The notes beneath the pieces are model-generated. The model searched no databases. It saw nothing but the letters and a program-made list of their open reading frames with translations, and had not been told where the DNA came from. The position numbers were made by a program, and so were the translations under genes. A stretch of DNA of 64,000 nt from Undaria pinnatifida (lineage: Eukaryota; Sar; Phaeophyceae; Laminariales; Alariaceae): NCBI GenBank assembly GCA_012845835.1, contig JABAKD010000021.1, forward strand, positions 8,784,006 to 8,848,005, in the 5' to 3' direction. Positions 1 to 64,000 of the stretch are shown here, one piece after another. Each line of letters opens with the position of its first letter. Position 1 is the first letter of the stretch.

Positions 1-190
1 TTTAACCTGCACTATTGCGGGGCGCACCGCGGTGCCTAACCTGCACTGTAGCGGGATCTGCCTCAATATTGCAGGTCCTGCACTATCGAGGGCGCTGTCT
101 GTGTCCAGAGATTTTACCTGCACTATACCGGGCACCTGCACTATTCAACCTGCACTACAGAGGGCCCAGTACTGTACTACAAGTACAAGT
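1..190. repeat. Degenerate tandem repeat, CCTGCACTAT core
   Basis: The words CCTGCACTAT and close variants recur about every 25-35 bases, usually followed by a G-rich tail such as GCGGGG or CGAGGGC. The copies are too diverged for an exact period. No coding signal stands out, and short open frames here simply read through the repeat. Confidence 0.6.
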
Positions 191-194
191 ACCA

Positions 195-252
195 ACAACG
201 CAGCTTGCAAAGATGAGTATTGACCCTAAATTCGTCGAAGTCACAGCTTGAC
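195..252 (-). repeat. Terminal fragment of family A repeat
   Basis: The segment containing CAGCTTGCAAAGATGAG and then TCGTCGAAGTCACAGCTTG matches one end of the interspersed family A seen best at 4,530-4,580 and 30,190-30,240. It is more diverged than those copies. Forward orientation of family A is defined here as starting with ACACTCCAGCTGTGAG. Confidence 0.55.
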
Positions 253-464
253 GTCCTTGAAACATTTTTTTAAAGTGTATGATCCCTCTATAAGTGTGTT
301 TTTTTTATTCTGAAATTTTTCCCAAGCGCGGTCGGGGTCAGGGTTGGCAGGGATTTGGGTAGGGTTTGCGTTTGGCGCAGCAGCTTCTTGCATCCTAGAA
401 CTACTATGGCAGCACTAGTTGCAAGCGCAGCGCAGAGTCACCCCACGCTGGGGGGGGGTACAGC

Positions 465-905
465 AGATTCTAAGAATTTTCTGAGCTCCTAACGCGAGGA
501 GCCAAAAAAGAAATATCACCCGACCTAACTAAACATGCCTTCGAAGACCCTCTTCGTCGTTCGCGCAACCCGATCAAAACGTTTCTACTGTAGCATGCGC
601 TATGTATTGTAGTCCTCGAAGAATCCCCCGTCCCCCCCCCCCCCCCGTCCCCCCCCCCCCCCCCCGCCCCCCCCCCCCCCATCCCCCCCCCCCCCCGTCC
701 CCCTCCCCCCCATCCCCCCCCCCCCCCTCCCCCCCCCCCCCCTCCCCCCCCCCCCCTCACCCCCCCCCCCCTCACCGTAAAAATGATCGTTTCTAGCCGA
801 TAGTTCGAGTGGAATCGAGGAGCTGAACCGGTCCGAAGGAACGCTAGGCCCAAAAAAAAGCGCGAAACATTTACTGTTGCTACGTACCGTACCGTGGGAT
901 GCCTC
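465..905 (+). mobile_element. MITE-like family J copy with a poly(C) expansion
   Basis: Both sides match the element at 46,495-46,808: TTTCTGAGCTCCTAACGCGAGGAGC near the left end (split here as TTTCTGAGCTCC and CGAGGAGC), then a segment with CATGCCTTCGAAGACC, and on the right GAGGAGCTGAACCGGTCCGAA. Between them lies about 150 bases of nearly pure C broken by single T, G or A (631-776). The 46.5 kb copy lacks this C block, so it expanded within this copy. No protein is encoded. Proline- and glycine-rich open frames here are products of the C run. Confidence 0.6.
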
Positions 906-1020
906 GCCGCACCATGATGGTGATGGTTCGCGCGCTTGATACGCGCTCACGGCATTCGGGTGAGAGGAGAGGTCCCGACCCAACCAGAAAAGCCCAAGCC
1001 CTAACGTAGCCCCAAAAATG

Positions 1021-1175
1021 TTGGGGTTGGGATCAGGGTGGGCGGTGGGACTGTCAGGGCTGGCCAATCAAAATGGAGAGGTGCGGCCTGTGTTGGGGTT
1101 GGGATCAGGGTGCGCGGTGGGACTGTCAGGGTTGGCCAATCAAAATGGAGAGGTGTGGCCTATGTTGGGGTTGGA
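1021..1175. repeat. 72-bp tandem duplication
   Basis: Two units, beginning at 1,021 and 1,093, each start TTGGGGTTGGGATCAGGGTG and contain GGCCAATCAAAATGGAGAGG. They differ at only a few positions, and a truncated third unit starts at 1,165. A CCAAT box is embedded in each unit, but no gene can be tied to it. Confidence 0.8.
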
Positions 1176-1560
1176 CCGGCAACGCCTTTTTTCATTCACC
1201 CTAAAACAGAACACCCAAACATAAAAGACCTTGGTAGCAGCGTGCGTGCGCGTGCGCGCGTGCGTGTGTGCGGCTTGCAGGTTTTTTGTTTGCTGCAGCT
1301 GTTAGGATTTGATTTGAGGGAGGAGGCCTCGTCTGAAAGGGTGAACGGTTAGGGCTACGGTAAACGCCCTTATTCTTGGGACGATTTTTTCAGAATAGCT
1401 GATTCTGTAATGGAGAGCACCGTAAAAAAAATAACCGAATTTTTCGAAAACTTATGGTAATAAGAAGTTTTTCTTGTTTTTCGTTGTTGTTCGTGTATCT
1501 ATCGTGAAGTAACTCGAGCGGTTGGGTTCCACGTGAATATGATATCTGGCAGGGGTAGGG
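1176..1560. other. No gene seen
   Basis: This is mixed-composition DNA with a short GTGCGC alternating run near 1,246-1,272. No recognised repeat or coding exon is apparent. Confidence 0.4.
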
Positions 1561-1569
1561 TTAGGTTTT

Positions 1570-1872
1570 AAGGTTACGGTTACGGTTACGGTTAGGGCAA
1601 GGTTACGGTTACGGTTATGGTTACGGCAGGTTTACGGTTACTGTTACGGTTACGGTTACGGTTAGGGTTACTGTTGCGATTACGGTTACTGTTACGGTTA
1701 CGGGCACGGTTACGGTTACGGTTACGGTTGCGGTTACGGTTGCGGTTGCGGTCACGGTTACGGTTACGGTTACGGTTACGGTTGCGGTCACGGTTACGGT
1801 TACGGTTACGGTTAGGGCAGGGTTACGGTTACGCGGTTGCGGTTACGGTTACGGTTACGGTTACAGTTACGT
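1570..1872 (+). repeat. Telomere-like hexamer array (GGTTAC)n
   Basis: About 300 bases are built from GGTTAC with scattered GGTTAG, GGTTGC and GGTCAC variants. The permutation TTACGG differs by one base from the TTAGGG telomere repeat, and genuine GGTTAG units occur at the edges. The Leu/Arg open frame across it is a simple-repeat artefact. It could be an interstitial telomere-derived array or an independently expanded hexamer. Confidence 0.85.
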
Positions 1873-1956
1873 TTACGATGGATTCGATGTGAGTCGACGA
1901 AGGAAGAAATAACTGGAATCTTCCCGCGATAAAAACGAAGGCACGTACCGCAGTGG

Positions 1957-2990
1957 GAGGGGGGGGGGGACGTACTCATTTCTTGCTTGCCTTAGTCCTT
2001 TGACCATTGACCACGCATCTCTTTCGAGACGGAACACCGTTCCTACTCCTAATAGAGAGACCTCCAACATTTGGGCGCTCATTACGCTTCTTCCAAATAT
2101 TACATTGAAACTGTTCGCTTATCCTATCCCCGTCCTGTTTCGCCGTCTGCGGCCACCATCTATCTCCTAGGATGGCGATCGTTTTCTCGCTGCTCTCTAG
2201 TCTGCCAAACTGTTCCATGTCACATAGGTCTAGTTTCCTTATCTCCTCCTCTAACGTATCCCATCCCTCCTTGGGCATTTCATATTCTCCTACTATGTGA
2301 GCCCTACTCTCTATTGTGCAAACACGAGCACGTATTTATAGCCACGTCCTCCTCCTCCCGACTACTGGTATATCTTTCTTGATTCTGATAGGTCCAGGTC
2401 CCCTACACGAAATCACAGTTTCAGTTTTTTTGCGTAATCCATTGGGCCGTGCACATACGTTTTCATTCCAATATCTTCCCTCAACCCCTCGTATATCTCG
2501 AAGTGGTTCTCCTCTTTCACCTTATTTCTTAGCGCTTGCCTTTCCCTTTCTTCTATCATTTATGTTACTTCTGCCTTGGCCCGCCAAACGTCTCTATAGA
2601 CAGGATGTAAAAAAAAAATAAAAAAAAATAGACAGGATGTAGTACCTCTTTTTGGTCTCCCCCTAAATCCTTCCATATTGTCTCGACTACGTTATCCCAT
2701 CTTATTCCAGCTTGCCCTTTTGTTATTTTCTCCCGTACAGCATTATCAACTATGTATGGCTGGCAACCTCTTTTCTGGAATATCACTTACTTTACATTGC
2801 CATTTCAACTTCTTCACGTCTCGGTTTTAAATGGGTGCATTCCTAGTTCTGCTCTACTGATGATGTATAGCTCGTCGTACTTGAGCATCCCAGCATCTTT
2901 TCAGCTGCTTGTCATCTGCACTGTTTCCAGCTGTTTAACGAGCTTCGCGTTCCCTTCCCATACTTCTCCTGCACACTGTTGACTTTGCAA
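1957..2990 (-). mobile_element. LINE 3' fragment, copy 1 (5'-truncated)
   Basis: Read on the minus strand this is the C-terminal end of a non-LTR retrotransposon ORF, the same family as 19,612-20,595. Recognisable pieces are KLVKQLETVQ (about 2,920), RAELG (about 2,840), AGIRWDNVVETIWKDLGG (about 2,690) and CDMEQFGRLESSEKTIA plus RWWPQTAKQDGDRIS (2,130-2,230). Several frames are needed, so it is decayed. The core RT domain lies upstream of what remains. The 3' end reads AAATGAGTAC and is followed by a C-rich tract on the minus strand (poly-G on the plus strand, 1,957-1,969). An inserted A/T-rich duplication interrupts it near 2,605-2,640. Confidence 0.8.
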
Positions 2991-3318
2991 TGGTGCAATC
3001 ACATCAATCAGAATACATCCAATCACATCAATCAGAATACATCTACAATTAATCCTAGTGTCAAGGTACGAGTCTGTTTGGATCGAATCCATCCGGGAGA
3101 GGGGGAGGAGAAGAGCCTGCTTAGTGACCCCTGGAGTGAGATACCTCTATTAATAGGGGGGGGGGGGAGAGAATATGGAGAAAGAAAACGTACGAAGAAA
3201 ATAGATGGGATGGGACGAGCAAAAGAAAAAGTCCAGCATCGTCTTCCCTCGTCGGCTCGCGTCGAATTGTGCCTACCCACGCTGCCAGGCTATTAATAGG
3301 CGTTCTCAGCAGTTGATC

Positions 3319-3447
3319 CTTTTTTTTTTTTTTTTTTCTTTTTGCGCTGTTGCAAATAAAATCAAAATCTCACCACGCCGGTGGGAATCGAACCCAAGGA
3401 CCAACGCTAGTAGTATTCGAGGGTAACCACTAGACCACCGGGGCGAT
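3319..3447 (-). mobile_element. tRNA-derived SINE-like element
   Basis: On the minus strand, 3,447 to 3,375 looks like a tRNA: the A box TGGTCTAGTGG and a perfect B box GGTTCGATTCC lie at normal spacing, and the head resembles the Glu/Asp class (GGTGGTCTAGTGGTTA). The anticodon stem does not pair well and the acceptor stem is imperfect, so I do not call a functional tRNA. A short body follows and then a run of about 19 A residues (T at 3,319-3,338 on the plus strand), as expected for a SINE tail. A possible second, partial head is at 55,070-55,112. Confidence 0.55.
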
Positions 3448-3599
3448 ATACTTGAAAAAAAAAAGGGAAAACAAGTGACAGACCGACCGATGTCAGCCTC
3501 TAATGGAGCGCCGCGTTCCTTATTGTGAGCGCCGCAATACGCATGTACGGGCTTGGGGCTGCAGAATGACCTAGACACAGGTATTCATTGACGGAATTG

Positions 3600-3790
3600 T
3601 AACATTGTACGGCGTACCAGGTACTCAGTAGTGGTGTATGGTGGTTCAAAAGAAGATTGGACTGCACGCTAGCTTTCTCCCGTGACCGACAGCGGACGTG
3701 GAGCCGGTTTTGGTTGAAGAGATGTGCCGCTTTCCCTAAGGCGCGTTTCATAGGCCTGTAGTTCACTGAAGATTGTGTTCGTATGACCAA
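3600..3790 (+). repeat. Dispersed duplicate of 4,600-4,815 segment
   Basis: The segment shares GGTTCAAA-GAAGATTGGACT, the run GTGCCGCTTTCCCTAAGGCG and CATGGGCCTG-like words, in the same order, with 4,600-4,815. No coding function was recognised. It abuts the family-A copy to its right. Confidence 0.65.
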
Positions 3791-3889
3791 AAATTGCAGT
3801 CATGATCTTCGCGGGATGCAAACGCAACAAGGCGTATTGTACGTGTTCGTGATACTTCGGTATATAGTTCTTTTTTTTTTTTTTTTTTT

Positions 3890-4590
3890 CCTCGCTGTTT
3901 TTTGCTTAAACGCACCACCTAATATCGAAATCCGCCAGAGTAATAAACACTTCCACGCCCTGGATATCGCCTCGTTATCGTTTCAGAGCCGTCCATGCCG
4001 CTGCTGCAATTCCCACCCACCCCCGTCCCCAACGCCCTCTCCTTCCCCACCACCCGCACCATCGCCTAGACCTAGCACCACGCGTATAGCAAACCCCTAC
4101 ATCTATGCGACCTAAAGCCTTCCCCCCCCGCCCCCCGCCCCCCCCCGCCACATTCCCCCCCCCTCCCCCACAAGAAGGATTTATAGTTTCCACGCACAAA
4201 TTGACCTGCCCCGCCCGTCCCTTCCCCCCCCTCCCCCCCTCCCGCCCCCCTTTTGATCAAAATCAGGCCCCCACGTCCTTAAAAACTCCGCCCTTCCCTC
4301 ACCGGTTATCCGACTTACAGGATTCACTTGATAAACTGATGCATTTCCTTCCACAGCTGTCCGATTTTGTCCCCCTCAGAAACGGGTTTTATAGTTTCCG
4401 CGCACAGACTGCCTAACATCACCCTGTTGACCCTGATAGCTACACTGTAGTTGGAAGGGGAGTCGCCGACCTATATCCTTAATGAGGACACACAACCCGT
4501 AATGCGCGCGATCGGAGTATCGCACACAGCTTGCAAAGATGAGTTTCGACGAAATATTCGATCTCACAGCTGGAGTGTATTTTAATTTAT
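3890..4590 (-). repeat. Family A repeat, nearly full copy
   Basis: This is one of the longest copies of an interspersed family also found at 28,928-30,252, 30,965-31,775, 31,805-32,290, 62,485-62,714 and 62,725-63,255. Ordered landmarks on the plus strand are CCTAATATCGAAATCCGCCA, TAGACCTAGCACCACGCGTA, several poly(C) tracts, CAGCTGTCCGATTTTGTCCC, GGAGTCGCCGACCTATATCC and TTCGATCTCACAGCTGGAGT. There is no long reading frame, and the family appears non-autonomous. The poly(C) tracts fall at the same internal places in each copy, so they belong to the family. Confidence 0.8.
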
Positions 4591-4599
4591 ATAGTATAT

Positions 4600-4815
4600 A
4601 TATACCAGGTATGCTGGTAGTTCGAAGAATATTGGACTGGACGTTAGCTTTCTTGAAAAGACCGATACCCCGGTGGTTCAAAGAAAGATTGGACTCAACG
4701 TTAGCGTTCTTCAACGACCGACTGCGAACGTGGAGCAGGCTTTGGTTCAGGATTTGTGCCGCTTTCCCTAAGGCGTGCCAGTATTTCATGGGCCTGGAAT
4801 TTGCTGGAAAAAATT
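4600..4815 (+). repeat. Second copy of 3,600-3,790 duplicate, with internal repeat
   Basis: The phrase AGATTGGACT...ACGTTAGC occurs twice in this copy (about 4,630 and 4,690), so the unit itself is partly duplicated. The end shares CTTTCCCTAAGGCG with 3,725-3,750. No function is inferred. Confidence 0.6.
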
Positions 4816-5332
4816 GTACTCCGGAGTATTTCGTACGAGCACAGCTGCTGCGAAAATTTACATACTTTTTCAAAACAGCCCCCCCCCCCAAAAAAAAAGA
4901 AAAAACAACAACAACAACAAAAAACAAAAAAACGAAAAAAAATGTACCGGCACGAAGCAGATATACAGCAGTATATGGCCAGCGCGGCCCCTTCATTTTG
5001 TCCCGCTGTAAGAAGTGCATCCCCGTTGTCGAAGCCTAAGCTGTTGGAGTTAGCATGGGGTCATCATGTTCGATACGCCGTGGTATCACAGAAGGGGTAT
5101 CTACCGCACGGACCGTGTATATATATAGCACATTCCTCTCGGATGAGGTTTCGTGTGCCGATTTTTCTGCAGAGACTCGGTAGAGTCTAAGCGCCGAGCG
5201 ACACATGTGTCGTGTCTACGGGAAGGTCTGGACGACAATCCTCCCAAAGCCGCCAGCCACCGTTCTTTTTCGTGCCGCGCTGGTTTCGGAGTAAACCGGC
5301 TCAGCATTTCATCCTGGGGGGGGGGGGGGGGG
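4816..5332. other. No gene seen; C and A runs
   Basis: The segment holds a poly(C)-poly(A) block (4,880-4,940) with CAA triplets, then mixed DNA, and a run of about 17 G at 5,317-5,332. Nothing recognisable as a gene. Confidence 0.4.
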
Positions 5333-5440
5333 TTATACACTAACACTAACACAGTCATACACACTGTCATATACACTGTCATATACACCGTCATATACAC
5401 TGCTGTCATATACACTTGTCATGTACACTGTCATGTACGG
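5333..5440. repeat. 11-13 bp minisatellite, TGTCATATACAC
   Basis: About eight imperfect copies of TGTCATATACAC run from the end of a poly(G) tract. The periodic MTVYMTVYMT frame on the minus strand comes only from this repeat. Confidence 0.8.
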
Positions 5441-5504
5441 TAGCCCTGTGGATCAATCAAGTGCAATCCGGAGATGGATAGCGGTGAAAATGACCCGTTA
5501 AACC

Positions 5505-5860
5505 AAAAATGGGAGGGAGCCTTTTCCTAAGCTTCGCTCGTATGACCGAGGCGGTAGGAGAGGCGGTAGGAGAGGCGGTAGGCGGGGGGGGGGGGGTGGT
5601 ACCTTCTTTTTCCGCTTCTACTGCGTTTGAGCCACTCGCCCGAGTGAGTTCTCTCTGTACCTCGCAGCAAAACACTCTCCACCCGGTTTTGTTGTCGAGG
5701 CACAGCTAACCATCCCATGGCGGTGTCGTATCGCGAAGAAAAGAAGTTAAGACCGCAAAGGAACGGAGGGGGGGAACTCGCGCGAGTGAGCCGGACAGAC
5801 GCACTGAAAAATGAGGGCCCAAAAGTGGCCCCCCACCGTACGAGTAGTGAGTAGTAGTAG
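5505..5860 (+). repeat. Family D repeat copy
   Basis: Matches 57,810-58,130 in order: a (GAGGCGGTAG)n expansion, GAGCCACTCGC-CGAGTGAG, GTGGTACCT, GAGACCGC/AAGACCGC-AAAGGAAC, CTCGCGCGAGTGAG and finally a CCCCCCACCGTA end. The palindromic word CTCGCGCGAGTGA also appears in the K repeats at 26,970 and 28,380. It is probably a non-autonomous DNA element, but clear terminal repeats were not resolved. Confidence 0.5.
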
Positions 5861-5908
5861 TAGTAGTAGTGGTTCTAGCGTTGGGCTGCGAAAGCAACTG
5901 AGTTAAAT

Positions 5909-6003
5909 CGACACACGACGCGTATGAAAATACGTGGAAGTGTGGTGAGCTAAAGCTTTATTTTTCCCCATCCGCCGGAGGATAAAAAAAAAAAAAAAAA
6001 AAA
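5909..6003 (+). mobile_element. Tiny poly(A)-tailed retroposon, copy 1
   Basis: A 75-nt body starting CGACACACGACGCGTATG and ending CCGCCGGAGGAT is followed by about 20 A. An almost identical 77-nt body with its own A tail is at 56,365-56,456, where a 12-bp target duplication proves insertion. Both copies begin at the same base, so this appears to be the full length. The A tail here abuts a (GTA)n array that hides any target duplication. The body contains ATTTTT flanked on its 3' side by an ATCC...GGAT hairpin. Confidence 0.75.
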
Positions 6004-6140
6004 GTAGTAGTAGTAGTAGTAGTAGCAGTAGTAGTAATAGTAGTAGTAGTAGTAGTAGTAGTAGCAGTAGTAGTAGTAGTAGTAGCAGCAGTAGTAGTAG
6101 TAGTAGTAGTTGTAGTAGTAGTAGTAGTAGTAGCAGTAGC

Positions 6141-6172
<32 letters not shown>

Positions 6173-6215
6173 TAGTAGTAGTAGTGGTAATATTATTAGC
6201 AGTAGTAGTAGTGGT
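6004..6215. repeat. (GTA)n microsatellite
   Basis: Roughly 210 bases of GTA with GCA, GTG and ATA interruptions start immediately after the retroposon A tail. A shorter GTA run lies at 5,850-5,872, upstream of the retroposon, so the insertion may have been near or into this microsatellite. Confidence 0.9.
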
Positions 6216-6269
6216 AGTAGCCTTGCTACGTGCACTAGTTGCCTTCGGACGACGAAGGTATTTATTACT

Positions 6270-6465
6270 TTTGAGTCTTACTACGGTAGCCCCCCCCGAA
6301 CTTTTCTTCAACGAACTCGCCGGTTTCAACACCAGCTCCCGCGGTCGCGTCTCCTGAAATGCGGTGTCGCTCGACACCCCGACGTCATCGATCGATAGAC
6401 CCTTGCACGCAGGGAAATGTATGGATACTTATTTTCAATAGTGTCCTTCCTTGCGTCGAGCAGCC

Positions 6466-6503
<38 letters not shown>

Positions 6504-6555
6504 ACGTTCGTTCAAGAAAATCGCGGGTTTTGGCGGGGGCTATCGTAGGATAACA
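6270..6555 (+). mobile_element. MITE family C copy
   Basis: The left end TTACTACGGTAGCCCCCC and right end GGGGGCTATCGTAGGA are inverted repeats. The interior matches 14,365-14,660 and 30,638-30,885 in order: AACGAACTCGCC, CAGCTCCCGCGGTC, CCCCGACGTCATCGATCGAT, CTTCCTTGCGTCGAGCAG. A (GAT)n tract has expanded inside at 6,467-6,503. No transposase is encoded. Confidence 0.8.
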
Positions 6556-6830
6556 TCTTCTTTTCTACACATGCGCTGTTGTACGTACACTTCCCATATT
6601 TTTATGAGGCATCCGTCATTATAAAAACCCCCCAACTAAAACACGATGAAAAAAATCTCATGGCCTTCGAGGTATAAAGCGAAAACAAAAAAAAAAAGTC
6701 GCGAAAAAAAAACAAACAAAGGATGGGCTAAGTAAGGAGCATCGAAATTCAGAAAAAAATAACACAACATTTACGTATTGAAAAAAAAAATGCTTCCTTA
6801 TATTGTAGCACTCGTCTTACGGACAAAACG
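6556..6830 (+). mobile_element. Degenerate MITE family B-like copy
   Basis: It contains AAAATCTCATGGCCT and ends TATTGTAGCACTCGTC, matching the family-B interior and right inverted repeat (TATCGTAGCACGCGTC). The left end is unclear where it meets the family-C element. A-rich runs fill the middle. Confidence 0.45.
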
Positions 6831-6939
6831 TACCCCGCCGAATTATAAAAAGTTGTCTAGTATGCTTGGTCCTTGATGCAGAGGTCGAAGCAAACCAGCC
6901 CTGGACCTAATCGTATTTTGAGCGACAGCCAACTCAACC

Positions 6940-7110
6940 CCGCCACCCCCCCCCCCCCCCCCCCCGCCCCCCCACCGCTTGCCTCTCTGTCTTCCTCGTC
7001 AGTCACACCATGTTTCCAGGCGGTCTTTTCCCACGTTGTTGCTCGCGGCATTGTAGGGACGCGAGGGTCTATGATCTGAGCATCATGGCCATGCACAACA
7101 ACGAGTACCC
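6940..7110 (+). mobile_element. Family G 3'-end fragment with C tail
   Basis: GTAGGGACGCGAGGGTCTATG...GCCATGCACAACAACGAGTA runs into a C-rich tract. This is the 3' end of family G as at 9,795-9,850, 17,718-17,770 and 18,575-18,630. A poly(C) run (6,944-6,966) also precedes it, so the truncated copy is bracketed by C tracts. Confidence 0.6.
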
Positions 7111-7344
7111 CCCGCTCCCGCCCCACCACCTCCCGCGTTTTTTCACCTGTCTTAGTCACAGCCTTACCATCTTACCGTGCTTCCAGTCTTAACAGCTCCC
7201 GTTTCCACCTTACGCCCTCCCCCCCTCCCCCCTCTCCCCTTTCTCCCTTCTCTGCCCCCCTCCCCGCCCATATACCCTCCCCGCCCTTACGGTCCCCCCC
7301 CCCCCCCCCCGCATCTCCCCCCCCCGCATCTCTCCCTATAACAG
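7111..7344 (+). other. C/T-rich tract leading to a possible 3' splice site
   Basis: More than 150 bases of mostly pyrimidine end in CCCTATAACAG at 7,344, a plausible polypyrimidine tract and AG acceptor for the open frame that follows. It could equally be the C-rich tail of the family-G fragment just upstream. Confidence 0.35.
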
Positions 7345-8164
7345 CCACCTAGCCGAATCCTTCACGTGCTTCGAAGTGCTCACAAAGGGGGTGGGTCCCG
7401 CGTGCCTCCTCCTCGTCGTGCTCAGCCGCGGCATCCGCCTCGAGCCCTCCATCTCTGTCAAACCCGCGGCCGCGATAGCTCTCGCAACGCTTATTATAGA
7501 GCCCGCGGTCACCGCGCTCATCCTCAGCAACGCTTACGGCGTGGGCGCGAGCGTAGGCGCGGCTGTAGCCGAAGCTGCAGGGATAGCATTAGCCGGAGGC
7601 GCAGCCGCGGGGGGAGGCGGGGCCGCGGGGGGTGGCTTTGCGGGACGCCTTCTGTTCGGTAAGCTTTTGTTTCGGAGACACAGGAGGGCCGCAGCGACCG
7701 CCGCCGCCGCCGCTACCGCAGCGATAAACCGCGCGCGATGGCTTACAGCGGGCGCGCAGATAGCCCTCTGGGTTGCGGTAACCCTAGCGTACGCGCGGCT
7801 GTCTCTGCGCATCCTGCGCTCGAGTGTGGGCTCCCGGAGGACCGTGGCGAGCTACCTGGCTGCGCTGCGAGCGCTGGCCGCGAAGAAACGCGGGAGCGGG
7901 AGCTGGCTGGTAAGGACGTTTAACAACAACCAATCATCGAGGAGCTTACATGGAGGAGCGGATGAGGCGTGGATGCGGGGGGGGGACGGGGGGGGGCATT
8001 CGCGGGCGAGGGCGCATAGCTTGCTCGGCTCTTTGTATGAGCGCTTGGCGGGAGGAGGGAGAGGTTACGGCCGGGAATCTGGCGAGATGGCGGTATGTGG
8101 TCGTACAAGCTTGAGTGGTGCGGTAGGGAAGAGAGTGCTGTGGAAACAAATGCGGCTGTTTTAG
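7345..8164 (+). CDS. Candidate terminal exon, Ala/Gly-rich membrane protein
   Basis: The frame is open from about 7,345 to the TAG at 8,164, with no start codon required if an acceptor lies at 7,344; a GTG at 7,376 is the first alternative start. The roughly 270 residues contain a first hydrophobic stretch (LLLVVLS, then AAAIALATLIIEPAVTALIL), an Ala/Gly-rich hydrophobic segment (VGAAVAEAAGIALAGGAAAG), a basic hinge (FRRHRR), another hydrophobic helix (AGAQIALWVAVTLAYA) and an Arg/Gly/Ser-rich tail. Codon third positions are mostly G or C, unlike the surrounding repeats, which supports real coding. No family was recognised. A T-rich stretch follows the stop, and no clear polyadenylation signal was picked out. 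Confidence 0.45.
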
Positions 8165-8379
8165 CTTCTTTTTTTTTTTCTTTCTTCGTCGCTTATTACC
8201 AGTATTTATTATCTTCGCAGAACCTCTACTCGAATAATTGAAAATCGCGGGTGTTTTATTTTACACTAGGCGGTAAAACTCCTTTGGGCGGCGGGTAAAT
8301 CGGTCGGCAGGACTGTAGCGCAGACTACAACTTCCTACCAGGTAGAGCCTATATAAGGCGGGCATTATAATAATAATAA

Positions 8380-8800
8380 GGCGGTCGCTCGATATAAGGC
8401 GGTTGGAATCGGTTGGCGCGACTGCTGTAACTCTGAACTACAACTAACTGCCTATACAAAATACGGCGGCCTGTGCCTACATGCGCAGTAGTGGGGCCTG
8501 TATGAGGCGGTTACAATAAGGCGGCCGCTCGATATAAGGCGGTTGGAAGTGGTTGACGGCAGTAGTGGGGCCTGTATGACGCGGTTACAATAAGGCGGCC
8601 GCTCGATATAAGGCGGTTGGAATTGGTTGATGGCAGTAGTGGGGCCTGTACGAGGCGGTTACAATAAGGCGGCCGCTCGATATAAGGCGGTTGGAATTGG
8701 TTGACGGCAGTAGTGGGGCCTGTATGAGGCGGTTACAATAAGGCGGCCGCTCGATATAAGGCGGTTGGAATTGGTTGACGCGGCTACAACTCTTGAATAC
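8380..8800. repeat. 73-75 bp tandem array
   Basis: Four to five units contain GGCGGCCGCTCGATATAAGG, CGGTTGGAATTGGTTGACGG and AGTAGTGGGGCCTGTATGAG in fixed order. The GATATAAGGCGG word repeats in every unit. Outer units are more diverged. Confidence 0.85.
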
Positions 8801-9325
8801 AACCGCCTATAACACGAATAGGGCGGGCTAGCCTCTCTATATAGGGCGCCCAAAACTCCTTCACACTTTTTTTTTTTCTTTGGTGCCCATCTCCTCTGTT
8901 GTCTTCGCTTTTGTTCCCTAGTCCTTCTCCCTTCCTAGACGTAGCTCAGATACAATAGGGTCACTAGGGTCACTACTAAGCAGGGTCTTCGTCTCCCCCC
9001 TTCCCCCTACGGTACATTTTATGCGTGCCTTCAGTTTTTATCACGAGATAAATTCAGCCTTTTCTTCTGTCGTCAACTCGCATCGACTCGTGCCTCCTTA
9101 CGACACAGCCCCCGCACCAATCTGCATGAAGTCACCATCAACCAAACCTCTTTCGGCTCGCACAATTGAGACCCGCCTCGTCTCCCAGCAAACGTCAGTC
9201 ACCATGCGCCCCCCCCCCCCCCCCCCCCCCGGACCTTCCCTTTTCCATACTTGACATACTTAACATATACAAGGTATATATAATAGTTGGTCTCGGTTGG
9301 CACCGACGCTGTAGAACATTATTTA
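8801..9325. other. No gene seen
   Basis: A T-rich stretch, mixed DNA and a pure C run at 9,209-9,230. The word TTGGTTGGCA(A/C)CGACGCTGTA occurs twice (about 9,295 and 9,345), a 55-bp local duplication at the family G border. Confidence 0.4.
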
Positions 9326-9329
9326 TATG

Positions 9330-9880
9330 TATATTGGGGTTGGCGTTGGTTGGCAACGACGCTGTAAAACATGCCAATCACTGCGTAAGCTAGACAAGCC
9401 GGGTACCGTTTTTTGTGATTTGTTTTTGGCTGTCAGCTATGATGGTTATCGAGTTAGATTAAATTGTGCGGGGTGGAGAACCTTAATTCCGCTCAAGGGG
9501 AATGATCGCATCACGCAGTGTGAATGTGGTAAGCCACGCACGAGGCAGTTACATAGTAATACCCATTACTGTCTCTGGAGTGGCCACACCAGAAAAAAAT
9601 GTAAAACTCATTGGCGCTGCCATCCATAAGCAAGGAAGTAGGCACATACATGGTGCCGAAATCTGTGTTACGAGCGCTTCTTGGAAGGATGCAGTTCACC
9701 CTTTACGCGACTCGCCGAACACCTCACGGCGCTTCGCGCTTGGTGCAAGCAATGTCTGCCTGGTTGAAGAAAACCCGACGCGCTCCGTCCCGGCAAAGTA
9801 GGGATGCGAGGGTCTATGGTCATGCAACTACGGCCATGCACAAACGGAGTACCCCCCCCCCCCCCCCCCCCCCCCCAATC
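9330..9880 (+). mobile_element. Family G copy, LINE-related, with poly(C) end
   Basis: This is the longest copy, sharing order with 55,140-55,585. One frame around 9,515-9,625 reads CECGKPRTRQ...HYC, a Cys-His knuckle like those at the C terminus of LINE ORF2 proteins. The 3' end, GCTCCGTC...AGGGATGCGAGGGTCTATGGTC...GGAGTA, aligns with the 3' end of the LINE copies at 20,520-20,595 and 38,810-38,880, then gives way to about 25 C. Either a second LINE of the same lineage or a SINE that borrowed the LINE 3' end would fit. No long intact ORF remains. Confidence 0.65.
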
Positions 9881-11150
9881 TTTGAGTCTCCCCCAAACCG
9901 GGGTGTCGTTTTTCCTTCCGGGTTTCCTCCTTACCAGACCGAAGTTTGAGCTAGGTATTCAGCCGGTGTCTTTTTTTGCCCCAACTTTTAGTTTTCCCCT
10001 GCTCGTCTTTTTCCCAAGCGTGTTCTTGCTTTCGTTGCCCGAGCGGGGGGGGCGGTAATAACCGCCGCGAGGACGATGGAACTCGGACCTAGATGGACGA
10101 GCCGAGCCGCCTCCCTTCCTTCCCCTACCGCAGTTTTGGTATACTATAGTATTGTCTACCAGGGGGTAGGATAAAGAATGAGATTCGGGGAAGTTGGGTT
10201 GGCCTACGTGTGGTTACTTCCAGTCATACTACGAGGAGGAAAATAATATAGAAAACAGTCTAAAGATTGGGTCACGAAGTTTCTACTGCTCTTGAGAGGA
10301 ACGCTGTTTGTATAGCAAGCTGTTGTTCTCGAGTTGTTGCTCTTGAGAGTATACTTCAGCAGTACAGCCCACGCGAGGTTGAACTGCTGCAAGTGGCATG
10401 CACTCGCAGGTACGGACGTACAAATCTGTTCAGGCAAATCCGCTTTGAACACCAGTGCTGGGGTGTGGTTCATCTTGCTTCCGCTTGATCGATCTCTTTT
10501 ATAAAACCACTGGTTGAGACCCCAACCCCAACCCTAACCCTACCGTACCCGCAGAACATTGCCCGGAACAAATCCGATTTTTTTTTTTTTTTTTTTGTTG
10601 GATTCGATTCTGCTGGACCACATCAAAACTCGCAAGATATATCAAAATGCTCCCCGGCTTCCATTGTTAAAATCAATCCTAGGTGATGATCCAGACAGAC
10701 GTCTCGTGAAGGCAGGCCACTGCGGCAGACAGACGCCGTGTGAAGGGACTTTTGTTTCGGCCCCAACTTTCGCTGTGCACCCAGAGTGTGTTTTGGCCCT
10801 TGGCTTTTTTTGGCCCTTGTTTTTGTTGGCCCTTGGGGTGCCCTTGTTTTTTTTCTTGTGCCCGCCCCCCCCCCCCCCCAAGCTTTTCCTTTTCCTTGAT
10901 TTTTTTTGTGCCTTGAAAAGTGATTTTCTTTTCTTCTTCTTCCCCCCTTTTTTTTTTCGCTCGGTTGCCCAGATTGTCTTTTTCGTCGATACACTTTTTT
11001 TTGTTGCCCAGATCTTATTTTGCCCCCAATCTTTGTTGTTTTGCCGCATTTTTCTTTGCCCCACGCCGAGGCTTTTCTTCCTTATTTTACTGAAATATAT
11101 TTCCGGTGCAGCAGCTGTGAGTTTAAGTTAACAAATAAAATTGTTGTCAA
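9881..11150. other. No gene seen; pyrimidine-rich, short telomere-like motif
   Basis: The segment holds long T-rich and C-rich runs (notably 10,577-10,596, 10,863-10,880 and 10,940-10,960) with repeated TTTGCCC/TTGGCCC phrases. A short CCCCAACCCCAACCCTAACCC stretch, broken as CCCCAACCCC and AACCCTAACCC, lies at 10,519-10,542. Open frames are low-complexity Phe/Leu products. Confidence 0.5.
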
Positions 11151-11156
11151 ATTAGT

Positions 11157-11965
11157 GGTCACAGAGATTATCCGGAAGAGGCGTTCCTTGTAGACGGCTT
11201 TCTGCGACAGGGACGACCCCGTCCGTCCCCCGTACCATGCCGGCCGCTACCTGATCGATCAGACCGTTGCCTTCTTTGCCGAGGCGCCCAAAACCTTCCA
11301 CCGCGAGGAGTTTTTAGCTGCGCTCGTCGAAGGACACCTGGCCCGGACGAGCGTGGTGATTGCGCTTGCGCGCCTCGGAGGTGGAAGCAGCTGATCCGTT
11401 TCGGCCTGCCCTGCCTGTCCGCATGTGGACCGCATACGTGACGTCGAGCAGTATCGATTTGTCGCGATACCCTGATGCCGTAGCATCTCGGAGTATCGCA
11501 ACAAATCGGTAGTGCTCGTTGTCACTTATGCGGTCCACATGCGGACAGGCAGCGGGGACCGAAACGGATCAGCCACTTGCAGATCCGTCGAGCAGTATCG
11601 ATTTGTCGCGATGCCCTGATGCCGTAGCATCTCAGAGTATCGCAACAAATCGATACTGCTCGACGTCACGTGTGCAGCCCACATGCGGACAGGCAGCGGG
11701 GACCGATTCGGATCAGCTGCTTCCAGTTCCGAGGCGCGCAAGCGCAATCACCACGCTCGTCTGGGACAGGTGTCCTTCGACGAGCCCAGCTACAAACTCG
11801 CCGCCCTCGCGGTGGAAAGCCTTGGGCGCCTCGGCAAAGAAGGCAACGGCCTGATCGGTCAGGTAGCGGCCGGCATGGTACGGGGGACGGACGGGGTCGT
11901 CCCTGTCGCAGAAAGCCGTCTACAAGGAACGCCTCTTCCGGATAATCTCTGTGACCACTCAGGTC
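11157..11965. mobile_element. Foldback element: ~810 bp imperfect palindrome
   Basis: The left arm (11,157-11,440) begins GTCACAGAGATTATCCGGAA and the right arm (11,690-11,965) ends with its reverse complement. The arms stay near-identical for over 250 bases. The centre (11,440-11,690) holds two further nested hairpins built from GTCGAGCAGTATCGATTTG and its complement. Each arm carries a frame reading HAGRYLTDQAVAFFAEAPKAF-like residues, which looks like a fossil coding segment present in both arms. Long inverted arms with a short centre fit a foldback or Tc/Mutator-type non-autonomous DNA transposon; the superfamily is not determined. Confidence 0.75.
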
Positions 11966-12182
11966 GCGATTTCGCACAGAGTTCACAAAAATAGAGACTA
12001 CCTCTGCGCGAGGGTAATGGAGAAAGAAGCGTGAGAGGACTGCGGCCAATGGCCTGGCGTGGAAATGTTGATGATGATTAAGGTAGACTTGGAAGTTAAA
12101 ACGAAGAAAAGAAGTAAGAGATGAAATGGTAAATATATGTGGGGAAAGGAAACGGGGAAATGGCTGGCAGAGAGTCGTGGGA
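11966..12182. other. No gene seen
   Basis: Short unique A/G-rich stretch between the palindrome and the next tandem array. Confidence 0.4.
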
Positions 12183-12432
12183 GTTTTTTCCGCAATGTTG
12201 TTGTGATTTTTTGACCCAAACCAGGAGGTGTTGTTCTTCATTTGCTATATGTGTAGGAGTACTTACCGGTGGTAGGAGTTTTTGTCGGCAATGTTGTGAT
12301 TTTTGGACCCCAACCAGGAGGTGTTCTTCATTTGCTATACTATACGTGTAGGAGCACCTACCGGTGGCAGAAGTTTTTGCGGCAATGTTGTGATTTTTTG
12401 ACCCAAAACCAGGAGGCGTTCTTCATTTGCTG
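12183..12432. repeat. ~90 bp tandem array, three units
   Basis: Three units share CAATGTTGTGATTTTTTGAC, CAGGAGGTGTTCTTCATTTG and CTACCGGTGGCAGAAGTTTT-like words in the same order. The units differ by small indels. Confidence 0.85.
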
Positions 12433-12559
12433 TGCTCGTATACCAGGTATGTCTAGCAGTAGTTACAGGTGACCGTGACGCACGGCACGATAGAGACTAC
12501 TGCAGTAGCCCTCTTTGGCTGAAAAAAAAATCTGTACGACGGGGGTTCCTTAACGCCTG

Positions 12560-12765
12560 TCTTTTCAACTGGAAACCGGTTTTTTGGGAAAAAATACTTG
12601 GGATTAGTGTAGGGAGGGGGACGCCTTCGCAACTGGAAACCCGCTTTTTGGGAGAAATTACTTGGAATTAGTGTTGGGAGGGGACGCCTTTGCAACTGGA
12701 CGCCTTCGCAACTGGAAACCCGTTTTTTGGGACAGTTTACTTGGAATTAGTGTAGGGAGGGTTTT
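12560..12765. repeat. ~70 bp tandem array, three units
   Basis: Each unit has CGCAACTGGAAACCCGTTTT, TTGGGA and TTACTTGGAATTAGTGTAGG followed by GAGGG. A related segment in the opposite orientation lies near 32,665-32,760 (CCCTCCCTATACTAACTTC). Confidence 0.8.
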
Positions 12766-13260
12766 TTGGGGTTAATCCAAAGGGGTTACTTGTGTATAAC
12801 CAATTTCCAACTCCGAATTTTTTCCCATTTTAATCCCAAGTTTTTGGTCCCCAAATTGGGAGTGCGGTGCTGAAAGGGTACATACAGGGAGTTGTTTTTC
12901 GGGGCTCTAAAGGGGTTACTTTTAAAGGGGTTATAGTAACCCATTTCCAACTCCTAATTTTTTCCTATTCTAGTTCCACGTGTTTCGTCTCCATATTGGG
13001 AGTGCGGCGCTAAACCCGTTTCCAACTCGTAATTTTTTCCTGTTATAATTCCAAGTGTTTTGTACCCATGCCGGGGTGGGGTGCTAAAAGGGTTATGCTA
13101 AAATGGTTATAACCCGAAAAGGGTTATTCCGAAAGTATTTGGGTTATTAACCCGAAAGGGTTTTATTAAACCCGAAAGGGTTATAACCGGTTATAACCCG
13201 TAATCGTCGGAACGACGTTCCTGATTTTTGCAATAGTCTATATATATATGTATATATTCT
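12766..13260. repeat. Degenerate repeat zone, GGGTTATAACCCG motifs
   Basis: Phrases AAGGGGTTACTT, CCAACTCCTAATTTTTTCC and AACCCGAAAGGGTT recur at irregular spacing, and 13,090-13,205 is a cluster of short GGGTTATAACCCG palindromes. No coding capacity. A TATATATATGTATATA run closes the zone. Confidence 0.6.
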
Positions 13261-13540
13261 TTTGGTATACCTAGGCCATGAGTTGCGCAAGCAGTTCTTC
13301 GAAAAAATGAACAAGCATTTTTTTTTTTCGGGTGGCGGCTATATATTCATGTTTCAGCTTTTTTCACGTGAGGGGTTGTTCCAGAAAACGAAACTTGGTG
13401 CACCGTTTATGAATACCGCCGTAGCACGGGACCCGATGTGTCCTTACTCAAAACCTTTTTGCCCGATCGAACCAGCGGGTGATTTTTTTTTCAGGACAGG
13501 GGGGGGGTGTTATGATGATGTGAATGTGAATGTTCAAACA

Positions 13541-13833
13541 CGCCTGCTACGATAGAGCTGCGCCACATTTTTTTTTCCGAGTTTTCCTCAACTTGGGAGC
13601 TCAAGACAGACCTCTCTCTCCCAAAACCTGATTGATGTGGAGAAAAATAAAATAAAGATGCTGACCGGATGAAAAAATCTCATGGCCTAGTGCTGTAGGT
13701 ACACGGCGAGAATCATGAAAAGAAAATGGAATGGCCTATTATTTGTTTTTTCTCCGACCCATTTGGGGGTCCCCCACCATCCAAAAAACATTTTCGCCAA
13801 AAAAAGGTATACCTCTATCGTAGCACGCGTCTT
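13541..13833 (+). mobile_element. MITE family B copy
   Basis: The left inverted repeat is CACGCCTGCTACGATAGAGC and the right is TACCTCTATCGTAGCACGCG. Interior landmarks, shared with 44,551-44,824 and others: CTTGGGAGCTCAAGAC, CTGATT, GGATGAAAAAATCTCATGGC, GTACACGGCGAGAATCATG and CATTTTCGCCAAAAAAAGGT. About 290 bp with no coding capacity, a typical non-autonomous DNA transposon. Confidence 0.85.
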
Positions 13834-14355
13834 TAGGGTATACCCACACATTTACTACGGGTTTTTTTCACATTTTCACCCACCATTGTGGCACCAGTGA
13901 CTCTTTACCTCACGGGTTGTGAGAAATACTTCCTTACCTGGTATACAAGTAGGCGTTTTTTTTTGTTTTCTTGATCGCAGCTTAGCTAACCACCATTCCA
14001 TTCCATTTCCGATTCCGGATTCCTACTTATACAGAAGGGTTAAGAATCACTTCCGCGAGTGGACCCGACGCCCCCCCCCCCCCCCCCCCCTCTCCCCCCC
14101 CGCAAAAAAAAAAAGATGCCCCTACAGCAGAAAGGTAGCAAAAAAAACAAAAACAAAAACACATGCGATCACAAAACCGATCAGAAGATGTGCGGACGGG
14201 CATAACAGCCGGCTGTGGTAGCGTGTGAGCGCCGAAGCAATCAGCCTGTGTAGTGTTGTGTTTCGCGCGCATGCCGCACGCTTCCTCGGGTTGTGTGGCC
14301 CGTTCGGACCGCGATCTATGTAGCCGACCCGCTTTGCCTCTCATGTGATGGACGC
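13834..14355. other. No gene seen
   Basis: Mixed DNA with a C run (14,071-14,100) then A runs. No family membership was recognised. Confidence 0.4.
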
Positions 14356-14364
14356 GGTATCATC

Positions 14365-14660
14365 ATAGTCGACAATCTTCGAGTCTTACCACGGGAGCCC
14401 CCCCAACCTTTCTTTAACGAAATCGCCCGTTTTGAAAGCAGCTCCCGGCCGTGTCTCCTGAAAAACGGTCCCCCTTGGCCCCCCGACGTCATCGTTCGAC
14501 CGTCCTCTGCAAACAAGAAAATACGTTACTATTTTATTATTTTTCATAGCATCCTTCCTCGTGTCGAGCAGGGCCATGAAACGTTTTGTAGAAGAACGTC
14601 ACTGGTTTCGGGGGGGGGGGGGGGGGGGGGGTGGGGGGCTATCGTAGAACCAGTCCTTCC
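14365..14660 (+). mobile_element. MITE family C copy
   Basis: Starts TCTTACCACGGGAGCCCCCC and ends GGGGGGCTATCGTAGAAC, an imperfect terminal inverted repeat. The interior matches 6,270-6,555 (CAGCTCCCGGCCGTGTCTCC, CCCCGACGTCATCGTTCGAC, TCCTTCCTCGTGTCGAGCAG). A run of about 20 G (14,611-14,630) sits just inside the right end. Confidence 0.8.
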
Positions 14661-14925
14661 GTCTCTTGTCCCGCTGAAGCTCCCGAAGGAGTTAGCTGAC
14701 ACACCTTGCAGCAGCACTAGCCCCCCCCCCTCACCAGTATGACGGCGGTGGTGGTGTGCCACGGAAGAGCACTAAGACCGCCTTGTTGAGGGAAGCCGTT
14801 TCCACGGTTATTATCCTCGTGTTGTGCCAGTGTTCGATTTGTTACGTCGTTTTGCCTTGAACACCCCGTGTATCCATTCCGGGTTATGAGTGCGATTCCC
14901 TCCAAATCGCGCCTGGCGATTTCCA

Positions 14926-15140
14926 CCGCCTTATATGGGGATACCGCCTTATATGGGGATACCGCCTTATATGGGGATACCGCCTTATATGGGGATACCG
15001 CCTTATATGGGGATACCGCCTTTTTATGGGGATATCGCCTTTTTATGGGGATACCGCCTTATATGGGGATACCCCTTATATGGGGATACCGCCTTATATG
15101 GGGATACCGCCTTATATGGGGATGCCGCCTTATATGAGGA
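14926..15140. repeat. 18-bp minisatellite, CTTATATGGGGATACCGC
   Basis: About twelve head-to-tail copies of CTTATATGGGGATACCGC occur, with CTTTTTATGGGGATATCGC variants in the middle. Because 18 is a multiple of three, long open frames result. These are not taken as genes. Confidence 0.95.
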
Positions 15141-15640
15141 ACCCCTGCCGTACTGGTATGGTTGATTTTATACTACTGTCAGTGCACGATACGTAGGGGA
15201 CTGACTAGCCCTAAACAATGGTTGATGGGGGCTTGAAGTTAGGTTTTGTAGGGTTAGCGCTAGCGTTATTCGCATCGGTAGGGGGTATGGTGCCCTCTTT
15301 TTTTTTTGCCATTTTTTTCGGTTGTGGGCTTTTTCATTCCTTTCGCCCGCAACCGCTTTTTCATCTTGCCTCAGAGAGTAGGTGGCGGTAACGGCAACGG
15401 ACGGGCTATGCCCGCGGCCTTGAACCCCCCCCCCCCCCCCCCCCCCCCGCGTTCGACCAACTGACCCATACGCCGCGTTTTTTTTTTTTTACCCCAACTG
15501 TGTGCGTTTTGTGTTTTGCCCCCAATGTTTCGTTGCTCCAACTTTCATCCCCGCCCCCCCCCCCCAATTTGTTTTTTGTTTTGTTTCTTGTCCTGTTTTC
15601 GTTTTTTTTGCAACTGCTGTAATTTCTGTCCGACCGAGGC
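15141..15640. other. No gene seen; C, T runs
   Basis: Mixed DNA with runs of C (15,426-15,448) and T (15,478-15,490) and a second C block near 15,555. The last 40 bases are T-rich and end GGCAG at 15,642, a possible splice acceptor for the next entry. Confidence 0.4.
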
Positions 15641-15642
15641 AG

Positions 15643-16176
15643 CGGGTCGGCACCGGACACGACTACGGTGACGGCGGTCTCGGCCCCCCTTTCGAGGAAG
15701 GCGAGGTCACTGTCCGCGGCATTTACTGCTCCGGCTTAGACACGGCCATTACCGGAAAGGCGTGTTCTTTTTCTTCTTGCTACGCTGACGGTGGCGATGA
15801 CGCATACACCACAGCAGCAGGCGTAACAGAAGCGGAGGGCATCACCGGCGGCGCGGACAGGGGAGGAGGAGGAGGAGGAAGAGGAGGAGGAGGAGGAGGA
15901 GGGGGGGGCGGTGGGGTTGGAGGAGGAGCAGGAGGTAGTGTGATGGGAGGGGGGTCCCGCCCTTTTTATGTCACGGTTTCTCTCGGGAGTGTTACCGCGC
16001 GTACCTGTGTGAAGACCGGGTTCTCCCCGAGCTTTACCGAGGTTTTCCCGTTGGGAAGTGGCTTTCCGATCAAGGGGGCTTTCCTCGTCATCGCTGTGGT
16101 GGACAGGTGCGTCCTGCGTCGCCGCGAGTTAAGGCTGCGTTGTTGCTTGTCTCGTTGCCGGTTTGGTCAGTGGTGA
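15643..16176 (+). CDS. Weak candidate exon, Gly-rich
   Basis: An open frame ending TGA at 16,176 reads RVGTGHDYGDGGLGPPFEEG, then a segment with several Cys and acidic residues, a 35-residue Gly/Arg run from (GGA)n, and a hydrophobic stretch (IKGAFLVIAVVDRCVL). The pieces outside the GGA repeat use mostly G/C third positions, which hints at coding. No domain was recognised, and no start codon or upstream exon was identified. It may be only a fortuitous open frame. Confidence 0.25.
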   Translation, partial: RVGTGHDYGDGGLGPPFEEGEVTVRGIYCSGLDTAITGKACSFSSCYADGGDDAYTTAAGVTEAEGITGGADRGGGGGGRGGGGGGGGGGGVGGGAGGSVMGGGSRPFYVTVSLGSVTARTCVKTGFSPSFTEVFPLGSGFPIKGAFLVIAVVDRCVLRRRELRLRCCLSRCRFGQW

Positions 16177-16249
16177 TGTGATTACAGCGAACGGATGAAT
16201 TTATTTCTTCCCCCCGTATACCTCATCCCACCCCCTCGGCACCCTGCCT

Positions 16250-17112
16250 ACAACCAAGCCCAGCCTAGCTCAACCCAACCCCAACCCCTCGCCACTCCAC
16301 CCTACATTAAAACCAGCCTGGTTCAACCCAACTCAACCCAACTCGACCCGACCCGACCCACCCCAATTCTATACTCAATCCAACCCAACCCAACCCAACC
16401 CCAACCCAACCCCAACCCAGCCCAACCCAACCCAACCCAACCCAACCCGACCCAACCCAACCCAACCCAACCCAACCCAACCCAACCCAACCCAACCCAA
16501 CCCAACCCAACTCAACCCAACCCAACCCAACCCAACCCAACCCAACCCAACCAAACCCAGCCCAACCCAGCCCAAGCCAACTCAACCCAACCCGGCCCGA
16601 CCCGACCCAACCCAACCCTATACCCAACCCAACCCAACCCAACCCAACCCAATCCAACCCAACCCAACCCAACCCAACCCAACCCAACCCAACCCAACCC
16701 AACCCAACCCAACCCAACCCAACCCAACCCAACCCAACCCAACCCAACCGAACCTAACCCAACCCAACCCAACCCAACCCCAACCCAACCCAACCCAATC
16801 CAACCCAACCCAACCCAACCCAACCCAACCCAACCCAACCCAACCCAACCCAACCCAACCCAACCCAACCCAACCCAACCCAATCCAACCCAACCCAACC
16901 CAATCCAACCCAGCCCAACCCAACCCAAGCCAACTCAACCCAACCCAACCCGACCCGACCCGACCCAACCCAACCCTATACCCAACCCAACCCAACCCAA
17001 CCCAACCCAACCCAACTCAACCCAACCCAGCCCAACCCAACCCAACCCAACCCAACCCAACCCAACCCAAGCCGACCCAACCCAACCGAACTCAACCCAA
17101 CCAAACCGAGCC
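16250..17112. repeat. CCCAA pentanucleotide array, ~860 bp
   Basis: Uninterrupted runs of CCCAA are punctuated by variants CCCGA, CCCAG, CTCAA and CCAAT. The phrase CGACCCAACCCTATACCCAA recurs at about 16,605 and 16,963, and a looser version at about 16,345, giving a higher-order period of roughly 260-360 bases. On the other strand this is (TTGGG)n. All six frames stay open for long distances because the unit is five bases, so no protein is inferred. Confidence 0.95.
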
Positions 17113-17582
17113 TACCGAGCCTATCACATTCCACCCCTGCCGTTCGCCTCCCTCTATGCCTCCCTCCGCTCATACGCAAAACCGCCCGAAACATTCCATC
17201 TTCGAGACGGGACGGGGGAGCGGCAGGGAGGGGAGACGTCTGTTCAACCACTATGGCAGTCTCCCCTTCCGGACTTTCATCTTCCCCCTCACCGACTGCT
17301 CAGTCTCCGGTATTTCAGGCGTCCGAAGATCTATGATTTTTAGACTGCGGCAATCCATGACATGTGCACACCCAGCCCTACTTTTGCCCCGCCTTCCCTG
17401 AGGTTCAACTTACACGATCTCCCTCCGTCCCCCACTCCCCCTCTCCCCGCCTTTGCCCCCCCCCCCCCCTTCCCCCTCTGCTTCTCACCTTCCTCCCATG
17501 TATTCAACCACGACAGTATATTCCCCCCCCGCCCCCCTTCTTATATACGACCTTGACCCCCCCCCCCCCCGCCCCTGAAGTC

Positions 17583-17780
17583 CGTGTTACGAGCCGTTGT
17601 TGTAAGGATGCAGTTCACTCTTCGTCCGACTAGCCGAACACCCCACGGCGCTTCGCGCTTGGTGCACGCAATGTCTTCTTGGTTGGTGAACACCCGACGT
17701 GTTCCGTCCCGGCCTAGTAGGGATGCAAGGGTCTATGGTCATAAGACTACGGCCATGCACAAACTGAGGACCCCCCCCCC
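17583..17780 (+). mobile_element. Family G 3' fragment
   Basis: Shares GTGTTACGAGC, AAGGATGCAGTTCAC, CGCTTCGCGCTTGGTGCA and GTAGGGATGCAAGGGTCTAT with 9,660-9,850, and ends CATGCACAAACTGAGGA followed by about 14 C. A C run (17,557-17,572) also precedes it directly. Confidence 0.75.
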
Positions 17781-17794
17781 CCCCGCCCCCGATT

Positions 17795-18035
17795 GATTAC
17801 CGCCCCTTTCGACTCTTGGTCTATAGGTAGAGGTGTACGACAATATTTATGCCGCTGCTTGATCTTGAGGAGCTTTGTCTCTCTCACCCCAATATTTCGA
17901 GAGAAATAAAGCATCCTATGGCCTAGGAACACGAAAGAGCAATCGTCCGACTACGTTGGGCTCAGGATCCTCCGTTATTCAACAGAAACCGTTTCGGCCA
18001 AAACAGCGCTCTACCTCCATCGGAACATGCGTCTT
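17795..18035 (+). mobile_element. Diverged MITE family B copy
   Basis: GAGGTGTACGACAA, CTTGAGGAGCTTTGTCTCTC, CATCCTATGGCCTAGG and the right end TACCTCCATCGGAACATGCG follow family B order. Divergence is high, so this copy is old relative to 44,551-44,824. Confidence 0.5.
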
Positions 18036-18477
18036 TTGTTTGCGTTTCAACCACGTAACCCCCCCCCCCCCTCCCCTGATTTGTATGCCTCCCTCCTGTA
18101 ACATTCAACAATATGGCACCCCGTCCTTCCAGCTTACGCCTCCTTCCAGAATCCACAATATTTTGCACTTGCTGACATTGAAAATAGTTCGAGTCGTTAC
18201 GGCCGGGGAGATCCCGTCATTAGCGACCCCTGGCTTCCCCCCGCTTACACTCAGCCATATAAAATCCCTCCTTCCCCTCCCCCTTTTATGCCTCGGTCTG
18301 CTCGTACAACCCCCCCCGACATATATTCGAGTGTATTCAGCAATAAGACAATGCCCCCCTCCCCTGCCCCCCTGTCCCCACGCCCTTCATGCCTCCCTCT
18401 GCTTTTCGTACAACTCCGATGAAAGCTTCGTGTGTATTCAATCAACCATATGGCAGCCTTCCCCCCCCCCCTCCCCC

Positions 18478-18640
18478 TTCATGCGACTCGCCGAACCCCC
18501 TCTCACGGTGCTTCGCGCTCGGTGCACGACACGGTGTCTGCCTGGTCTGTGAAAACCCGATGTGCTCTGTCCCGGCATGGTAGGGATGCGAGGGTCAATG
18601 GTCTTTAATACTACGGCCATGCATAAAAGGAGCCCCCCCC
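18478..18640 (+). mobile_element. Family G 3' fragment between poly(C) tracts
   Basis: Contains GACTCGCCGAAC, GCTTCGCGCTCGGTGCA and GTAGGGATGCGAGGGTCAAT, and ends CATGCATAAAAGGAG with a C tract. A C-rich tract (18,460-18,477) lies immediately 5'. It is 5'-truncated compared with 9,330-9,880. Confidence 0.75.
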
Positions 18641-19611
18641 CGCCGCCCCCCTGCGTTTTGCGCCTATGCCGGCTTGCATACGTAAGCCCCCCCGGCAAAA
18701 CCTCGAGGCGGAGCGGAGCTCCTATGTATAAATGCAACCATATAACATATTCACCCCCCCCCCCTCTATTGATGCCTCTGATACGTAAGAACCCTAGGCA
18801 AAAAAACTTCGAGACGGAGCGAAGCGGCAGGGGGGATAATCGAATTATAGGCCGTCCCTTCCCGCCCCCCCCCCCCCGCCCCTCCCTTCCCCCCCCTCTG
18901 GTTGTATCGAACCGTAACACCCCCCCCCCCCCCCCCCGGGCCTTTTGTGCCTCCCTCCGCTTGTAGGGAACCCTTGACGAGAAAAACGCCGTCGCTCATC
19001 GCTTCCCATTGCGTCCCGCAGCTGACGTAGATAAAAAAACCCTGACAAAAGTTCCTCCGCTTATCCAGGAAACCCCTGACATTTTGTTTTGCTTATCGCC
19101 TCCATCTGCTTGTATCCAACCATATGAAGACTTCCCCCTTCTCTCCCCCCCTCCCTTCTTTTCACGCCTCCCTCCTCATAATGACATAATCTTCCCACAA
19201 ACAAGCGTATACAATGAACAATATGACCCCGCCCCCCCCCCCGACGCTACGCCTTCCCTCGCTCATAAGCAACCCGACCCAAAAAAACACCTTCGAGCCG
19301 GAACGGAGTGGCAGGGGAGATTAAATCATAGGCGGCACCTCCCCGCCTTGGCCTGACTCCGTCTGTATCTAAGCATATAGCAATCAAGCTCACCGCCCTC
19401 GAAATAAAACTTCTCCCCGCCCCCATGCTATTATGCATCCTTCCGCTGATGTGTAAACCCCACACGTCAATCCGGCAAATCTTCGAGTCCGGGCGGAGCG
19501 GCAGGGGAGATCGAATCATAGGCTACCAACCCGTCACTTCCTCCCCTATTTTTGGCTTCCCTTCGTTTATTCATTACCTATGACCCCCCCTCCCCCTCTT
19601 GTGTCTCCAGA

Positions 19612-20595
19612 CTTCGTAAAAAAACTGGAAACAGTGCAGGTGACAGCAGCTAAAAAGATACTAGGATAACCAACTACGACGGCTAATACAGTATTAAGAG
19701 CAGAACTAGGAATGTACCCAATTAAAACAAACAAGAGACGTGAAGAAGTTGAAACGGCAATATAAAGTAAATAATGTGCCAGAAAAGAGGTTGCCAGCCA
19801 TCATAGCTGATAGGGCTGTACACGGGAGAAAATAACAGGGCGAGCTGGAATAAGATGGGATAACGTAGCCGAGAAAACATCGTAGCCGAGAAAACATCGT
19901 AGCCGAGAAAACAGGGAAGGATTAATGGGGAGACCAAGAAGAGATACTGTCTACAGAGAAGTTTGGCGGGTACAAGACAGAAGTAAAATAAATAATAGAA
20001 GTAAGGGAAAGGCAAGCGCTAAAAAATGAGGTGAAAGAGGAGAAGCACTTAGAGATATACGGGGGGTTGAGGGAAGATATTGGAATGAAAACGTATCTGC
20101 ACGGCCCAATGGACTATGCGAAGAAGCTGAAACTGCGATTTCGTGTAGGGATCCTGGATCTACCAAAAACAAGAAAAATATATACCAGCAGTCGGAAGGA
20201 GGAGGACGTGGCTACAAATATGTGCTCGTGTGGCACAACAATAGAGAGTTGGACTCACAGAGTATGAGAATGTGAAATAAACAAGGAGGGACAGGATGCG
20301 TTAGAGGAGGAGATGAGGAAACTAGACGTATGTGACATGGAACAGTTTAGCAGACTAGAGAGCAGCGAGAAAATGATCGCAATCGTAGGAGGTAGATGGT
20401 GGCCGCAGACGGCGAAACAGGACGGGGACAGGATAAGCAAACAGTTTCTATGTAGTATAGACTATGGGAGAAGCGTAATGAGCGCCCAAATGTTGGAGGT
20501 GTCTATATTAGGAGTAGGAACGGTGCTTCGTCTCGAAAGGGATGCGTTGTCAATGGTCAAATGACTAAGGCAAGCAACAAATGAGTACCTCCTCC
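19612..20595 (+). mobile_element. LINE 3' fragment, copy 2
   Basis: This is the C-terminal end of a non-LTR retrotransposon ORF. Ordered pieces: KLETVQVTAAKKILG (19,620), TVLRAELGMYPIKTN (19,690), ITGRAGIRWDNVAEK-like residues (19,830), LRFRVGILDLPKTRKIY (20,130), the Cys-His knuckle NMCSCGTTIESWTHRV (20,220) and CDMEQFSRLESSEKMIA (20,330), then RWWPQTAKQDGDRIS. Frameshifts and a stop inside the knuckle show it is dead, and the block AGCCGAGAAAACATCGT is locally triplicated near 19,866-19,910. The RT core is missing by 5' truncation. The element ends CAACAAATGAGTACC followed by a C-rich tract. Confidence 0.85.
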
Positions 20596-23574
20596 CCCCC
20601 CCCCTGTGCTTGTTACGCCTCCTCCCGCTTATATGAAACCCCCAGATGTAACCCCGACAGAGTGAGCGTTGAGACGAGCCGGAGCGGTATGGCGGTATGG
20701 GAGATCGAATCACAGGCTACTCCGCCCCCCCTCCCCAATTCACATCTGACCATGCGATATGACCTCCTTCCCCTCCTCAGCTTTTTTTGCCTCGCTTTGC
20801 TTACATTAAGGCTGCTCCAAACCCCGACACAGCTTTGGAGATGGATCGGAGGCGAAGTACACGTGCCGCCTGGTAGTCGGCGAGGCCAGTCTTTCGAGCA
20901 TCCTCAGACAGTGCCGCATTGATCCGCGTAACGAACTCCCCGCTATCGTAATGTCTAGACCCCCCCCCCCCCCCCCCCAGCGTATAATCAACCATTACGA
21001 GTATAATCGCCCCCCTCCTCCCCCTTATGCCTCCCTGCGCTCATTCGAAACCCCATAGTTTGTGGTGCAAATCGGGTTTTGAAAGGCCTACTCGAGGTAG
21101 CATTCGTCGATTTTTTTTTTTCGTCCACTTGTCCTCTGAAGCTTCGAGCAGGAGTGGAGCGGCATGGGATATCGAATCACAGGCGCCCCCCCTTCCCCTC
21201 AGTACCACCCCCCCCCCCCCCCCCCCTCGGCTTTGGGCCCCCTTTCTTCCACATCCAGCGGTATGACAACCCCCCCCCCCCTCCCCCCCCCGCGCTTTTA
21301 TGTCCCCTTCCGCTAACATGTAAACCCCTGTACGTATGTATCCCCGACAAAGCTTCGAGACGGGGCGGAGCGGCAGGGGGGATCGGATCATAGGCGAGGT
21401 CCACGTGCCCCTAGAGGCCGCGCGGCTAGTCCCTCGTGCCTCCTCCGACAGCGCCTCCATAAGCGGGGGTAGCGCGCCCGCCTACCGGCTGAGGGGGGAC
21501 TGGGAGCTGCAGGGCATGATAGGGCCCCTCGGCGAGGCGGCCAGGGTGGGTGCAGACGTCATCGTGAAGGGTCCTCCGTCTCCCACTTCTGCTGCAGGAA
21601 GGCTTAGGAGGAGGAGAGAGTCCGTGGGGTGGTACGCGAGATGAGTCAGATCCCCCTGTTCATGGACGAGATATCTCCCTCTCCGTGTTGGAGCTGCTTC
21701 GCAATGGAAGGCTGGCGTGGGGAGGGGAGGGGGGGGGGGGGTGTTGTTAAGCGGGGTCCTCTGTCTCGTACTTCTTCTGCTGCTGCGGGTAGACTCGGGA
21801 GGAGGTAGGTAGTCCATCGGATGGTGCGCAAGATGAGATAGATCGCCCTGTTTATAGATGAGATCTCTGCCCCCCTCCCCCTGTCCATTTGATTGGAGTT
21901 GCTACGTGATAGAAGGCTGGGGTAGGGAGGGGTGTTGTCATGCGGGGTTTTCCGTCTCCTACTACTTCGGCTGCAGGTAGTCTTAGAAGGGGGAGGAAGA
22001 GGGAGTCTATCGTATGGTACGCTCGATGAGGCTTATCCTCTGTTTATGGATGAGATCCCCCTTCCCTGTCCATCGATTGGAGTTGCTTCGCAATGGAAGG
22101 CTGGAGTAGGGAGGGGCGACGGAGGAAGGTGTGAGCACACCATGCGGGGTCCTCCGTCTTCTGCTTATCCTGCTGCATGCTGGCTGAGGAGAAGCTGGAG
22201 GGAGTCTTTTGAGCTCGACGAGAACCACCCACCTCACGCCACTTAGCGCTAGGTGCAAGCAAATGTTCGCCTGGTCAGCGAGAACCCGACGTACCCCGTC
22301 CCCCGACTTTATAGGTCTAAAAACTGAGGCTATGCATGATGATGGAGCCTCCTCCCCCCCGCCCCGCGCACATCGATGAAAGTCCCCCCCCCCCCCTCCC
22401 GTCCATTGAGAGGAATTGCCTCGCTATGGGGAGGCTGGAGGGGGGGAAGGGGGTGCTTCAACGGGTATGGGAGTACGCCCGCCTGCCCTTTGAGGGGGGA
22501 CTGGGAGCTACAGGGGCATGGTAGGACCCCTCGGGAAAACGGCTAGCGTGGGTGCGGCTGTTGTCGCGGAGAGGTCCTCCGTCTCCTGCTTGTGCCGCGG
22601 GTACACATAGGAGATTGAGAGAGTCCTTCAGTTGGTAGACCACCCAAGATGAATCGATGGGAGTTGCCTGGCAATGGGAAGACTGGAGGGACGAGGAAGG
22701 AGAGAGAGTTCGTCAGATGGTAGACCACCCAAGATAAATCGATGGGAGTTGCCTGGCAATGGGAAGGCTGGAGGGATGAGGGAGGAGGGAGGTGGCGTAA
22801 AGAGGGAGGTTTCGCAGTCAATGAGGAGGTCCAGGAGCTAACTTGCTACGAAGTCGTTGTGTGTCGGGCGTGTGGGCCAAAGAGTTTTTGATGGCCTTGC
22901 TCTACCTGGGTTTGGCGAGGGAGGGCGGTCAGGCTCGATCAGACGAAAATGGGTAAATCGTCTGCCTAAACATACCGTTTGTTGTGTTGGAGGTCGGTGG
23001 TAAGAACCGCTCGGCGAGACTGCTAGGGTGGGTGCGGGTGCGATCGTGAACGCTCCTTGGTATCCTACTTCTGCTCCGTGCAGGCGGACGAGGGGGTTGA
23101 GGAGGCGGAGGAGGGGCTCCGTCGGATGGCATGCTCGATGACTGTAGTTGAAAATCGAGTATATATAGAAGAAGGGAGTACTCGTAGTAGGTTGTGCTGT
23201 GCATCTTTTCTAGTCTACTTTTCCCTCACATGACTCGATCGGAGCTTGCCTAGCATTGGGAAGGGGGGGAGGAGCGGGGGAGAGGGGAGAAGAGGGTTTC
23301 CCAAGAGCATGCATAGCCGTAGTCTTGAGGGGGGGTGCGTGCGAGGAGAGTAGAGGGTAAGGTTCTCCGTCTCGTGCTTCTGCAGCGGGCAGGCTCAGAA
23401 AAGAGGTGTGAGCTGCTACACAAGATGAGCCCCCCCCCCCCCCCCCCCCGTGCCTTCCCCCGTACATCAGATGAGCCCCCCCCCCCCCCTCCCCCCTTCC
23501 CCCGTACATTAATGACACCCCTACATGACGCGTCGTAGCGCTCTTGTTTTTTTTTTTTTTTTGTTATCAGAGCC

Positions 23575-23825
23575 ATCCCACGTTAGAGGTTGTTGGTCTT
23601 TTTGGAGCAACCGTTTCAAACATTTCTGACCGGTTGGGGGATCCTCAACGCGTGAAAGCATATCTGGGTTGTTAGTGCAGTGTGCATGATGCATGATGCA
23701 TGATACATGATGCCATCAACCGCACAGGAGTGTTGGCTGGGTTGAGCGATTGAGGGCCTTCGGAGCCGTGTTCCGGAACGAGATATTGAGCTAGCTCCTC
23801 CTGTCAGGAGCTCAGAAGAAGCTTG
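23575..23825 (-). mobile_element. MITE family J copy
   Basis: Read on the minus strand it starts near TTCTGAGCTCCTGACAGGAG, then GCTAGCTCAATATCTCG, and ends with GGTCAGAAATGTTTGAAACG-like sequence, in the order of 46,495-46,808. It is moderately diverged. Confidence 0.55.
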
Positions 23826-24374
23826 TGTTTCACACCCTCTAGGCCCCCCAAAACCCCTCCGTATACCAAGTCCAAGTAATATTAGGGTTCCCAGTTTTGA
23901 AGGCGTCAAGTCGATATCATCGGAACGTGCCGGTCTCGTTTTTTTGCAGTATTTTGTTGGTAGTATATCTAGACCACATTGGTTTGCCCGTCGGGCGCGG
24001 TATATTCATTTATTTGTTTCTCAACATGAGTGTTAGGGTGCGAGGTGTATGTATATGTTGAGCTCCTCATGTGAGGCAGTCTCCGAAAAACGTCGGCGTA
24101 TCCCTCACCCTAACCCTAACCTTATTATCGTGGGTTGCATGCTTTCTGTAGCGTGTTGGAGTTGCATCGAAGTGGGAAGGCTGTTGGAAGTGGGCTTCGA
24201 GGGGGGGGGGGGGGAGGGTACGAGGGTGGAAGGATATAGGGCATAAGGGCGGCCGAATCGCCCACTTCTGTTGCACAGATCTGTCTAGGCTTCTGAGAAG
24301 TTGGCAGTCCGTCGGATGGTATGCTCGATGAGTCTATCGGAGTTGTCTCGCAATGGGGAGGCTTGCCTTGGCCG

Positions 24375-24525
24375 GGGGGCGGGGGGTAATCATTATATAA
24401 TGCACGATTGTGGTCGTAAGACCATACGCCATCGCATTCCTGCAATACAGCGACGGCGCACGTTGCGTGTTCACCGACTAGGAAGATATTGCTTGCACCA
24501 AGCGCGAAGCGCCGTTTTGGGGGAA
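24375..24525 (-). mobile_element. Family G 3' fragment
   Basis: The minus strand carries GGCGCTTCGCGCTTGGTGCA, a CTTCCTAGTCGGTGAACACG segment and a 3' end at TGCATTATATAATGATTA followed by CCCCCCGCC. Orientation is opposite to the 9-18 kb copies, matching the G-rich polarity of this zone. Confidence 0.65.
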
Positions 24526-24804
24526 GGGGGTGCCTCATATGGTATGGCCGGAGGGAAAGGGTAAAGCCGGGGGAGGGGTGGGAGAGGGGGCGTCACGTAC
24601 CTGGGAGGCTAAGGAGAAACGGAAGGAGTCCGTCAGGGGTACAGTACAGCACGCCCGATGAAACACGTGTGACCGAATCGAGTTTCGAAGGCTAATGTCG
24701 GGCGTATAATTTGTTGTGCGGCAGTTTTGTTTGTCTATATGCTACCCTCACACTCTCCGTGTCGAAGTTGCCTCGTTTTGGCTGAGCAAGGCCGGAGGGG
24801 AGAG

Positions 24805-25085
24805 GGACGCGTGCTACGATAGAGGCATCGGTTTTCGTCTGAAATGATTTCTGAATAACGGGGCTCCTTAGCCTAAGCGTTAACCTTGACCCAGAATCGT
24901 CGGAAATACGCCATTTTTTTTTTTCAGGATTCTCGTCGTGTACCTAGGCAAATTGGATTTTCATTCGGTCCACCAGCAGAATTATTGTTCTCCAAATCAG
25001 TTTTTGGGATATAGGTGTTAAGCTCCCATATTGAGGAGTGGAATTAGAAAATATGTGGTGCACCTCTATCATTGCATGCGTCGAC
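24805..25085 (-). mobile_element. MITE family B copy
   Basis: Terminal inverted repeats GACGCGTGCTACGATAGAGG (left) and GGTGCACCTCTATCATTGCA (right) bound about 280 bp. The interior has TCGTCTGAAATGATTTCTGA, CCAGAATCGTCGGAAATACG, TCTCGTCGTGTACCTAGG and AAATCAGTTTTTGGGA, the reverse of the family-B order at 13,541. Confidence 0.85.
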
Positions 25086-25165
25086 TGCAAAGGGGAGAGA
25101 AGGGGAGAGGAGGGGAGAGGAGGGGAGAGGAGGGGAGAGGAGGGGAGAGGAGGGGAGAGGAGGTG
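25086..25165. repeat. 10-11 bp minisatellite, AGGGGAGAGG
   Basis: Seven to eight nearly perfect copies of AGGGGAGAGG lie directly after the right end of the preceding MITE. Confidence 0.9.
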
Positions 25166-25489
25166 TCGAGAGGTGGTGGGTAAGGGAAAGGTTTCATAGG
25201 CTTGGGGGCCTTGAGAAAAGGAGGAAGTTCGCCGGGTGGGAGGTATACCCTTGATGATGAGCACCGTTTTAACACTTGAACTGTTGAGGCCAGAGATGGG
25301 GGGGGGGGACGCGCGTGCGTCTCTGTTCCTATCGAAAACTATTTACCGGGTGCAGGTATTTGCCACACCGCAATACAAATGTGGTATCATGTCTTAAAGT
25401 GCCGTAGGTATTGTGATGTTTAAGATTTAGTTCGAAGGCCGGGGTAGGGGGGAAATGTCGACATGTTGATGCTTTTGGTTGTCTGTCTC
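25166..25489. other. No gene seen
   Basis: Mixed sequence with a G run at 25,299-25,308. No family was recognised. Confidence 0.4.
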
Positions 25490-26286
25490 CTATTGTTAAA
25501 TTAATAGGTGGGGGACACAGAGTGCCCCCTGCAGGTCTGCCAATTGGGTAGGTCCTCGGAGTACTCACTTTCGTTCCTTCGTAGAGATGTAGCTTTATTC
25601 GTTTCCACCAGAGCCCGGGATAGCTTCTGAGATCGGAGGCGCGTGCCTCCGATCTAATTCCTAACTTCCCCGAATATAAACCGCCAACCTTATCATACGA
25701 AACCCATCCAAATGATCTCAAATTCGGATACCTACAGGCCTTTCGAGGCCGTATCTTAACACTAGCCCACCCTGATGAGTCGCATATGCAGAAATATGGG
25801 AGATTCGGGGAAACTCCGGTTCTACGAACTAGACCATGAGTCGAAGATGCGGCTCCTCAAACCCCACTCCCACACCTCTAACCGTCTGGCTATGGAGCCA
25901 GGAACACGCGAAGAAAAGCAGTAGAAAGAAAAGCAGACCCTACAGCAAGGCAATAGTCACCCATCAAAAACCTGCCGCATGCCGCCACTTTTCTGTCCTG
26001 CCGTCGACGCCACTTGTTAAATTAATAGGTGGGGGACACAGAGTGCCCCCTGCAGGTCTGCCAATTGGGTAGGTCCTCGGAGTACTCACTTTCGTTCCTT
26101 CGTAGAGATGTAGCTTTATTCGTTTCCACCAGAGCCCGGGATAGCTTCTGAGATCGGAGGCGCGTGCCTCCGATCTAATTCCTAACTTCCCCGAATATAA
26201 ACCGCCAACCTTATCATACGAAACCCATCCAAATGATCTCAAATTCGGATACCTACAGGCCTTTCGAGGCCGTATCTTAACACTAT
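25490..26286 (-). mobile_element. TRIM-type miniature LTR element with identical 268-bp LTRs
   Basis: Two direct repeats, 25,494-25,761 and 26,015-26,282, are identical by eye over 268 bases. Each starts TGTTAA and ends TTAACA, and they are flanked by the 4-bp target duplication CTAT (25,490-25,493 and 26,283-26,286). The 253-bp interior has no coding capacity. Orientation is judged minus: on that strand the interior opens, two bases after the LTR, with TGGCGTCGACGGCAGGAC, a candidate primer-binding site, and closes with a G-rich AGGGTGGG stretch. Each LTR contains a perfect 11-bp hairpin, GATCGGAGGC/GCCTCCGATC. It looks whole for a TRIM, and identical LTRs imply a very recent insertion mobilised in trans. 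Confidence 0.9.
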
Positions 26287-26790
26287 GGAAAGAGGCTTGA
26301 AAATATGATTCTGATTAATGGTTGAAAAACAGCCTTGTCTTGTTCAATCGAGCAGAAGATGATGTCGTACGTTATTATGGAAATGTGGTGCTTGTTGTGC
26401 GATCGAAGTGCGCAAGAGAGCAGCAGGGGTAGGAGATAGCGGGGAGAGTGATCTTGAGGGCGACAGCTTCCTTGGTCGATCCTCCTGATAGGTTGGACAC
26501 AACCACAATACGTAGACGTGATGGCCCTATTTAAACACGATCCGGTTCTTGTAGAGTATACCCATCAACGCTAGCGTCTGCTGTATGTTCCAACAGAAGG
26601 AAGAAACCAGATCGGGGGGGTGGGGGGGTGGGGGGACAGAGAGGGAGGGGGGGGGGTTAAATTACAGGCCTTGTAGGAAGCTCAGGAGAAGAAAATGGTT
26701 AATCAGAGGTCATACGGAACAGTCGTTGAGACCCACTGGAATGCCCCCAGAGCTGCACCACGGTGGGGGGGAAGGGGAGGAGGGGGTACA
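26287..26790. other. No gene seen; G runs
   Basis: Mixed DNA with GGGGGGTGGGG-type runs at 26,616-26,660 and 26,764-26,788. No coding signal. Confidence 0.4.
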
Positions 26791-26795
26791 TTTAT

Positions 26796-27090
26796 TTGGA
26801 CCTCCAGACATGCCAACATCCCGGTTGGAACACCCTCGAGCCATGCCACTGTAGGGAGTTCGATACCCGCTACTGTCGAGGTGCACCATGCATCAATTAT
26901 TTTTTGAGGCTTCAAGGCCACCCTAGGGGGGTCACTTTTGGGGGAGACTTTTGTTGCAGTGGCTCGAGGGGGGTCGCTCGCGCGCGCGAGTGACGCCCCC
27001 CCGTACCCATGCGGTCTTGTTACAAGTAGCTTCTTTTGTGCTGTTTTAATTTTTTGCTGTATGGGGTCCGCCATGAAATATGGTCATTCA
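26796..27090 (+). repeat. Family K repeat, copy 1
   Basis: Paired with 28,262-28,475: CTCCAGACATGCCAACATCC, CCGGTTGGAACACCC, GGGGGGTCACTTTT, GGGGGTCGCTCGCGCGCGCG, TGCGGTCTTGTTACAAG and GGGTCCGCCAT follow in the same order. The CTCGCGCGAGTGA palindrome is shared with family D. No coding capacity. Confidence 0.7.
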
Positions 27091-27224
27091 CGCCGGCGCC
27101 CAAAACACAAACTCGTCGCGCTAAACATTTTTTTGTCCGGTGAGGTTGTACAGAAGGCACTCGTTGGAGTGCCTCAACACCGACGGTGAAAACGCGGGTA
27201 TCTCCCCCAACGCGGGCTACAATA

Positions 27225-27535
27225 TAGAGGGAGGTAGCACTTTTCGTGTGAAATGTTTTCTGAATGACGTGTGAAATGTTTTCTCCATAACCCCAAATCG
27301 TCGGAAATTTGCCATTTTTCTTGTTTTTTGCATGATTCTCGCCGTGTAGTCTATCCCCAGGCCTTCTGGTTTCTTTTGTCATCCGGACGGTACGATAGCA
27401 GTAGTTTTGGTTTTTCGACAAATCAGTTCCGGGGAGAGGTATCTTTGAGCTCCCAACTTTGAGGAATGCCTCCTCAGAAAAAAAGTGGCGCACCTCCACC
27501 GTAGCTACCGTAGCTATCGTAGCACGCGTCCCCCC
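27225..27535 (-). mobile_element. MITE family B copy
   Basis: Left end GGCTACAATATAGAGGGAGG, right end CTATCGTAGCACGCGTCC with a local triplication of the CCGTAGCTA word. Interior: GTGAAATGTTTTCTGAATGA (partly duplicated), AAATCGTCGGAAATTTGCC and CAAATCAGTTCCGGGGAGAG. Confidence 0.75.
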
Positions 27536-27589
27536 TACAGGGTTAGCCTTTGTCAAGCTATTGAGGGGCGCTCTCTATATGCCTCGCCC

Positions 27590-27790
27590 CACAGAATGAG
27601 AAGCCGATTTGGAGCAAAAAAACAAAAGGAGGAAAGTGTGACCCCCGGCGAAAAAACAAAAATTCATGGCCTATGTATGTTGACTATATAGAAACCAATT
27701 AATTCCGAAGGACAAGAATAATATTTTGACCATTTTAGGTCAAGGAGCCCCGTTTTAACTCCCCCCCCCCAAAAAAAAAAAATGCTACGT
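27590..27790 (+). mobile_element. Partial MITE family B copy
   Basis: CGATTTGGAGCAAAAAAACA, AAAATTCATGGCCTATG and TTGACCATTTTAGGTCAAGG plus AGCCCCGTTTTA match the right two thirds of family B. The left end is missing. Confidence 0.5.
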
Positions 27791-27849
27791 GACAGTAGAT
27801 CATATAGATCATGTACATGCAGAGAGTTTCTTTTTGGAGCTCAATTGTT

Positions 27850-28175
27850 TTGAGATCCTGTGTGCAGGATCTGTGTACATGGAGTCCAGATCCAACCCTG
27901 GAAATATGGCATGCCATGTGCTACATATAGATCGTGCAGATCGTACGGCTCCCGCCCGGCAACATGTGAGCTATCTAGACCATGCAGATCTTCCTTGAAA
28001 GGTCGATATCATCTAGACCATCTGCAGCAGACCCTGTCATCCGGCGCCGTGATGAGATGCTGTATAGAATTTGTATATCAAGAACGCAGATCCAACCTTG
28101 GAAACATGTGCTAGATAGATTATACCACAGGTAGGTGCAGATCGTACGGCTCCCACCCGAAAACATGAGCTAACA
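27850..28175. repeat. ~215 bp tandem duplication
   Basis: 27,880-27,980 and 28,085-28,175 share CAGATCCAACC-TGGAAA, CATGTGCTA-ATAGAT, GTGCAGATCGTACGGCTCCC and ACATGAGCTA in order. Short TAGACCATGCAGATC words recur between them. Confidence 0.7.
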
Positions 28176-28261
28176 CTGCGTAGAAGTACTTCATGGCTAT
28201 TGAGGTACCTCCAACGTAGCAAGCGTCCTCTGCGGTTTGCCCCCCCCCCCAAATCGGCCCC

Positions 28262-28475
28262 CCCGGGGGTACTTCTGTACTCCAGACAAGCTGACATACC
28301 GGTTGGAACACCCCATGGGCACCTGACGAGGCAGGGGGGTCACTTTTTGGGCCTCTTTTTTCGGCGGGTCGGGGTCCCTCGCGCGAGTGACTCCCCCCTG
28401 TTCCTCTCTCTGCGGTCTTTTGGGTTTGCTGTTTTTTTTGGCGATATGACACCGCCATACGATGGAGTGATCCGA
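28262..28475 (+). repeat. Family K repeat, copy 2
   Basis: Second copy of the 26,796-27,090 repeat, starting TACTCCAGACAAGCTGACAT and running through GGTCGGGGTCCCTCGCGCGA to GGCGATATGACACCGCCA. It is preceded by a C tract (28,240-28,250). Confidence 0.7.
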
Positions 28476-28766
28476 ACAGCTACACTTCACACCCAAAATA
28501 AATCGACTCAACAACAAAATCATGCAGTCAGAGGTAGGGAGCCATTTCCTGCTCGAGCGGCCCTAATCTGGCGATCAAGGAGGGTACCCTCACGCTCGCT
28601 ACACTCGCCCAGCCTTGGTGTTGCGGTAGGGGAGCTTCCTCTTTTTTGGCCCAGAGAAGCATCTCCTGCACCATACGCTGACTCCACGAGCCCCGGGCCG
28701 ATCAGCAATCAACCGATAGGGGTTTCCACATTCCGCACCTTGCGAGGCGGTATTTACTACTACTGG
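28476..28766. other. No gene seen
   Basis: Unrecognised unique sequence between the K repeat and the LTR element. Confidence 0.4.
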
Positions 28767-30484
28767 CTGTTGTTATAAGGCTTAGTTTGGGTAAGCTATT
28801 GGTTAACCTATGCAAGTGGTCAAACGGACTAATACCCCACTAATTTCCTTAACAAATGGCGTCGTCGACAGACCATGAGTTTTTGGGTCGTGGGTTCGAT
28901 CCCCACATCCACCATAATAAACTTTTTACCTAGCACCATGCGTATAACAAGCTGCTACATATCATTGATCTCACAGCCGAAGTGTATTTGAATATTATTT
29001 GTGACCTAAACCTCCTAAAAATCCCCCCCCCCCCTCTTGCTCTCCCTTACTCAAACGCCCCACCAAATATCGAAATCCGCCACATTAATAAACACTTCAC
29101 GCACAAGATATCACCTCATTATCTTTCGAGAGCCATCTATGCCGCTGTGTTTCCCCCCCCCCCCCCCCCACCCCCCCTCCCCCCCCCCCCCCTCTCCCCC
29201 CCCCCCTCCCCCTCCCCCCCCCCCCCCCCCCCGCTCCAACGCCCCCTCTTTCCCGACCACCTACACGATCACCTAGACCTAGCACCACACGTATAACAAA
29301 CTGCTACATATCATTGATCTCACAGCCGAAGTGTATTTGAATATTATTTGTAACCTACACCTCCGAAAAATCCCCCCCCCCCCCCCCCCCCCCCTCTTGC
29401 TTTCCCTTACTCAAACGCCCCACCAAATATCGAAATCCGCCACATTAATAAACACTTCACGCACAGGATATCACCTCATTATCTTTCGAGAGCCATCCAT
29501 GCCGATGTGTTTCGCCCCCCCCCCCCGCCTCGAACGCCCCCTTTTTCCCCATCACCCGCACCTTCGCCTAGACCTAGCACCACACGTATAACAACCCCTC
29601 ACCTAAAGCCGTCCCCCCCCCCCCCCCCCCCCCCCGCCCCCACCCCTCCCCGCCCCCACCCCCCACCCTTCCCCCCCCCCCCAACCCATCCCAACCCCAC
29701 CCCCACAAACACTCCACACTCTCTTTACTCACTGATTGTACGAATTACCCCAGGATATACATGATAAACTGATGTATTATTTCCAAAAATGTCACATTTA
29801 TCCCCTCAAAAAAATGTATAGCTTCCAGGCACATATTGAGCTGCCCCCCCCCACCCCCCCCGCCCCCAATAATATACTGGTGCCAAAACCGTCAGATTTA
29901 TCCCCTCGAAAGAATTTATAGCTTACATGCACAAATTGCCCCTTCCCCCCCCCCCCCCCCGCCCCCCTCCAAACCCGCTCGCTTTTGATCAAAACCAGGC
30001 CCCCCTTTCCCTTCACAGCTGTCAGATTTTGTCCCCCTCAGAAACGGGTTTTATAGTTTCCGCGCACAGACTGACTAAAATCATCCTGTTGACCCTGATA
30101 GCTACACTGTAGTTGTAAGGGGAGTCGCCGACCTATATCCTTAATGAGGACACACAACTCGTAATGCGCGCGATCGGAGTATCACACACAGCTTGCAAAG
30201 ATGAGTTTCGACGAAATCTTCGATCTCACAGCTGGAGTGTATTTTAATTTTTATAATAAACTTTTTCAGATTTCCTCATGGCGAACTTGAAAAATACTCT
30301 CCCCGGTATCCCCAGGAAATGAAACGGCTTGGATATTGACAGAGGTCCGCCGTATATCCGGCCGACCTGCTATCCCGCCGTTTCACGGGGGGAGAGTGTT
30401 ATAAGGCTTAGTTTGGGTAAGCTATTGGTTAACCTATGCAAGTGGTCAAACGGACTAATACCCCACTAATAACCTTAACACTGT
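28767..30484 (+). mobile_element. TRIM-type element with 84-bp LTRs, interrupted by family A
   Basis: The LTRs are 28,771-28,854 and 30,397-30,480, 84 bp each, beginning TGTTATAAGG and ending CCTTAACA, with about two differences. A 4-bp target duplication CTGT flanks the whole. Two bases after the 5' LTR comes TGGCGTCGTCGACAG, a candidate primer-binding site. Directly before the 3' LTR is the purine tract ACGGGGGGAGAG. The interior also has a tRNA T-arm-like GGGTTCGATCCCC. After removing the nested family-A insertion the element is only about 380 bp including target duplication, with no coding capacity: a whole, non-autonomous TRIM needing an LTR retrotransposon in trans. Near-identical LTRs suggest fairly recent insertion. 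Confidence 0.85.
28928..30252 (-). mobile_element. Family A insertion nested in the TRIM, 14-bp TSD
   Basis: The perfect 14-base duplication ATAATAAACTTTTT (28,914-28,927 and 30,253-30,266) flanks this family-A copy and falls inside the 84-bp-LTR element, so family A moves and does so with long target duplications, as TPRT retroposons do. The copy is composite: the 28,935-29,290 part is repeated at 29,290-29,600. It carries five C tracts. No ORF of note exists. Confidence 0.85.
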
Positions 30485-30637
30485 GCTTTGACTACAATTC
30501 ATTGTTTTCCTACAGCGAGCGAGTAGTGGGTACGGTACATAATGGCGTCGAAAGAGGGCTCCTCTCTCACTCGAAAGGCACGTCCTATCTGCATACAATA
30601 CGAACGTGCCTACGTATTTTGTTGCCCACGGCTGGAC

Positions 30638-30885
30638 CTACGAGTCTTACTACGGTAGCCCCCCCAACATTTCAAAACCAGCTCCCGCGGTCTTGTATCT
30701 ACTGAAATACGGTGTCGCTCGACACCCTCCCCGACGTCATCGATCGATAGGCCTTTGCACACAAGAAAATATATGTGGATACTTTGTTTTCAATTGTATC
30801 CTTCCTTGTGTCGAGCAGTCATTATTAGGTGCTAGTTAAACAAAATCGCTCGTTGGGGGGTGGGCTATCGTAGAATCAGTCTAGT
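30638..30885 (+). mobile_element. MITE family C copy
   Basis: Starts TCTTACTACGGTAGCCCCCC and ends GGGTGGGCTATCGTAGAATC. The interior matches 6,270-6,555, including CAGCTCCCGCGGTCTTG, CGACGTCATCGATCGATAGG and CCTTCCTTGTGTCGAGCAG. Confidence 0.85.
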
Positions 30886-30964
30886 ACACGGCAATTCTTA
30901 CGCACGTACGAAACTCACATTCTCACGCTTCGGTGGGATCTCTATAAATGCCAATTATGCGTAC

Positions 30965-31775
30965 TATATTATAAAAATATAGATACACCCCAGCTGTGAT
31001 ATCGAAGATTTTGTCGAACCTCATCTGATCTTTGCAAGCTGTGTGTGATACTCCGATCGCGCGTATTACGGGTTGTGTGTCCTCATTAAGGATATAGGTC
31101 GGCGACTCCCCTTGCAACTACGGTGTAGCTATCAGGGTCAACAGGGTGATGTTAGTCAGTCTGTGCGCGGAAACTATGAAACTCGTTTCTGAGGGGGACA
31201 AAATCTGACAGCTGTCGAAGGAAATGCATCCGTTTATCAAGTGTGTCCTGAAAAACCGGTGAGGGGAGGGCGGAGTTTTTAAGGGCGTCGGGGCCTGGGT
31301 TTGAACAAGAGGGAGCGGGGGGGGAGACGGGCGGGGCAACTCAAAATGTGCGTGGAAACTATAAATCCTTTAAGGGGACAGATCTGACGGTTTTGGAAGG
31401 AATGCACCAGTTTATCATGTATATATATCCTGTACGTCGTACAACCAGTGAGGGGAGGGTGGAGTGTTCGAGGAGGTGAGGGGGGGGGGGGAGGTGGGGG
31501 CAAAAGGGTTTTCAACAGCATTAGGTCGCATAGATGTAGGGGCTTGCTATACACGTGGTGCTAGGCCTAGGCGATGGTGCGGGTGGTGGGGAAGGAGGGG
31601 GCGTTGGGGGGGGGGGGGAGGCGGATTGGAGCAACGGCATGGATGGCTAGGAAAAAAATGAGGTGTGGTCTCAACTGCGTGGAAGTGTTTATTCTTTGAC
31701 AGATTTCGATTTTAGGTGAGGTGGGGCGTTTGAGCAAGAGGGAGCGGGGAAAAAGAGAGGGGGAAGTATATAGTC
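30965..31775 (+). repeat. Family A repeat, forward copy
   Basis: Runs from ATACACCCCAGCTGTGATAT through GATCGCGCGTATTACGGGTT, GGATATAGGTCGGCGACTCC, GGTGCTAGGCCTAGGCGATG and TGACAGATTTCGATTTTAGG to GAGGTGGGGCG. It is the inverse of the nested copy at 28,928, and its homopolymers are now G runs. Confidence 0.85.
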
Positions 31776-31804
31776 TATAGACTATAATATATATATATAT
31801 ATTA

Positions 31805-32290
31805 AAAAAACGAAATTACACTCCTCCAGCTGTGAGATTGAAGATTTTGTCGAAACTCATCTTTGCAAGCTGTGTGTGATACTCCGATCGCGCGTATTAC
31901 GGGTCGTGTGTCCTCAATGATCATTAAGAATATAGGTCGGCGACTCCCCTTGCAACTATAGTGTAGCTATCAGGGTCAACAGGGTGATGTTAGTCAGTCT
32001 GTGCGCGGAAGCTATGAAACCCGTTTCTGAGTGGGATGAAATCTGACAGCTGTGGAGGGAAATGTATCCATTTATCAAGTGAATCCTGTAAGTCGAATAA
32101 CCGGTGAGGGGAGGGCGGAGTTTTTAAGGACGTGGGGGCCTGGTTTTGATCAAAAGCGAGCGGGGTCGAAGGGGGGGGGGGGGGGGGCTGGGGGGGGGGG
32201 GGGGGGGGGGGAGACGGGCGGGCAATTTGTGCGTGGAAGCTATAAATCCTTTAAGGGGATAAATCTGACGGTTTTGGGAAGGAAAGAAAG
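31805..32290 (+). repeat. Family A repeat, partial forward copy
   Basis: Starts ACACTCCTCCAGCTGTGAGA after an AT-dinucleotide run and goes as far as GATAAATCTGACGGTTTTGG. It follows the 30,965 copy tandemly and carries two long G runs (32,170-32,212). Confidence 0.8.
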
Positions 32291-32960
32291 AAAAATATAT
32301 GTATATATATTATTATGTTGTCGAGTGGTACGAGAAAATAAGGGTTTTGTAAACGGAAGAAGGTTGGGGCAATAGCCCGCTTGATGACCAACGAGATCAA
32401 CGCGGGTTGTTACATGCTGTATGTATGTACTTATTTCACTGGTAAAAAGAAGTGGGGGCACCTTCTGGATCAGTCTAGACTGCACGTACCTCCTGGTCGC
32501 TGTGACGCGCGATCAAGCGAAGAAGCAGAGAGAGGCAGAGAAGCGTTGTCGCCGAGACAAGTTCAATCAAGGTGCGATGAACAGTGGGCTCTCTGTGGAT
32601 GCTTTTTTTAGGTTTCGCTTTGTTTTTGGTTGGAATGCTTTCTGGATGGCGCGTCTGCTTACTCCTTAACCCCTTTAGAGCCCACAAATCCCTCCCTATA
32701 CTAACTTCAAGCAAATTAGTACGCCCAAAAAGGCCTTCCAGATGTAAAGGCGTTAACACCGCGGGGAGTCGCCGAAGTTTTATTTATGTTCTTTATGAAA
32801 CATGATGACATGTTATTTTGTAAGGACAAGATTGTATTATTGATACTATTAGTACTATTATTACTAGGAATACTAGACTAGCCCGGAACCCCTAGTTTCT
32901 GCTTTGTTTGTTATCGTTGAGTTTAATGCGGGGAGCCCGAAAGCGACAGGTATGACACCA
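32291..32960. other. No gene seen
   Basis: A 82-residue open frame (32,421-32,669) has no recognised motif. A segment near 32,665-32,760 resembles the ~70 bp repeat unit of 12,560-12,765 in reverse. Confidence 0.4.
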
Positions 32961-32965
32961 CCTGT

Positions 32966-33170
32966 GTTACTGTTGCTGTTGCTGTTGATGTTGCTGTTGT
33001 TGCTGTTGAATTGTTGTTGTTGTTGTTGCTGTTGTTGTTGTTGTTGTTGTTGTTGCTGCTGTTGCTGCTGTTGTTGCTGCTGTTGTTGTTGTTGTTGCTG
33101 TTTGTCGTTGCCGTTGCCGTCGCTGTTGCTATTGTTGCTGATGCTTTTGCTTTTGCTGTTTTTTTTCTTT
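32966..33170. repeat. (TTG/CTG)n microsatellite
   Basis: About 200 bases of TTG with CTG interruptions. Leucine- and cysteine-run frames result from it. Confidence 0.95.
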
Positions 33171-34500
33171 TTTTGGGTCCCTTATCTACCTCCTCGCCGG
33201 CCTTATCGCCTTCACAACTGGCGACATGTTTTTGGGGACAAACAACTTGGAAATAGTATAGGGCGCGGATTTGGGGTTCTCAAGGGTTTTTTGCCGGTAT
33301 CTTTTTTTCTTTTTTTTTTTTTCGCCCGTGCAACATCAACAACAGGAGTTAGTTGTCCTCTGTTAGTTCCTCTTCACAGCACGTATGCTATTCTTCTTGC
33401 AGCCTTTCCCTTCTGACCTTTTTCTTGCATCACGTTGTTCAGAAAACCTGTGTCGTTTGTTTTGTTTTGTTTTGTTTTTCTTTTTTCTCACTTTTTTCTT
33501 TGTTTTTTTCATGGTCCGGTTTGTTTTGTTGTGTTCTCGTACTGTACTACCCGGTACGCTAGAAGAATAGAATTTCACGTGCTTTACCTCGATTAATTGC
33601 GACTGTTTGGTTTACTCTGTCTCAACAGTCTGTGACCACGTAGACTATTGTTCACCTCTCTTCTAGCTTGGATAAAGAATCAGACGAACACTGGGTGTCG
33701 TTTGGTAGAAAAAAACGGTTTGATGGGAACACAACACACATACCGCTAGAGGGTCGTGATCCCTCGTCTCTCGAGAACACAGGAGGATTAGTAGTAGTAG
33801 GAGTGTTCTCACTGTTAAAAATAGCGGCTAAGTTGGACAAGCTAAGGAGATGACAAAGAGGCTCGGAGACAGGGCGAGGAGCCGAAGCATCAGGGGCAGG
33901 GTGCCGAAGTACCCGCAGCAGCTGTTGTCGTTGTAGCTTCGTAGCGTGGGCCCAGAGGGAATGCTTTAATTTTCTCACGTGTTTTTGGGTGAGGCAGTGA
34001 ATTTTTTATGTACTAATTTTAATAGAGCGTCATTTGGTAGATAGAGCGGGCTATAGACTAGATTGGAACTGATAGATTCGGTAAAGATAGCCAGCAGGAC
34101 AGACAGAGGGATTTGGTCTGATGGAGGTGGCCACAAGAATATTTTCCTGAAACGATTATTCCGAGCAGATAACCCGCAGAATCGAGTTATTTAGCTCACA
34201 TAGCACAAGAAGAACGTTCCTGGTTGGCGACGGAACGTTCCCCCGGGCAAGGTGGTCCATAGATAGATGTCAAGCTTCTGCTGTACCCGAAGAACAGGAA
34301 GGTCAGCAAAGACAACGTTAGTTGGACGTCCCGTAGAAAGGTTCAGAGGGAGCTATTAATATATTGTAACAGCAGTAGCTATAAGGTAGAGAGAGCGTAT
34401 ACTGAGTAAGCGCCCCCCCCCCCCCCCCTCCCACTGTCACTCCTTTCCTCTCGATCAAGCTTCTCCTAGCTCCACGCCAGTAATCAAGAAGATCTATCGA
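33171..34500. other. No gene recognised
   Basis: T-rich tracts (33,300-33,325, 33,455-33,510), unique mixed sequence and a C run at 34,412-34,428. No coding family was identified on either strand. Confidence 0.4.
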
Positions 34501-34514
34501 GTAGAACCGGTGCT

Positions 34515-35000
34515 ATCCTGACGTGTGAATTGGAGACCCGAGAGAGCGGGGAGAAGAACGTCGGACAGACGCGGCGCGGGCAACGAGTTCGGAACGCATC
34601 GCCAACACCGGTAAGTCCCTACGGGCAGCAGCAGTTTGTCTTTTGTGTCTCTGACGCTCGTGGGCGGGAAGTTGTGTGCTTTTTTGGAGATGCCCCCGAG
34701 CGATTTACGAAGAAGTTCTGTGCTGCGTTGTGTATAGGCGTACTTACGTACGTACTAGTACTCTACGAGGACGATGCTGCTCAGCTCACACTGCCATGTA
34801 ATCCGGACAGGAGAGATTTGTAGGCCGGGTTCGCCAAGAGACCTCTACCTCCATGGGAAGAAACCACGGGGAGTTATCAATGCGAGCGCGTGCGGGGATG
34901 TGAGGGAGTCAGGGGGCAGGTTTGCAGAACATGCGAAAATCCCATCATCAAGTCGCAGCAATGCGGCGAAACTACCAAACCCAACTTCAACGTACTGGTA
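34515..35000 (+). other. Possible exon with GTAAGT donor, unproven
   Basis: A frame starting at ATTGGAGACC (34,529 region) runs into CCAACACCG|GTAAGT, a consensus 5' splice site at 34,610/34,611, and the frame stays open for 97 codons if unspliced. The residues include VLVLYEDDAAQLTLPC. No homology was recognised, and the donor match may be chance. Confidence 0.15.
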
Positions 35001-36760
35001 AGATGAGATCAAGCGGGTTGGCTTGCGTAGCGTGAAATCGCGAGATCATCTCCCCACACCCCGCCTCTGCAATGTGACAGTAATACTGCTTTGCTTTGCG
35101 CACGTGGCGGGAAGGCGACGGTGCATACTAGTTACCACAAGGGCAGATAATGTATCTCTGTGCGGGTGAACTGCTGTGCAATTGTTGCATATGTAGACTA
35201 CTCCATCACACGTTGAGACTATTCAGTTTTTGATGAAATTTCGGTATTTTACCGAAATCGACGAGGCTTCACGAGTACGGGCCTCAGTTGGCCCGCAAAA
35301 AAATCGCCCACCCGGTACATAACCGTCACTGCAGCAGCAACGCTCGTGGAAGTCGTCCACGTGGCTGTCCCACTGGAGTCAGCCTGACTCGGAGGAAGGT
35401 GTTGGTGCCTTGGAGAGTGAAATCCATCATAAACTCGTCGCGTTACAACGCCCAACTTGACAATGACACCAGCCATTGCCCTCGACGCCGTCAACTTTTG
35501 TCAACTCGACGACGAGACTCGCTGCGCCTTCTGCGATTAATTATGACCTGCCAATGGTCTTGGGAACGACTCTGCTCAGCCTTGTGCGCTCGCAAGTGGT
35601 GGCACAGCTCGAGCGGTGCGGTAGCCCGATCCTGTCCCTAAATTTCTGCCGATACTGCTGCTGTAGTTTGACCAGATTTTTTCCAAGCTTGTTTTTGGAA
35701 TGAGTTTGCTGATAGATCTCCAGTACCGTCGCTATGAGGAAAAAAAGAACAACATAATGTGGGTCACAATGCTCTGAACCTAACCTGCCTACTGCGTCTG
35801 AACACAAATTCTAGAACCTTCGGGAACGTTCCGCACGTTCTCCTAGAAAGATCGCCTCTCGGAGCGATGTCGTTCTCGCCCACACTCCGAGCCACAAGGA
35901 AGGGTACAACATCCCGAGGAACCTCAAGACGTCTTCCCAGACGCTTCCTCAGCTCGTTGCCCCTTGCTTTCGTCCGAGAGGAGTGCGAGGGTGCGCCCTC
36001 GCACACCTCTCACACTTCCTACTGTCCCCATCTCAACCTGAGATTCTGTCTCTTTACCGAGCACGTCTACTCGTCCGGTGATCGTCAACACCGCCCACAT
36101 TCTGCGGCCGTTGCCTAAGAGGAACGCTTGTACACACAGCGTTGGAGATTCGCACCTCCCTGCGGTGTTCTTGAGTACAAACCCTTAATAACATTTTTCT
36201 GGCTCTTTTTTTGTTATGCCGCCCAAAATGTCCAATTTTCGTCAAGCTTCGATCAGCATTGCCCACCATACATGATTGGCGTTCGATCTCGAGATAAGGT
36301 CCCGACAACCTACGATCACTCCTGAACGTTCATCTTTAGCCATGCCCTCGGACGCGAGAGGTTGCTTGTGTTGTCCCCCGTGGTCTTCCGTCCAATCCGC
36401 TCAAAATTATATTTTTTCCCGTTGGGAGACGATAGAGAGTTTTTGTCTCAAGTCTTCTACACACCAGCCGCCAAATCAATGTAAAATTTTAGCAGAAGCC
36501 TGATCGGCGCCCGCCACACATCACCGGCCGTAGAGTGAGAGCACTGTACACCAAGGGCGGGTCGGAGCCCCTAACAAGCTCGCCACGTTCAGATGCCACG
36601 ATGCTCTCTTTGATTTCGTCGTTCCCAAATGTGTGGAGCGCACGAAACCACGCCGCGTCTAACAATCCAAGATCTGCGCGACAATTCCTGAAGCGCAGAT
36701 GTTGGCCAAGATTGCCGCGAGAATTCCACGTTTTCCCGGGAAATTGGAAAGTTCCAAAAT
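35001..36760. other. No gene recognised
   Basis: This is the least repetitive stretch of the window. Several frames of 75-119 codons exist, but none shows a motif I can name. It could contain decayed coding sequence. Confidence 0.35.
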
Positions 36761-36763
36761 GTG

Positions 36764-37062
36764 GATACCAGTCCCTATTACCTAGAGTGTACCGCCTCCT
36801 TATCACCATAGACTAATCCTTGAAGATCATCCTGCCTCCTCGAGGCAGACTCTGAGGTGGGTCCTGGCGACGACGCTTACTTACAGTGGAAGGATCTACG
36901 ACTGCAGTATCCTTTCTTGTCTCATCACAAAATGGACATATCTTCGAGGGACAACGATGAGGAAACACCTCAGAGTCTGCCTCGAAGGTCCAGGATGATC
37001 TTGAAGGATTATACCTGGTAGTGATAAGGAGGCGGTGCAATCTAGGGAATAAGGACTCGTAT
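36764..37062. repeat. Foldback repeat, ~97 bp arms
   Basis: 36,764-36,858 and 36,966-37,062 are imperfect inverted copies: GTGGATACCAGTCCCTATTA, CGCCTCCTTATCAC, AATCCTTGAAGATCATCCTG and CGAGGCAGACTCTGAGGTG on the left, their complements on the right. The spacer is about 110 bp. It may be a small foldback transposon or a hairpin RNA source. Confidence 0.75.
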
Positions 37063-37429
37063 CCACAAAAAACGTTTTACAAAATAGCAGGACCTTCCCC
37101 GGGAATAACCTCGATGATCGTAGAATAGCGACTTGACTCAACCATGAAAGTGTTACGAAAAAGGAATGGACAATGTCAAAAGCACAATAAGAAAGACAAA
37201 ACCACCCCGAATCGAATGACGGCGCGTAGGAACCGCGGTATGACCACGTTTATAGGAACCGCTTCCAGTGATTCACTTAACGTAATGGTTTCACAGGCGT
37301 TTTTTTTTTTTGACCGACTCGCGTGAAAGGGTATCATCCTGGTTGTCCCGGGTTCGCGTCACGTTCGCGGGTTATTATTTTGTTTTTTCAGAAAGAGGTT
37401 TATTTTTGGCATGAACGCGTTGCGGTGCA

Positions 37430-37757
37430 AGGCTACGTAAGACGAGCAAGGGTGGTGCGAGCAACAGGCCGGGCGGTTCCAGCAGCAACCACAGTCGTGT
37501 GAGCAGCAACCCAGTGGCACTCATGCCATGTTATACAGCACCACCCGAACACGCGCCACTTTCCTGGCACCCTCTACAGACAACAATTAATAGCGTGGGG
37601 ATATGGCCACGCGTTGAAAGCGTTGAGAGAGGTGGTTTTTAAATCGAGTCGTAAACCCCAAGAGTACGCCCTCCATTCGCTCCGGATAGGGAGCATCTCG
37701 ACGCTCGCCGCTAGAGGCGACGTGTCGGGACGTGTTATGCAGCGAGAAGGAAGGTAG
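37430..37757 (+). mobile_element. DIRS-type tyrosine recombinase fossil
   Basis: The segment 37,640-37,757 encodes EYALHSLRIGSISTLAARGD and then a QREGR motif, matching the C-terminal catalytic part of the tyrosine recombinase at 51.9-52.05 kb (EYALHSLRIGGATHL, QREGRW). The HxLR motif and spacing are preserved. It is a short, broken fragment of a different DIRS-like lineage from the 48.5 kb element, judged older. Confidence 0.6.
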
Positions 37758-37954
37758 AAATCTGATGCGTCTAAACGTCTAGACTACACCCGTAACAGTG
37801 CCCGTAACAGTGCGGAGGACGCGGGAAATGTGTCTCGTGAGTTGGTATCTGGCAAGGTTTGCGTAGGCAGCTATAGGTCAGGATACTGTATGGGGTAAAC
37901 TGTAGGAGCCCCGGCGTAACCGCGAATGAATGTGGAAGAGCGGAAAGGTGTTGC

Positions 37955-39140
37955 ATCATTTCGGTGTCTCTGTAGTACGGGAATGCGTACAGCATAACCT
38001 AGACAGTGAAGGAAGGAAGCAGTATCTATGCGTTTTTATTGTTGAAAGACGTGTGAGCATGCCACAGAGGTGGATATTGCAATTAGGGTCATGTCCGCCA
38101 GTAGCCCTCCCTCGCACAGGCCACATAAATTGATAATAAAAACAGCCCATTCGAATTAAATGCGACCACTAGACTAAGTATATACGCTCGGTGTCCTGTT
38201 TGTACTGTACTGAATATGGACGAAGTAATTATATTTATTGAGTATCGCTCCCGCTGTGGGTCATACCGTGCAGACACTACGCAGAGATAGCGTTACGATG
38301 ACCCAAGGCAAATGATTGTTTCTCGTACGCCCCTGCCTGACTTTATACCGCCCGCGAGCGGTGGTGATCGCACCCTTAAGCTCCTAGTTCACGACAGAGA
38401 CAACACATATCTTTGCGAGCCGAGCTGCTGCAGGACAGCCCGAACGCCCGAACCCCGATGCCGTCTTTTTCCGCAAAGAGTCATACTCGGCTTTCCGCCA
38501 TACTCGTTTCTCCGTACTTTTTATGATGGTTGTTTCGCCCAGGGCGTAAAGCTCTGGATATTATGCACAGTTACCGTAATATCCACTGTGTTGTCCCCCC
38601 TTTTGCGTTGCCCCCCCCCGCCCCCCGAAATGACTTGACTGTTTTAAAATGAGAGAAGCGAGAAAACGATCGCTATCCTAGGAGATAGATGGTGGCCGCA
38701 GACGGCGAAGCAGGACAGGGATAGGATAAGCAAACAGTTTCTCTTCAGTGTATGGGAGAAGCGTAATGAGCGTCCAAACGTTGGAGCTGTCTCTATTAGG
38801 AATAGGAATGGTGCTCCGTCTCCAAAGGGATGCGTGGTCAATGGTCGAATGACTTCGAATGCAAGAAACAAATGAGTATCCCCCCCTCAACCCCCCCCCC
38901 CCCCCCTTCCGCGAAAATGGCCTAAAAAAGTGGTAAAAACGATGTGCTACCTTACCAGTGGAGCAAGTTTTTTCTTTTTTTGACGATGTCCCCCTTACCT
39001 ATTAAATTCCCGGGGACAAATTTACTCTCAAAATGTATCGATGTCACTCGCCCCAGGGGGCCAACATACACACAAATATGCCGGATTCCGTTCCGCCCCA
39101 TCCGCGATGTCTGCTGTCAACAACATCTACGAGCAGGCGA
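37955..39140 (+). repeat. Segmental duplication SD1, copy 1
   Basis: Three blocks match 46,355-47,615 in order: GTACGGGAATGCGTACAGCA to CATGCCACAGAGGTGG; CCATTCGAATTAAATGC through GTGTCCTGTTTGTACTGTAC to CCACTGTGTTGTC; and AGTGGTAAAAACG to CATCTACGAGCAGGCG. This copy lacks the MITE J found in copy 2 and has gained a LINE fragment (38,651-38,905). No gene was recognised inside. Confidence 0.8.
38651..38905 (+). mobile_element. LINE 3' fragment, copy 3
   Basis: Covers the last 225 bases of the LINE: GATCGCTATCCTAGGAGATA, GGTGGCCGCAGACGGCGAAG, GGAGCTGTCTCTATTAGGAA and a 3' end CAAATGAGTAT followed by C tracts. It interrupts SD1 copy 1. The corresponding place in copy 2 (about 47,345-47,365) is an empty C-rich site followed by GAAATGG. 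Confidence 0.85.
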
Positions 39141-39219
39141 ACCCACATAGCAACAACAAAGATAATAACAATAATAGCAATACTAACAATTTGCAACAGT
39201 AACAGTAACAATAATAATG

Positions 39220-41385
39220 ATGTGCCTGCCCCCAACCCACGGTATCTACCAATGATGCACCTCGGCAGATTGATCCAACCCAACAGCGCGAACGACCAGC
39301 TAAGCTGGTAGCGGTGTACTACGATGGGTGCATGCTTTAGCAGTTCTGGGGGAAACCCGAAGAGCGGTGGCGCCAGGAAACGTGCTGCTGGCGGCGGCGG
39401 CGGAGGAGGAGGTTGGGGCGGCTGGATCGGAGACGGTGACGGTGGCGGCGGCGGCGATTGTGGTGGAGGTGGTGGTGACGGTGGTGGCGGGGGTTGTGGC
39501 GGGGGTGATTGATGGAGTAGTGGCGGGGGCTGCTTCTCAAGCATGTATATAGACGTTTTCAAGACCAGACAATCGAATGGTGGGTGGGTGACGTAGCTGC
39601 CACCCCGATGCCCCTCCACAGGGGCGGGCATACCGGAAGCGCGCGAAGGCGGTGGCGGAGATGGTGGAGGCGGCGGTGTTCGGGGCTGCTGGGGCGAAGG
39701 CGGTGAAGGTGGCGGCGACGGCGGTACCGGTGGAGGTGGTGATTGTGGCAGGGGTCGTGGGGGTGGTGGTGGTGGAAGTGATGGTGCCGGCAGGGGTGGG
39801 GGCTGGTGTGATGGAGGAAGTCATGGGGTCGCTGCTGTTAAATCATGCACGGTCAATATTCAAGGGCAACTGTCCAAAGGATCGGTGGACGTTGGTGCTG
39901 CTGCCTCGATCGCCCTTCCGAGACAGATGGCGCTAACGTTCGGAGGTGGACCTCGTGAAGACGGCAACGCAGGTGGTGACGGTGGCAGTGGCGGCGGCTT
40001 GAGCGGTTGGGGCGCTTGGAGCGGAGGCAGTGACGGCGACGGCTGTGGCAGTGGTAGCGGTGGCGGGGAAGGTGGTGGTGGCGCTGGGGTTGGTGGCGGC
40101 GGTCGTGGCGGGAGGTGGCGGTGGCGGGGTAGGGCGGTGGTGGTTGTGTAGAGGGAGTGGTAGCCAGGGCTGAAAGAGGGTCTTTGAGGATATTATCCAG
40201 GAAGCAAGAGGCTACTAAATTGTACACGTGCGTTGTTTTTTATATTCATGTTGTCGAGCACTCTTATCTGCCAACGCTTAGAACCGGCGTTGTGCGATCG
40301 ACGGAATAGTACCAGGTGGCTGTAAGCCTAGACTCTATTAAATAAAGTACATTTTTTGCTTGTGAAACGAACGGGTTGGTTGGGTGTATGGAATATGGAC
40401 AGTATATAGTAAAACCAAGGTGCAATATGTGTTGGTGTTGTGCTGTGTAAAGGTTGACTCTTGGATTGCAACAAAATAACGCCGTCAACTTGTTGATAAA
40501 ACGAAATAGCAGCCAGCGCACACGTTTGTGCGACGGCTATGTATAGTTTCACAGGCGAGTTTATGAGTTATATAGGGGACTTGCGGCCATTTGACTGCCG
40601 ACGCTCAACCCTTTTAGCACCGCAGTCCCGCCATGGAAACAAAATACTTGGAGTCAGACTAGGATAATTGCAGGAGTTGCAAATGGGTTTACATCCTCTT
40701 GGGGGGGGATTCCCTTCATCATATACGCTTAACGTACCCTCGTAGAGGCAGACGGCGTTGTACCTATCTTGATTTTCCCCTTGATGGAGGCGATTCTTTC
40801 CTTCGGGAGACGGGTGATAATATTGCACAATGGGGCCAGGGTGTGTGCGAATCAAACTTCTTTTCCTAGTTGCTCGGTTCAGTATTCTTCTGGGAAAATG
40901 GAACCTATACGTAATCGATGGTGAATCTAATGCTGCACAGGGTTAGGGTTAGGCCAACCCTAACCGGGTTCGGTTCCGTAACCGGGTTCGGTTCCCTAAC
41001 CGGGTTCGGTTCCCTAACCGGGTTCGGTTCCGTAACCGGATTCGGTTCCGTAACCGGGTTCGGTTCCCTAACCGGGTTCGGTTCCCTAACCGGGTTCGGT
41101 CCCCTAACCGGGTTCGGTTCCCTAACCGGGTTCGGTTCCGTAACCGGGTTCGGTTCCCTAACCGGGTTTGGTTCCCTAACCGGGTTCGGTTCCCTAACCG
41201 GGTTCGGTTCACTAACCGGGTTAGGTTCCCTAACCCTAACCCCTAATCCTAAAAGAAAAAAAAATGTCGTGGCGTCTCAGACAATAACAATGGCACCCAT
41301 CATGTACGTGCGGGATATAGCAGAACCTGACGAGAGGTAGTTGGTGACGAGGATGGTTTTGAGATTCATTCGAGCACCACGGATA
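39220..41385 (+). repeat. Segmental duplication SD2, copy 1
   Basis: Matches 53,490-55,010 in order: CCCACGGTATCTACCAATGA, GATGGGTGCATGCTTTAGCA, GCGGTGGCGCC, a long GGT/GGC-triplet region, GTTGTGTAGAGGGAGTGGTA, a GCCGTCAACTTGTTGA block and GCGGGATATAGCAGAACCTG. Copy 1 has an extra GGC/GGT expansion (39,390-39,850) and the 18-bp minisatellite. Gly/Ala/Pro/His-rich frames come from the triplets. No gene is called. Confidence 0.8.
40953..41240. repeat. 18-bp minisatellite, AACCGGGTTCGGTTCCCT
   Basis: About fifteen units of AACCGGGTTCGGTTCCCT (or CCGT) lie between short telomere-like edges: GGGTTAGGGTTAGG at 40,938 and CCCTAACCCTAACCCC at 41,228. Copy 2 of SD2 has no such array at the matching point, so it arose or inserted after duplication. 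Confidence 0.9.
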
Positions 41386-41540
41386 TATTTTACATTACCA
41401 CAAGCGAGATGGGATATATTTTACATTACCAAAAGCGAGATGGGATATATTTTACATTACCAAAAGTGAGATGGGATATATTTTACATTACCAAAAGCGA
41501 GATGGGATATATTTTACATTACCAAAAGCGAGATGCCCTG
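41386..41540. repeat. 31-bp tandem array
   Basis: Five units of GGGATATATTTTACATTACC plus AAAAGCGAGAT, nearly identical to each other. Confidence 0.9.
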
Positions 41541-43685
41541 CAATAAAAACAAATGCTTCCTCGTAATATTCCGAAGTACGAAGTATGTGGATACAGGTAC
41601 CATGTCCTCGGAACCAACAAGCCTGCTGAATCTGTCGAAAACCTCAAGCCCCATCATCATTCCGGGAGCTGTTCCTGGGGACCTTCAGGAGATCGGTTCA
41701 TCCTTGTCTCGCCTTCCAGACTTCCACATCTTCCCGCTCGGTTGATTGTCCGCTCGGCAGATTGTCACAACAGACTCTCGGAAGATTCTGGCAGCCTGTT
41801 CTTGGCTCGAGCTATGAAGCTACAGCTGTGGGTGCTCCCGCACCCTGTCACTCTTCTCCTCTCCCCCAGTTGCTTCTCCTCCTCGCCCTCTGTCTCCGCC
41901 TTTGTCTCTCCCCCGTTTGTCCAACTGAGCCGCTACGCTATAGTTCAACAATGAGAACACTCCTGTGTCCTGGACAGACGAGGGGTCACGGCCCTCCAGC
42001 GGCGCACATATTCATATTAGTAGTATTCTTAAGTACATGGTATAAAAAAGATGGCGTCGTAGGATTTTTTTTTCTCTTTTTATGTCCCTGTACTTGGAGG
42101 CATGGCGGTCTCTCTCCTTGAAGGGGGTCCTTGTTGGCTAAATAAGGTCCGATTTCTGTTATTTAACTGTCGTGTGATTCAGAATCGACCGTGATATTCT
42201 GAATCTGAAGTGCGAGTGGGAACTGTCGTACGATCAAGGAATGAGCACGTACACGTATAGCACTTGACCGGGTACAATAATGAGTCACGAAATATGCCCA
42301 GTACGTAGGAGTATATCATTGGTGTAGCACCCTGGCGTAGGCCACACCCTGCGCTGATTGACTGAGATTATATAGTTAGTTGCGCGTTCGCATCATGAAT
42401 AGAAAGGTTCTTAGAAGAGCACTAGGGGCTGGTCTTTTGCTTCTACTTCAAGAATGGAGCGCGTCATGCGCGTGGCCTTGTGGAAGTATCCTAAGTAGGC
42501 GGATAGCAGCTTGCGCTTAGGAGTGACGTTTAGCATGACGCTTTGTATGTCTTGCCAGTACGAGAGCCGGTACTTGTAGCTTGACCAGAGCCAAGCTACC
42601 ACTCCCCCCCCCCCCCCCCCCCTCCTGTCCCCCCATCAAGTAACTCTTGTATCCTGACCAAACCAAGCAAGCTTTGGTCCTTAAAAATAAGATACATCTA
42701 CTTTCTGGGTTTTGTAAGGCTGTCAGCTGTGGTCTCGCGATAGACACACCTGTGCCTCTTCTGCGGATCATATCATCAAGGATCCCTTAATATTTGGCGA
42801 CGTCAGCAGCTCTACTCTTCTCGTGGTGATCATCAACTCAGCTCCACGTCCTGCCCAGCTCGTCCTTCTCCGCCCCTTCGTGAGAACGTCCTTGCTTTCC
42901 CTTTTTCCTTGGTCTCATAATTTTGAAGCGTTTTTTTATAGTAGTTTTTCAGAGTGTATTCATTTTTCCGATCTCCCCTTCCTACCTGCGTTCTCTCGTG
43001 TGTATGCTCATGTATGTGCACTCTCTTCGCTTTGCGCGACTACGTAGTAGACGACGCGCGCGCGTAGCGACCGCGACCACACAGTAGGACGCGTACTGAT
43101 TGACCCCTCTAGTATGATGCTGCTCGGCCATCACGTAGACTAGACACGATGCTCGCGCATGATCTCCTTTTTAAACCCTCTCCCGGTGCTGAGATGTAGA
43201 CCACGAGCAATCCCTTGGCTGACCCGAAGAGACTCACAAAACGTTGTTAACGTCCCCCAAGGAAGCAATAATAGCAAATCTGGACGCCTACAGCTTGGCG
43301 CTAAAAGCGCGCACACCAGCAGGCCCGCGTACACAAGCAGGCTCAGGCACCGCACACGCGTTGCACCAATTATTCCTCTTCGATGCACAGAGGAGAGAAC
43401 CCTCCCTACACGAAAATCTTGTAGACCATGCCGATTCGAGTACATCTGACTGCGCGAACGCCAGGTTAACCCTGCTGTCTCCCCGCCAGAAAATACCGCA
43501 GACTAGCAATGTGTCGCCTATGCATACCCCGTTGTCACACCCATCAGAACTAGCTGACTGCGTCGCGCCCACGCACAATTCTTCGCAGGGTACTGATTGT
43601 GGTGGTATATTTTTGGCATAGAGCGCACCCTTTTTGACCCCGATGCTCCCCGCCCACATCGAACTTCCCCCCCAGATCTTCAAAT
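41541..43685. other. No gene recognised
   Basis: A frame at 41,533-41,745 (70 codons) is plausible as an exon but has no motif I know. A C run lies at 42,605-42,624. From 43,140 to 43,620 long overlapping frames occur on both strands without recognisable domains. Confidence 0.35.
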
Positions 43686-43689
43686 TTCT

Positions 43690-44302
43690 GATGAAGATTT
43701 TCGTGGCGATAAGGTCATTCAAGATGATTGTACTTTTCGAATTTTCCCCCAAAATTTTTCAATTTTTTTGATAAACATTTTCGTAACGTAAGACAAATCG
43801 CGGGCGTGCTAACCGATTTTTTTGAATTTTCGACGGGTTTTCAAAATTCTGATGATGATGATTTTTGTAGCGATAACGTCGTTTACGGTCTTGCTAATCG
43901 GTTTTTTTCTCCAGATTTTCAAGTGCCTGGTGGAGATTTTCGTAGCGATAACACAACCTACGGGCGTGCTAATCGAATTGTTTCTCCAGATTTTCAGTTT
44001 TCTAGTGGAGATTTTCGAAGCTATAAGACAACCTAAAAAATATTTTTCGGACTACAGCATGTAATATAAGGGCGTCATAATCGCTCTCCACAAAATTCGC
44101 AAAATTGTCACAGATTTTTTGGACAGCAGTACATAAATTCAGGGGGTATTAATCGCTCTCCAAAATCCACAAAATTACAACTACCACGGTACAGATACAT
44201 ACTTCGAGGTATAAATTTTGGGCGTCATTATCGCTCCCCAAAAGTCACAAAATCGTGACAGATTTTCCGTCAGCAGTACATATATATGTATGTTAATGTA
44301 AT
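43690..44302. repeat. ~75 bp satellite-like array
   Basis: Units share GATTTTCGTAGCGATAA, CGGGCGTGCTAATCG and TTTCTCCAGATTTTCA. In the second half a related unit uses GGGCGTCATAATCGCTC and CACAAAATTGTCACAGA. About eight units are present. The array resumes at 44,830-44,900 (GGGCACGCCCGTCGTAATCG, CAAATTGTGACAGATTTTT), beyond two MITEs. Confidence 0.75.
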
Positions 44303-44550
44303 AACGCGTGCTGCGATGGAGGGTGCACAGCTTTTTTTCTAATACTACCCCTCAATTTGGGAGCTTCTTAAGACCTCTCCCAAAAACTGATTGGAGAAAT
44401 AAAAACAAAACTACTATGATACCGGATGGATGAGAAATCTCCCATGGCCTCAGGTACACAACGAGAACACCACGCCAAAAAAAAATTGCAGCCTACTCTT
44501 TCCGTGATGTTATTATGATGTTATGATGAGGTTATGATGATGTTCATGTA
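44303..44550 (+). mobile_element. MITE family B copy, right end replaced
   Basis: Starts AACGCGTGCTGCGATGGAGG and follows family B order through TTGGGAGCTTCTTAAGACCT, ACTGATTGGAGAAAT and CCCATGGCCTCAGGTACAC. It then passes into a GTTATGATGATG run and abuts the next copy. Confidence 0.8.
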
Positions 44551-44824
44551 ACGACGCGTGCTACGATAATAGAAGTGCACCACTTTTTGTCTGAGGTTTC
44601 CTCCATTTGGGAGCTTCTTAAGACCTCTCCCAAAAACTGATTTGGAGAAACAAAATACAACTGCTGCCCGGATGAAAAATCTCCCATGGCTTTTGGTACA
44701 CGACGAGAATCATGCAAAGAAACAATCAATGGGGCGAATTTTCCGACGATTTTGGGTCAAGAAGCCCCGTCACGCAGAAACCATTTTCGCCAAAAAACGG
44801 TATACCTCTATCGTAGCACGCGTC
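44551..44824 (+). mobile_element. MITE family B reference copy
   Basis: Best-preserved copy: left inverted repeat GACGCGTGCTACGATAATAG, right TACCTCTATCGTAGCACGCG plus TC. About 275 bp, inserted with its neighbour into the ~75 bp satellite, which continues directly after it. No coding capacity. Confidence 0.9.
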
Positions 44825-45012
44825 ATAGAAGTTTAGGGCACGCCCGTCGTAATCGGTCTCCCAAATTCACAAATTGTGACAGATTTTTGTGCGTGGCAGT
44901 GTTTGCTTGATCGCGTCGTCAGCGGCAATACCAAGTGGATACGGTACGGGACGGCGCTGGCAGACTGGTAGAACACGTGAGCAGACAGTGTGCGCTGTTG
45001 ATAGTAGCTGGT
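44825..45012. repeat. Remainder of the ~75 bp satellite
   Basis: One to two more satellite units with GGGCACGCCCGTCGTAATCG, then short unique DNA before the solo LTR. Confidence 0.6.
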
Positions 45013-45298
45013 CTTAATTTGTTTGGGGGTGGAGACACAGAGTGTCCACTTCAGGTCTGCCTATTGAGCAGGTCCTCGGTGAGTATATAGTCACTTTCTT
45101 AGCCGTACGTAGTAGAGAAGCAGATTTGTTATTTCCACAAGCCCCGGGTATAGCAACTGAGAACCGAGGGGCGCATGCTTCGGCTTCAATTCCTGAGTAC
45201 CCCGGGCCGAATAGATAACGCCAACATATCATACGAAAAACGGCCAATTACCTATCAAATCAGATGATTGCAGGCCTATCAAGGCCGTACCTTAACAT
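45013..45298 (-). mobile_element. Diverged solo LTR of the 268-bp TRIM family
   Basis: The segment from AATTTGTTTGGGGGTGGAGA to CCGTACCTTAACA aligns along its length with the LTRs at 25,494 and 26,015: GACACAGAGTG-CC, CAGGTCTGCC, AGGTCCTCGG, CACTTTCTTAGCC, CATACGAAA and GGCCTATCAAGGCCGTA. A single copy without a partner fits a solo LTR. Clear divergence makes it much older than the 25.5 kb element. Confidence 0.75.
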
Positions 45299-45622
45299 TG
45301 GCCACAAGAAAGAGCTGCTGGTCCAGGCATTACAGGCTGGTTCACGTTAAAGCCCCTAAATTTATTCCCTGGCGAATGTCTTTTTTCGATTCAGACCGCG
45401 AAATTATGCGCACGTCTTCTATGTGCCCTTGTTAAGACAAGGTCTCGAAAGGCCGACAGGGCCTTGACGAGGCCCCCGACCCCGTCTTCTGGCCGAACCC
45501 CGGAGGAAGTGTTGGCGAAACGCAATCGGGGGAAACAGTGACGCAGCGACAGTCGCGACCGCGGGGACCGCAACCGTGGGGGTGACAGCGGTGGTGGAGA
45601 CGGGGGAGGCGCATCGGGTGCT
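45299..45622. other. No gene seen
   Basis: Mixed DNA; G+C rises after 45,420 and several overlapping Pro/Ala/Arg-rich frames exist on the minus strand. No domain was recognised. Confidence 0.35.
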
Positions 45623-45815
45623 GGTGTGGCTGAGGGCGCCGCCGAGGGAGCAACTTTGGTCCAACAACCGGGGCAGTGACCGCAGCTCTGGCGGAGGCAA
45701 CGGAGGGCGGAGGAACGGCGGTGTGGCTGAGGGCGCCGCCGAGGGGGCAACTTTGGTCCAACAACCGGGGCAGTTGGCCGCAGCTCTGGCGGAGGCAACG
45801 GAGAGCGTAGGAACG
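45623..45815. repeat. ~96 bp tandem duplication in GC-rich frame
   Basis: Two units, each beginning GTGTGGCTGAGGGCGCCGCC and containing CAACTTTGGTCCAACAACCG and GCAGCTCTGGCGGAGGCAAC. One plus-strand frame reads GVAEGAAEGATLVQQPGQL. The period is close to a multiple of three and could reflect a repeated peptide, but no gene model was built. Confidence 0.7.
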
Positions 45816-46354
45816 GCGCCAGAGAACGTTCAGCGTGGGACGGCAGGGGCAGGGGCTCTGAACTGTTTCTAATTGACGAGAGGCGCGATTCTTCCGTAAA
45901 TTTACGGGAACCCTTGTGAAGACCTCACCCGATGTTTTATTTATTTATTTTTTTCCGCCTGATTTTTCGTCAGATAAGATTTTTCGAAAAATGTGCACCA
46001 CCTTAACCTAATCTATTTTCGGCAAAAAAAAGAAAATGAACCCCCCGCCCGCGGGTCAGGCCTTGGGATGGGCATGTAGAACACGTGCGCAAAATCTATC
46101 TATCAAAAACGGCGTGGAAATTTGGCCTTATTATGCGCGTAAAAATGAGTAATACACGGTATTTCCTTCAAATTACTTGGTTATAGAGTAGGACTCGGCT
46201 TTTTCGCTATAGATTCTGCTTAATGTTGAACAGAGAGGCAGGTCAGATCTTCGATTTATTGCGCGAAAATTTCCACAGGCATGCCTTAGAGTATTTCCAA
46301 CCTGATCGTGCAAAATGCGGCGCATTTTGTTTTTTCGCCCCCGCTGGGAAAAAG
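45816..46354. other. No gene seen
   Basis: AT-richer unique DNA with TTATTTATTTATTTTTT (45,935) and no recognised element. Confidence 0.4.
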
Positions 46355-47615
46355 CACCATTTCGGTGTTTCGGTGGTACGGGAATGCGTACAGCATAATA
46401 ACCCAGACAGTGAGGGAAGGTGGTGCGTTTTTATTGTTCAAAGGCGTTTGGGCATGCCACAGAGGTGGGTATTAAGAGTCATCCCGCGCTAGAGGTGCAG
46501 CAGAAGTTTCTGAGCTCCTATTAATTATAACGCATGAGGAGCTAGCTCAATATATCACCCGAAACAACATGACTTCGAAGGCGTTCGTTCGCACAAACCG
46601 ACCGACATTTCTATGCGCTAGTCCTCAAAAGGAAAAAGAAAACTCCTAAAATTATTATATACTAATCGATAGCTCCACACTCGAGGAGCTCAACCGGTAA
46701 GAGCTAAGAGCTAAGAGCTAACAACAGCCAAGAAACGTTTTGGCCCGAAAAAACGACCAGAAACGTTTTGGTCCGAAAAGTGCAACATCTATATCGTGGG
46801 GTGACTCCATAGACATGTCAGCCGGTAGCTCTCCCTCCCAAGCCACGGAAAATGGCAACCAACTACGCCCCATTCGAATTAAATGCAACCACTAGACAAA
46901 ATATATACGCTCGGTGTCCTGTTTGTACTGTACTGGATATGGACGTAGTAATGATATTGATTGAGTACCGCCCCCGCTGTGGGTCTTACGGTGCAGACAC
47001 GACGCAGAGATAGCGTTACGACGACCCAAGGCAAATTATTGTTTCTCGTACGCCCCTGCCTGACTTTTCACCGCCCGCGAGGGGTGGTGAATGCTCCCTC
47101 AAGCTCCCAGTATGCGAGGGAGACCAAACGTATCCATGCGAGACGAGCTGTTGCAGGGCAGCCCGAACGCCCGAACCCCGAACTCGTTTTTTTCCGCAAT
47201 CATAATGGTCGGCTTTCGGCCTTACTCGTTTCTCCGTGGTTTTATTTTATGACCGTTTCGCTCAGGCCGTAGAGCTCTGGTTATTATGCGCAGTTACCGT
47301 AATATCCACTGTGTTGTCTCCGCTTATGCGTTGCCTCCCCACCCCCCCGCCCCCCCCCCGAAATGGTCGAAAAAGTGGTAAAAACGCTGTGTTACCTTAT
47401 TGGAGTAAGTCTTTTTCTTTGACGAAGCCCCCTATCTTCTAAGTCCCCGGGGGCATTTTTTTTTCTAAATATTTATCGCTCTGCCCCCGGGGGGATTGCA
47501 CAAAACATCCATACCACTCACCCCAAGGGACAAGCATACACAAATCTGCGGGATTCCATTCCGCCCCACGGGCGATGTCTGCCTTCAACAACTCATCGAC
47601 GAGCAGGCGGACCCT
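46355..47615 (+). repeat. Segmental duplication SD1, copy 2
   Basis: Counterpart of 37,955-39,140, interrupted by MITE J (46,495-46,808). Where copy 1 has a LINE, this copy has an uninterrupted CCCCCCCGAAATGG. Divergence is visible but modest. Confidence 0.8.
46495..46808 (+). mobile_element. MITE family J, best copy
   Basis: Starts CTAGAGGTGCAGCAGAAGTT and ends GTGCAACATCTATATCGTGG, an imperfect inverted repeat. The subterminal hairpins GAGCTCCT...AGGAGCT occur at both ends. SD1 copy 1 shows the uninserted locus (about 38,085-38,105). About 310 bp without coding capacity. Confidence 0.75.
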
Positions 47616-47819
47616 TTCGTTTTGGTCTCAGAGGGATCATCTTCCTTCCCATCATATCATCCTCTCCCTAACCTCCGAGGAAGGGCCCAAGTGTTATCCG
47701 TTCTTTGCTTCTTGTATGCTTGCTCGTAAATAGATGTTGATGAGGCCAGACTTCACCGGTTATCGCTCGCGAGGTACTCGGCGACGGGGAAGTGTGCTAT
47801 ATAATCGTCTGTTGTGGGG

Positions 47820-48060
47820 GGAGGGCGGGCGGGCGGGCGGGTGGGCGAACGGGCGGGTGAATGTATCCTCATTTGATGCTTGCCTCAGTCATTTGACCGT
47901 TGGCCACGCATCCCTATCGAGACGAAGCAAAGTTCTTCCTCCTAATAGCGACACCTCCAACGTTTGGGCGTTCAGCACATCTCTTCTATATATTGTAAGA
48001 CGTTTTGGTTATCTTACCTCCTTCCTCTTTGGCCGTTCTTGGCCACCATTGTGGGGTGTC
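47820..48060 (-). mobile_element. LINE 3' fragment, copy 4
   Basis: On the minus strand: GGTGGCCAAGAACGGCC, GGAGGTGTCGCTATTAGGAG, GATGCGTGGCCAACGGTCAA, then AAATGAGGATACATT and a CCCGCCCGCC tract (G-rich on plus, 47,818-47,862). It corresponds to the last 190-200 bases of the 19.6 kb copy. Confidence 0.8.
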
Positions 48061-48334
48061 GATAATGAGTATTTTCGGAAGAACTCCCCGGGAACTGCGT
48101 TTTTCCCCGGGGCGTATTGGTTTTGTTTTGACGAGATCCCCCCTACCTTTTCGGTCCCCCCGGGGACATCGTTTGGCTAAAAAATGGAGCGCGAGCACAG
48201 AGGACAATGCGAGAAAACACATAGTAGGACGTTACGATAGTATACCGGCCGTGCAAATTCGTACGCTATTTTCACGAACAAGTCAACGGAAATTCTAGCC
48301 GAATAAGTTGTTAACCCGAACATAAATAATACCC
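48061..48334. other. No gene seen
   Basis: Unique sequence. Includes CCCCGGGGCGTATTGGTTTT and CGGTCCCCCCGGGGACATCG words related to the CCCCGGGGGCA motif in SD1, so it may be a diverged SD1-type repeat. Confidence 0.35.
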
Positions 48335-48554
48335 TGGTTCTAGTAATAACAATAATAGTAATAATGACAATAATAATAACAATAACAATAAAAATAAAAA
48401 AAATCATGACAACAATAATAACAACAATTACAACAACACCAATAACAAAAATAGTGATTTAATGATAGTAATAACCCTAGTAATAAGAACAATAACAACA
48501 ATAATAACAAGAAGAGTAATAATGACAATAATAACAACAATAACATTGTCAATA
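48335..48554. repeat. AAT/AAC-rich repeat, left flank of DIRS element
   Basis: Triplet-like AATAAC repeats with CAACAACACCAATAA and CCCTAGTAATAAGAACAATA. The same landmarks occur in the right flank, 53,265-53,500, so the two flanks are duplicates of one AT-rich repeat. Confidence 0.85.
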
Positions 48555-51500
48555 AAAGCAGAATATTATCGAAGTATGAGAAAATATGGGTTTTGTACGT
48601 ACGTAAGAAGTTTGACCAATCAGATCAATGCGGTAATTCATAGTCGTATGAGCGATAGCATTGGGCACACCTGGCCCAGCTGTGTAGGCGACGACCTGCA
48701 CGCGGAGCGCGTAGGGGAGCAGAGTCAGAGCTTACAGGTCTAAGGTGTGATACAGACTAGTTTAAGTTCTAGCTTAAGGCTAGTTTAAGTTCGTGCACTC
48801 CCCGACGATGGAGGAGTGCAAGTCACCGGAGGCTGAAGCTCTCGTGGCTGCTGCTGCACGCGGTCCTAATCAGGCCGCCTCGGCTGCTGCTCGAGTCGAG
48901 GCTCATGCTGCTGTCGACGCTGTGCAAGCTGGGGTCGACAAACGCCGTGCCGAAGCTCTGGCTGCTGTGCAAGCTGACTCCGAAGGTCGCCGTGCCGCAG
49001 CCGCTTCGGCTGCTGCTACTGCTGCGTCTGCCACCGCGGCACCATCTTTGCTCAGCCCCGGTTCCGCTGTGTCCGAGGCTGCGGGGGTAATATAGGCTGA
49101 AGTGCTGCGCTGGCAAGGGCAGGTGCCTGGCGAGTTTGCTCGGATAGACGGAGATGTGTTCCGCCTCAAGTCGACGATGGATCAACTGCTGGCTTCCTGT
49201 AAAACCCTGCAGGATGCGGTGGCTGGTGGCGTGTCTAAAACCGAGCACGTCGAGGCCATGCTCCAGCAGTTCATAGACAACTTTGCGGATCAGCAGCCGG
49301 CCCCGCGGGACAGTGGGGACGCGAGGGGGCGCCACGTCCAAAGGTCGCAGTTAACTGACGACACTGCGCTATAAAAAAAGATGGCGTCCAGAAAACATTG
49401 GGTGCTCCGCGGGCGCATACCTTCCAACATTGGCGACTCGGCAGCGGATATCCAGTCCTTCGTAGGCGAGAACGTCAACGTCACGACGTCAGTGGCTACC
49501 CAGCTCCGCGCGATCAGTGACTTTGACGTTCGTGCGTACGGGCCGCGCGCGGAAGGGATGGTCGAACACCTGCTGATAGTCGCTGACCGCCTCGATTTCT
49601 TAGAGCCCCGCGGTGGGTCCGGGGGTGGTATTGGCGGCGCTGGTTCTGGATGAGGACACGGTCCCTTCCTGTCGGTTGGGCCAACACCTGGGGGGGCGGC
49701 TGCTGAGCTTGCCGTTGGTAGAGCGGTGACGGCGCCGGGGGCCAGCGGGGGAGCGGGTGCCCGGCCGGCCACCCAAGGTGTAGGAGGGGGGCTGCGTGGG
49801 CGTGCGTTGGTAGCTTTGGCTGGCGATGGCGGTGTGGGGCGTGCTCGCGTGGCTGTGGCTCCGGGCTCGGTTCCCTTCGGCGAGAAAGGTACGGTTTCTT
49901 GTGTGCGTGTGCGTGAGTTGCCGGCTGACTTGCTGCGTGTACAAGGGGCGTTTGATGGCGTACGTTCGGGTGCCTTGCGATTCGTTGCGGTCGACCCTTG
50001 GTTGGATGCTCGGGCGATGCAGGCGATGGCCGAGCAAGGCTCCGCGAGCCTCGGTCATCTCGCCTCGGTAAACTCCCCCCTCTTGAGACAGTGTCAGCGC
50101 CCTCGTCTCGTACATCTGCTTCAGCGAGGCAGGTGTCGCATCTCGTTGGCTTCCTTATACATGTCCCCTTTGTTGTGCGTCCGGGGCGGTTTTTTGTGAA
50201 CCGTTTGTTGGCTTCGGTGGGTATGCCGCGCATATCTGCCGGATCTGATTTCGGTTTTCAAGGCGCAGATGTTTCCCAAAAAAGGGTTGCTGCCGTCGCG
50301 CACGTCGGAATTTCCCCGCCGCGGGGGGTTCTAGTTGTCTCTATCCCGGGTGATTGTGGGCCTGTTTCTGGCTCTGGTGGCAACGCCGGGAACTACTTCT
50401 TTGTGAGGTATTACGTAGACGATAGAATTGTCGTCGAGTTGCAATGGTGGCCGGACGGTCGCCGTTGTTTACGCGCTGTCCAGTCGCTGGCATCGGACCA
50501 TTTTCGCTTGTTGGGCGAACGTGGTGTCTCTGATCCGCCCCTCCTGTCCGCCAGAACAATCACTGACTGGAACACGCAACTGGAGGTGTTGGGTTGGATC
50601 ATGGACACGGAGGTGCTGACGGTTACGTTGCCGTCCCACAAGCGCCTCAAGCTGCAAATATCCTTGCGGAGTGGCCCTCGCCTCGTACATCTGCTTCAGC
50701 GAGGCAGGTGTCGCAGCTCGTTGGCTTCCTTATACATGTCTCCTTTGCTGTGCGTCCGGGGCGGTTTTTCGTGAACAGTTTGTTGGCTTCGGTGGGTATG
50801 CCGCGCATATCTGCCGGATCTGATTTGGTTGTCGTACAGCCAACCTCGGGCAGCGCCTTGTCTTGGGACCCGAGTTTCAAGAGAACCTCGAGTGTTGGCG
50901 ATGGTTTACTGAAGAGGGATTGGACGCGCGCGGAAGAACTTTGTCGGCTCCGATGTATCATTTGCTTGAGCGCCCCTCCCAACGTACTCCGTTTTCGGGT
51001 GCATCCAAAACCGGTGTCGGGGGTTTCTGCCTTGAAACTGGGGTGTACTGGAGATACGATATTGACGCCGGGGAACGATCTCGATTTTGCGGGTCGAGCA
51101 AGTCAGTCGCAGGCGAGACCGATATATCGATTAACGTCATCGAACTGCTAGGTATGGTCGTCTCCCCGTGGGTCGTCGTATCTCCGTGCGCCGAGCGCCC
51201 GGCCGCGTTGGGGGACTGCGTGTTGTGGCGTGGCGACAACGAAGCAGCCGTAGAGTGGGTGCGGCGTTGTCGAGGCGGGAAGGAGCCGAGATCGGGCGCG
51301 TTGATGCGCCTCCTTGGTGTGCTCAAATTGTCCTCTGGTTGGGACTTCGACGCGCAACACGTAGGGGGTATTTTTAACGTTGCCGCGGACGGTATCTCAC
51401 GCTGGGATCGCGCTTCCGTCCTCGTTAATATGCGTCCTGTCCGTGGGATATGCTGCTCGCGGGCGAGAAGCTGATCCCCACGTGGCGTGCCGGGGGTCGT

Positions 51501-53264
51501 GTTTTTGTGACCGTCCCTGTGCGCTTCGTTCTGTTTCTTGACTCGCGCGTCAGAAATGTTCGCGGAAACCCGGTTACGAGTTCACGAGACTTATTGTTTG
51601 CGGCGTGCTGATGTTGCATTCTTTTGCGGAAATATTCAGCTTACTGTTGCGCAGTGGTCGACCGCGGATCATGTCGAGGTTCGATTTCGCGGGTCGCAGG
51701 GTGACCAATCGCGGAAAGGGGCGGTTGTCACGCATGTGCGAAAGGGTCCGTCGATGCGCGTGGGGGAAGGTGGCGGCGCCGTCGATCTGATGATCGAATT
51801 GATGTCTTGTTACTTGTTTCTTCCCTCTTCGGCCCCCTTGGTTGCGTGTGTCGTTGGTAATGGCAGATGGTCCATGTGGACACAACATCAAGCGACGGTA
51901 GCTTTGCGGAAAGTGGTTGCGTTGGCGGGTGTGCGTGCGGAGGAGTACGCCTTGCACTCCCTGAGGATTGGAGGCGCAACGCACTTGTCGGCAGGGGGTG
52001 CAACACCGGCGGTGTTGCAGCGTGAGGGCCGATGGGCGCTGACTAGTTGGGCAAACGCGGAATTACAAAGAAGTGTGTTATCCCGTGTGCACTCTACGAC
52101 TCGAGGGTAGGGGGGGGCGGGGGGGGGTGGGACTACATTCGTAATACGGGTCAACTACCAGTTTGTGCTGGAGGCTGGCGTCGAGAGTTCGATGTCGCCA
52201 GTTGGGTTGGGAGTTGACTCGTGTATACGGATGTTAGCGCGGGGTTGCCGGCGGGGCAGCCCCGGGGTATTCACATCTCCAACCCCCCTCTCCGGGCGGG
52301 GGGTTGCGCATTAATATAATACAACTTCGAAAGCAAATTGCAAAGCAGAATATTATCGAAGTATGAGAAAATATGGGTTTTGTACGTACGTAAGAAGTTT
52401 GACCAATCAGATCAATGCGGTAATTCATAGTCGTATGAGCGATAGCATTGGGCACACCTGGCCCAGCTGTGTAGGCGACGACCTGCACGCGGAGCGCGTA
52501 GGGGAGCAGAGTCAGAGCTTACAGGTCCAAGGTGTGATACAGACTAGTTTAAGTTCCCACCCACCCGCCCGTGATTTTGAGGGAGTCAGTGGAGGGGGAG
52601 TTAATCGGTCGCAGTAACGTTGCGCGTGTTTGTTACTGTTTTGGCAAACGTACCCGTTTTCGCTGAAGATGCGACGGGGTTTCGTAGATTGCGCAGGTTT
52701 GCGGTGGGTGCTAGCTGCATCAGTGTTATAGCGTGGTGCAAGGGGTGTTCGTTGTTGTGTTTTTTTCAGCATGTGTAATATCTGAGTATCCCTCCGTGCG
52801 GTGGGGTTACGTATGACTGTTTTACGCAGATATTATGTCGATAGTTAACAGCGAACGTTGTTATCGGCTCGGATTTAGCGAGCAATCTGAAAGTGTGGGA
52901 GAGGAGAATTATCCGTATATTAGCAAGTAAGTGCATTTGTTTAATGTGCATGGTGTGTGCAGGCGTGCATATTTTATAGCATATTTATTACACGCGTGTG
53001 TACGTTTTTTTTTTTTTTATATGCTGCACGTTATAGGCGGTTGCCTCGTATGTCTTCTTCGAGTTGCCAACGATTGTTCGTCGTTGGTTGTTGGCTGGCG
53101 TCGAGAGTTCGATGTCGCCAGTTGGGTTGGGAGTTGACTCGTGTATACGGATGTTAGCGTGGGGTTGCCGGCGGGGCAGCCCCGGGGTATTCCCATCTCC
53201 AACCCCCCTCTCCGGGCGGGGGGTTGCGCATTAATATAATACAACTTCGAAAGCAAAGTGCAAA
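48555..53264 (+). mobile_element. DIRS-order retrotransposon (Ngaro/PAT-like split direct repeats), fossil
   Basis: The split direct repeats are A1 48,555-48,769, B1 52,173-52,344, A2 52,342-52,556 and B2 53,093-53,264, in the A1-body-B1-A2-B2 order typical of Ngaro/PAT elements. A copies are 215 bp and nearly identical; B copies are 172 bp with about three differences. In the body: an Ala-rich gag-like region (48.8-49.65 kb); a reverse transcriptase with a YVDD box (about 50.2-50.7 kb); an RNase H-like region (about 50.9-51.45 kb); and a tyrosine recombinase (51.54-52.11 kb) with HSLRIGGATHLSAGG and QREGRW. A ~147-bp segment is duplicated inside the body. The coding region is broken, perhaps four to six breaks, although the terminal repeats look young. 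Confidence 0.85.
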
Positions 53265-53500
53265 ATAACGATAATCATGGCAACAATAACAACAATAACA
53301 ACAACAACACCAATAAATAAAAAAATAATGATAATAGTCTAATGGTGACAACCCTAGTAATAAGAACAATAACAAGAATAATAACAATAGTAAAAATGCA
53401 ATAATAACAATAACAATAAAATAACAGTAAGATTAATAACAAATAAAAATAACAATAGTAACAGCAGTAACAGTAACAGTAACAATAATTATGATGTACC
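53265..53500. repeat. AAT/AAC-rich repeat, right flank of DIRS element
   Basis: Counterpart of 48,335-48,554 and continuous with the AT-rich start of SD2 copy 2, which reads AGTAACAGTAACAATAA before the CTCACGGTATCTAACAATGA landmark. Confidence 0.8.
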
Positions 53501-55010
53501 TCCCCTCAACTCACGGTATCTAACAATGATGTACCTCGGCAGATTGATCCCCACAACAAAGTTCGTAGTGGTGCGCTACGATAGGTGCATGCGTTAGCAG
53601 TCCTGGTGGAAACCCGCAGGGCGGTGGCGCCCCGATCGCCCTTCCCAAACAGATGGCGCCAACGTTTGGAGGTGGAGCTCGTAAAGGCGGCACACGCAGG
53701 TGGTGACATTGGCGGCGGCTTAGGCGGCTGGGGCGCATGGAGCGGAGGGAGTTACGGCGACGTCTGTGGCGGTGGTGTCCATGGTGGTGTGCGTGGTGGT
53801 GTCGGGGGGGCATGCTACTGAAGAGGTGCTGTTCTGCTTTTCCGAGGCTCATAACCTCTTGAGAAGCTCTATACTATTATATTATTAGCACCTCACCTCA
53901 AACGTGATACTTGGTAAATAAAGTGAAAGAGCGCAACCCGATGACCAAAGTCATGGCCTCGGAGGAGCTAAAAGTAATATCGGTAAAAATAAATGGGGCG
54001 TATTTTCGACGAATTTGGGTTAAGGAATCCCGTCATTCCCCCCCCAAATGCCCAAAACTGCTACCTCTATCGTGACAGGCTCCGAACCCGTTGGCGGCGG
54101 CGGTCTTGGCGGTGGTGGAGAGATGGCGGTGGCGGGGTAGGGTGGTGGAGGGTGTGTAGAGAGGGAGTGGTAGCCACGGCTGAAAGAGGGGCTCTGGAAA
54201 TTGATTAAGGAAACAACCGGCTATGACTGTATTGTACACATTCACCGTTATTTTTTGTAGATCGGTGTTGCTGTCGAGCATAAACATCTACCTCCCAACG
54301 CTCAGAGCCGGCTTTTTTTTTCGTTTTGCGCGCTTGACGGAATAGTAGCAGGTGCGTTCATGGCTTAGCCTCTACTTCGCAAAGTAGGTTTGTTATTTTG
54401 AAAAGAACGAGCGTGGAAGGGGTTGGTTGGGTGTATAGAATAGGGACAGCATAGTAAAACCAAGCTGTTATGTGTGTAGATGTCGTGATGTGTAAATGCT
54501 GACCCTTGGATTGCAACATAATAACGCCGTCAACTTGTTGACGCAACAAAAAAGTAGCTAGTGCACACTTTTGAGCGACGGCTATGTATAATTTCGCAGA
54601 GCGGTTTATATGAGTTATATAGAGGAGGTGACTTCCGGCCCTTTGAATGCCGACGTCTTGTGGGGGGTTCCCCTTAATATGTACGCTTAACGTGCCCTTG
54701 TAGATGCACACGCGTTGTCCCCATCTTGGGTTGACCGTTGAAGGAGGCGTTTTTTCCTTTCGGGAGAGGGCAATATTGCGGAATGGAACTAGGCAGTGTG
54801 CGCATTTAATTTCTTTTCCTAGGACTTGGTGTCAGGTTGCATTCTTTTCTGGGAATGGAACACCTGAATAATCGATGCTGAAGCTGATGCTGCACAATGT
54901 CGGGCGGCTAAGACAATGGCAAAGGTAGGTTACCCATCATGTGCGGGATGCAGCAGAGCCTGGCGAGAGGTAACGGTGAAGAGCATGTGTCTGAGATTTA
55001 TTCAAGTAAA
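53490..55010 (+). repeat. Segmental duplication SD2, copy 2
   Basis: Counterpart of 39,220-41,385, shorter because the triplet expansion and the 18-bp minisatellite are absent. It contains a MITE B-like insertion (53,813-54,080) missing from copy 1. The end reads CATGTGCGGGATGCAGCAGA then GCCTGGCGAGAGGTAACGGT. Confidence 0.8.
53813..54080 (+). mobile_element. MITE family B-like insertion in SD2
   Basis: GCATGCTACTGAAGAGGTGC at the left and GCTACCTCTATCGTGACAGG at the right. The interior has AGTCATGGCCTCGGAGGAG, GACGAATTTGGGTTAAGGAA and CCCGTCATT, in family B order. It sits inside the GGC-triplet region of SD2 copy 2. Confidence 0.7.
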
Positions 55011-55069
55011 AAATATTGTGTTGTACAGTATCAGAGATGCCCATACAAAAAAAAAAGCTGCAAAACGCG

Positions 55070-55112
55070 CCCCTGACTACGTGAGCCACTGTAGACCACC
55101 AGGGTATTTTTT
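55070..55112 (-). repeat. Possible tRNA-like SINE head fragment
   Basis: On the minus strand, CCCTGGTGGTCTACAGTGGC resembles the A-box half of the 3.4 kb SINE head (CCCCGGTGGTCTAGTGGTTA). No B box follows. It may be chance similarity or a truncated SINE. Confidence 0.25.
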
Positions 55113-55139
55113 TTGTTTCTTCTCGTCTTCATCCTTTTT

Positions 55140-55585
55140 TTGCGGTAACCGAAATGATGGTGGTCGACCTACAGTAGATATATCATATTGTGCGGAGTGG
55201 AAAACCCACACCTCGCGCAAGGAGATGATATGCGTATGGTAGGACACCCACAAGGCAGTCACATTTTTTTCCCATTGCTGTCTCTGGAAGTGGCCACACC
55301 TGACAAAAACTAACTCATTAGACACTGTCATCCGTGTGAAAGAAAGAACGCACAAGGTGCGGAAGTCCGCGTCACAAGTGGTTCTTTGCAGGATGCAGCT
55401 CATCCTTCGCGCGAGTCGCCAAACACTTTATTATTCGTAGTCGTTCAGCTCGTGGTGTGCGCGATGTCTGCTTGTTTGTTGAACGCCCGACGTGCTTCTT
55501 CCCGGCATATGCTAGGGATGCGAGGACCCGTCTTGAGTCATACCCGGCTATCTATGCATGACATGAGCCCCCCCCCCCCCCCCCC
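55140..55585 (+). mobile_element. Family G copy with poly(C) end
   Basis: Shares with 9,330-9,880 the landmarks GATGGTGGTCGACC/GATGGTTATCGAG, TTGTGCGGAGTGGAAAACC, CTGTCTCTGGAAGTGGCCAC, TTTGCAGGATGCAGCTCA and CTAGGGATGCGAGGACC, ending GCATGACATGAG then about 20 C. It is diverged, with no intact frame. Confidence 0.7.
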
Positions 55586-55587
55586 CG

Positions 55588-55848
55588 CCCCGACGCGTGC
55601 TTCGATAGAGGTAGCAATTTTCGTCTGAAATGTTTTCGGAATGACGGCGTTCCTCGACCCAAAATCGTCGGGAATAGGCTATTTCTTTCCCATGATTCTC
55701 ATCGTGTACCTAGGCAACGAGCTTTTTTATCCGGGGTCAGCGTTTTTATTATTCTGAAAAAAATCAGGTTTTGGGAGAGAGAGGTCTTAAGCTCCCCCAT
55801 TGAAGACCCTCACAAAAAATGTGGCGCACCTCTATCGTAGCACGCCCC
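55588..55848 (-). mobile_element. MITE family B copy
   Basis: GACGCGTGCTTCGATAGAGG at the left and GCACCTCTATCGTAGCACGC at the right. The interior has TCGTCTGAAATGTTTTCGGA, AAAATCGTCGGGAATAGGC, CATCGTGTACCTAGGCAACG and AGAGGTCTTAAGCTCCC. It follows directly after the poly(C) of family G. Confidence 0.85.
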
Positions 55849-55969
55849 GCCCCGCCCCCCCCCCATTACGGAAATAATACACGTTTCGGACATATGCTAC
55901 GGGAGAGGTGCTTCTAAACTTTTCCGAGGTTCCTCGCCTAAAGAGCTGTTAATATCTTCATATGTTAGG

Positions 55970-56283
55970 TACTGATGCGTGCCACGATGATAGAGATGGA
56001 GGTGTGGCACTTTTCGTCTGAAATGGTTTCTGCATGACAAAGCTCCTTAGCCCAAAATCAAAGATTTAGAAGGAAATCTACATCATCATCATCTAGACTA
56101 TGAATTTTTCGAGATTTTCGTTGCATAACCTAGGCCATGTACATGGGATTTTTTATCCAGTAGTACGTAGCAGTTTTATTTTCCCCCGCGTCCGTGTTTT
56201 GCGAGAGGTCTTAAGCTCCCGAATAGAAGAAACCTCAGACAAAAAGGAGGTGCACCTTTTTGATGGTAGCATCACGCTACTAC
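55970..56283 (-). mobile_element. MITE family B copy
   Basis: GATGCGTGCCACGATGATAG at the left, GGTGCACCTTTTTGATGGTA then GCATCACG at the right, with TCGTCTGAAATGGTTTCTGC, GAGAGGTCTTAAGCTCCC and CATAACCTAGGCCATGTAC between. Confidence 0.75.
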
Positions 56284-56287
56284 TGTA

Positions 56288-56600
56288 GACACATACATGC
56301 TACGGCAAAGGCGCACCAATATTGTCCTCACTTGAAGAGTTCGATCATATAGGTACATCTCAAACGACACACGACGCGTATGAAAATACGTGGAAGTGTG
56401 GTGAGCTAATAAAGCTTTATTTTCCCCATCCGCCGGAGGATAAAAAAAAAAAAAAAGTACATCTCAAAAACTGATTTTTGGAAAAAGCGAAAGTGACCCC
56501 TAGACTACCCCGTGCGAGAACAAATCCCATCGCCCAGGTATATAAAACCCTATTGCAATAAAACAAGGATTATAACTCGAACGATGTGTTTGTGGTATAC
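56288..56600 (+). mobile_element. MITE family B copy carrying the tiny retroposon
   Basis: Starts CATGCTACGGCAAAGGCGCA and, once the retroposon (56,365-56,456) and one target duplication are set aside, continues CATCTCAAAAACTGATTTTT and CGCCCAGGTATATA. The right inverted repeat is not seen. Confidence 0.55.
56365..56456 (+). mobile_element. Tiny poly(A)-tailed retroposon, copy 2, 12-bp TSD
   Basis: A 77-nt body plus 15 A, flanked by GTACATCTCAAA on both sides (56,353-56,364 and 56,457-56,468). The body matches 5,909-5,983 except for a 3-nt insertion and a T-run difference. The fixed 5' end, A tail and target duplication show LINE-type retroposition of a very small RNA. GTGTG|GTGAGC, the ATTTT run and the 3' ATCC...GGAT hairpin recall the layout of an Sm-class or spliced-leader RNA; that is only a resemblance. 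Confidence 0.85.
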
Positions 56601-57165
56601 GGTTGTTTGGTACTGGTCTGCGGATATTTTGACGTTTCGAATAATATGGGGTTTCGTATGATGTGTCGAGGCATTGATTGGTTTACGCCTCGGTTTGCGC
56701 AGAGCTTCCTCTCCGAGAGGCAGTCGTGATGATAACGAAGATACGGCCCGGCTTTGATAAAAAGGTACTGTCCGTATATATGCGCGGGCGGAGCGTAACG
56801 ACAGGAGGTACGGCTCACCCCTGTGTGGTTTATGTGTGTGTGGAGCCTTTGGCGACAGGTATCGCGCTTCTCCTGTGGGTGTGTTCGAGAGTAGTCTGCG
56901 ACTGGTGCGGCTCTGCGCATAATATCTGGTGTTCTGCTCACCTATTCCATCGGAGCACGCCGCGTGGTTGCATAGAACACGGTATACTGCAAGCGAAATC
57001 AAACAAGAGCTCCCGTAACTCAGTTTTTGTTTTCCCAGCCAGAAAGTGCTACCCGTACTGTTTATTCTTTTTTGAGGAACCATTGCCTAAATAAAACTGT
57101 TGACGCCATGGTCTGGCGTGGTCATGTGTGATATGCTACAGGGGTTCTATCAGTACGTCCAACGA
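56601..57165. other. No gene recognised
   Basis: Overlapping frames of 138 (plus) and 177 (minus) codons without stops or recognised motifs. Neither shows a domain I can name, and they cannot both be genes. Left uncalled. Confidence 0.35.
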
Positions 57166-57175
57166 GGTGTTTCGG

Positions 57176-57178
57176 CAA

Positions 57179-57220
<42 letters not shown>

Positions 57221-57360
57221 CCTCATCCTCGTCTCTCCTTTCTGGTTCAATCTCGGACTAGAGGATTTAGGTATGTACCGTCAAGGAGGTGTTTGAGCAT
57301 CCTCCTCCTCCTCCTCCTCCTCCTCCTCCTCCTCCTCCTCGTCGTCGTCGTCTTTCCTTT
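57176..57360. repeat. CTG and CCT/CTC triplet repeats
   Basis: CTG runs at 57,180-57,225 and CCT runs at 57,300-57,345, ending in CGTCGTCGTCGT. They account for the poly-Leu/Ala and poly-Arg frames. Confidence 0.9.
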
Positions 57361-57805
57361 CAATTCAATCCCTGCCAACTTCTCTCGATTTTCCGTAGCC
57401 TTTTCCACCACCTCCTCAACCTGTCCACTAGCTCCCTGTGGGCCTGCTCCCTTGCTTCTCCGCCACCTCTGCTGCCGCATGCAGCTAGCTGCTGAGACCC
57501 CTCCTCACCCTTGACCCCCTGCTCCTCCTGCCGCTTCTGCTCCCTTGCTGACCGACATGGATGCGGCTGACGGAGGCTGTTGCAGCTGCTGCACCAGTCG
57601 GCCCTTGATCGCTACCAAAATTCCCACAAGCTTCGGCTGCTGCGGTTTTACCCCCCGGCGCTGCTGCAGGCCCAATCTTGTCCTCCATCTCTACCTCAAC
57701 GCCAGCACGTTGGGCGTCAGGTGTCGGCTCTCTCCTTGATTGCTCTATGGTATTCTTCTTGACGGAGGACGATGGTGGTTTGTCGTCAGGATATCGCATG
57801 CTGAG
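57361..57805. other. No gene recognised
   Basis: C/T-rich DNA containing several overlapping frames with many CTG-type codons. It may be a decayed coding fragment, but no motif supports it. Confidence 0.35.
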
Positions 57806-57809
57806 CTAC

Positions 57810-58130
57810 CCTGGCGGAGGCTACTCTCGTCTCTCGTCACGACCGAACCCACGGTTGGGCGGGGGCAACCCCCATTTTCACGCTACCGGGTTTGGGCCAC
57901 TCGCACCACTCGCACGAGCGACTCTGTGGTACCTCAACGTGACGTGCGAAAAAAAAATTGGCCATTGTTTTGGCGCAGCGTAGCTTTTGATTCCGTTGCG
58001 GCGGAATCATACCTCGAGTATTGACCGAACCAAAACTTGAGACCGCGAAGGAACAGGCGGATCACTCTCGCTAGTTACCCCGAATCACCGCAAGAGGAGC
58101 CCCCGAGAGGGAGCCACCCACCGTAGCTTT
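57810..58130 (+). repeat. Family D repeat copy
   Basis: Counterpart of 5,505-5,860: GGGCCACTCGCACCACTCGC, CTGTGGTACCTC, GAGACCGCGAAGGAAC and a GGAGCCACCCACCGTA end. No reading frame is shared between the two copies. Confidence 0.55.
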
Positions 58131-58289
58131 GGGCTCACGTGTGCCGGCACGTTGAAGTTACGGTCAAGACGAACTTTGGTGTGATCGAGGAGCTCTAGTC
58201 TAGTCCATACCTTTCCCGAAATATTATTTTGTGCGGTCCAAACGTGCAGCCCGATGACCATACCCATGGGATGAGGACGCGTGGTATTA

Positions 58290-58405
58290 TATATATATAT
58301 TATATATATAATATCACGATTCAGCTAATGGCTCCCACATCTTGATTAATGTATATAATATCACGATTCAGCTAATGGCTCCCACATCTTGATTAATGAA
58401 TGCAT
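58290..58405. repeat. AT palindrome and 47-bp direct repeat
   Basis: An ATATATATAT...ATATAATAT palindrome, then two direct copies (from 58,313 and 58,360) of a 47-bp unit starting ATCACGATTCAGCTAATGGC and containing CACATCTTGATTAATG. Either unit could mark the 5' end of the Helitron; Helitrons begin TC after an A, and A-TCACG fits both units. Confidence 0.6.
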
Positions 58406-60724
58406 CCGGTTCATGCGAGGTTAAAAAAAATCATTTTTTGATATTTGTTGGCCTCTCTCGCCCAATAGTCCATTTCACGACTTGAAACCACGCAAGTGCA
58501 TTCATCACGTGCACTTTATGGCACCTACGAATGCAATGACGCGTTGCTCGTTATATGCCACCGACATGAACACCTTCAAATGAGTAGACCTCAGCCGCTG
58601 TGGTGCTGCCCAACATCCTCGGCACCACTCTGTATCTCTGTACTCGTTGTGCATGCTTCGACGCGCATGGACGTGACATTACACAACACAAACACCGCCA
58701 CCCTATTTATGCATTCATCAAACGTCGTCACAACATGTCAAGTAGTTACGATTGGCCATGCCCACTGCAGATTACAGCATTGAGATGCCCCATGCCCGCT
58801 GCCGCATACGAGCAAATATGCGGATTTTCTGCAGACAACCTCGCCAATCAACATTCCGCCGCATATTATGTTTACCCGCATCTACACTACGCATCTACGC
58901 ATCTACATTTCCGCCGCAATCATACGCGGCACCCCGCCAAACCTCTACTGCCCATTCCGATGCCGTCAACACGACAATACTCGAAAGCTCAACAGAACCC
59001 ACGCAACGAACAAAGGCGACTTCGACGCGCGAGGAGGAACGAAACACTCAATTGTCGCAGAAATTCACGTGATGGAAGGAGCGGCGAGGGCGCCCGTCCA
59101 ACATCAACATACGTGCGTAGTCCTAACGTGTCCACCTCCATATCTCAGTTCTGGGAATTACCCCCGCTTCGTCCAGAAGACAACGAAGGACAAAGAGCAT
59201 TTACGCTGGATGCGCGGAACGAAATCATCAACACCCCACAACGGGCTGCCAACATCATCGTTGATATTGCTTCACCATGCGAACACTGCGGTGCTCAGTT
59301 GTTCAAAGGTGAGTTTTTCAACATTTCATTTCGGGTCTTTCTTCCATTGCATCTTCCTGGCATATATCCATGAAACTGTCAAATTCAATCTCTCCTCACG
59401 CCGATCATTTATTATCGTCTGTTCCTATAAGACATAGACAACAACTATAGTAGATGACATGCCAACCACCTGTGCTTCTACAGGTGAATCTCGTGGCATT
59501 TGCTGCAGTAACGGACAACTGGTCTTGCCACCACTACCACCGCCACCAAGAGAGTTCGTCCCACTTTATGAAGGGAACGCGGAACGATTTCAAAGATTCC
59601 GTCGAATGGATCGCAAATATAACTCATGCTCGAACTTCTGCGCTATGTGCGTCGAAGACGGAGAGTTAAAGAAGATGTTTGGGCCTCATTTCCTGTCCGT
59701 TCAAGGAAGGTGAGACGTTTAGTCTATGGATGACATTAGATAATGTACTGTTTTGTGCGGTGATGCAAACGGAGGCAAAACAAAGCCGTCCACCACGACA
59801 GCGGCGACAACGAGGAGACTTCGTCTGAACCTGATCCTGAAATCATATCCATCGACGACGACACCGACAGCGACAGTTCCTCATCCTCTTCCGACGAGGA
59901 CACGCCGGATTCTGCATCGTCATCCGGCGAGGAAGAAGCTTCGTCATCCAGCGACGAGTCGTCTTCCGATGACGAAGATTGATTCTACCGACGCACCTAA
60001 GCTTCTGTTTCACATACCGTAGATGATCGTCTTCTTTAGCCATCAACTTTCTTCCGGCTCATTTTCACCTGAAGCTTGTCATCTGCTATCAGCGTCTCAG
60101 TCGTTTCACTTACAACGAGTTCGTAAGCTATCACACGTTTCGTGTACACTACGTAATTATTTCCAGGTCGACCTTTTCATGTTTTTTTCGCTTTCTTTCG
60201 CTGTAGCATAGCAATCGAGATTTGCTGCTTTTTGCCCTTCCATCTTCGGGGCTTTTCCGATTCTTTCATTCACGATTTCGATTATGTGTTCGAATTAATC
60301 ACCGTATCATCTTCGTCGCTTTCTTCTTCACCGGGTTCACCGTCATCTTGCTCTCTTCACCATTGATTTTTATCACGGAGCTATTACACTTACTCCGTTA
60401 CATAAACAACAGTGCGGCGTCACCGATGTCTCTTTCCGAGTCATTCATCCGCCTGCCCATCCTGCGTACTTTCCATTGATATTTCATCTAAAATTATACT
60501 GATTACACATTCATCGCCCCTGATACGGCCACCGCGTTTCAATTCAGTCATGCCCAAAGTCGCGGGGATGTATCATCGATGCCACTTCCTCCTTTAATAG
60601 ACATAACCTGCATCCTCCTCTCTATTTCCCGCACTTCTCATCCTCAATTCATTGATTGACCTTCTTCGGGCGTATCTCCGGGTGGCCGTCCCGCCGCCTA
60701 CGGCGGGCGGCCACCTTACCCTAG
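58313..60724 (+). mobile_element. Helitron-like element with a short spliced gene
   Basis: The 3' end is convincing: a 15-bp stem with one bulge (60,681-60,715), five bases, then CTAG (60,721-60,724) followed by T, the CTRR|T terminus of Helitrons. The gene at 58,960-59,982 encodes the N-terminal zinc-ribbon part of Helitron proteins, and no HUH replicase or helicase is present in the window. The 5' boundary is uncertain (58,313 or 58,360 are candidates). It is therefore likely non-autonomous, a rolling-circle element that kept an intact short gene. Confidence 0.65.
58960..59982 (+). CDS. Helitron N-terminal domain protein, three exons, 260 aa
   Basis: Exons 58,960-59,308, 59,484-59,709 and 59,775-59,982 join to 783 nt (260 codons plus TGA). 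Introns of 175 and 65 nt have GTGAGT...CAG and GTGAGA...GAG ends. I chose the ATG at 58,960 (MPSTRQYSKAQQNPRNEQRR) because upstream residues lack the family pattern; the frame is open further, to an ATG at 58,600. Residues 1-60 are basic. Exon 1 ends with CEHCGAQLF, and across intron 1 it reads KGESRGICCSNGQLVLPPLP, the CxxC...CC..G..LPPLP signature found just before the Rep domain in Helitron proteins. Then come ERFQRFRRMDRKYNSCSNF and FGPHFLSVQGR. Exon 3 is an acidic Ser/Asp/Glu tail, where a full Helitron protein would continue into the replicase. Confidence 0.75.
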
Positions 60725-60725
60725 T
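60681..60725 (+). other. Helitron 3' terminal hairpin and CTAG|T end
   Basis: Stem GGTGGCCG (60,681-60,688) pairs with CGGCCACC (60,708-60,715), and CCCGCCG (60,690-60,696) pairs with CGGCGGG (60,701-60,707), with one bulged T and the loop CCTA. TTACC and then CTAG precede T60,725. The hairpin-plus-CTRR layout is the recognised Helitron terminator. Confidence 0.8.
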
Positions 60726-60960
60726 TAGTACTATAGATATTATAAAAAGTGAAAATACATATATATGTGTGTGGTCAAGGGCGCACAAAAAAACAAATCC
60801 CGGACACCTCACTCCAGTTTTTGCATTTGGTCGGCGGGGAGGGGGGGGGGGGGGGGAGGGGGGGTGTCTCCCAGCACACTAAATCCTATATAAAGAACTA
60901 TGCAACTCTAATTCCTATATAAAGAACCATGCAACACTAATTCCCATATAAAACAAAGTG
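60726..60960. repeat. Poly(G) tract and 30-bp tandem repeat
   Basis: A G run with single A interruptions (60,837-60,865) is followed by two and a half copies of CTAATTCCTATATAAAGAAC plus TATGCAACT (60,880-60,956). Confidence 0.75.
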
Positions 60961-61460
60961 ACTTGGCCATAGATTAGGCACTGGGTGCCACTGCGGATAA
61001 TGGGTTTAGTCGAACAAGAGGCGAACCCTTGGCAACGTAGGTGTGAGGTCAGTGACACTTGGTGACACTACTGTACGGGCGTAGCACATCGTCCTCGAGA
61101 CGCCGCCGACACCAGGACATCGAACCGGGCCAGTACACAAGCTTGCACAATCCAACACAAGCTCAAAAGAAAATGCGGCGAGATGTCCTTGTGAAACCGC
61201 CAAAAACGCGGCGAGACAAGATCGACTATAATTTCATGATTTCACCGACGAGCTTCCTCGTTCCGACCAGTTCTGCCAAGTTCTGGGTACACAAGGTTGC
61301 ACAAGGGTGTACGCTCGTGTTTACTCGGTGGTGTCAACGCCCAAAACCTCTCGGTTCAAGCTCTGAGTCAAGTTGTCTGAGTGGAGCGGATGGGGGCTGA
61401 CGCGTAAGAATTGTAGCGGCGCAATGGTCAAATGTGGCATAATTTGCGGTGGTGTGGTAT
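60961..61460. other. No gene recognised
   Basis: Unique mixed sequence. A frame of 113 codons (61,059-61,400) shows no recognised motif. Confidence 0.35.
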
Positions 61461-61467
61461 ACCTCTA

Positions 61468-61768
61468 GACGCGTGGTACGATAAAGGTGCACCACTCTTT
61501 TCCTAATACTTCCCCTCACTTTGGGAGGTTAAGACGTGTCTAAGACATGATACACATCTCCTTCTTAACTCTAAAACTGATTTGGAGAATAAACGAAACT
61601 GCTACCGGATGGGAAATCCCATATGGCCTAGTCTAGGCGTAAAATAAAGAAAAACATTAAAAGCAATTACCTATTTTTGACCAATTGGGTTAAGGAACCC
61701 CAACCCCCCCATTAAGAAGCGATTTCGGACTAAAAATGTTACATCTATCGTAACACGTAGAACGCGTC
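61468..61768 (+). mobile_element. MITE family B copy
   Basis: Left GACGCGTGGTACGATAAAGG, right ACATCTATCGTAACACGTAG plus AACGCGTC. The interior has CACTTTGGGAGGTTAAGAC, AACTGATTTGGAGAATAAAC, CTACCGGATGGGAAATCCC and GACCAATTGGGTTAAGGAAC. Confidence 0.8.
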
Positions 61769-61769
61769 T

Positions 61770-62045
61770 CCTTTTTTCTAGCCTTGGACATTTTTCTGGA
61801 CGACGGGACTCGTTAGCCCAAAAATCGTCAAGGATGCCCTTTTTATTCTTGTTTTTCTCTCAAACACGAATTTGTTTGTGTTATTCCCCCCACAGACCGT
61901 GGCTTTGTTCACCGGGTTGGGCTTTCAGCTAGCTTAACATGAGGTTTTAGCATAAGGTGTACAGCTACTGCAGCTACAGCTCTTGAGGTGAGGAGGAGGC
62001 TCCTATAAGAAATGGTTCGCTCTCTACCGTGTAGCATGTGTCCTC
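61770..62045 (-). mobile_element. Diverged MITE family B copy
   Basis: GGACGACGGGACTCGTTAGC, CAAAAATCGTCAAGGATGCC and a right end CGCTCTCTACCGTGTAGCAT fit family B in reverse. It lies tail to tail with the preceding copy. Confidence 0.5.
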
Positions 62046-62104
62046 AATATGTTTTTGATATTTATACTATTAATACTATTAATACCACAAAAAATAAAAC
62101 AAGA

Positions 62105-62397
62105 ACGACGGTAGGGTTGCGCTTTTTGGGGCCCAACGTTTCTGACCTTTCTGACCCGTTGAGCTGCTCAACCATTGTACAACTATCGGTTAGGGCATCG
62201 AAGTTTTACGTACGAGTAGATTTTGGTTCAGGACTAGCGCACGGAAACTGCTGGTCGGGTTGTGCAAAACACGCACGTCTTGGAAGTTGTGCTTGGGGTG
62301 ATGATGATGGTGATGGTGGTGATGTTGATGGTGATGGTGATGATGTTGAGCTCCTCAGGTTAGGAGCCAAGAACTTTCTGCTGCACCCCCAACAGTG
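62105..62397 (-). mobile_element. MITE family J copy
   Basis: GGGGCCCAACGTTTCTGACC, GAGCTGCTCAACC, CTATCGGTTAGGGC, a (GAT)n tract near 62,300-62,345, GAGCTCCTCAGGTTAGGAGC and TTTCTGCTGCACC match family J in reverse order to 46,495-46,808. Confidence 0.65.
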
Positions 62398-62484
62398 TGA
62401 GATGGCTGCTTTAGACCCTATTGGGCCAAGCAGCCCCGTCATTCGAAAACACAAATATATGTATAGACTAGTCTATATAATATA

Positions 62485-62714
62485 AAAAATGAAAATACAC
62501 TCCAGCTGTGAGATCGAAGATTTCGTCGAAACTCATCTTTGCAAGCTGTGTGTGATACTCCGATCGCGCGTATTACGAGTTGTGTGTCCTCATTAAGGAT
62601 ATAGGTCGGCGACCTCCCCTTGCAACTACTGTGTAGCTATCAGGGACAACAGGGTGGTGTTAGGCAGTCTGTGCGCGGAGACTATAAAACCCGTTTCTGA
62701 GGGGGACCAAATCT
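62485..62714 (+). repeat. Family A repeat, truncated copy
   Basis: From AAAATACACTCCAGCTGTGA to GTTTCTGAGGGGGACCAAAT, then broken off and followed directly by a second copy. The two are about 97% alike over the shared segment. Confidence 0.9.
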
Positions 62715-62724
62715 ATTTATATTA

Positions 62725-63255
62725 TAAAAAATTAAAATACACTCCAGCTGTGAGATCGAAGATTTCGTCGAAACTCATCTTTGCAAGCTGTGTGTGATAC
62801 TCCGATCGCGCGCATTACGAGTTGTGTGTCCTCATTAAGGATATAGGTCGGCGACTCCCCTTACAACTACAGTGTAGCTATCAGGGTCAACAGGGTGGTT
62901 TTAGTCAGTCTGTGCGCTGAAACTATAAAACCCGTTTCTGAGGGGGACAAAATCTGACAGCTGTGGAGGGAAATGTATCATTTTTTCAAGTGAATCTTGT
63001 AAGTCGAATAACCGGTGAGGGGGGGGAGCGGTGTTTTGAAGGACGTGGGGGCCTAGTTTTGATCAAAAGCGAGCGGGTTTGGAGGGGGGGGGGGGGGAAT
63101 GGGGGGGCAATTTGTGCATGTAAATTATAATCCTTTCAAGGGGATAAATCTGACGGTTTTGGCACCAGTTTATTATTGGGGGGGGGGGGGTGAGGCGGGG
63201 GTGGGGCGTGTGGGGCAGCTCAATATGTGCGTGGAAACTATACATTATTTTATAT
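62725..63255 (+). repeat. Family A repeat, longer copy
   Basis: Starts AAAATTAAAATACACTCCAG and goes through CAGCTGTGGAGGGAAATGTA, GAATAACCGGTGAGG, G tracts and GATAAATCTGACGGTTTTGG to TGTGCGTGGAAACTATA. It ends in a short AT-rich palindrome. Confidence 0.85.
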
Positions 63256-63359
63256 ATGGAGTATAATATATAGACTATATTTCCAAAAAATGTTATCTCT
63301 ATGGCTGCAAGGGTCACTAAAGAATACCTGGTAGTCACTTCGGCGTAGGAAATACATTC

Positions 63360-63790
63360 TGAACCGGTGACCACTGAACACAGGCCCGGCAGGCCGGGTA
63401 GGTGACCCCCCCTACCATACGATTGACCTCGCCGTGAGCATCGCTACAAAACGGGTAGCGCTTTTCGCCTGGGACTTTTTTCGAATGACGGGGTTCTTTA
63501 ACCCCAAATCGTCGGGAAAAAATCACTTTTGTTTCTTTGCGATAGTTTTTTTTTGTACCTAGGTCATTAGGTTTCTCATAGGGGAGCATCCCTCCCCCCC
63601 CCACACAAAACGGTTACGGGGAGAAGAGCAACAGCTCTTCAACGGGGGAACCTCAGAAGGAAATGGTAAACCTCTCCCGTAGCATGCGTCGTTGGTGACT
63701 AAACAGGCCCGGTAGGCCCGGCAGGCGAGGTCCCTACCGCACCTTTAGGCTCGGCGCGAGCATCGTTCAAACACCCGAGCCAGAAATGTA
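63360..63790. repeat. Duplicated segment flanking a MITE B copy
   Basis: 63,365-63,450 and 63,690-63,775 share ACAGGCCCGG(C/T)AGGCC, GGGT(C)CCTACC and CGAGCATCG. They bracket the MITE B copy at 63,435-63,692, suggesting insertion into or next to a tandem pair. Confidence 0.6.
63435..63692 (-). mobile_element. Diverged MITE family B copy
   Basis: GAATGACGGGGTTCTTTAAC, CCCAAATCGTCGGG, GTACCTAGGTCATTAGG and the right end AAACCTCTCCCGTAGCATGC fit family B in reverse orientation. Confidence 0.65.
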
Positions 63791-64000
63791 CGCCCACTTT
63801 ACTCACTTATGAGGGATGCATAAAACCAACAATTAATAGAGCACGTTGGGACAGAGTCCTGTCAACGGAGTTGACTCCAAGAACAAGACATACCGAAGAG
63901 CAGACTGATCGCGGTGTGCGCTGTTCCCAGCAGCACCTCGCAGCAATCCGTTGTGCCCCCGTATAAGATCCATACCATGGTATCCATCTACCTGTGAAAC
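63791..64000. other. No gene seen
   Basis: Short unique stretch to the window edge with nothing recognised. Confidence 0.4.

Follow-up and report, generated by a model that had tools for sequence, protein, structure and literature searches.

Poly(C)-tailed copies of a LINE and of a short partner element at C tracts and in one-way chains in the genome of Undaria pinnatifida

The window, by which we mean the whole analysed stretch of 64,000 nucleotides, contains copies of two element families, a LINE and a shorter element H, on both strands, together with an array of a degenerate repeat unit into which some of them are inserted (Table 1). On the plus strand this array features 23 runs of at least seven C and no G run of that length, compared to a mean of 6.4 and a maximum of 15 C runs in 300 trials of a first-order Markov control. 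An earlier note had described the copies in the array as plus-oriented, 5'-truncated and bracketed by C, and this description applies to the three H and LINE copies that it named; for its "family G", in contrast, no repeat could be matched to the name. The array unit was also considered as a dispersed retroposon, a candidate that was dropped because a search of 32 other loci at 1e-4 did not recover the unit. One of its motifs (motif A) has 17 plus and no minus matches between 17,000 and 23,500, and another (motif B) occurs within the window only in the array. Given this confinement the unit looks like a local tandem repeat, apparently separate from the LINE and H. A further family, at 13,508 and elsewhere, was first taken as poly(C)-tailed, and was set aside because it possesses inverted terminal repeats and, judged by eye, resembles a MITE more closely. 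The window as a whole contains 52 C and 16 G runs of at least ten bases. That insertions had caused these many runs is a weak proposition: only 7 of the 68 have a matched LINE or H end no more than 40 bases away, by a rule under which at least one H tail, at 55,568, is overlooked.

Table 1. Features of the window (positions counted from its first letter)
Feature	Position	Strand	Basis
Array of degenerate repeat unit with C tracts, insertion host	17145..21400	+	sequence
LINE, 5'-truncated: last coding part and 3' end	19610..20588	+	sequence match
C tract 5' of LINE 19,610	19584..19597	+	sequence
Poly(C) tail (C11) of LINE 19,610	20594..20604	+	sequence
H, 5'-truncated	17577..17770	+	sequence match
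C14-G-CCCC 5' of H 17,577; pattern as in 3' tract (target duplication)	17557..17575	+	
C14-G-CCCC at 3' end of H 17,577	17771..17789	+	
H, 5'-truncated; flanked by C11 at 18,461 and C9 at 18,633	about 18479..18632	+	
LINE 1,970-3,093 and poly(C) tail on sense strand (G11 on + at 1,959-1,969)	1959..3093	-	
LINE 38,651-38,882 with tail, inserted at C tract 38,611-38,626 of another repeat	38651..38906	+	
Paralogous empty site for 38,651 LINE: unbroken C-rich tract	47334..47359	+	
LINE 47,868-48,049 and tail of GCCC repeats on sense strand	47819..48049	-	
Near full-length H 9,276-9,849 and C25 tail 9,852-9,876	9276..9876	+	
Divergent H 55,237-55,567 and C19 tail; MITE-like copy next at 55,592	55237..55586	+	
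H, sense-strand tail CCCCCCGCCCCCC	24374..24515	-	
Short H 3' fragment, short C tail	7043..7118	+	
Copy of second repeat family with internal C tract; at loci L022 and L054 a LINE and an H, respectively, occupy that tract	31400..31600	-	

In the 511 Mb genome to which the window belongs, the LINE encodes a reverse transcriptase (RVT_1, 4.2e-11 in Pfam, from a stop-free piece of locus L017), and its copies vary in the extent of 5' truncation while the 3' end stays fixed. No endonuclease was found when its broken pieces were tried against Pfam; motifs noticed in them by eye are presumably APE-like. H is an element of about 570 bp whose last 50 or so bases, with ...GAGTAC(C)n as the terminus, are also those of the LINE. 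ARAGORN detected no tRNA in the head of H at six loci and Rfam matches at three loci were all below the gathering score, so the derivation of H from a tRNA or a known RNA was dropped for want of support. A stem-loop in the common 3' end was likewise rejected: none of the four predicted pairs has a change on both sides, i.e. there is no covariation. In viral contigs, a single protein scan together with a search for one exact pattern revealed no relatives.

Poly(C)-tailed, C-flanked copies of both families are real and occur genome-wide. With boundaries taken from the element table and a C-rich tail defined as at least ten C in 14 bases, such a tail follows 46 of the 54 complete LINE 3' ends and 38 of the 44 complete H 3' ends in the loci examined, against a background of 4.6%, and no end is followed by a G-rich tail; the prediction that most copies end in poly(C) is thereby upheld for the LINE and H. 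Where a copy breaks off before the terminus, the same rule finds a tail in none of three LINE and 3 of 15 H cases. Inspection by eye of 20 fetched LINE copies recognised an AGTAC-like sequence followed by C in 18. A genome-wide search for the exact 19-base terminus of the LINE gave 791 forward and 808 reverse matches, and 502 forward matches, each site counted once among the matches listed, run into C6 within three bases; among the matches listed, at least 100 places are spread along contigs C1 and C2. Six copies taken in order, chosen for their exact 3' end only, show a clear tail in three cases and a short or weak one in two, and the sixth passes directly into an H end. The 5' end was within reach in three of these six: a C tract abuts one, lies about 30 bases away in one and is missing in one. 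Copies at loci L011 and L034 possess neither a C tract nor a tail.

The upstream ends reveal a similar bias. By the same rule truncated copies start behind a C tract in 18 of 33 LINE and 33 of 50 H cases, and full-length H copies do so in 9 of 17; a G tract precedes none of them, compared to 4.6% (C) and 4.8% (G) at random positions outside elements; C tracts at truncated starts are thus well above expectation, as had been predicted. A count on fetched LINE copies gave a C tract at 12 of 20 starts (0.35 expected) and no G, A or T tract, and a second LINE count gave 29 of 40 (background 7.9%). Cruder H boundaries yielded only 10 of 29, because these 5' ends extended into chain partners. By eye, a run of at least six C lies within 60 bases upstream of 13 of the 17 full-length H copies. 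Genome-wide, C6 lies within 20 bases 5' of CGTCTCGAAAGGGATGCG, which marks one LINE truncation zone, at no fewer than 157 reverse-strand places, each site counted once among those listed (the forward figure of 623 is inflated), versus three for G6 (two forward, one reverse).

That copies land at pre-existing C tracts is supported by three insertions with paralogous empty sites, each of which carries the tract; these sites are paralogues about 68-83% alike. Against this, 15 of 33 truncated LINE and 17 of 50 truncated H copies lack a 5' tract by the rule used above, as do 8 of 17 full-length H copies. Matching of the flanks gave a score reached by 153 of 20,000 permutations, and duplication beyond the C tract itself is modest (117 of 5,000). 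A plain target duplication is visible at the H copy at 17,577 and at loci L026 and L032.

Where LINE and H copies lie no more than 120 bp apart, 31 pairs share a strand and none is opposed (one pair, at locus L033, is a split copy), in support of the proposed one-orientation, head-to-tail chains of LINE and H. Same-strand and opposite-strand neighbours number 9 and 0 at 121-600 bp, 12 and 6 at 601-3,000 bp, and 2 and 5 beyond. The commonest close pair is a LINE followed by H (15 of 31), and the points at which chain partners are cut short vary widely. The joints run head to tail, mostly with C between; the shortest consist of 10-14 bases of nearly pure C (loci L039 and L067). A pattern search found 14 LINE-LINE joints; the pattern was built so as to match copies on the same strand only.

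These features make it probable, as far as sequence comparison can tell, that copies of the LINE and of H, its non-autonomous partner, arise through target-primed reverse transcription in which a poly(C) stretch serves as the used end of the RNA. The enzyme would nick the G-rich strand at a pre-existing C tract, and the freed G-rich 3' end would pair with the C stretch behind the GAGUAC end common to LINE and H RNA; this stretch may be the true 3' end of the RNA or an internal one, and H would be mobilised by the LINE. Reverse copying would mostly halt early and the upstream end would join just past the C tract on the opposite strand, giving the product X-(C)n-element-(C)m-Y. Given that the strand of the tract would set the orientation of the insertion, and that the new tail and the retained tract would be fresh targets, same-way chains of LINE and H would result.

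The chains can have other explanations. On the one hand, they may have been made in a single event by template jumping, known from the R2 reverse transcriptase, in which the enzyme, having completed one RNA, switches to another at its C tail. The head-to-tail joints, mostly with C between partners and some of them very short, would fit; yet lone copies without an upstream element also begin at a C tract, the three empty paralogues contain it, and the H copy at 17,577 has an interrupted-tract duplication of its own, so that we consider this explanation unlikely. Alternatively, old chains may have been re-copied whole from read-through transcripts, their order being inherited and not rebuilt. 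The prevalence of the LINE-then-H order would fit, but a few master chains would not yield the observed spread of truncation points, and re-copying appears less probable still. It is even harder to sustain that slippage of the reverse transcriptase merely produces C-rich tails at unchosen targets, the 5' tracts reflecting C-rich surroundings or bases added at the joining step: C runs are indeed common in the window, but neither the 51 C and 0 G tracts at the 83 truncated starts, nor the genome-wide excess of C6 over G6, nor the C runs upstream of full-length H copies agree with it. An assembly or polymerase-slippage artefact is hardly credible, because the tracts, whose exact length is unsafe in the assembly where C runs are long, are interrupted, vary among copies and follow the sense strand in both orientations on many contigs.

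We return to priming at C tracts, which has a close counterpart in Zepp and Zepp-like LINEs of the L1 clade in green algae. These are described as inserting into existing copies, which creates tandem arrays of mostly 3' ends with frequent 5' truncation, and Zepp as forming clusters, one per chromosome in Coccomyxa (PMC8226300, PMC3446292). The LINE and H likewise form same-way arrays of truncated copies; however, their chains are short and scattered over many contigs, unrelated repeats also serve as targets through their C tracts, and H takes part as a second family. Zepp ends in poly(A), whereas tail and tract are poly(C) here, and the system is best read as a C analogue of Zepp nested insertion. 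Stringent-type LINE/SINE pairs are reported to possess a common 3' end (PMC3747384), as do the LINE and H before their tails, although H has no tRNA head by ARAGORN, matches Rfam only below gathering scores, and shows no stem-loop covariation in the common end. Microsatellite-specific LINEs, for instance Togen, which targets (TG)n, and some of the HERO families, are assigned to clades with a restriction-like endonuclease (PMC4640811). They too target a simple repeat; in our case the target is a homopolymer that matches the tail of the element itself. In mammals, L1 and Alu combine a TTTT/AA target with A tails, and share with the present elements a tail complementary to the target that merges with the duplication; the differences are C instead of A, and a long tract at most starts here. 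According to a review, LINE 3' ends are poly(A), short repeats or neither (PMC2881922). The open-licence papers searched yielded no poly(C)-tailed LINE, and an earlier description is possible.

A wider reading, which we offer tentatively and somewhat short of an even chance, is that the C homopolymer may be, for a set of retroposons, at once the RNA end in use and the favoured landing site on DNA, so that mixed LINE/H chains would grow one way and C tracts in unrelated repeats would be drawn in, shaping where retroposons lie; if this is true, every insertion adds targets. A LINE and partner with a poly(C) tail and target would be a natural test of tail-target pairing in site choice, and would also inform on the formation of retroposon chains and the spread of homopolymer tracts. 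For comparison with L1 and R2, a reverse transcriptase primed at poly(C) would also be of use.

Poly(C) stands at the 3' end of most copies of both LINE and H, its shorter partner of ~570 bp, and the claim of the earlier note to that effect is upheld. In our element table (127 elements in 322,299 bases from 62 sources, the window and 61 loci), a C tail follows 46 of the 54 complete LINE ends and 38 of the 44 complete H ends; three LINE tails are A-rich, one H tail is T-rich, and G tails occur in neither. Ends that stop short of the terminus have a C tail in 0 of 3 LINE and 3 of 15 H copies. The genome examined, in which the window spans 8,784,006-8,848,005 of its contig, comprises 511,146,479 bases in 68 contigs, from which the LINE query drew 4,668 first-look candidates (40 scored, 20 of them fetched with flanks) and the H query 2,384 (40 scored, 30 fetched, one being the window's own H). 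By the rule of at least 10 C within 14 bases, 32 of 40 LINE and 24 of 29 H copies are tailed, and by eye an AGTAC-like end with a C-rich tail is present in 18 of the 20 fetched LINE copies, the exceptions being those of loci L011 and L016. Comparing the window with itself brought out four LINE and six H copies, spread over the two strands, and a short seventh H was found separately; these have C at the sense-strand end except for one LINE that ends in GCCC repeats. Genome-wide, the exact LINE-end pattern occurs 791 + 808 times; for LINE ends running into C6 within 0-3 bases only the forward count (502 matches) is used, because in the places shown reverse matches repeat several times per site and forward matches appear once. 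Published work gives LINE 3' ends as poly(A), short repeats or neither (PMC2881922) and mentions plant SINEs with poly(T) ends (PMC3747384); searches of the open-licence literature listed no poly(C)-tailed LINE.

The two elements have ~50 terminal bases in common, in which a stem-loop found no covariation support. A stop-free LINE piece matches RVT_1 (4.2e-11) and two more match weakly, and Pfam gave no match for pieces at the expected endonuclease position or for the C-terminal piece. In H, no tRNA was found in six loci, and Rfam matches in three loci were all below gathering scores.

LINE copies have their 3' end in common and many 5' truncation points. Several (L037, L039, L065, L070) start almost identically, at or just before CGTCTCG ~60 bases from the 3' end, as if at a reverse transcriptase pause point. 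That C tracts lie 5' of truncated copies above background is confirmed by the element table, with 18 of 33 truncated LINE and 33 of 50 truncated H copies, as well as 9 of 17 full-length H, vs a background of 4.6% (G: 0 in all three classes, background 4.8%); counted by eye, 13 of the 17 full-length H copies have a run of at least 6 C inside the 60 bases 5' of them. A C tract lies directly 5' of 12 of 20 LINE starts vs 0.35 expected, other bases giving 0; refined LINE starts gave 29 of 40 (background 7.9%) and crude H starts only 10 of 29 (background 5.4%). As a genome-wide strand control, an internal LINE 18-mer with C6 no more than 20 bases upstream of it gave 157 reverse matches, each site being listed once among those shown (the forward 623 is inflated by repeated listing of one site), and G6 gave 2 + 1.

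In a less selected sample of six LINE copies, taken in order along another contig with an exact 19-base 3' end as sole criterion, three tails are clear, two are short or weak, and one copy runs straight into an H end. Three 5' ends were reachable: one directly adjoins a C tract that follows an H end, another is ~30 bases away from a tract, and the last lacks one.

Microsatellites are mentioned as insertion targets in published work (PMC4640811). The empty sites compared here are paralogues, ~68-83% alike in matched flanks, not orthologues: a repeat interrupted by LINE at 38,651 has an uninterrupted paralogue (47,260-47,640) that carries a C-rich tract at the corresponding position. The C tract of a second repeat family received LINE at L022 and, separately, H at L054, and is kept in insert-free copies (L024, L044, L068 and window 31,400-31,600). 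The H at 17,577 is bracketed by C14-G-CCCC on either side. In tract-bearing copies, the two flanks of one element resemble each other modestly more than permuted 5' and 3' flanks do (117 of 5,000 permutations, 33 copies; 153 of 20,000 in a second run, 30 copies), the duplication consisting mostly of C tract, which is there indistinguishable from the tail.

The suggestion that LINE/H tails account for the window's abundance of C runs holds weakly: of its 68 runs of at least 10 C or G, 7 are found no more than 40 bases from a matched LINE/H end, a rule that overlooks the H tail at 55,568, and further runs are located in the array at 17,145-21,400 and in the second repeat family. The array unit has a single orientation and within the window is present only there. 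A-ended copies coexist with C-ended ones, as seen from a short repeat with 15-20 terminal A; sequence similar to it flanks the H copy of L047. One MITE-like copy, at 55,592, is positioned inside the C tail of an H. By eye, the ORF at 51511-52110 looks like the kind of tyrosine recombinase associated with DIRS- or Crypton-type elements.

Other repeats in the window
Feature	Position	Remarks
MITE-like family	13508-13831, 24806-25083, 27205-27496, 44290-44824, 55592-55845, 56142-56271	inverted ends GACGCGTGCTACGATAGAGGT
Direct repeat	25493-25764 and 26014-26285	272 bp, 100% identical
CAACC repeat array	16324-17107	155 copies; directly upstream of C-tract array
A-ended short repeat	5906-5998 and 56362-56456	

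Nested clusters are described for Zepp in two papers (PMC8226300, PMC3446292). Genome-wide, a LINE end is followed 5-34 bases on by a LINE start in 14 places, a pattern that demands the same strand by design; a C run of at least 6 lies between the two LINEs in 11 of these joints (counted from the list). In the element table, 31 pairs of LINE/H neighbours at most 120 bp apart share a strand and none are opposed; one pair (L033) is a single copy split by an insert, so 30 remain. In transcription order the close pairs are LINE-H (15), LINE-LINE (6, the split one included), H-H (5) and H-LINE (5). The ratio of same to opposite strand drops with spacing, being 9:0 at 121-600 bp, 12:6 at 601-3,000 bp and 2:5 beyond. 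The claim that LINE/H chains run in one orientation is supported by the closest neighbours.
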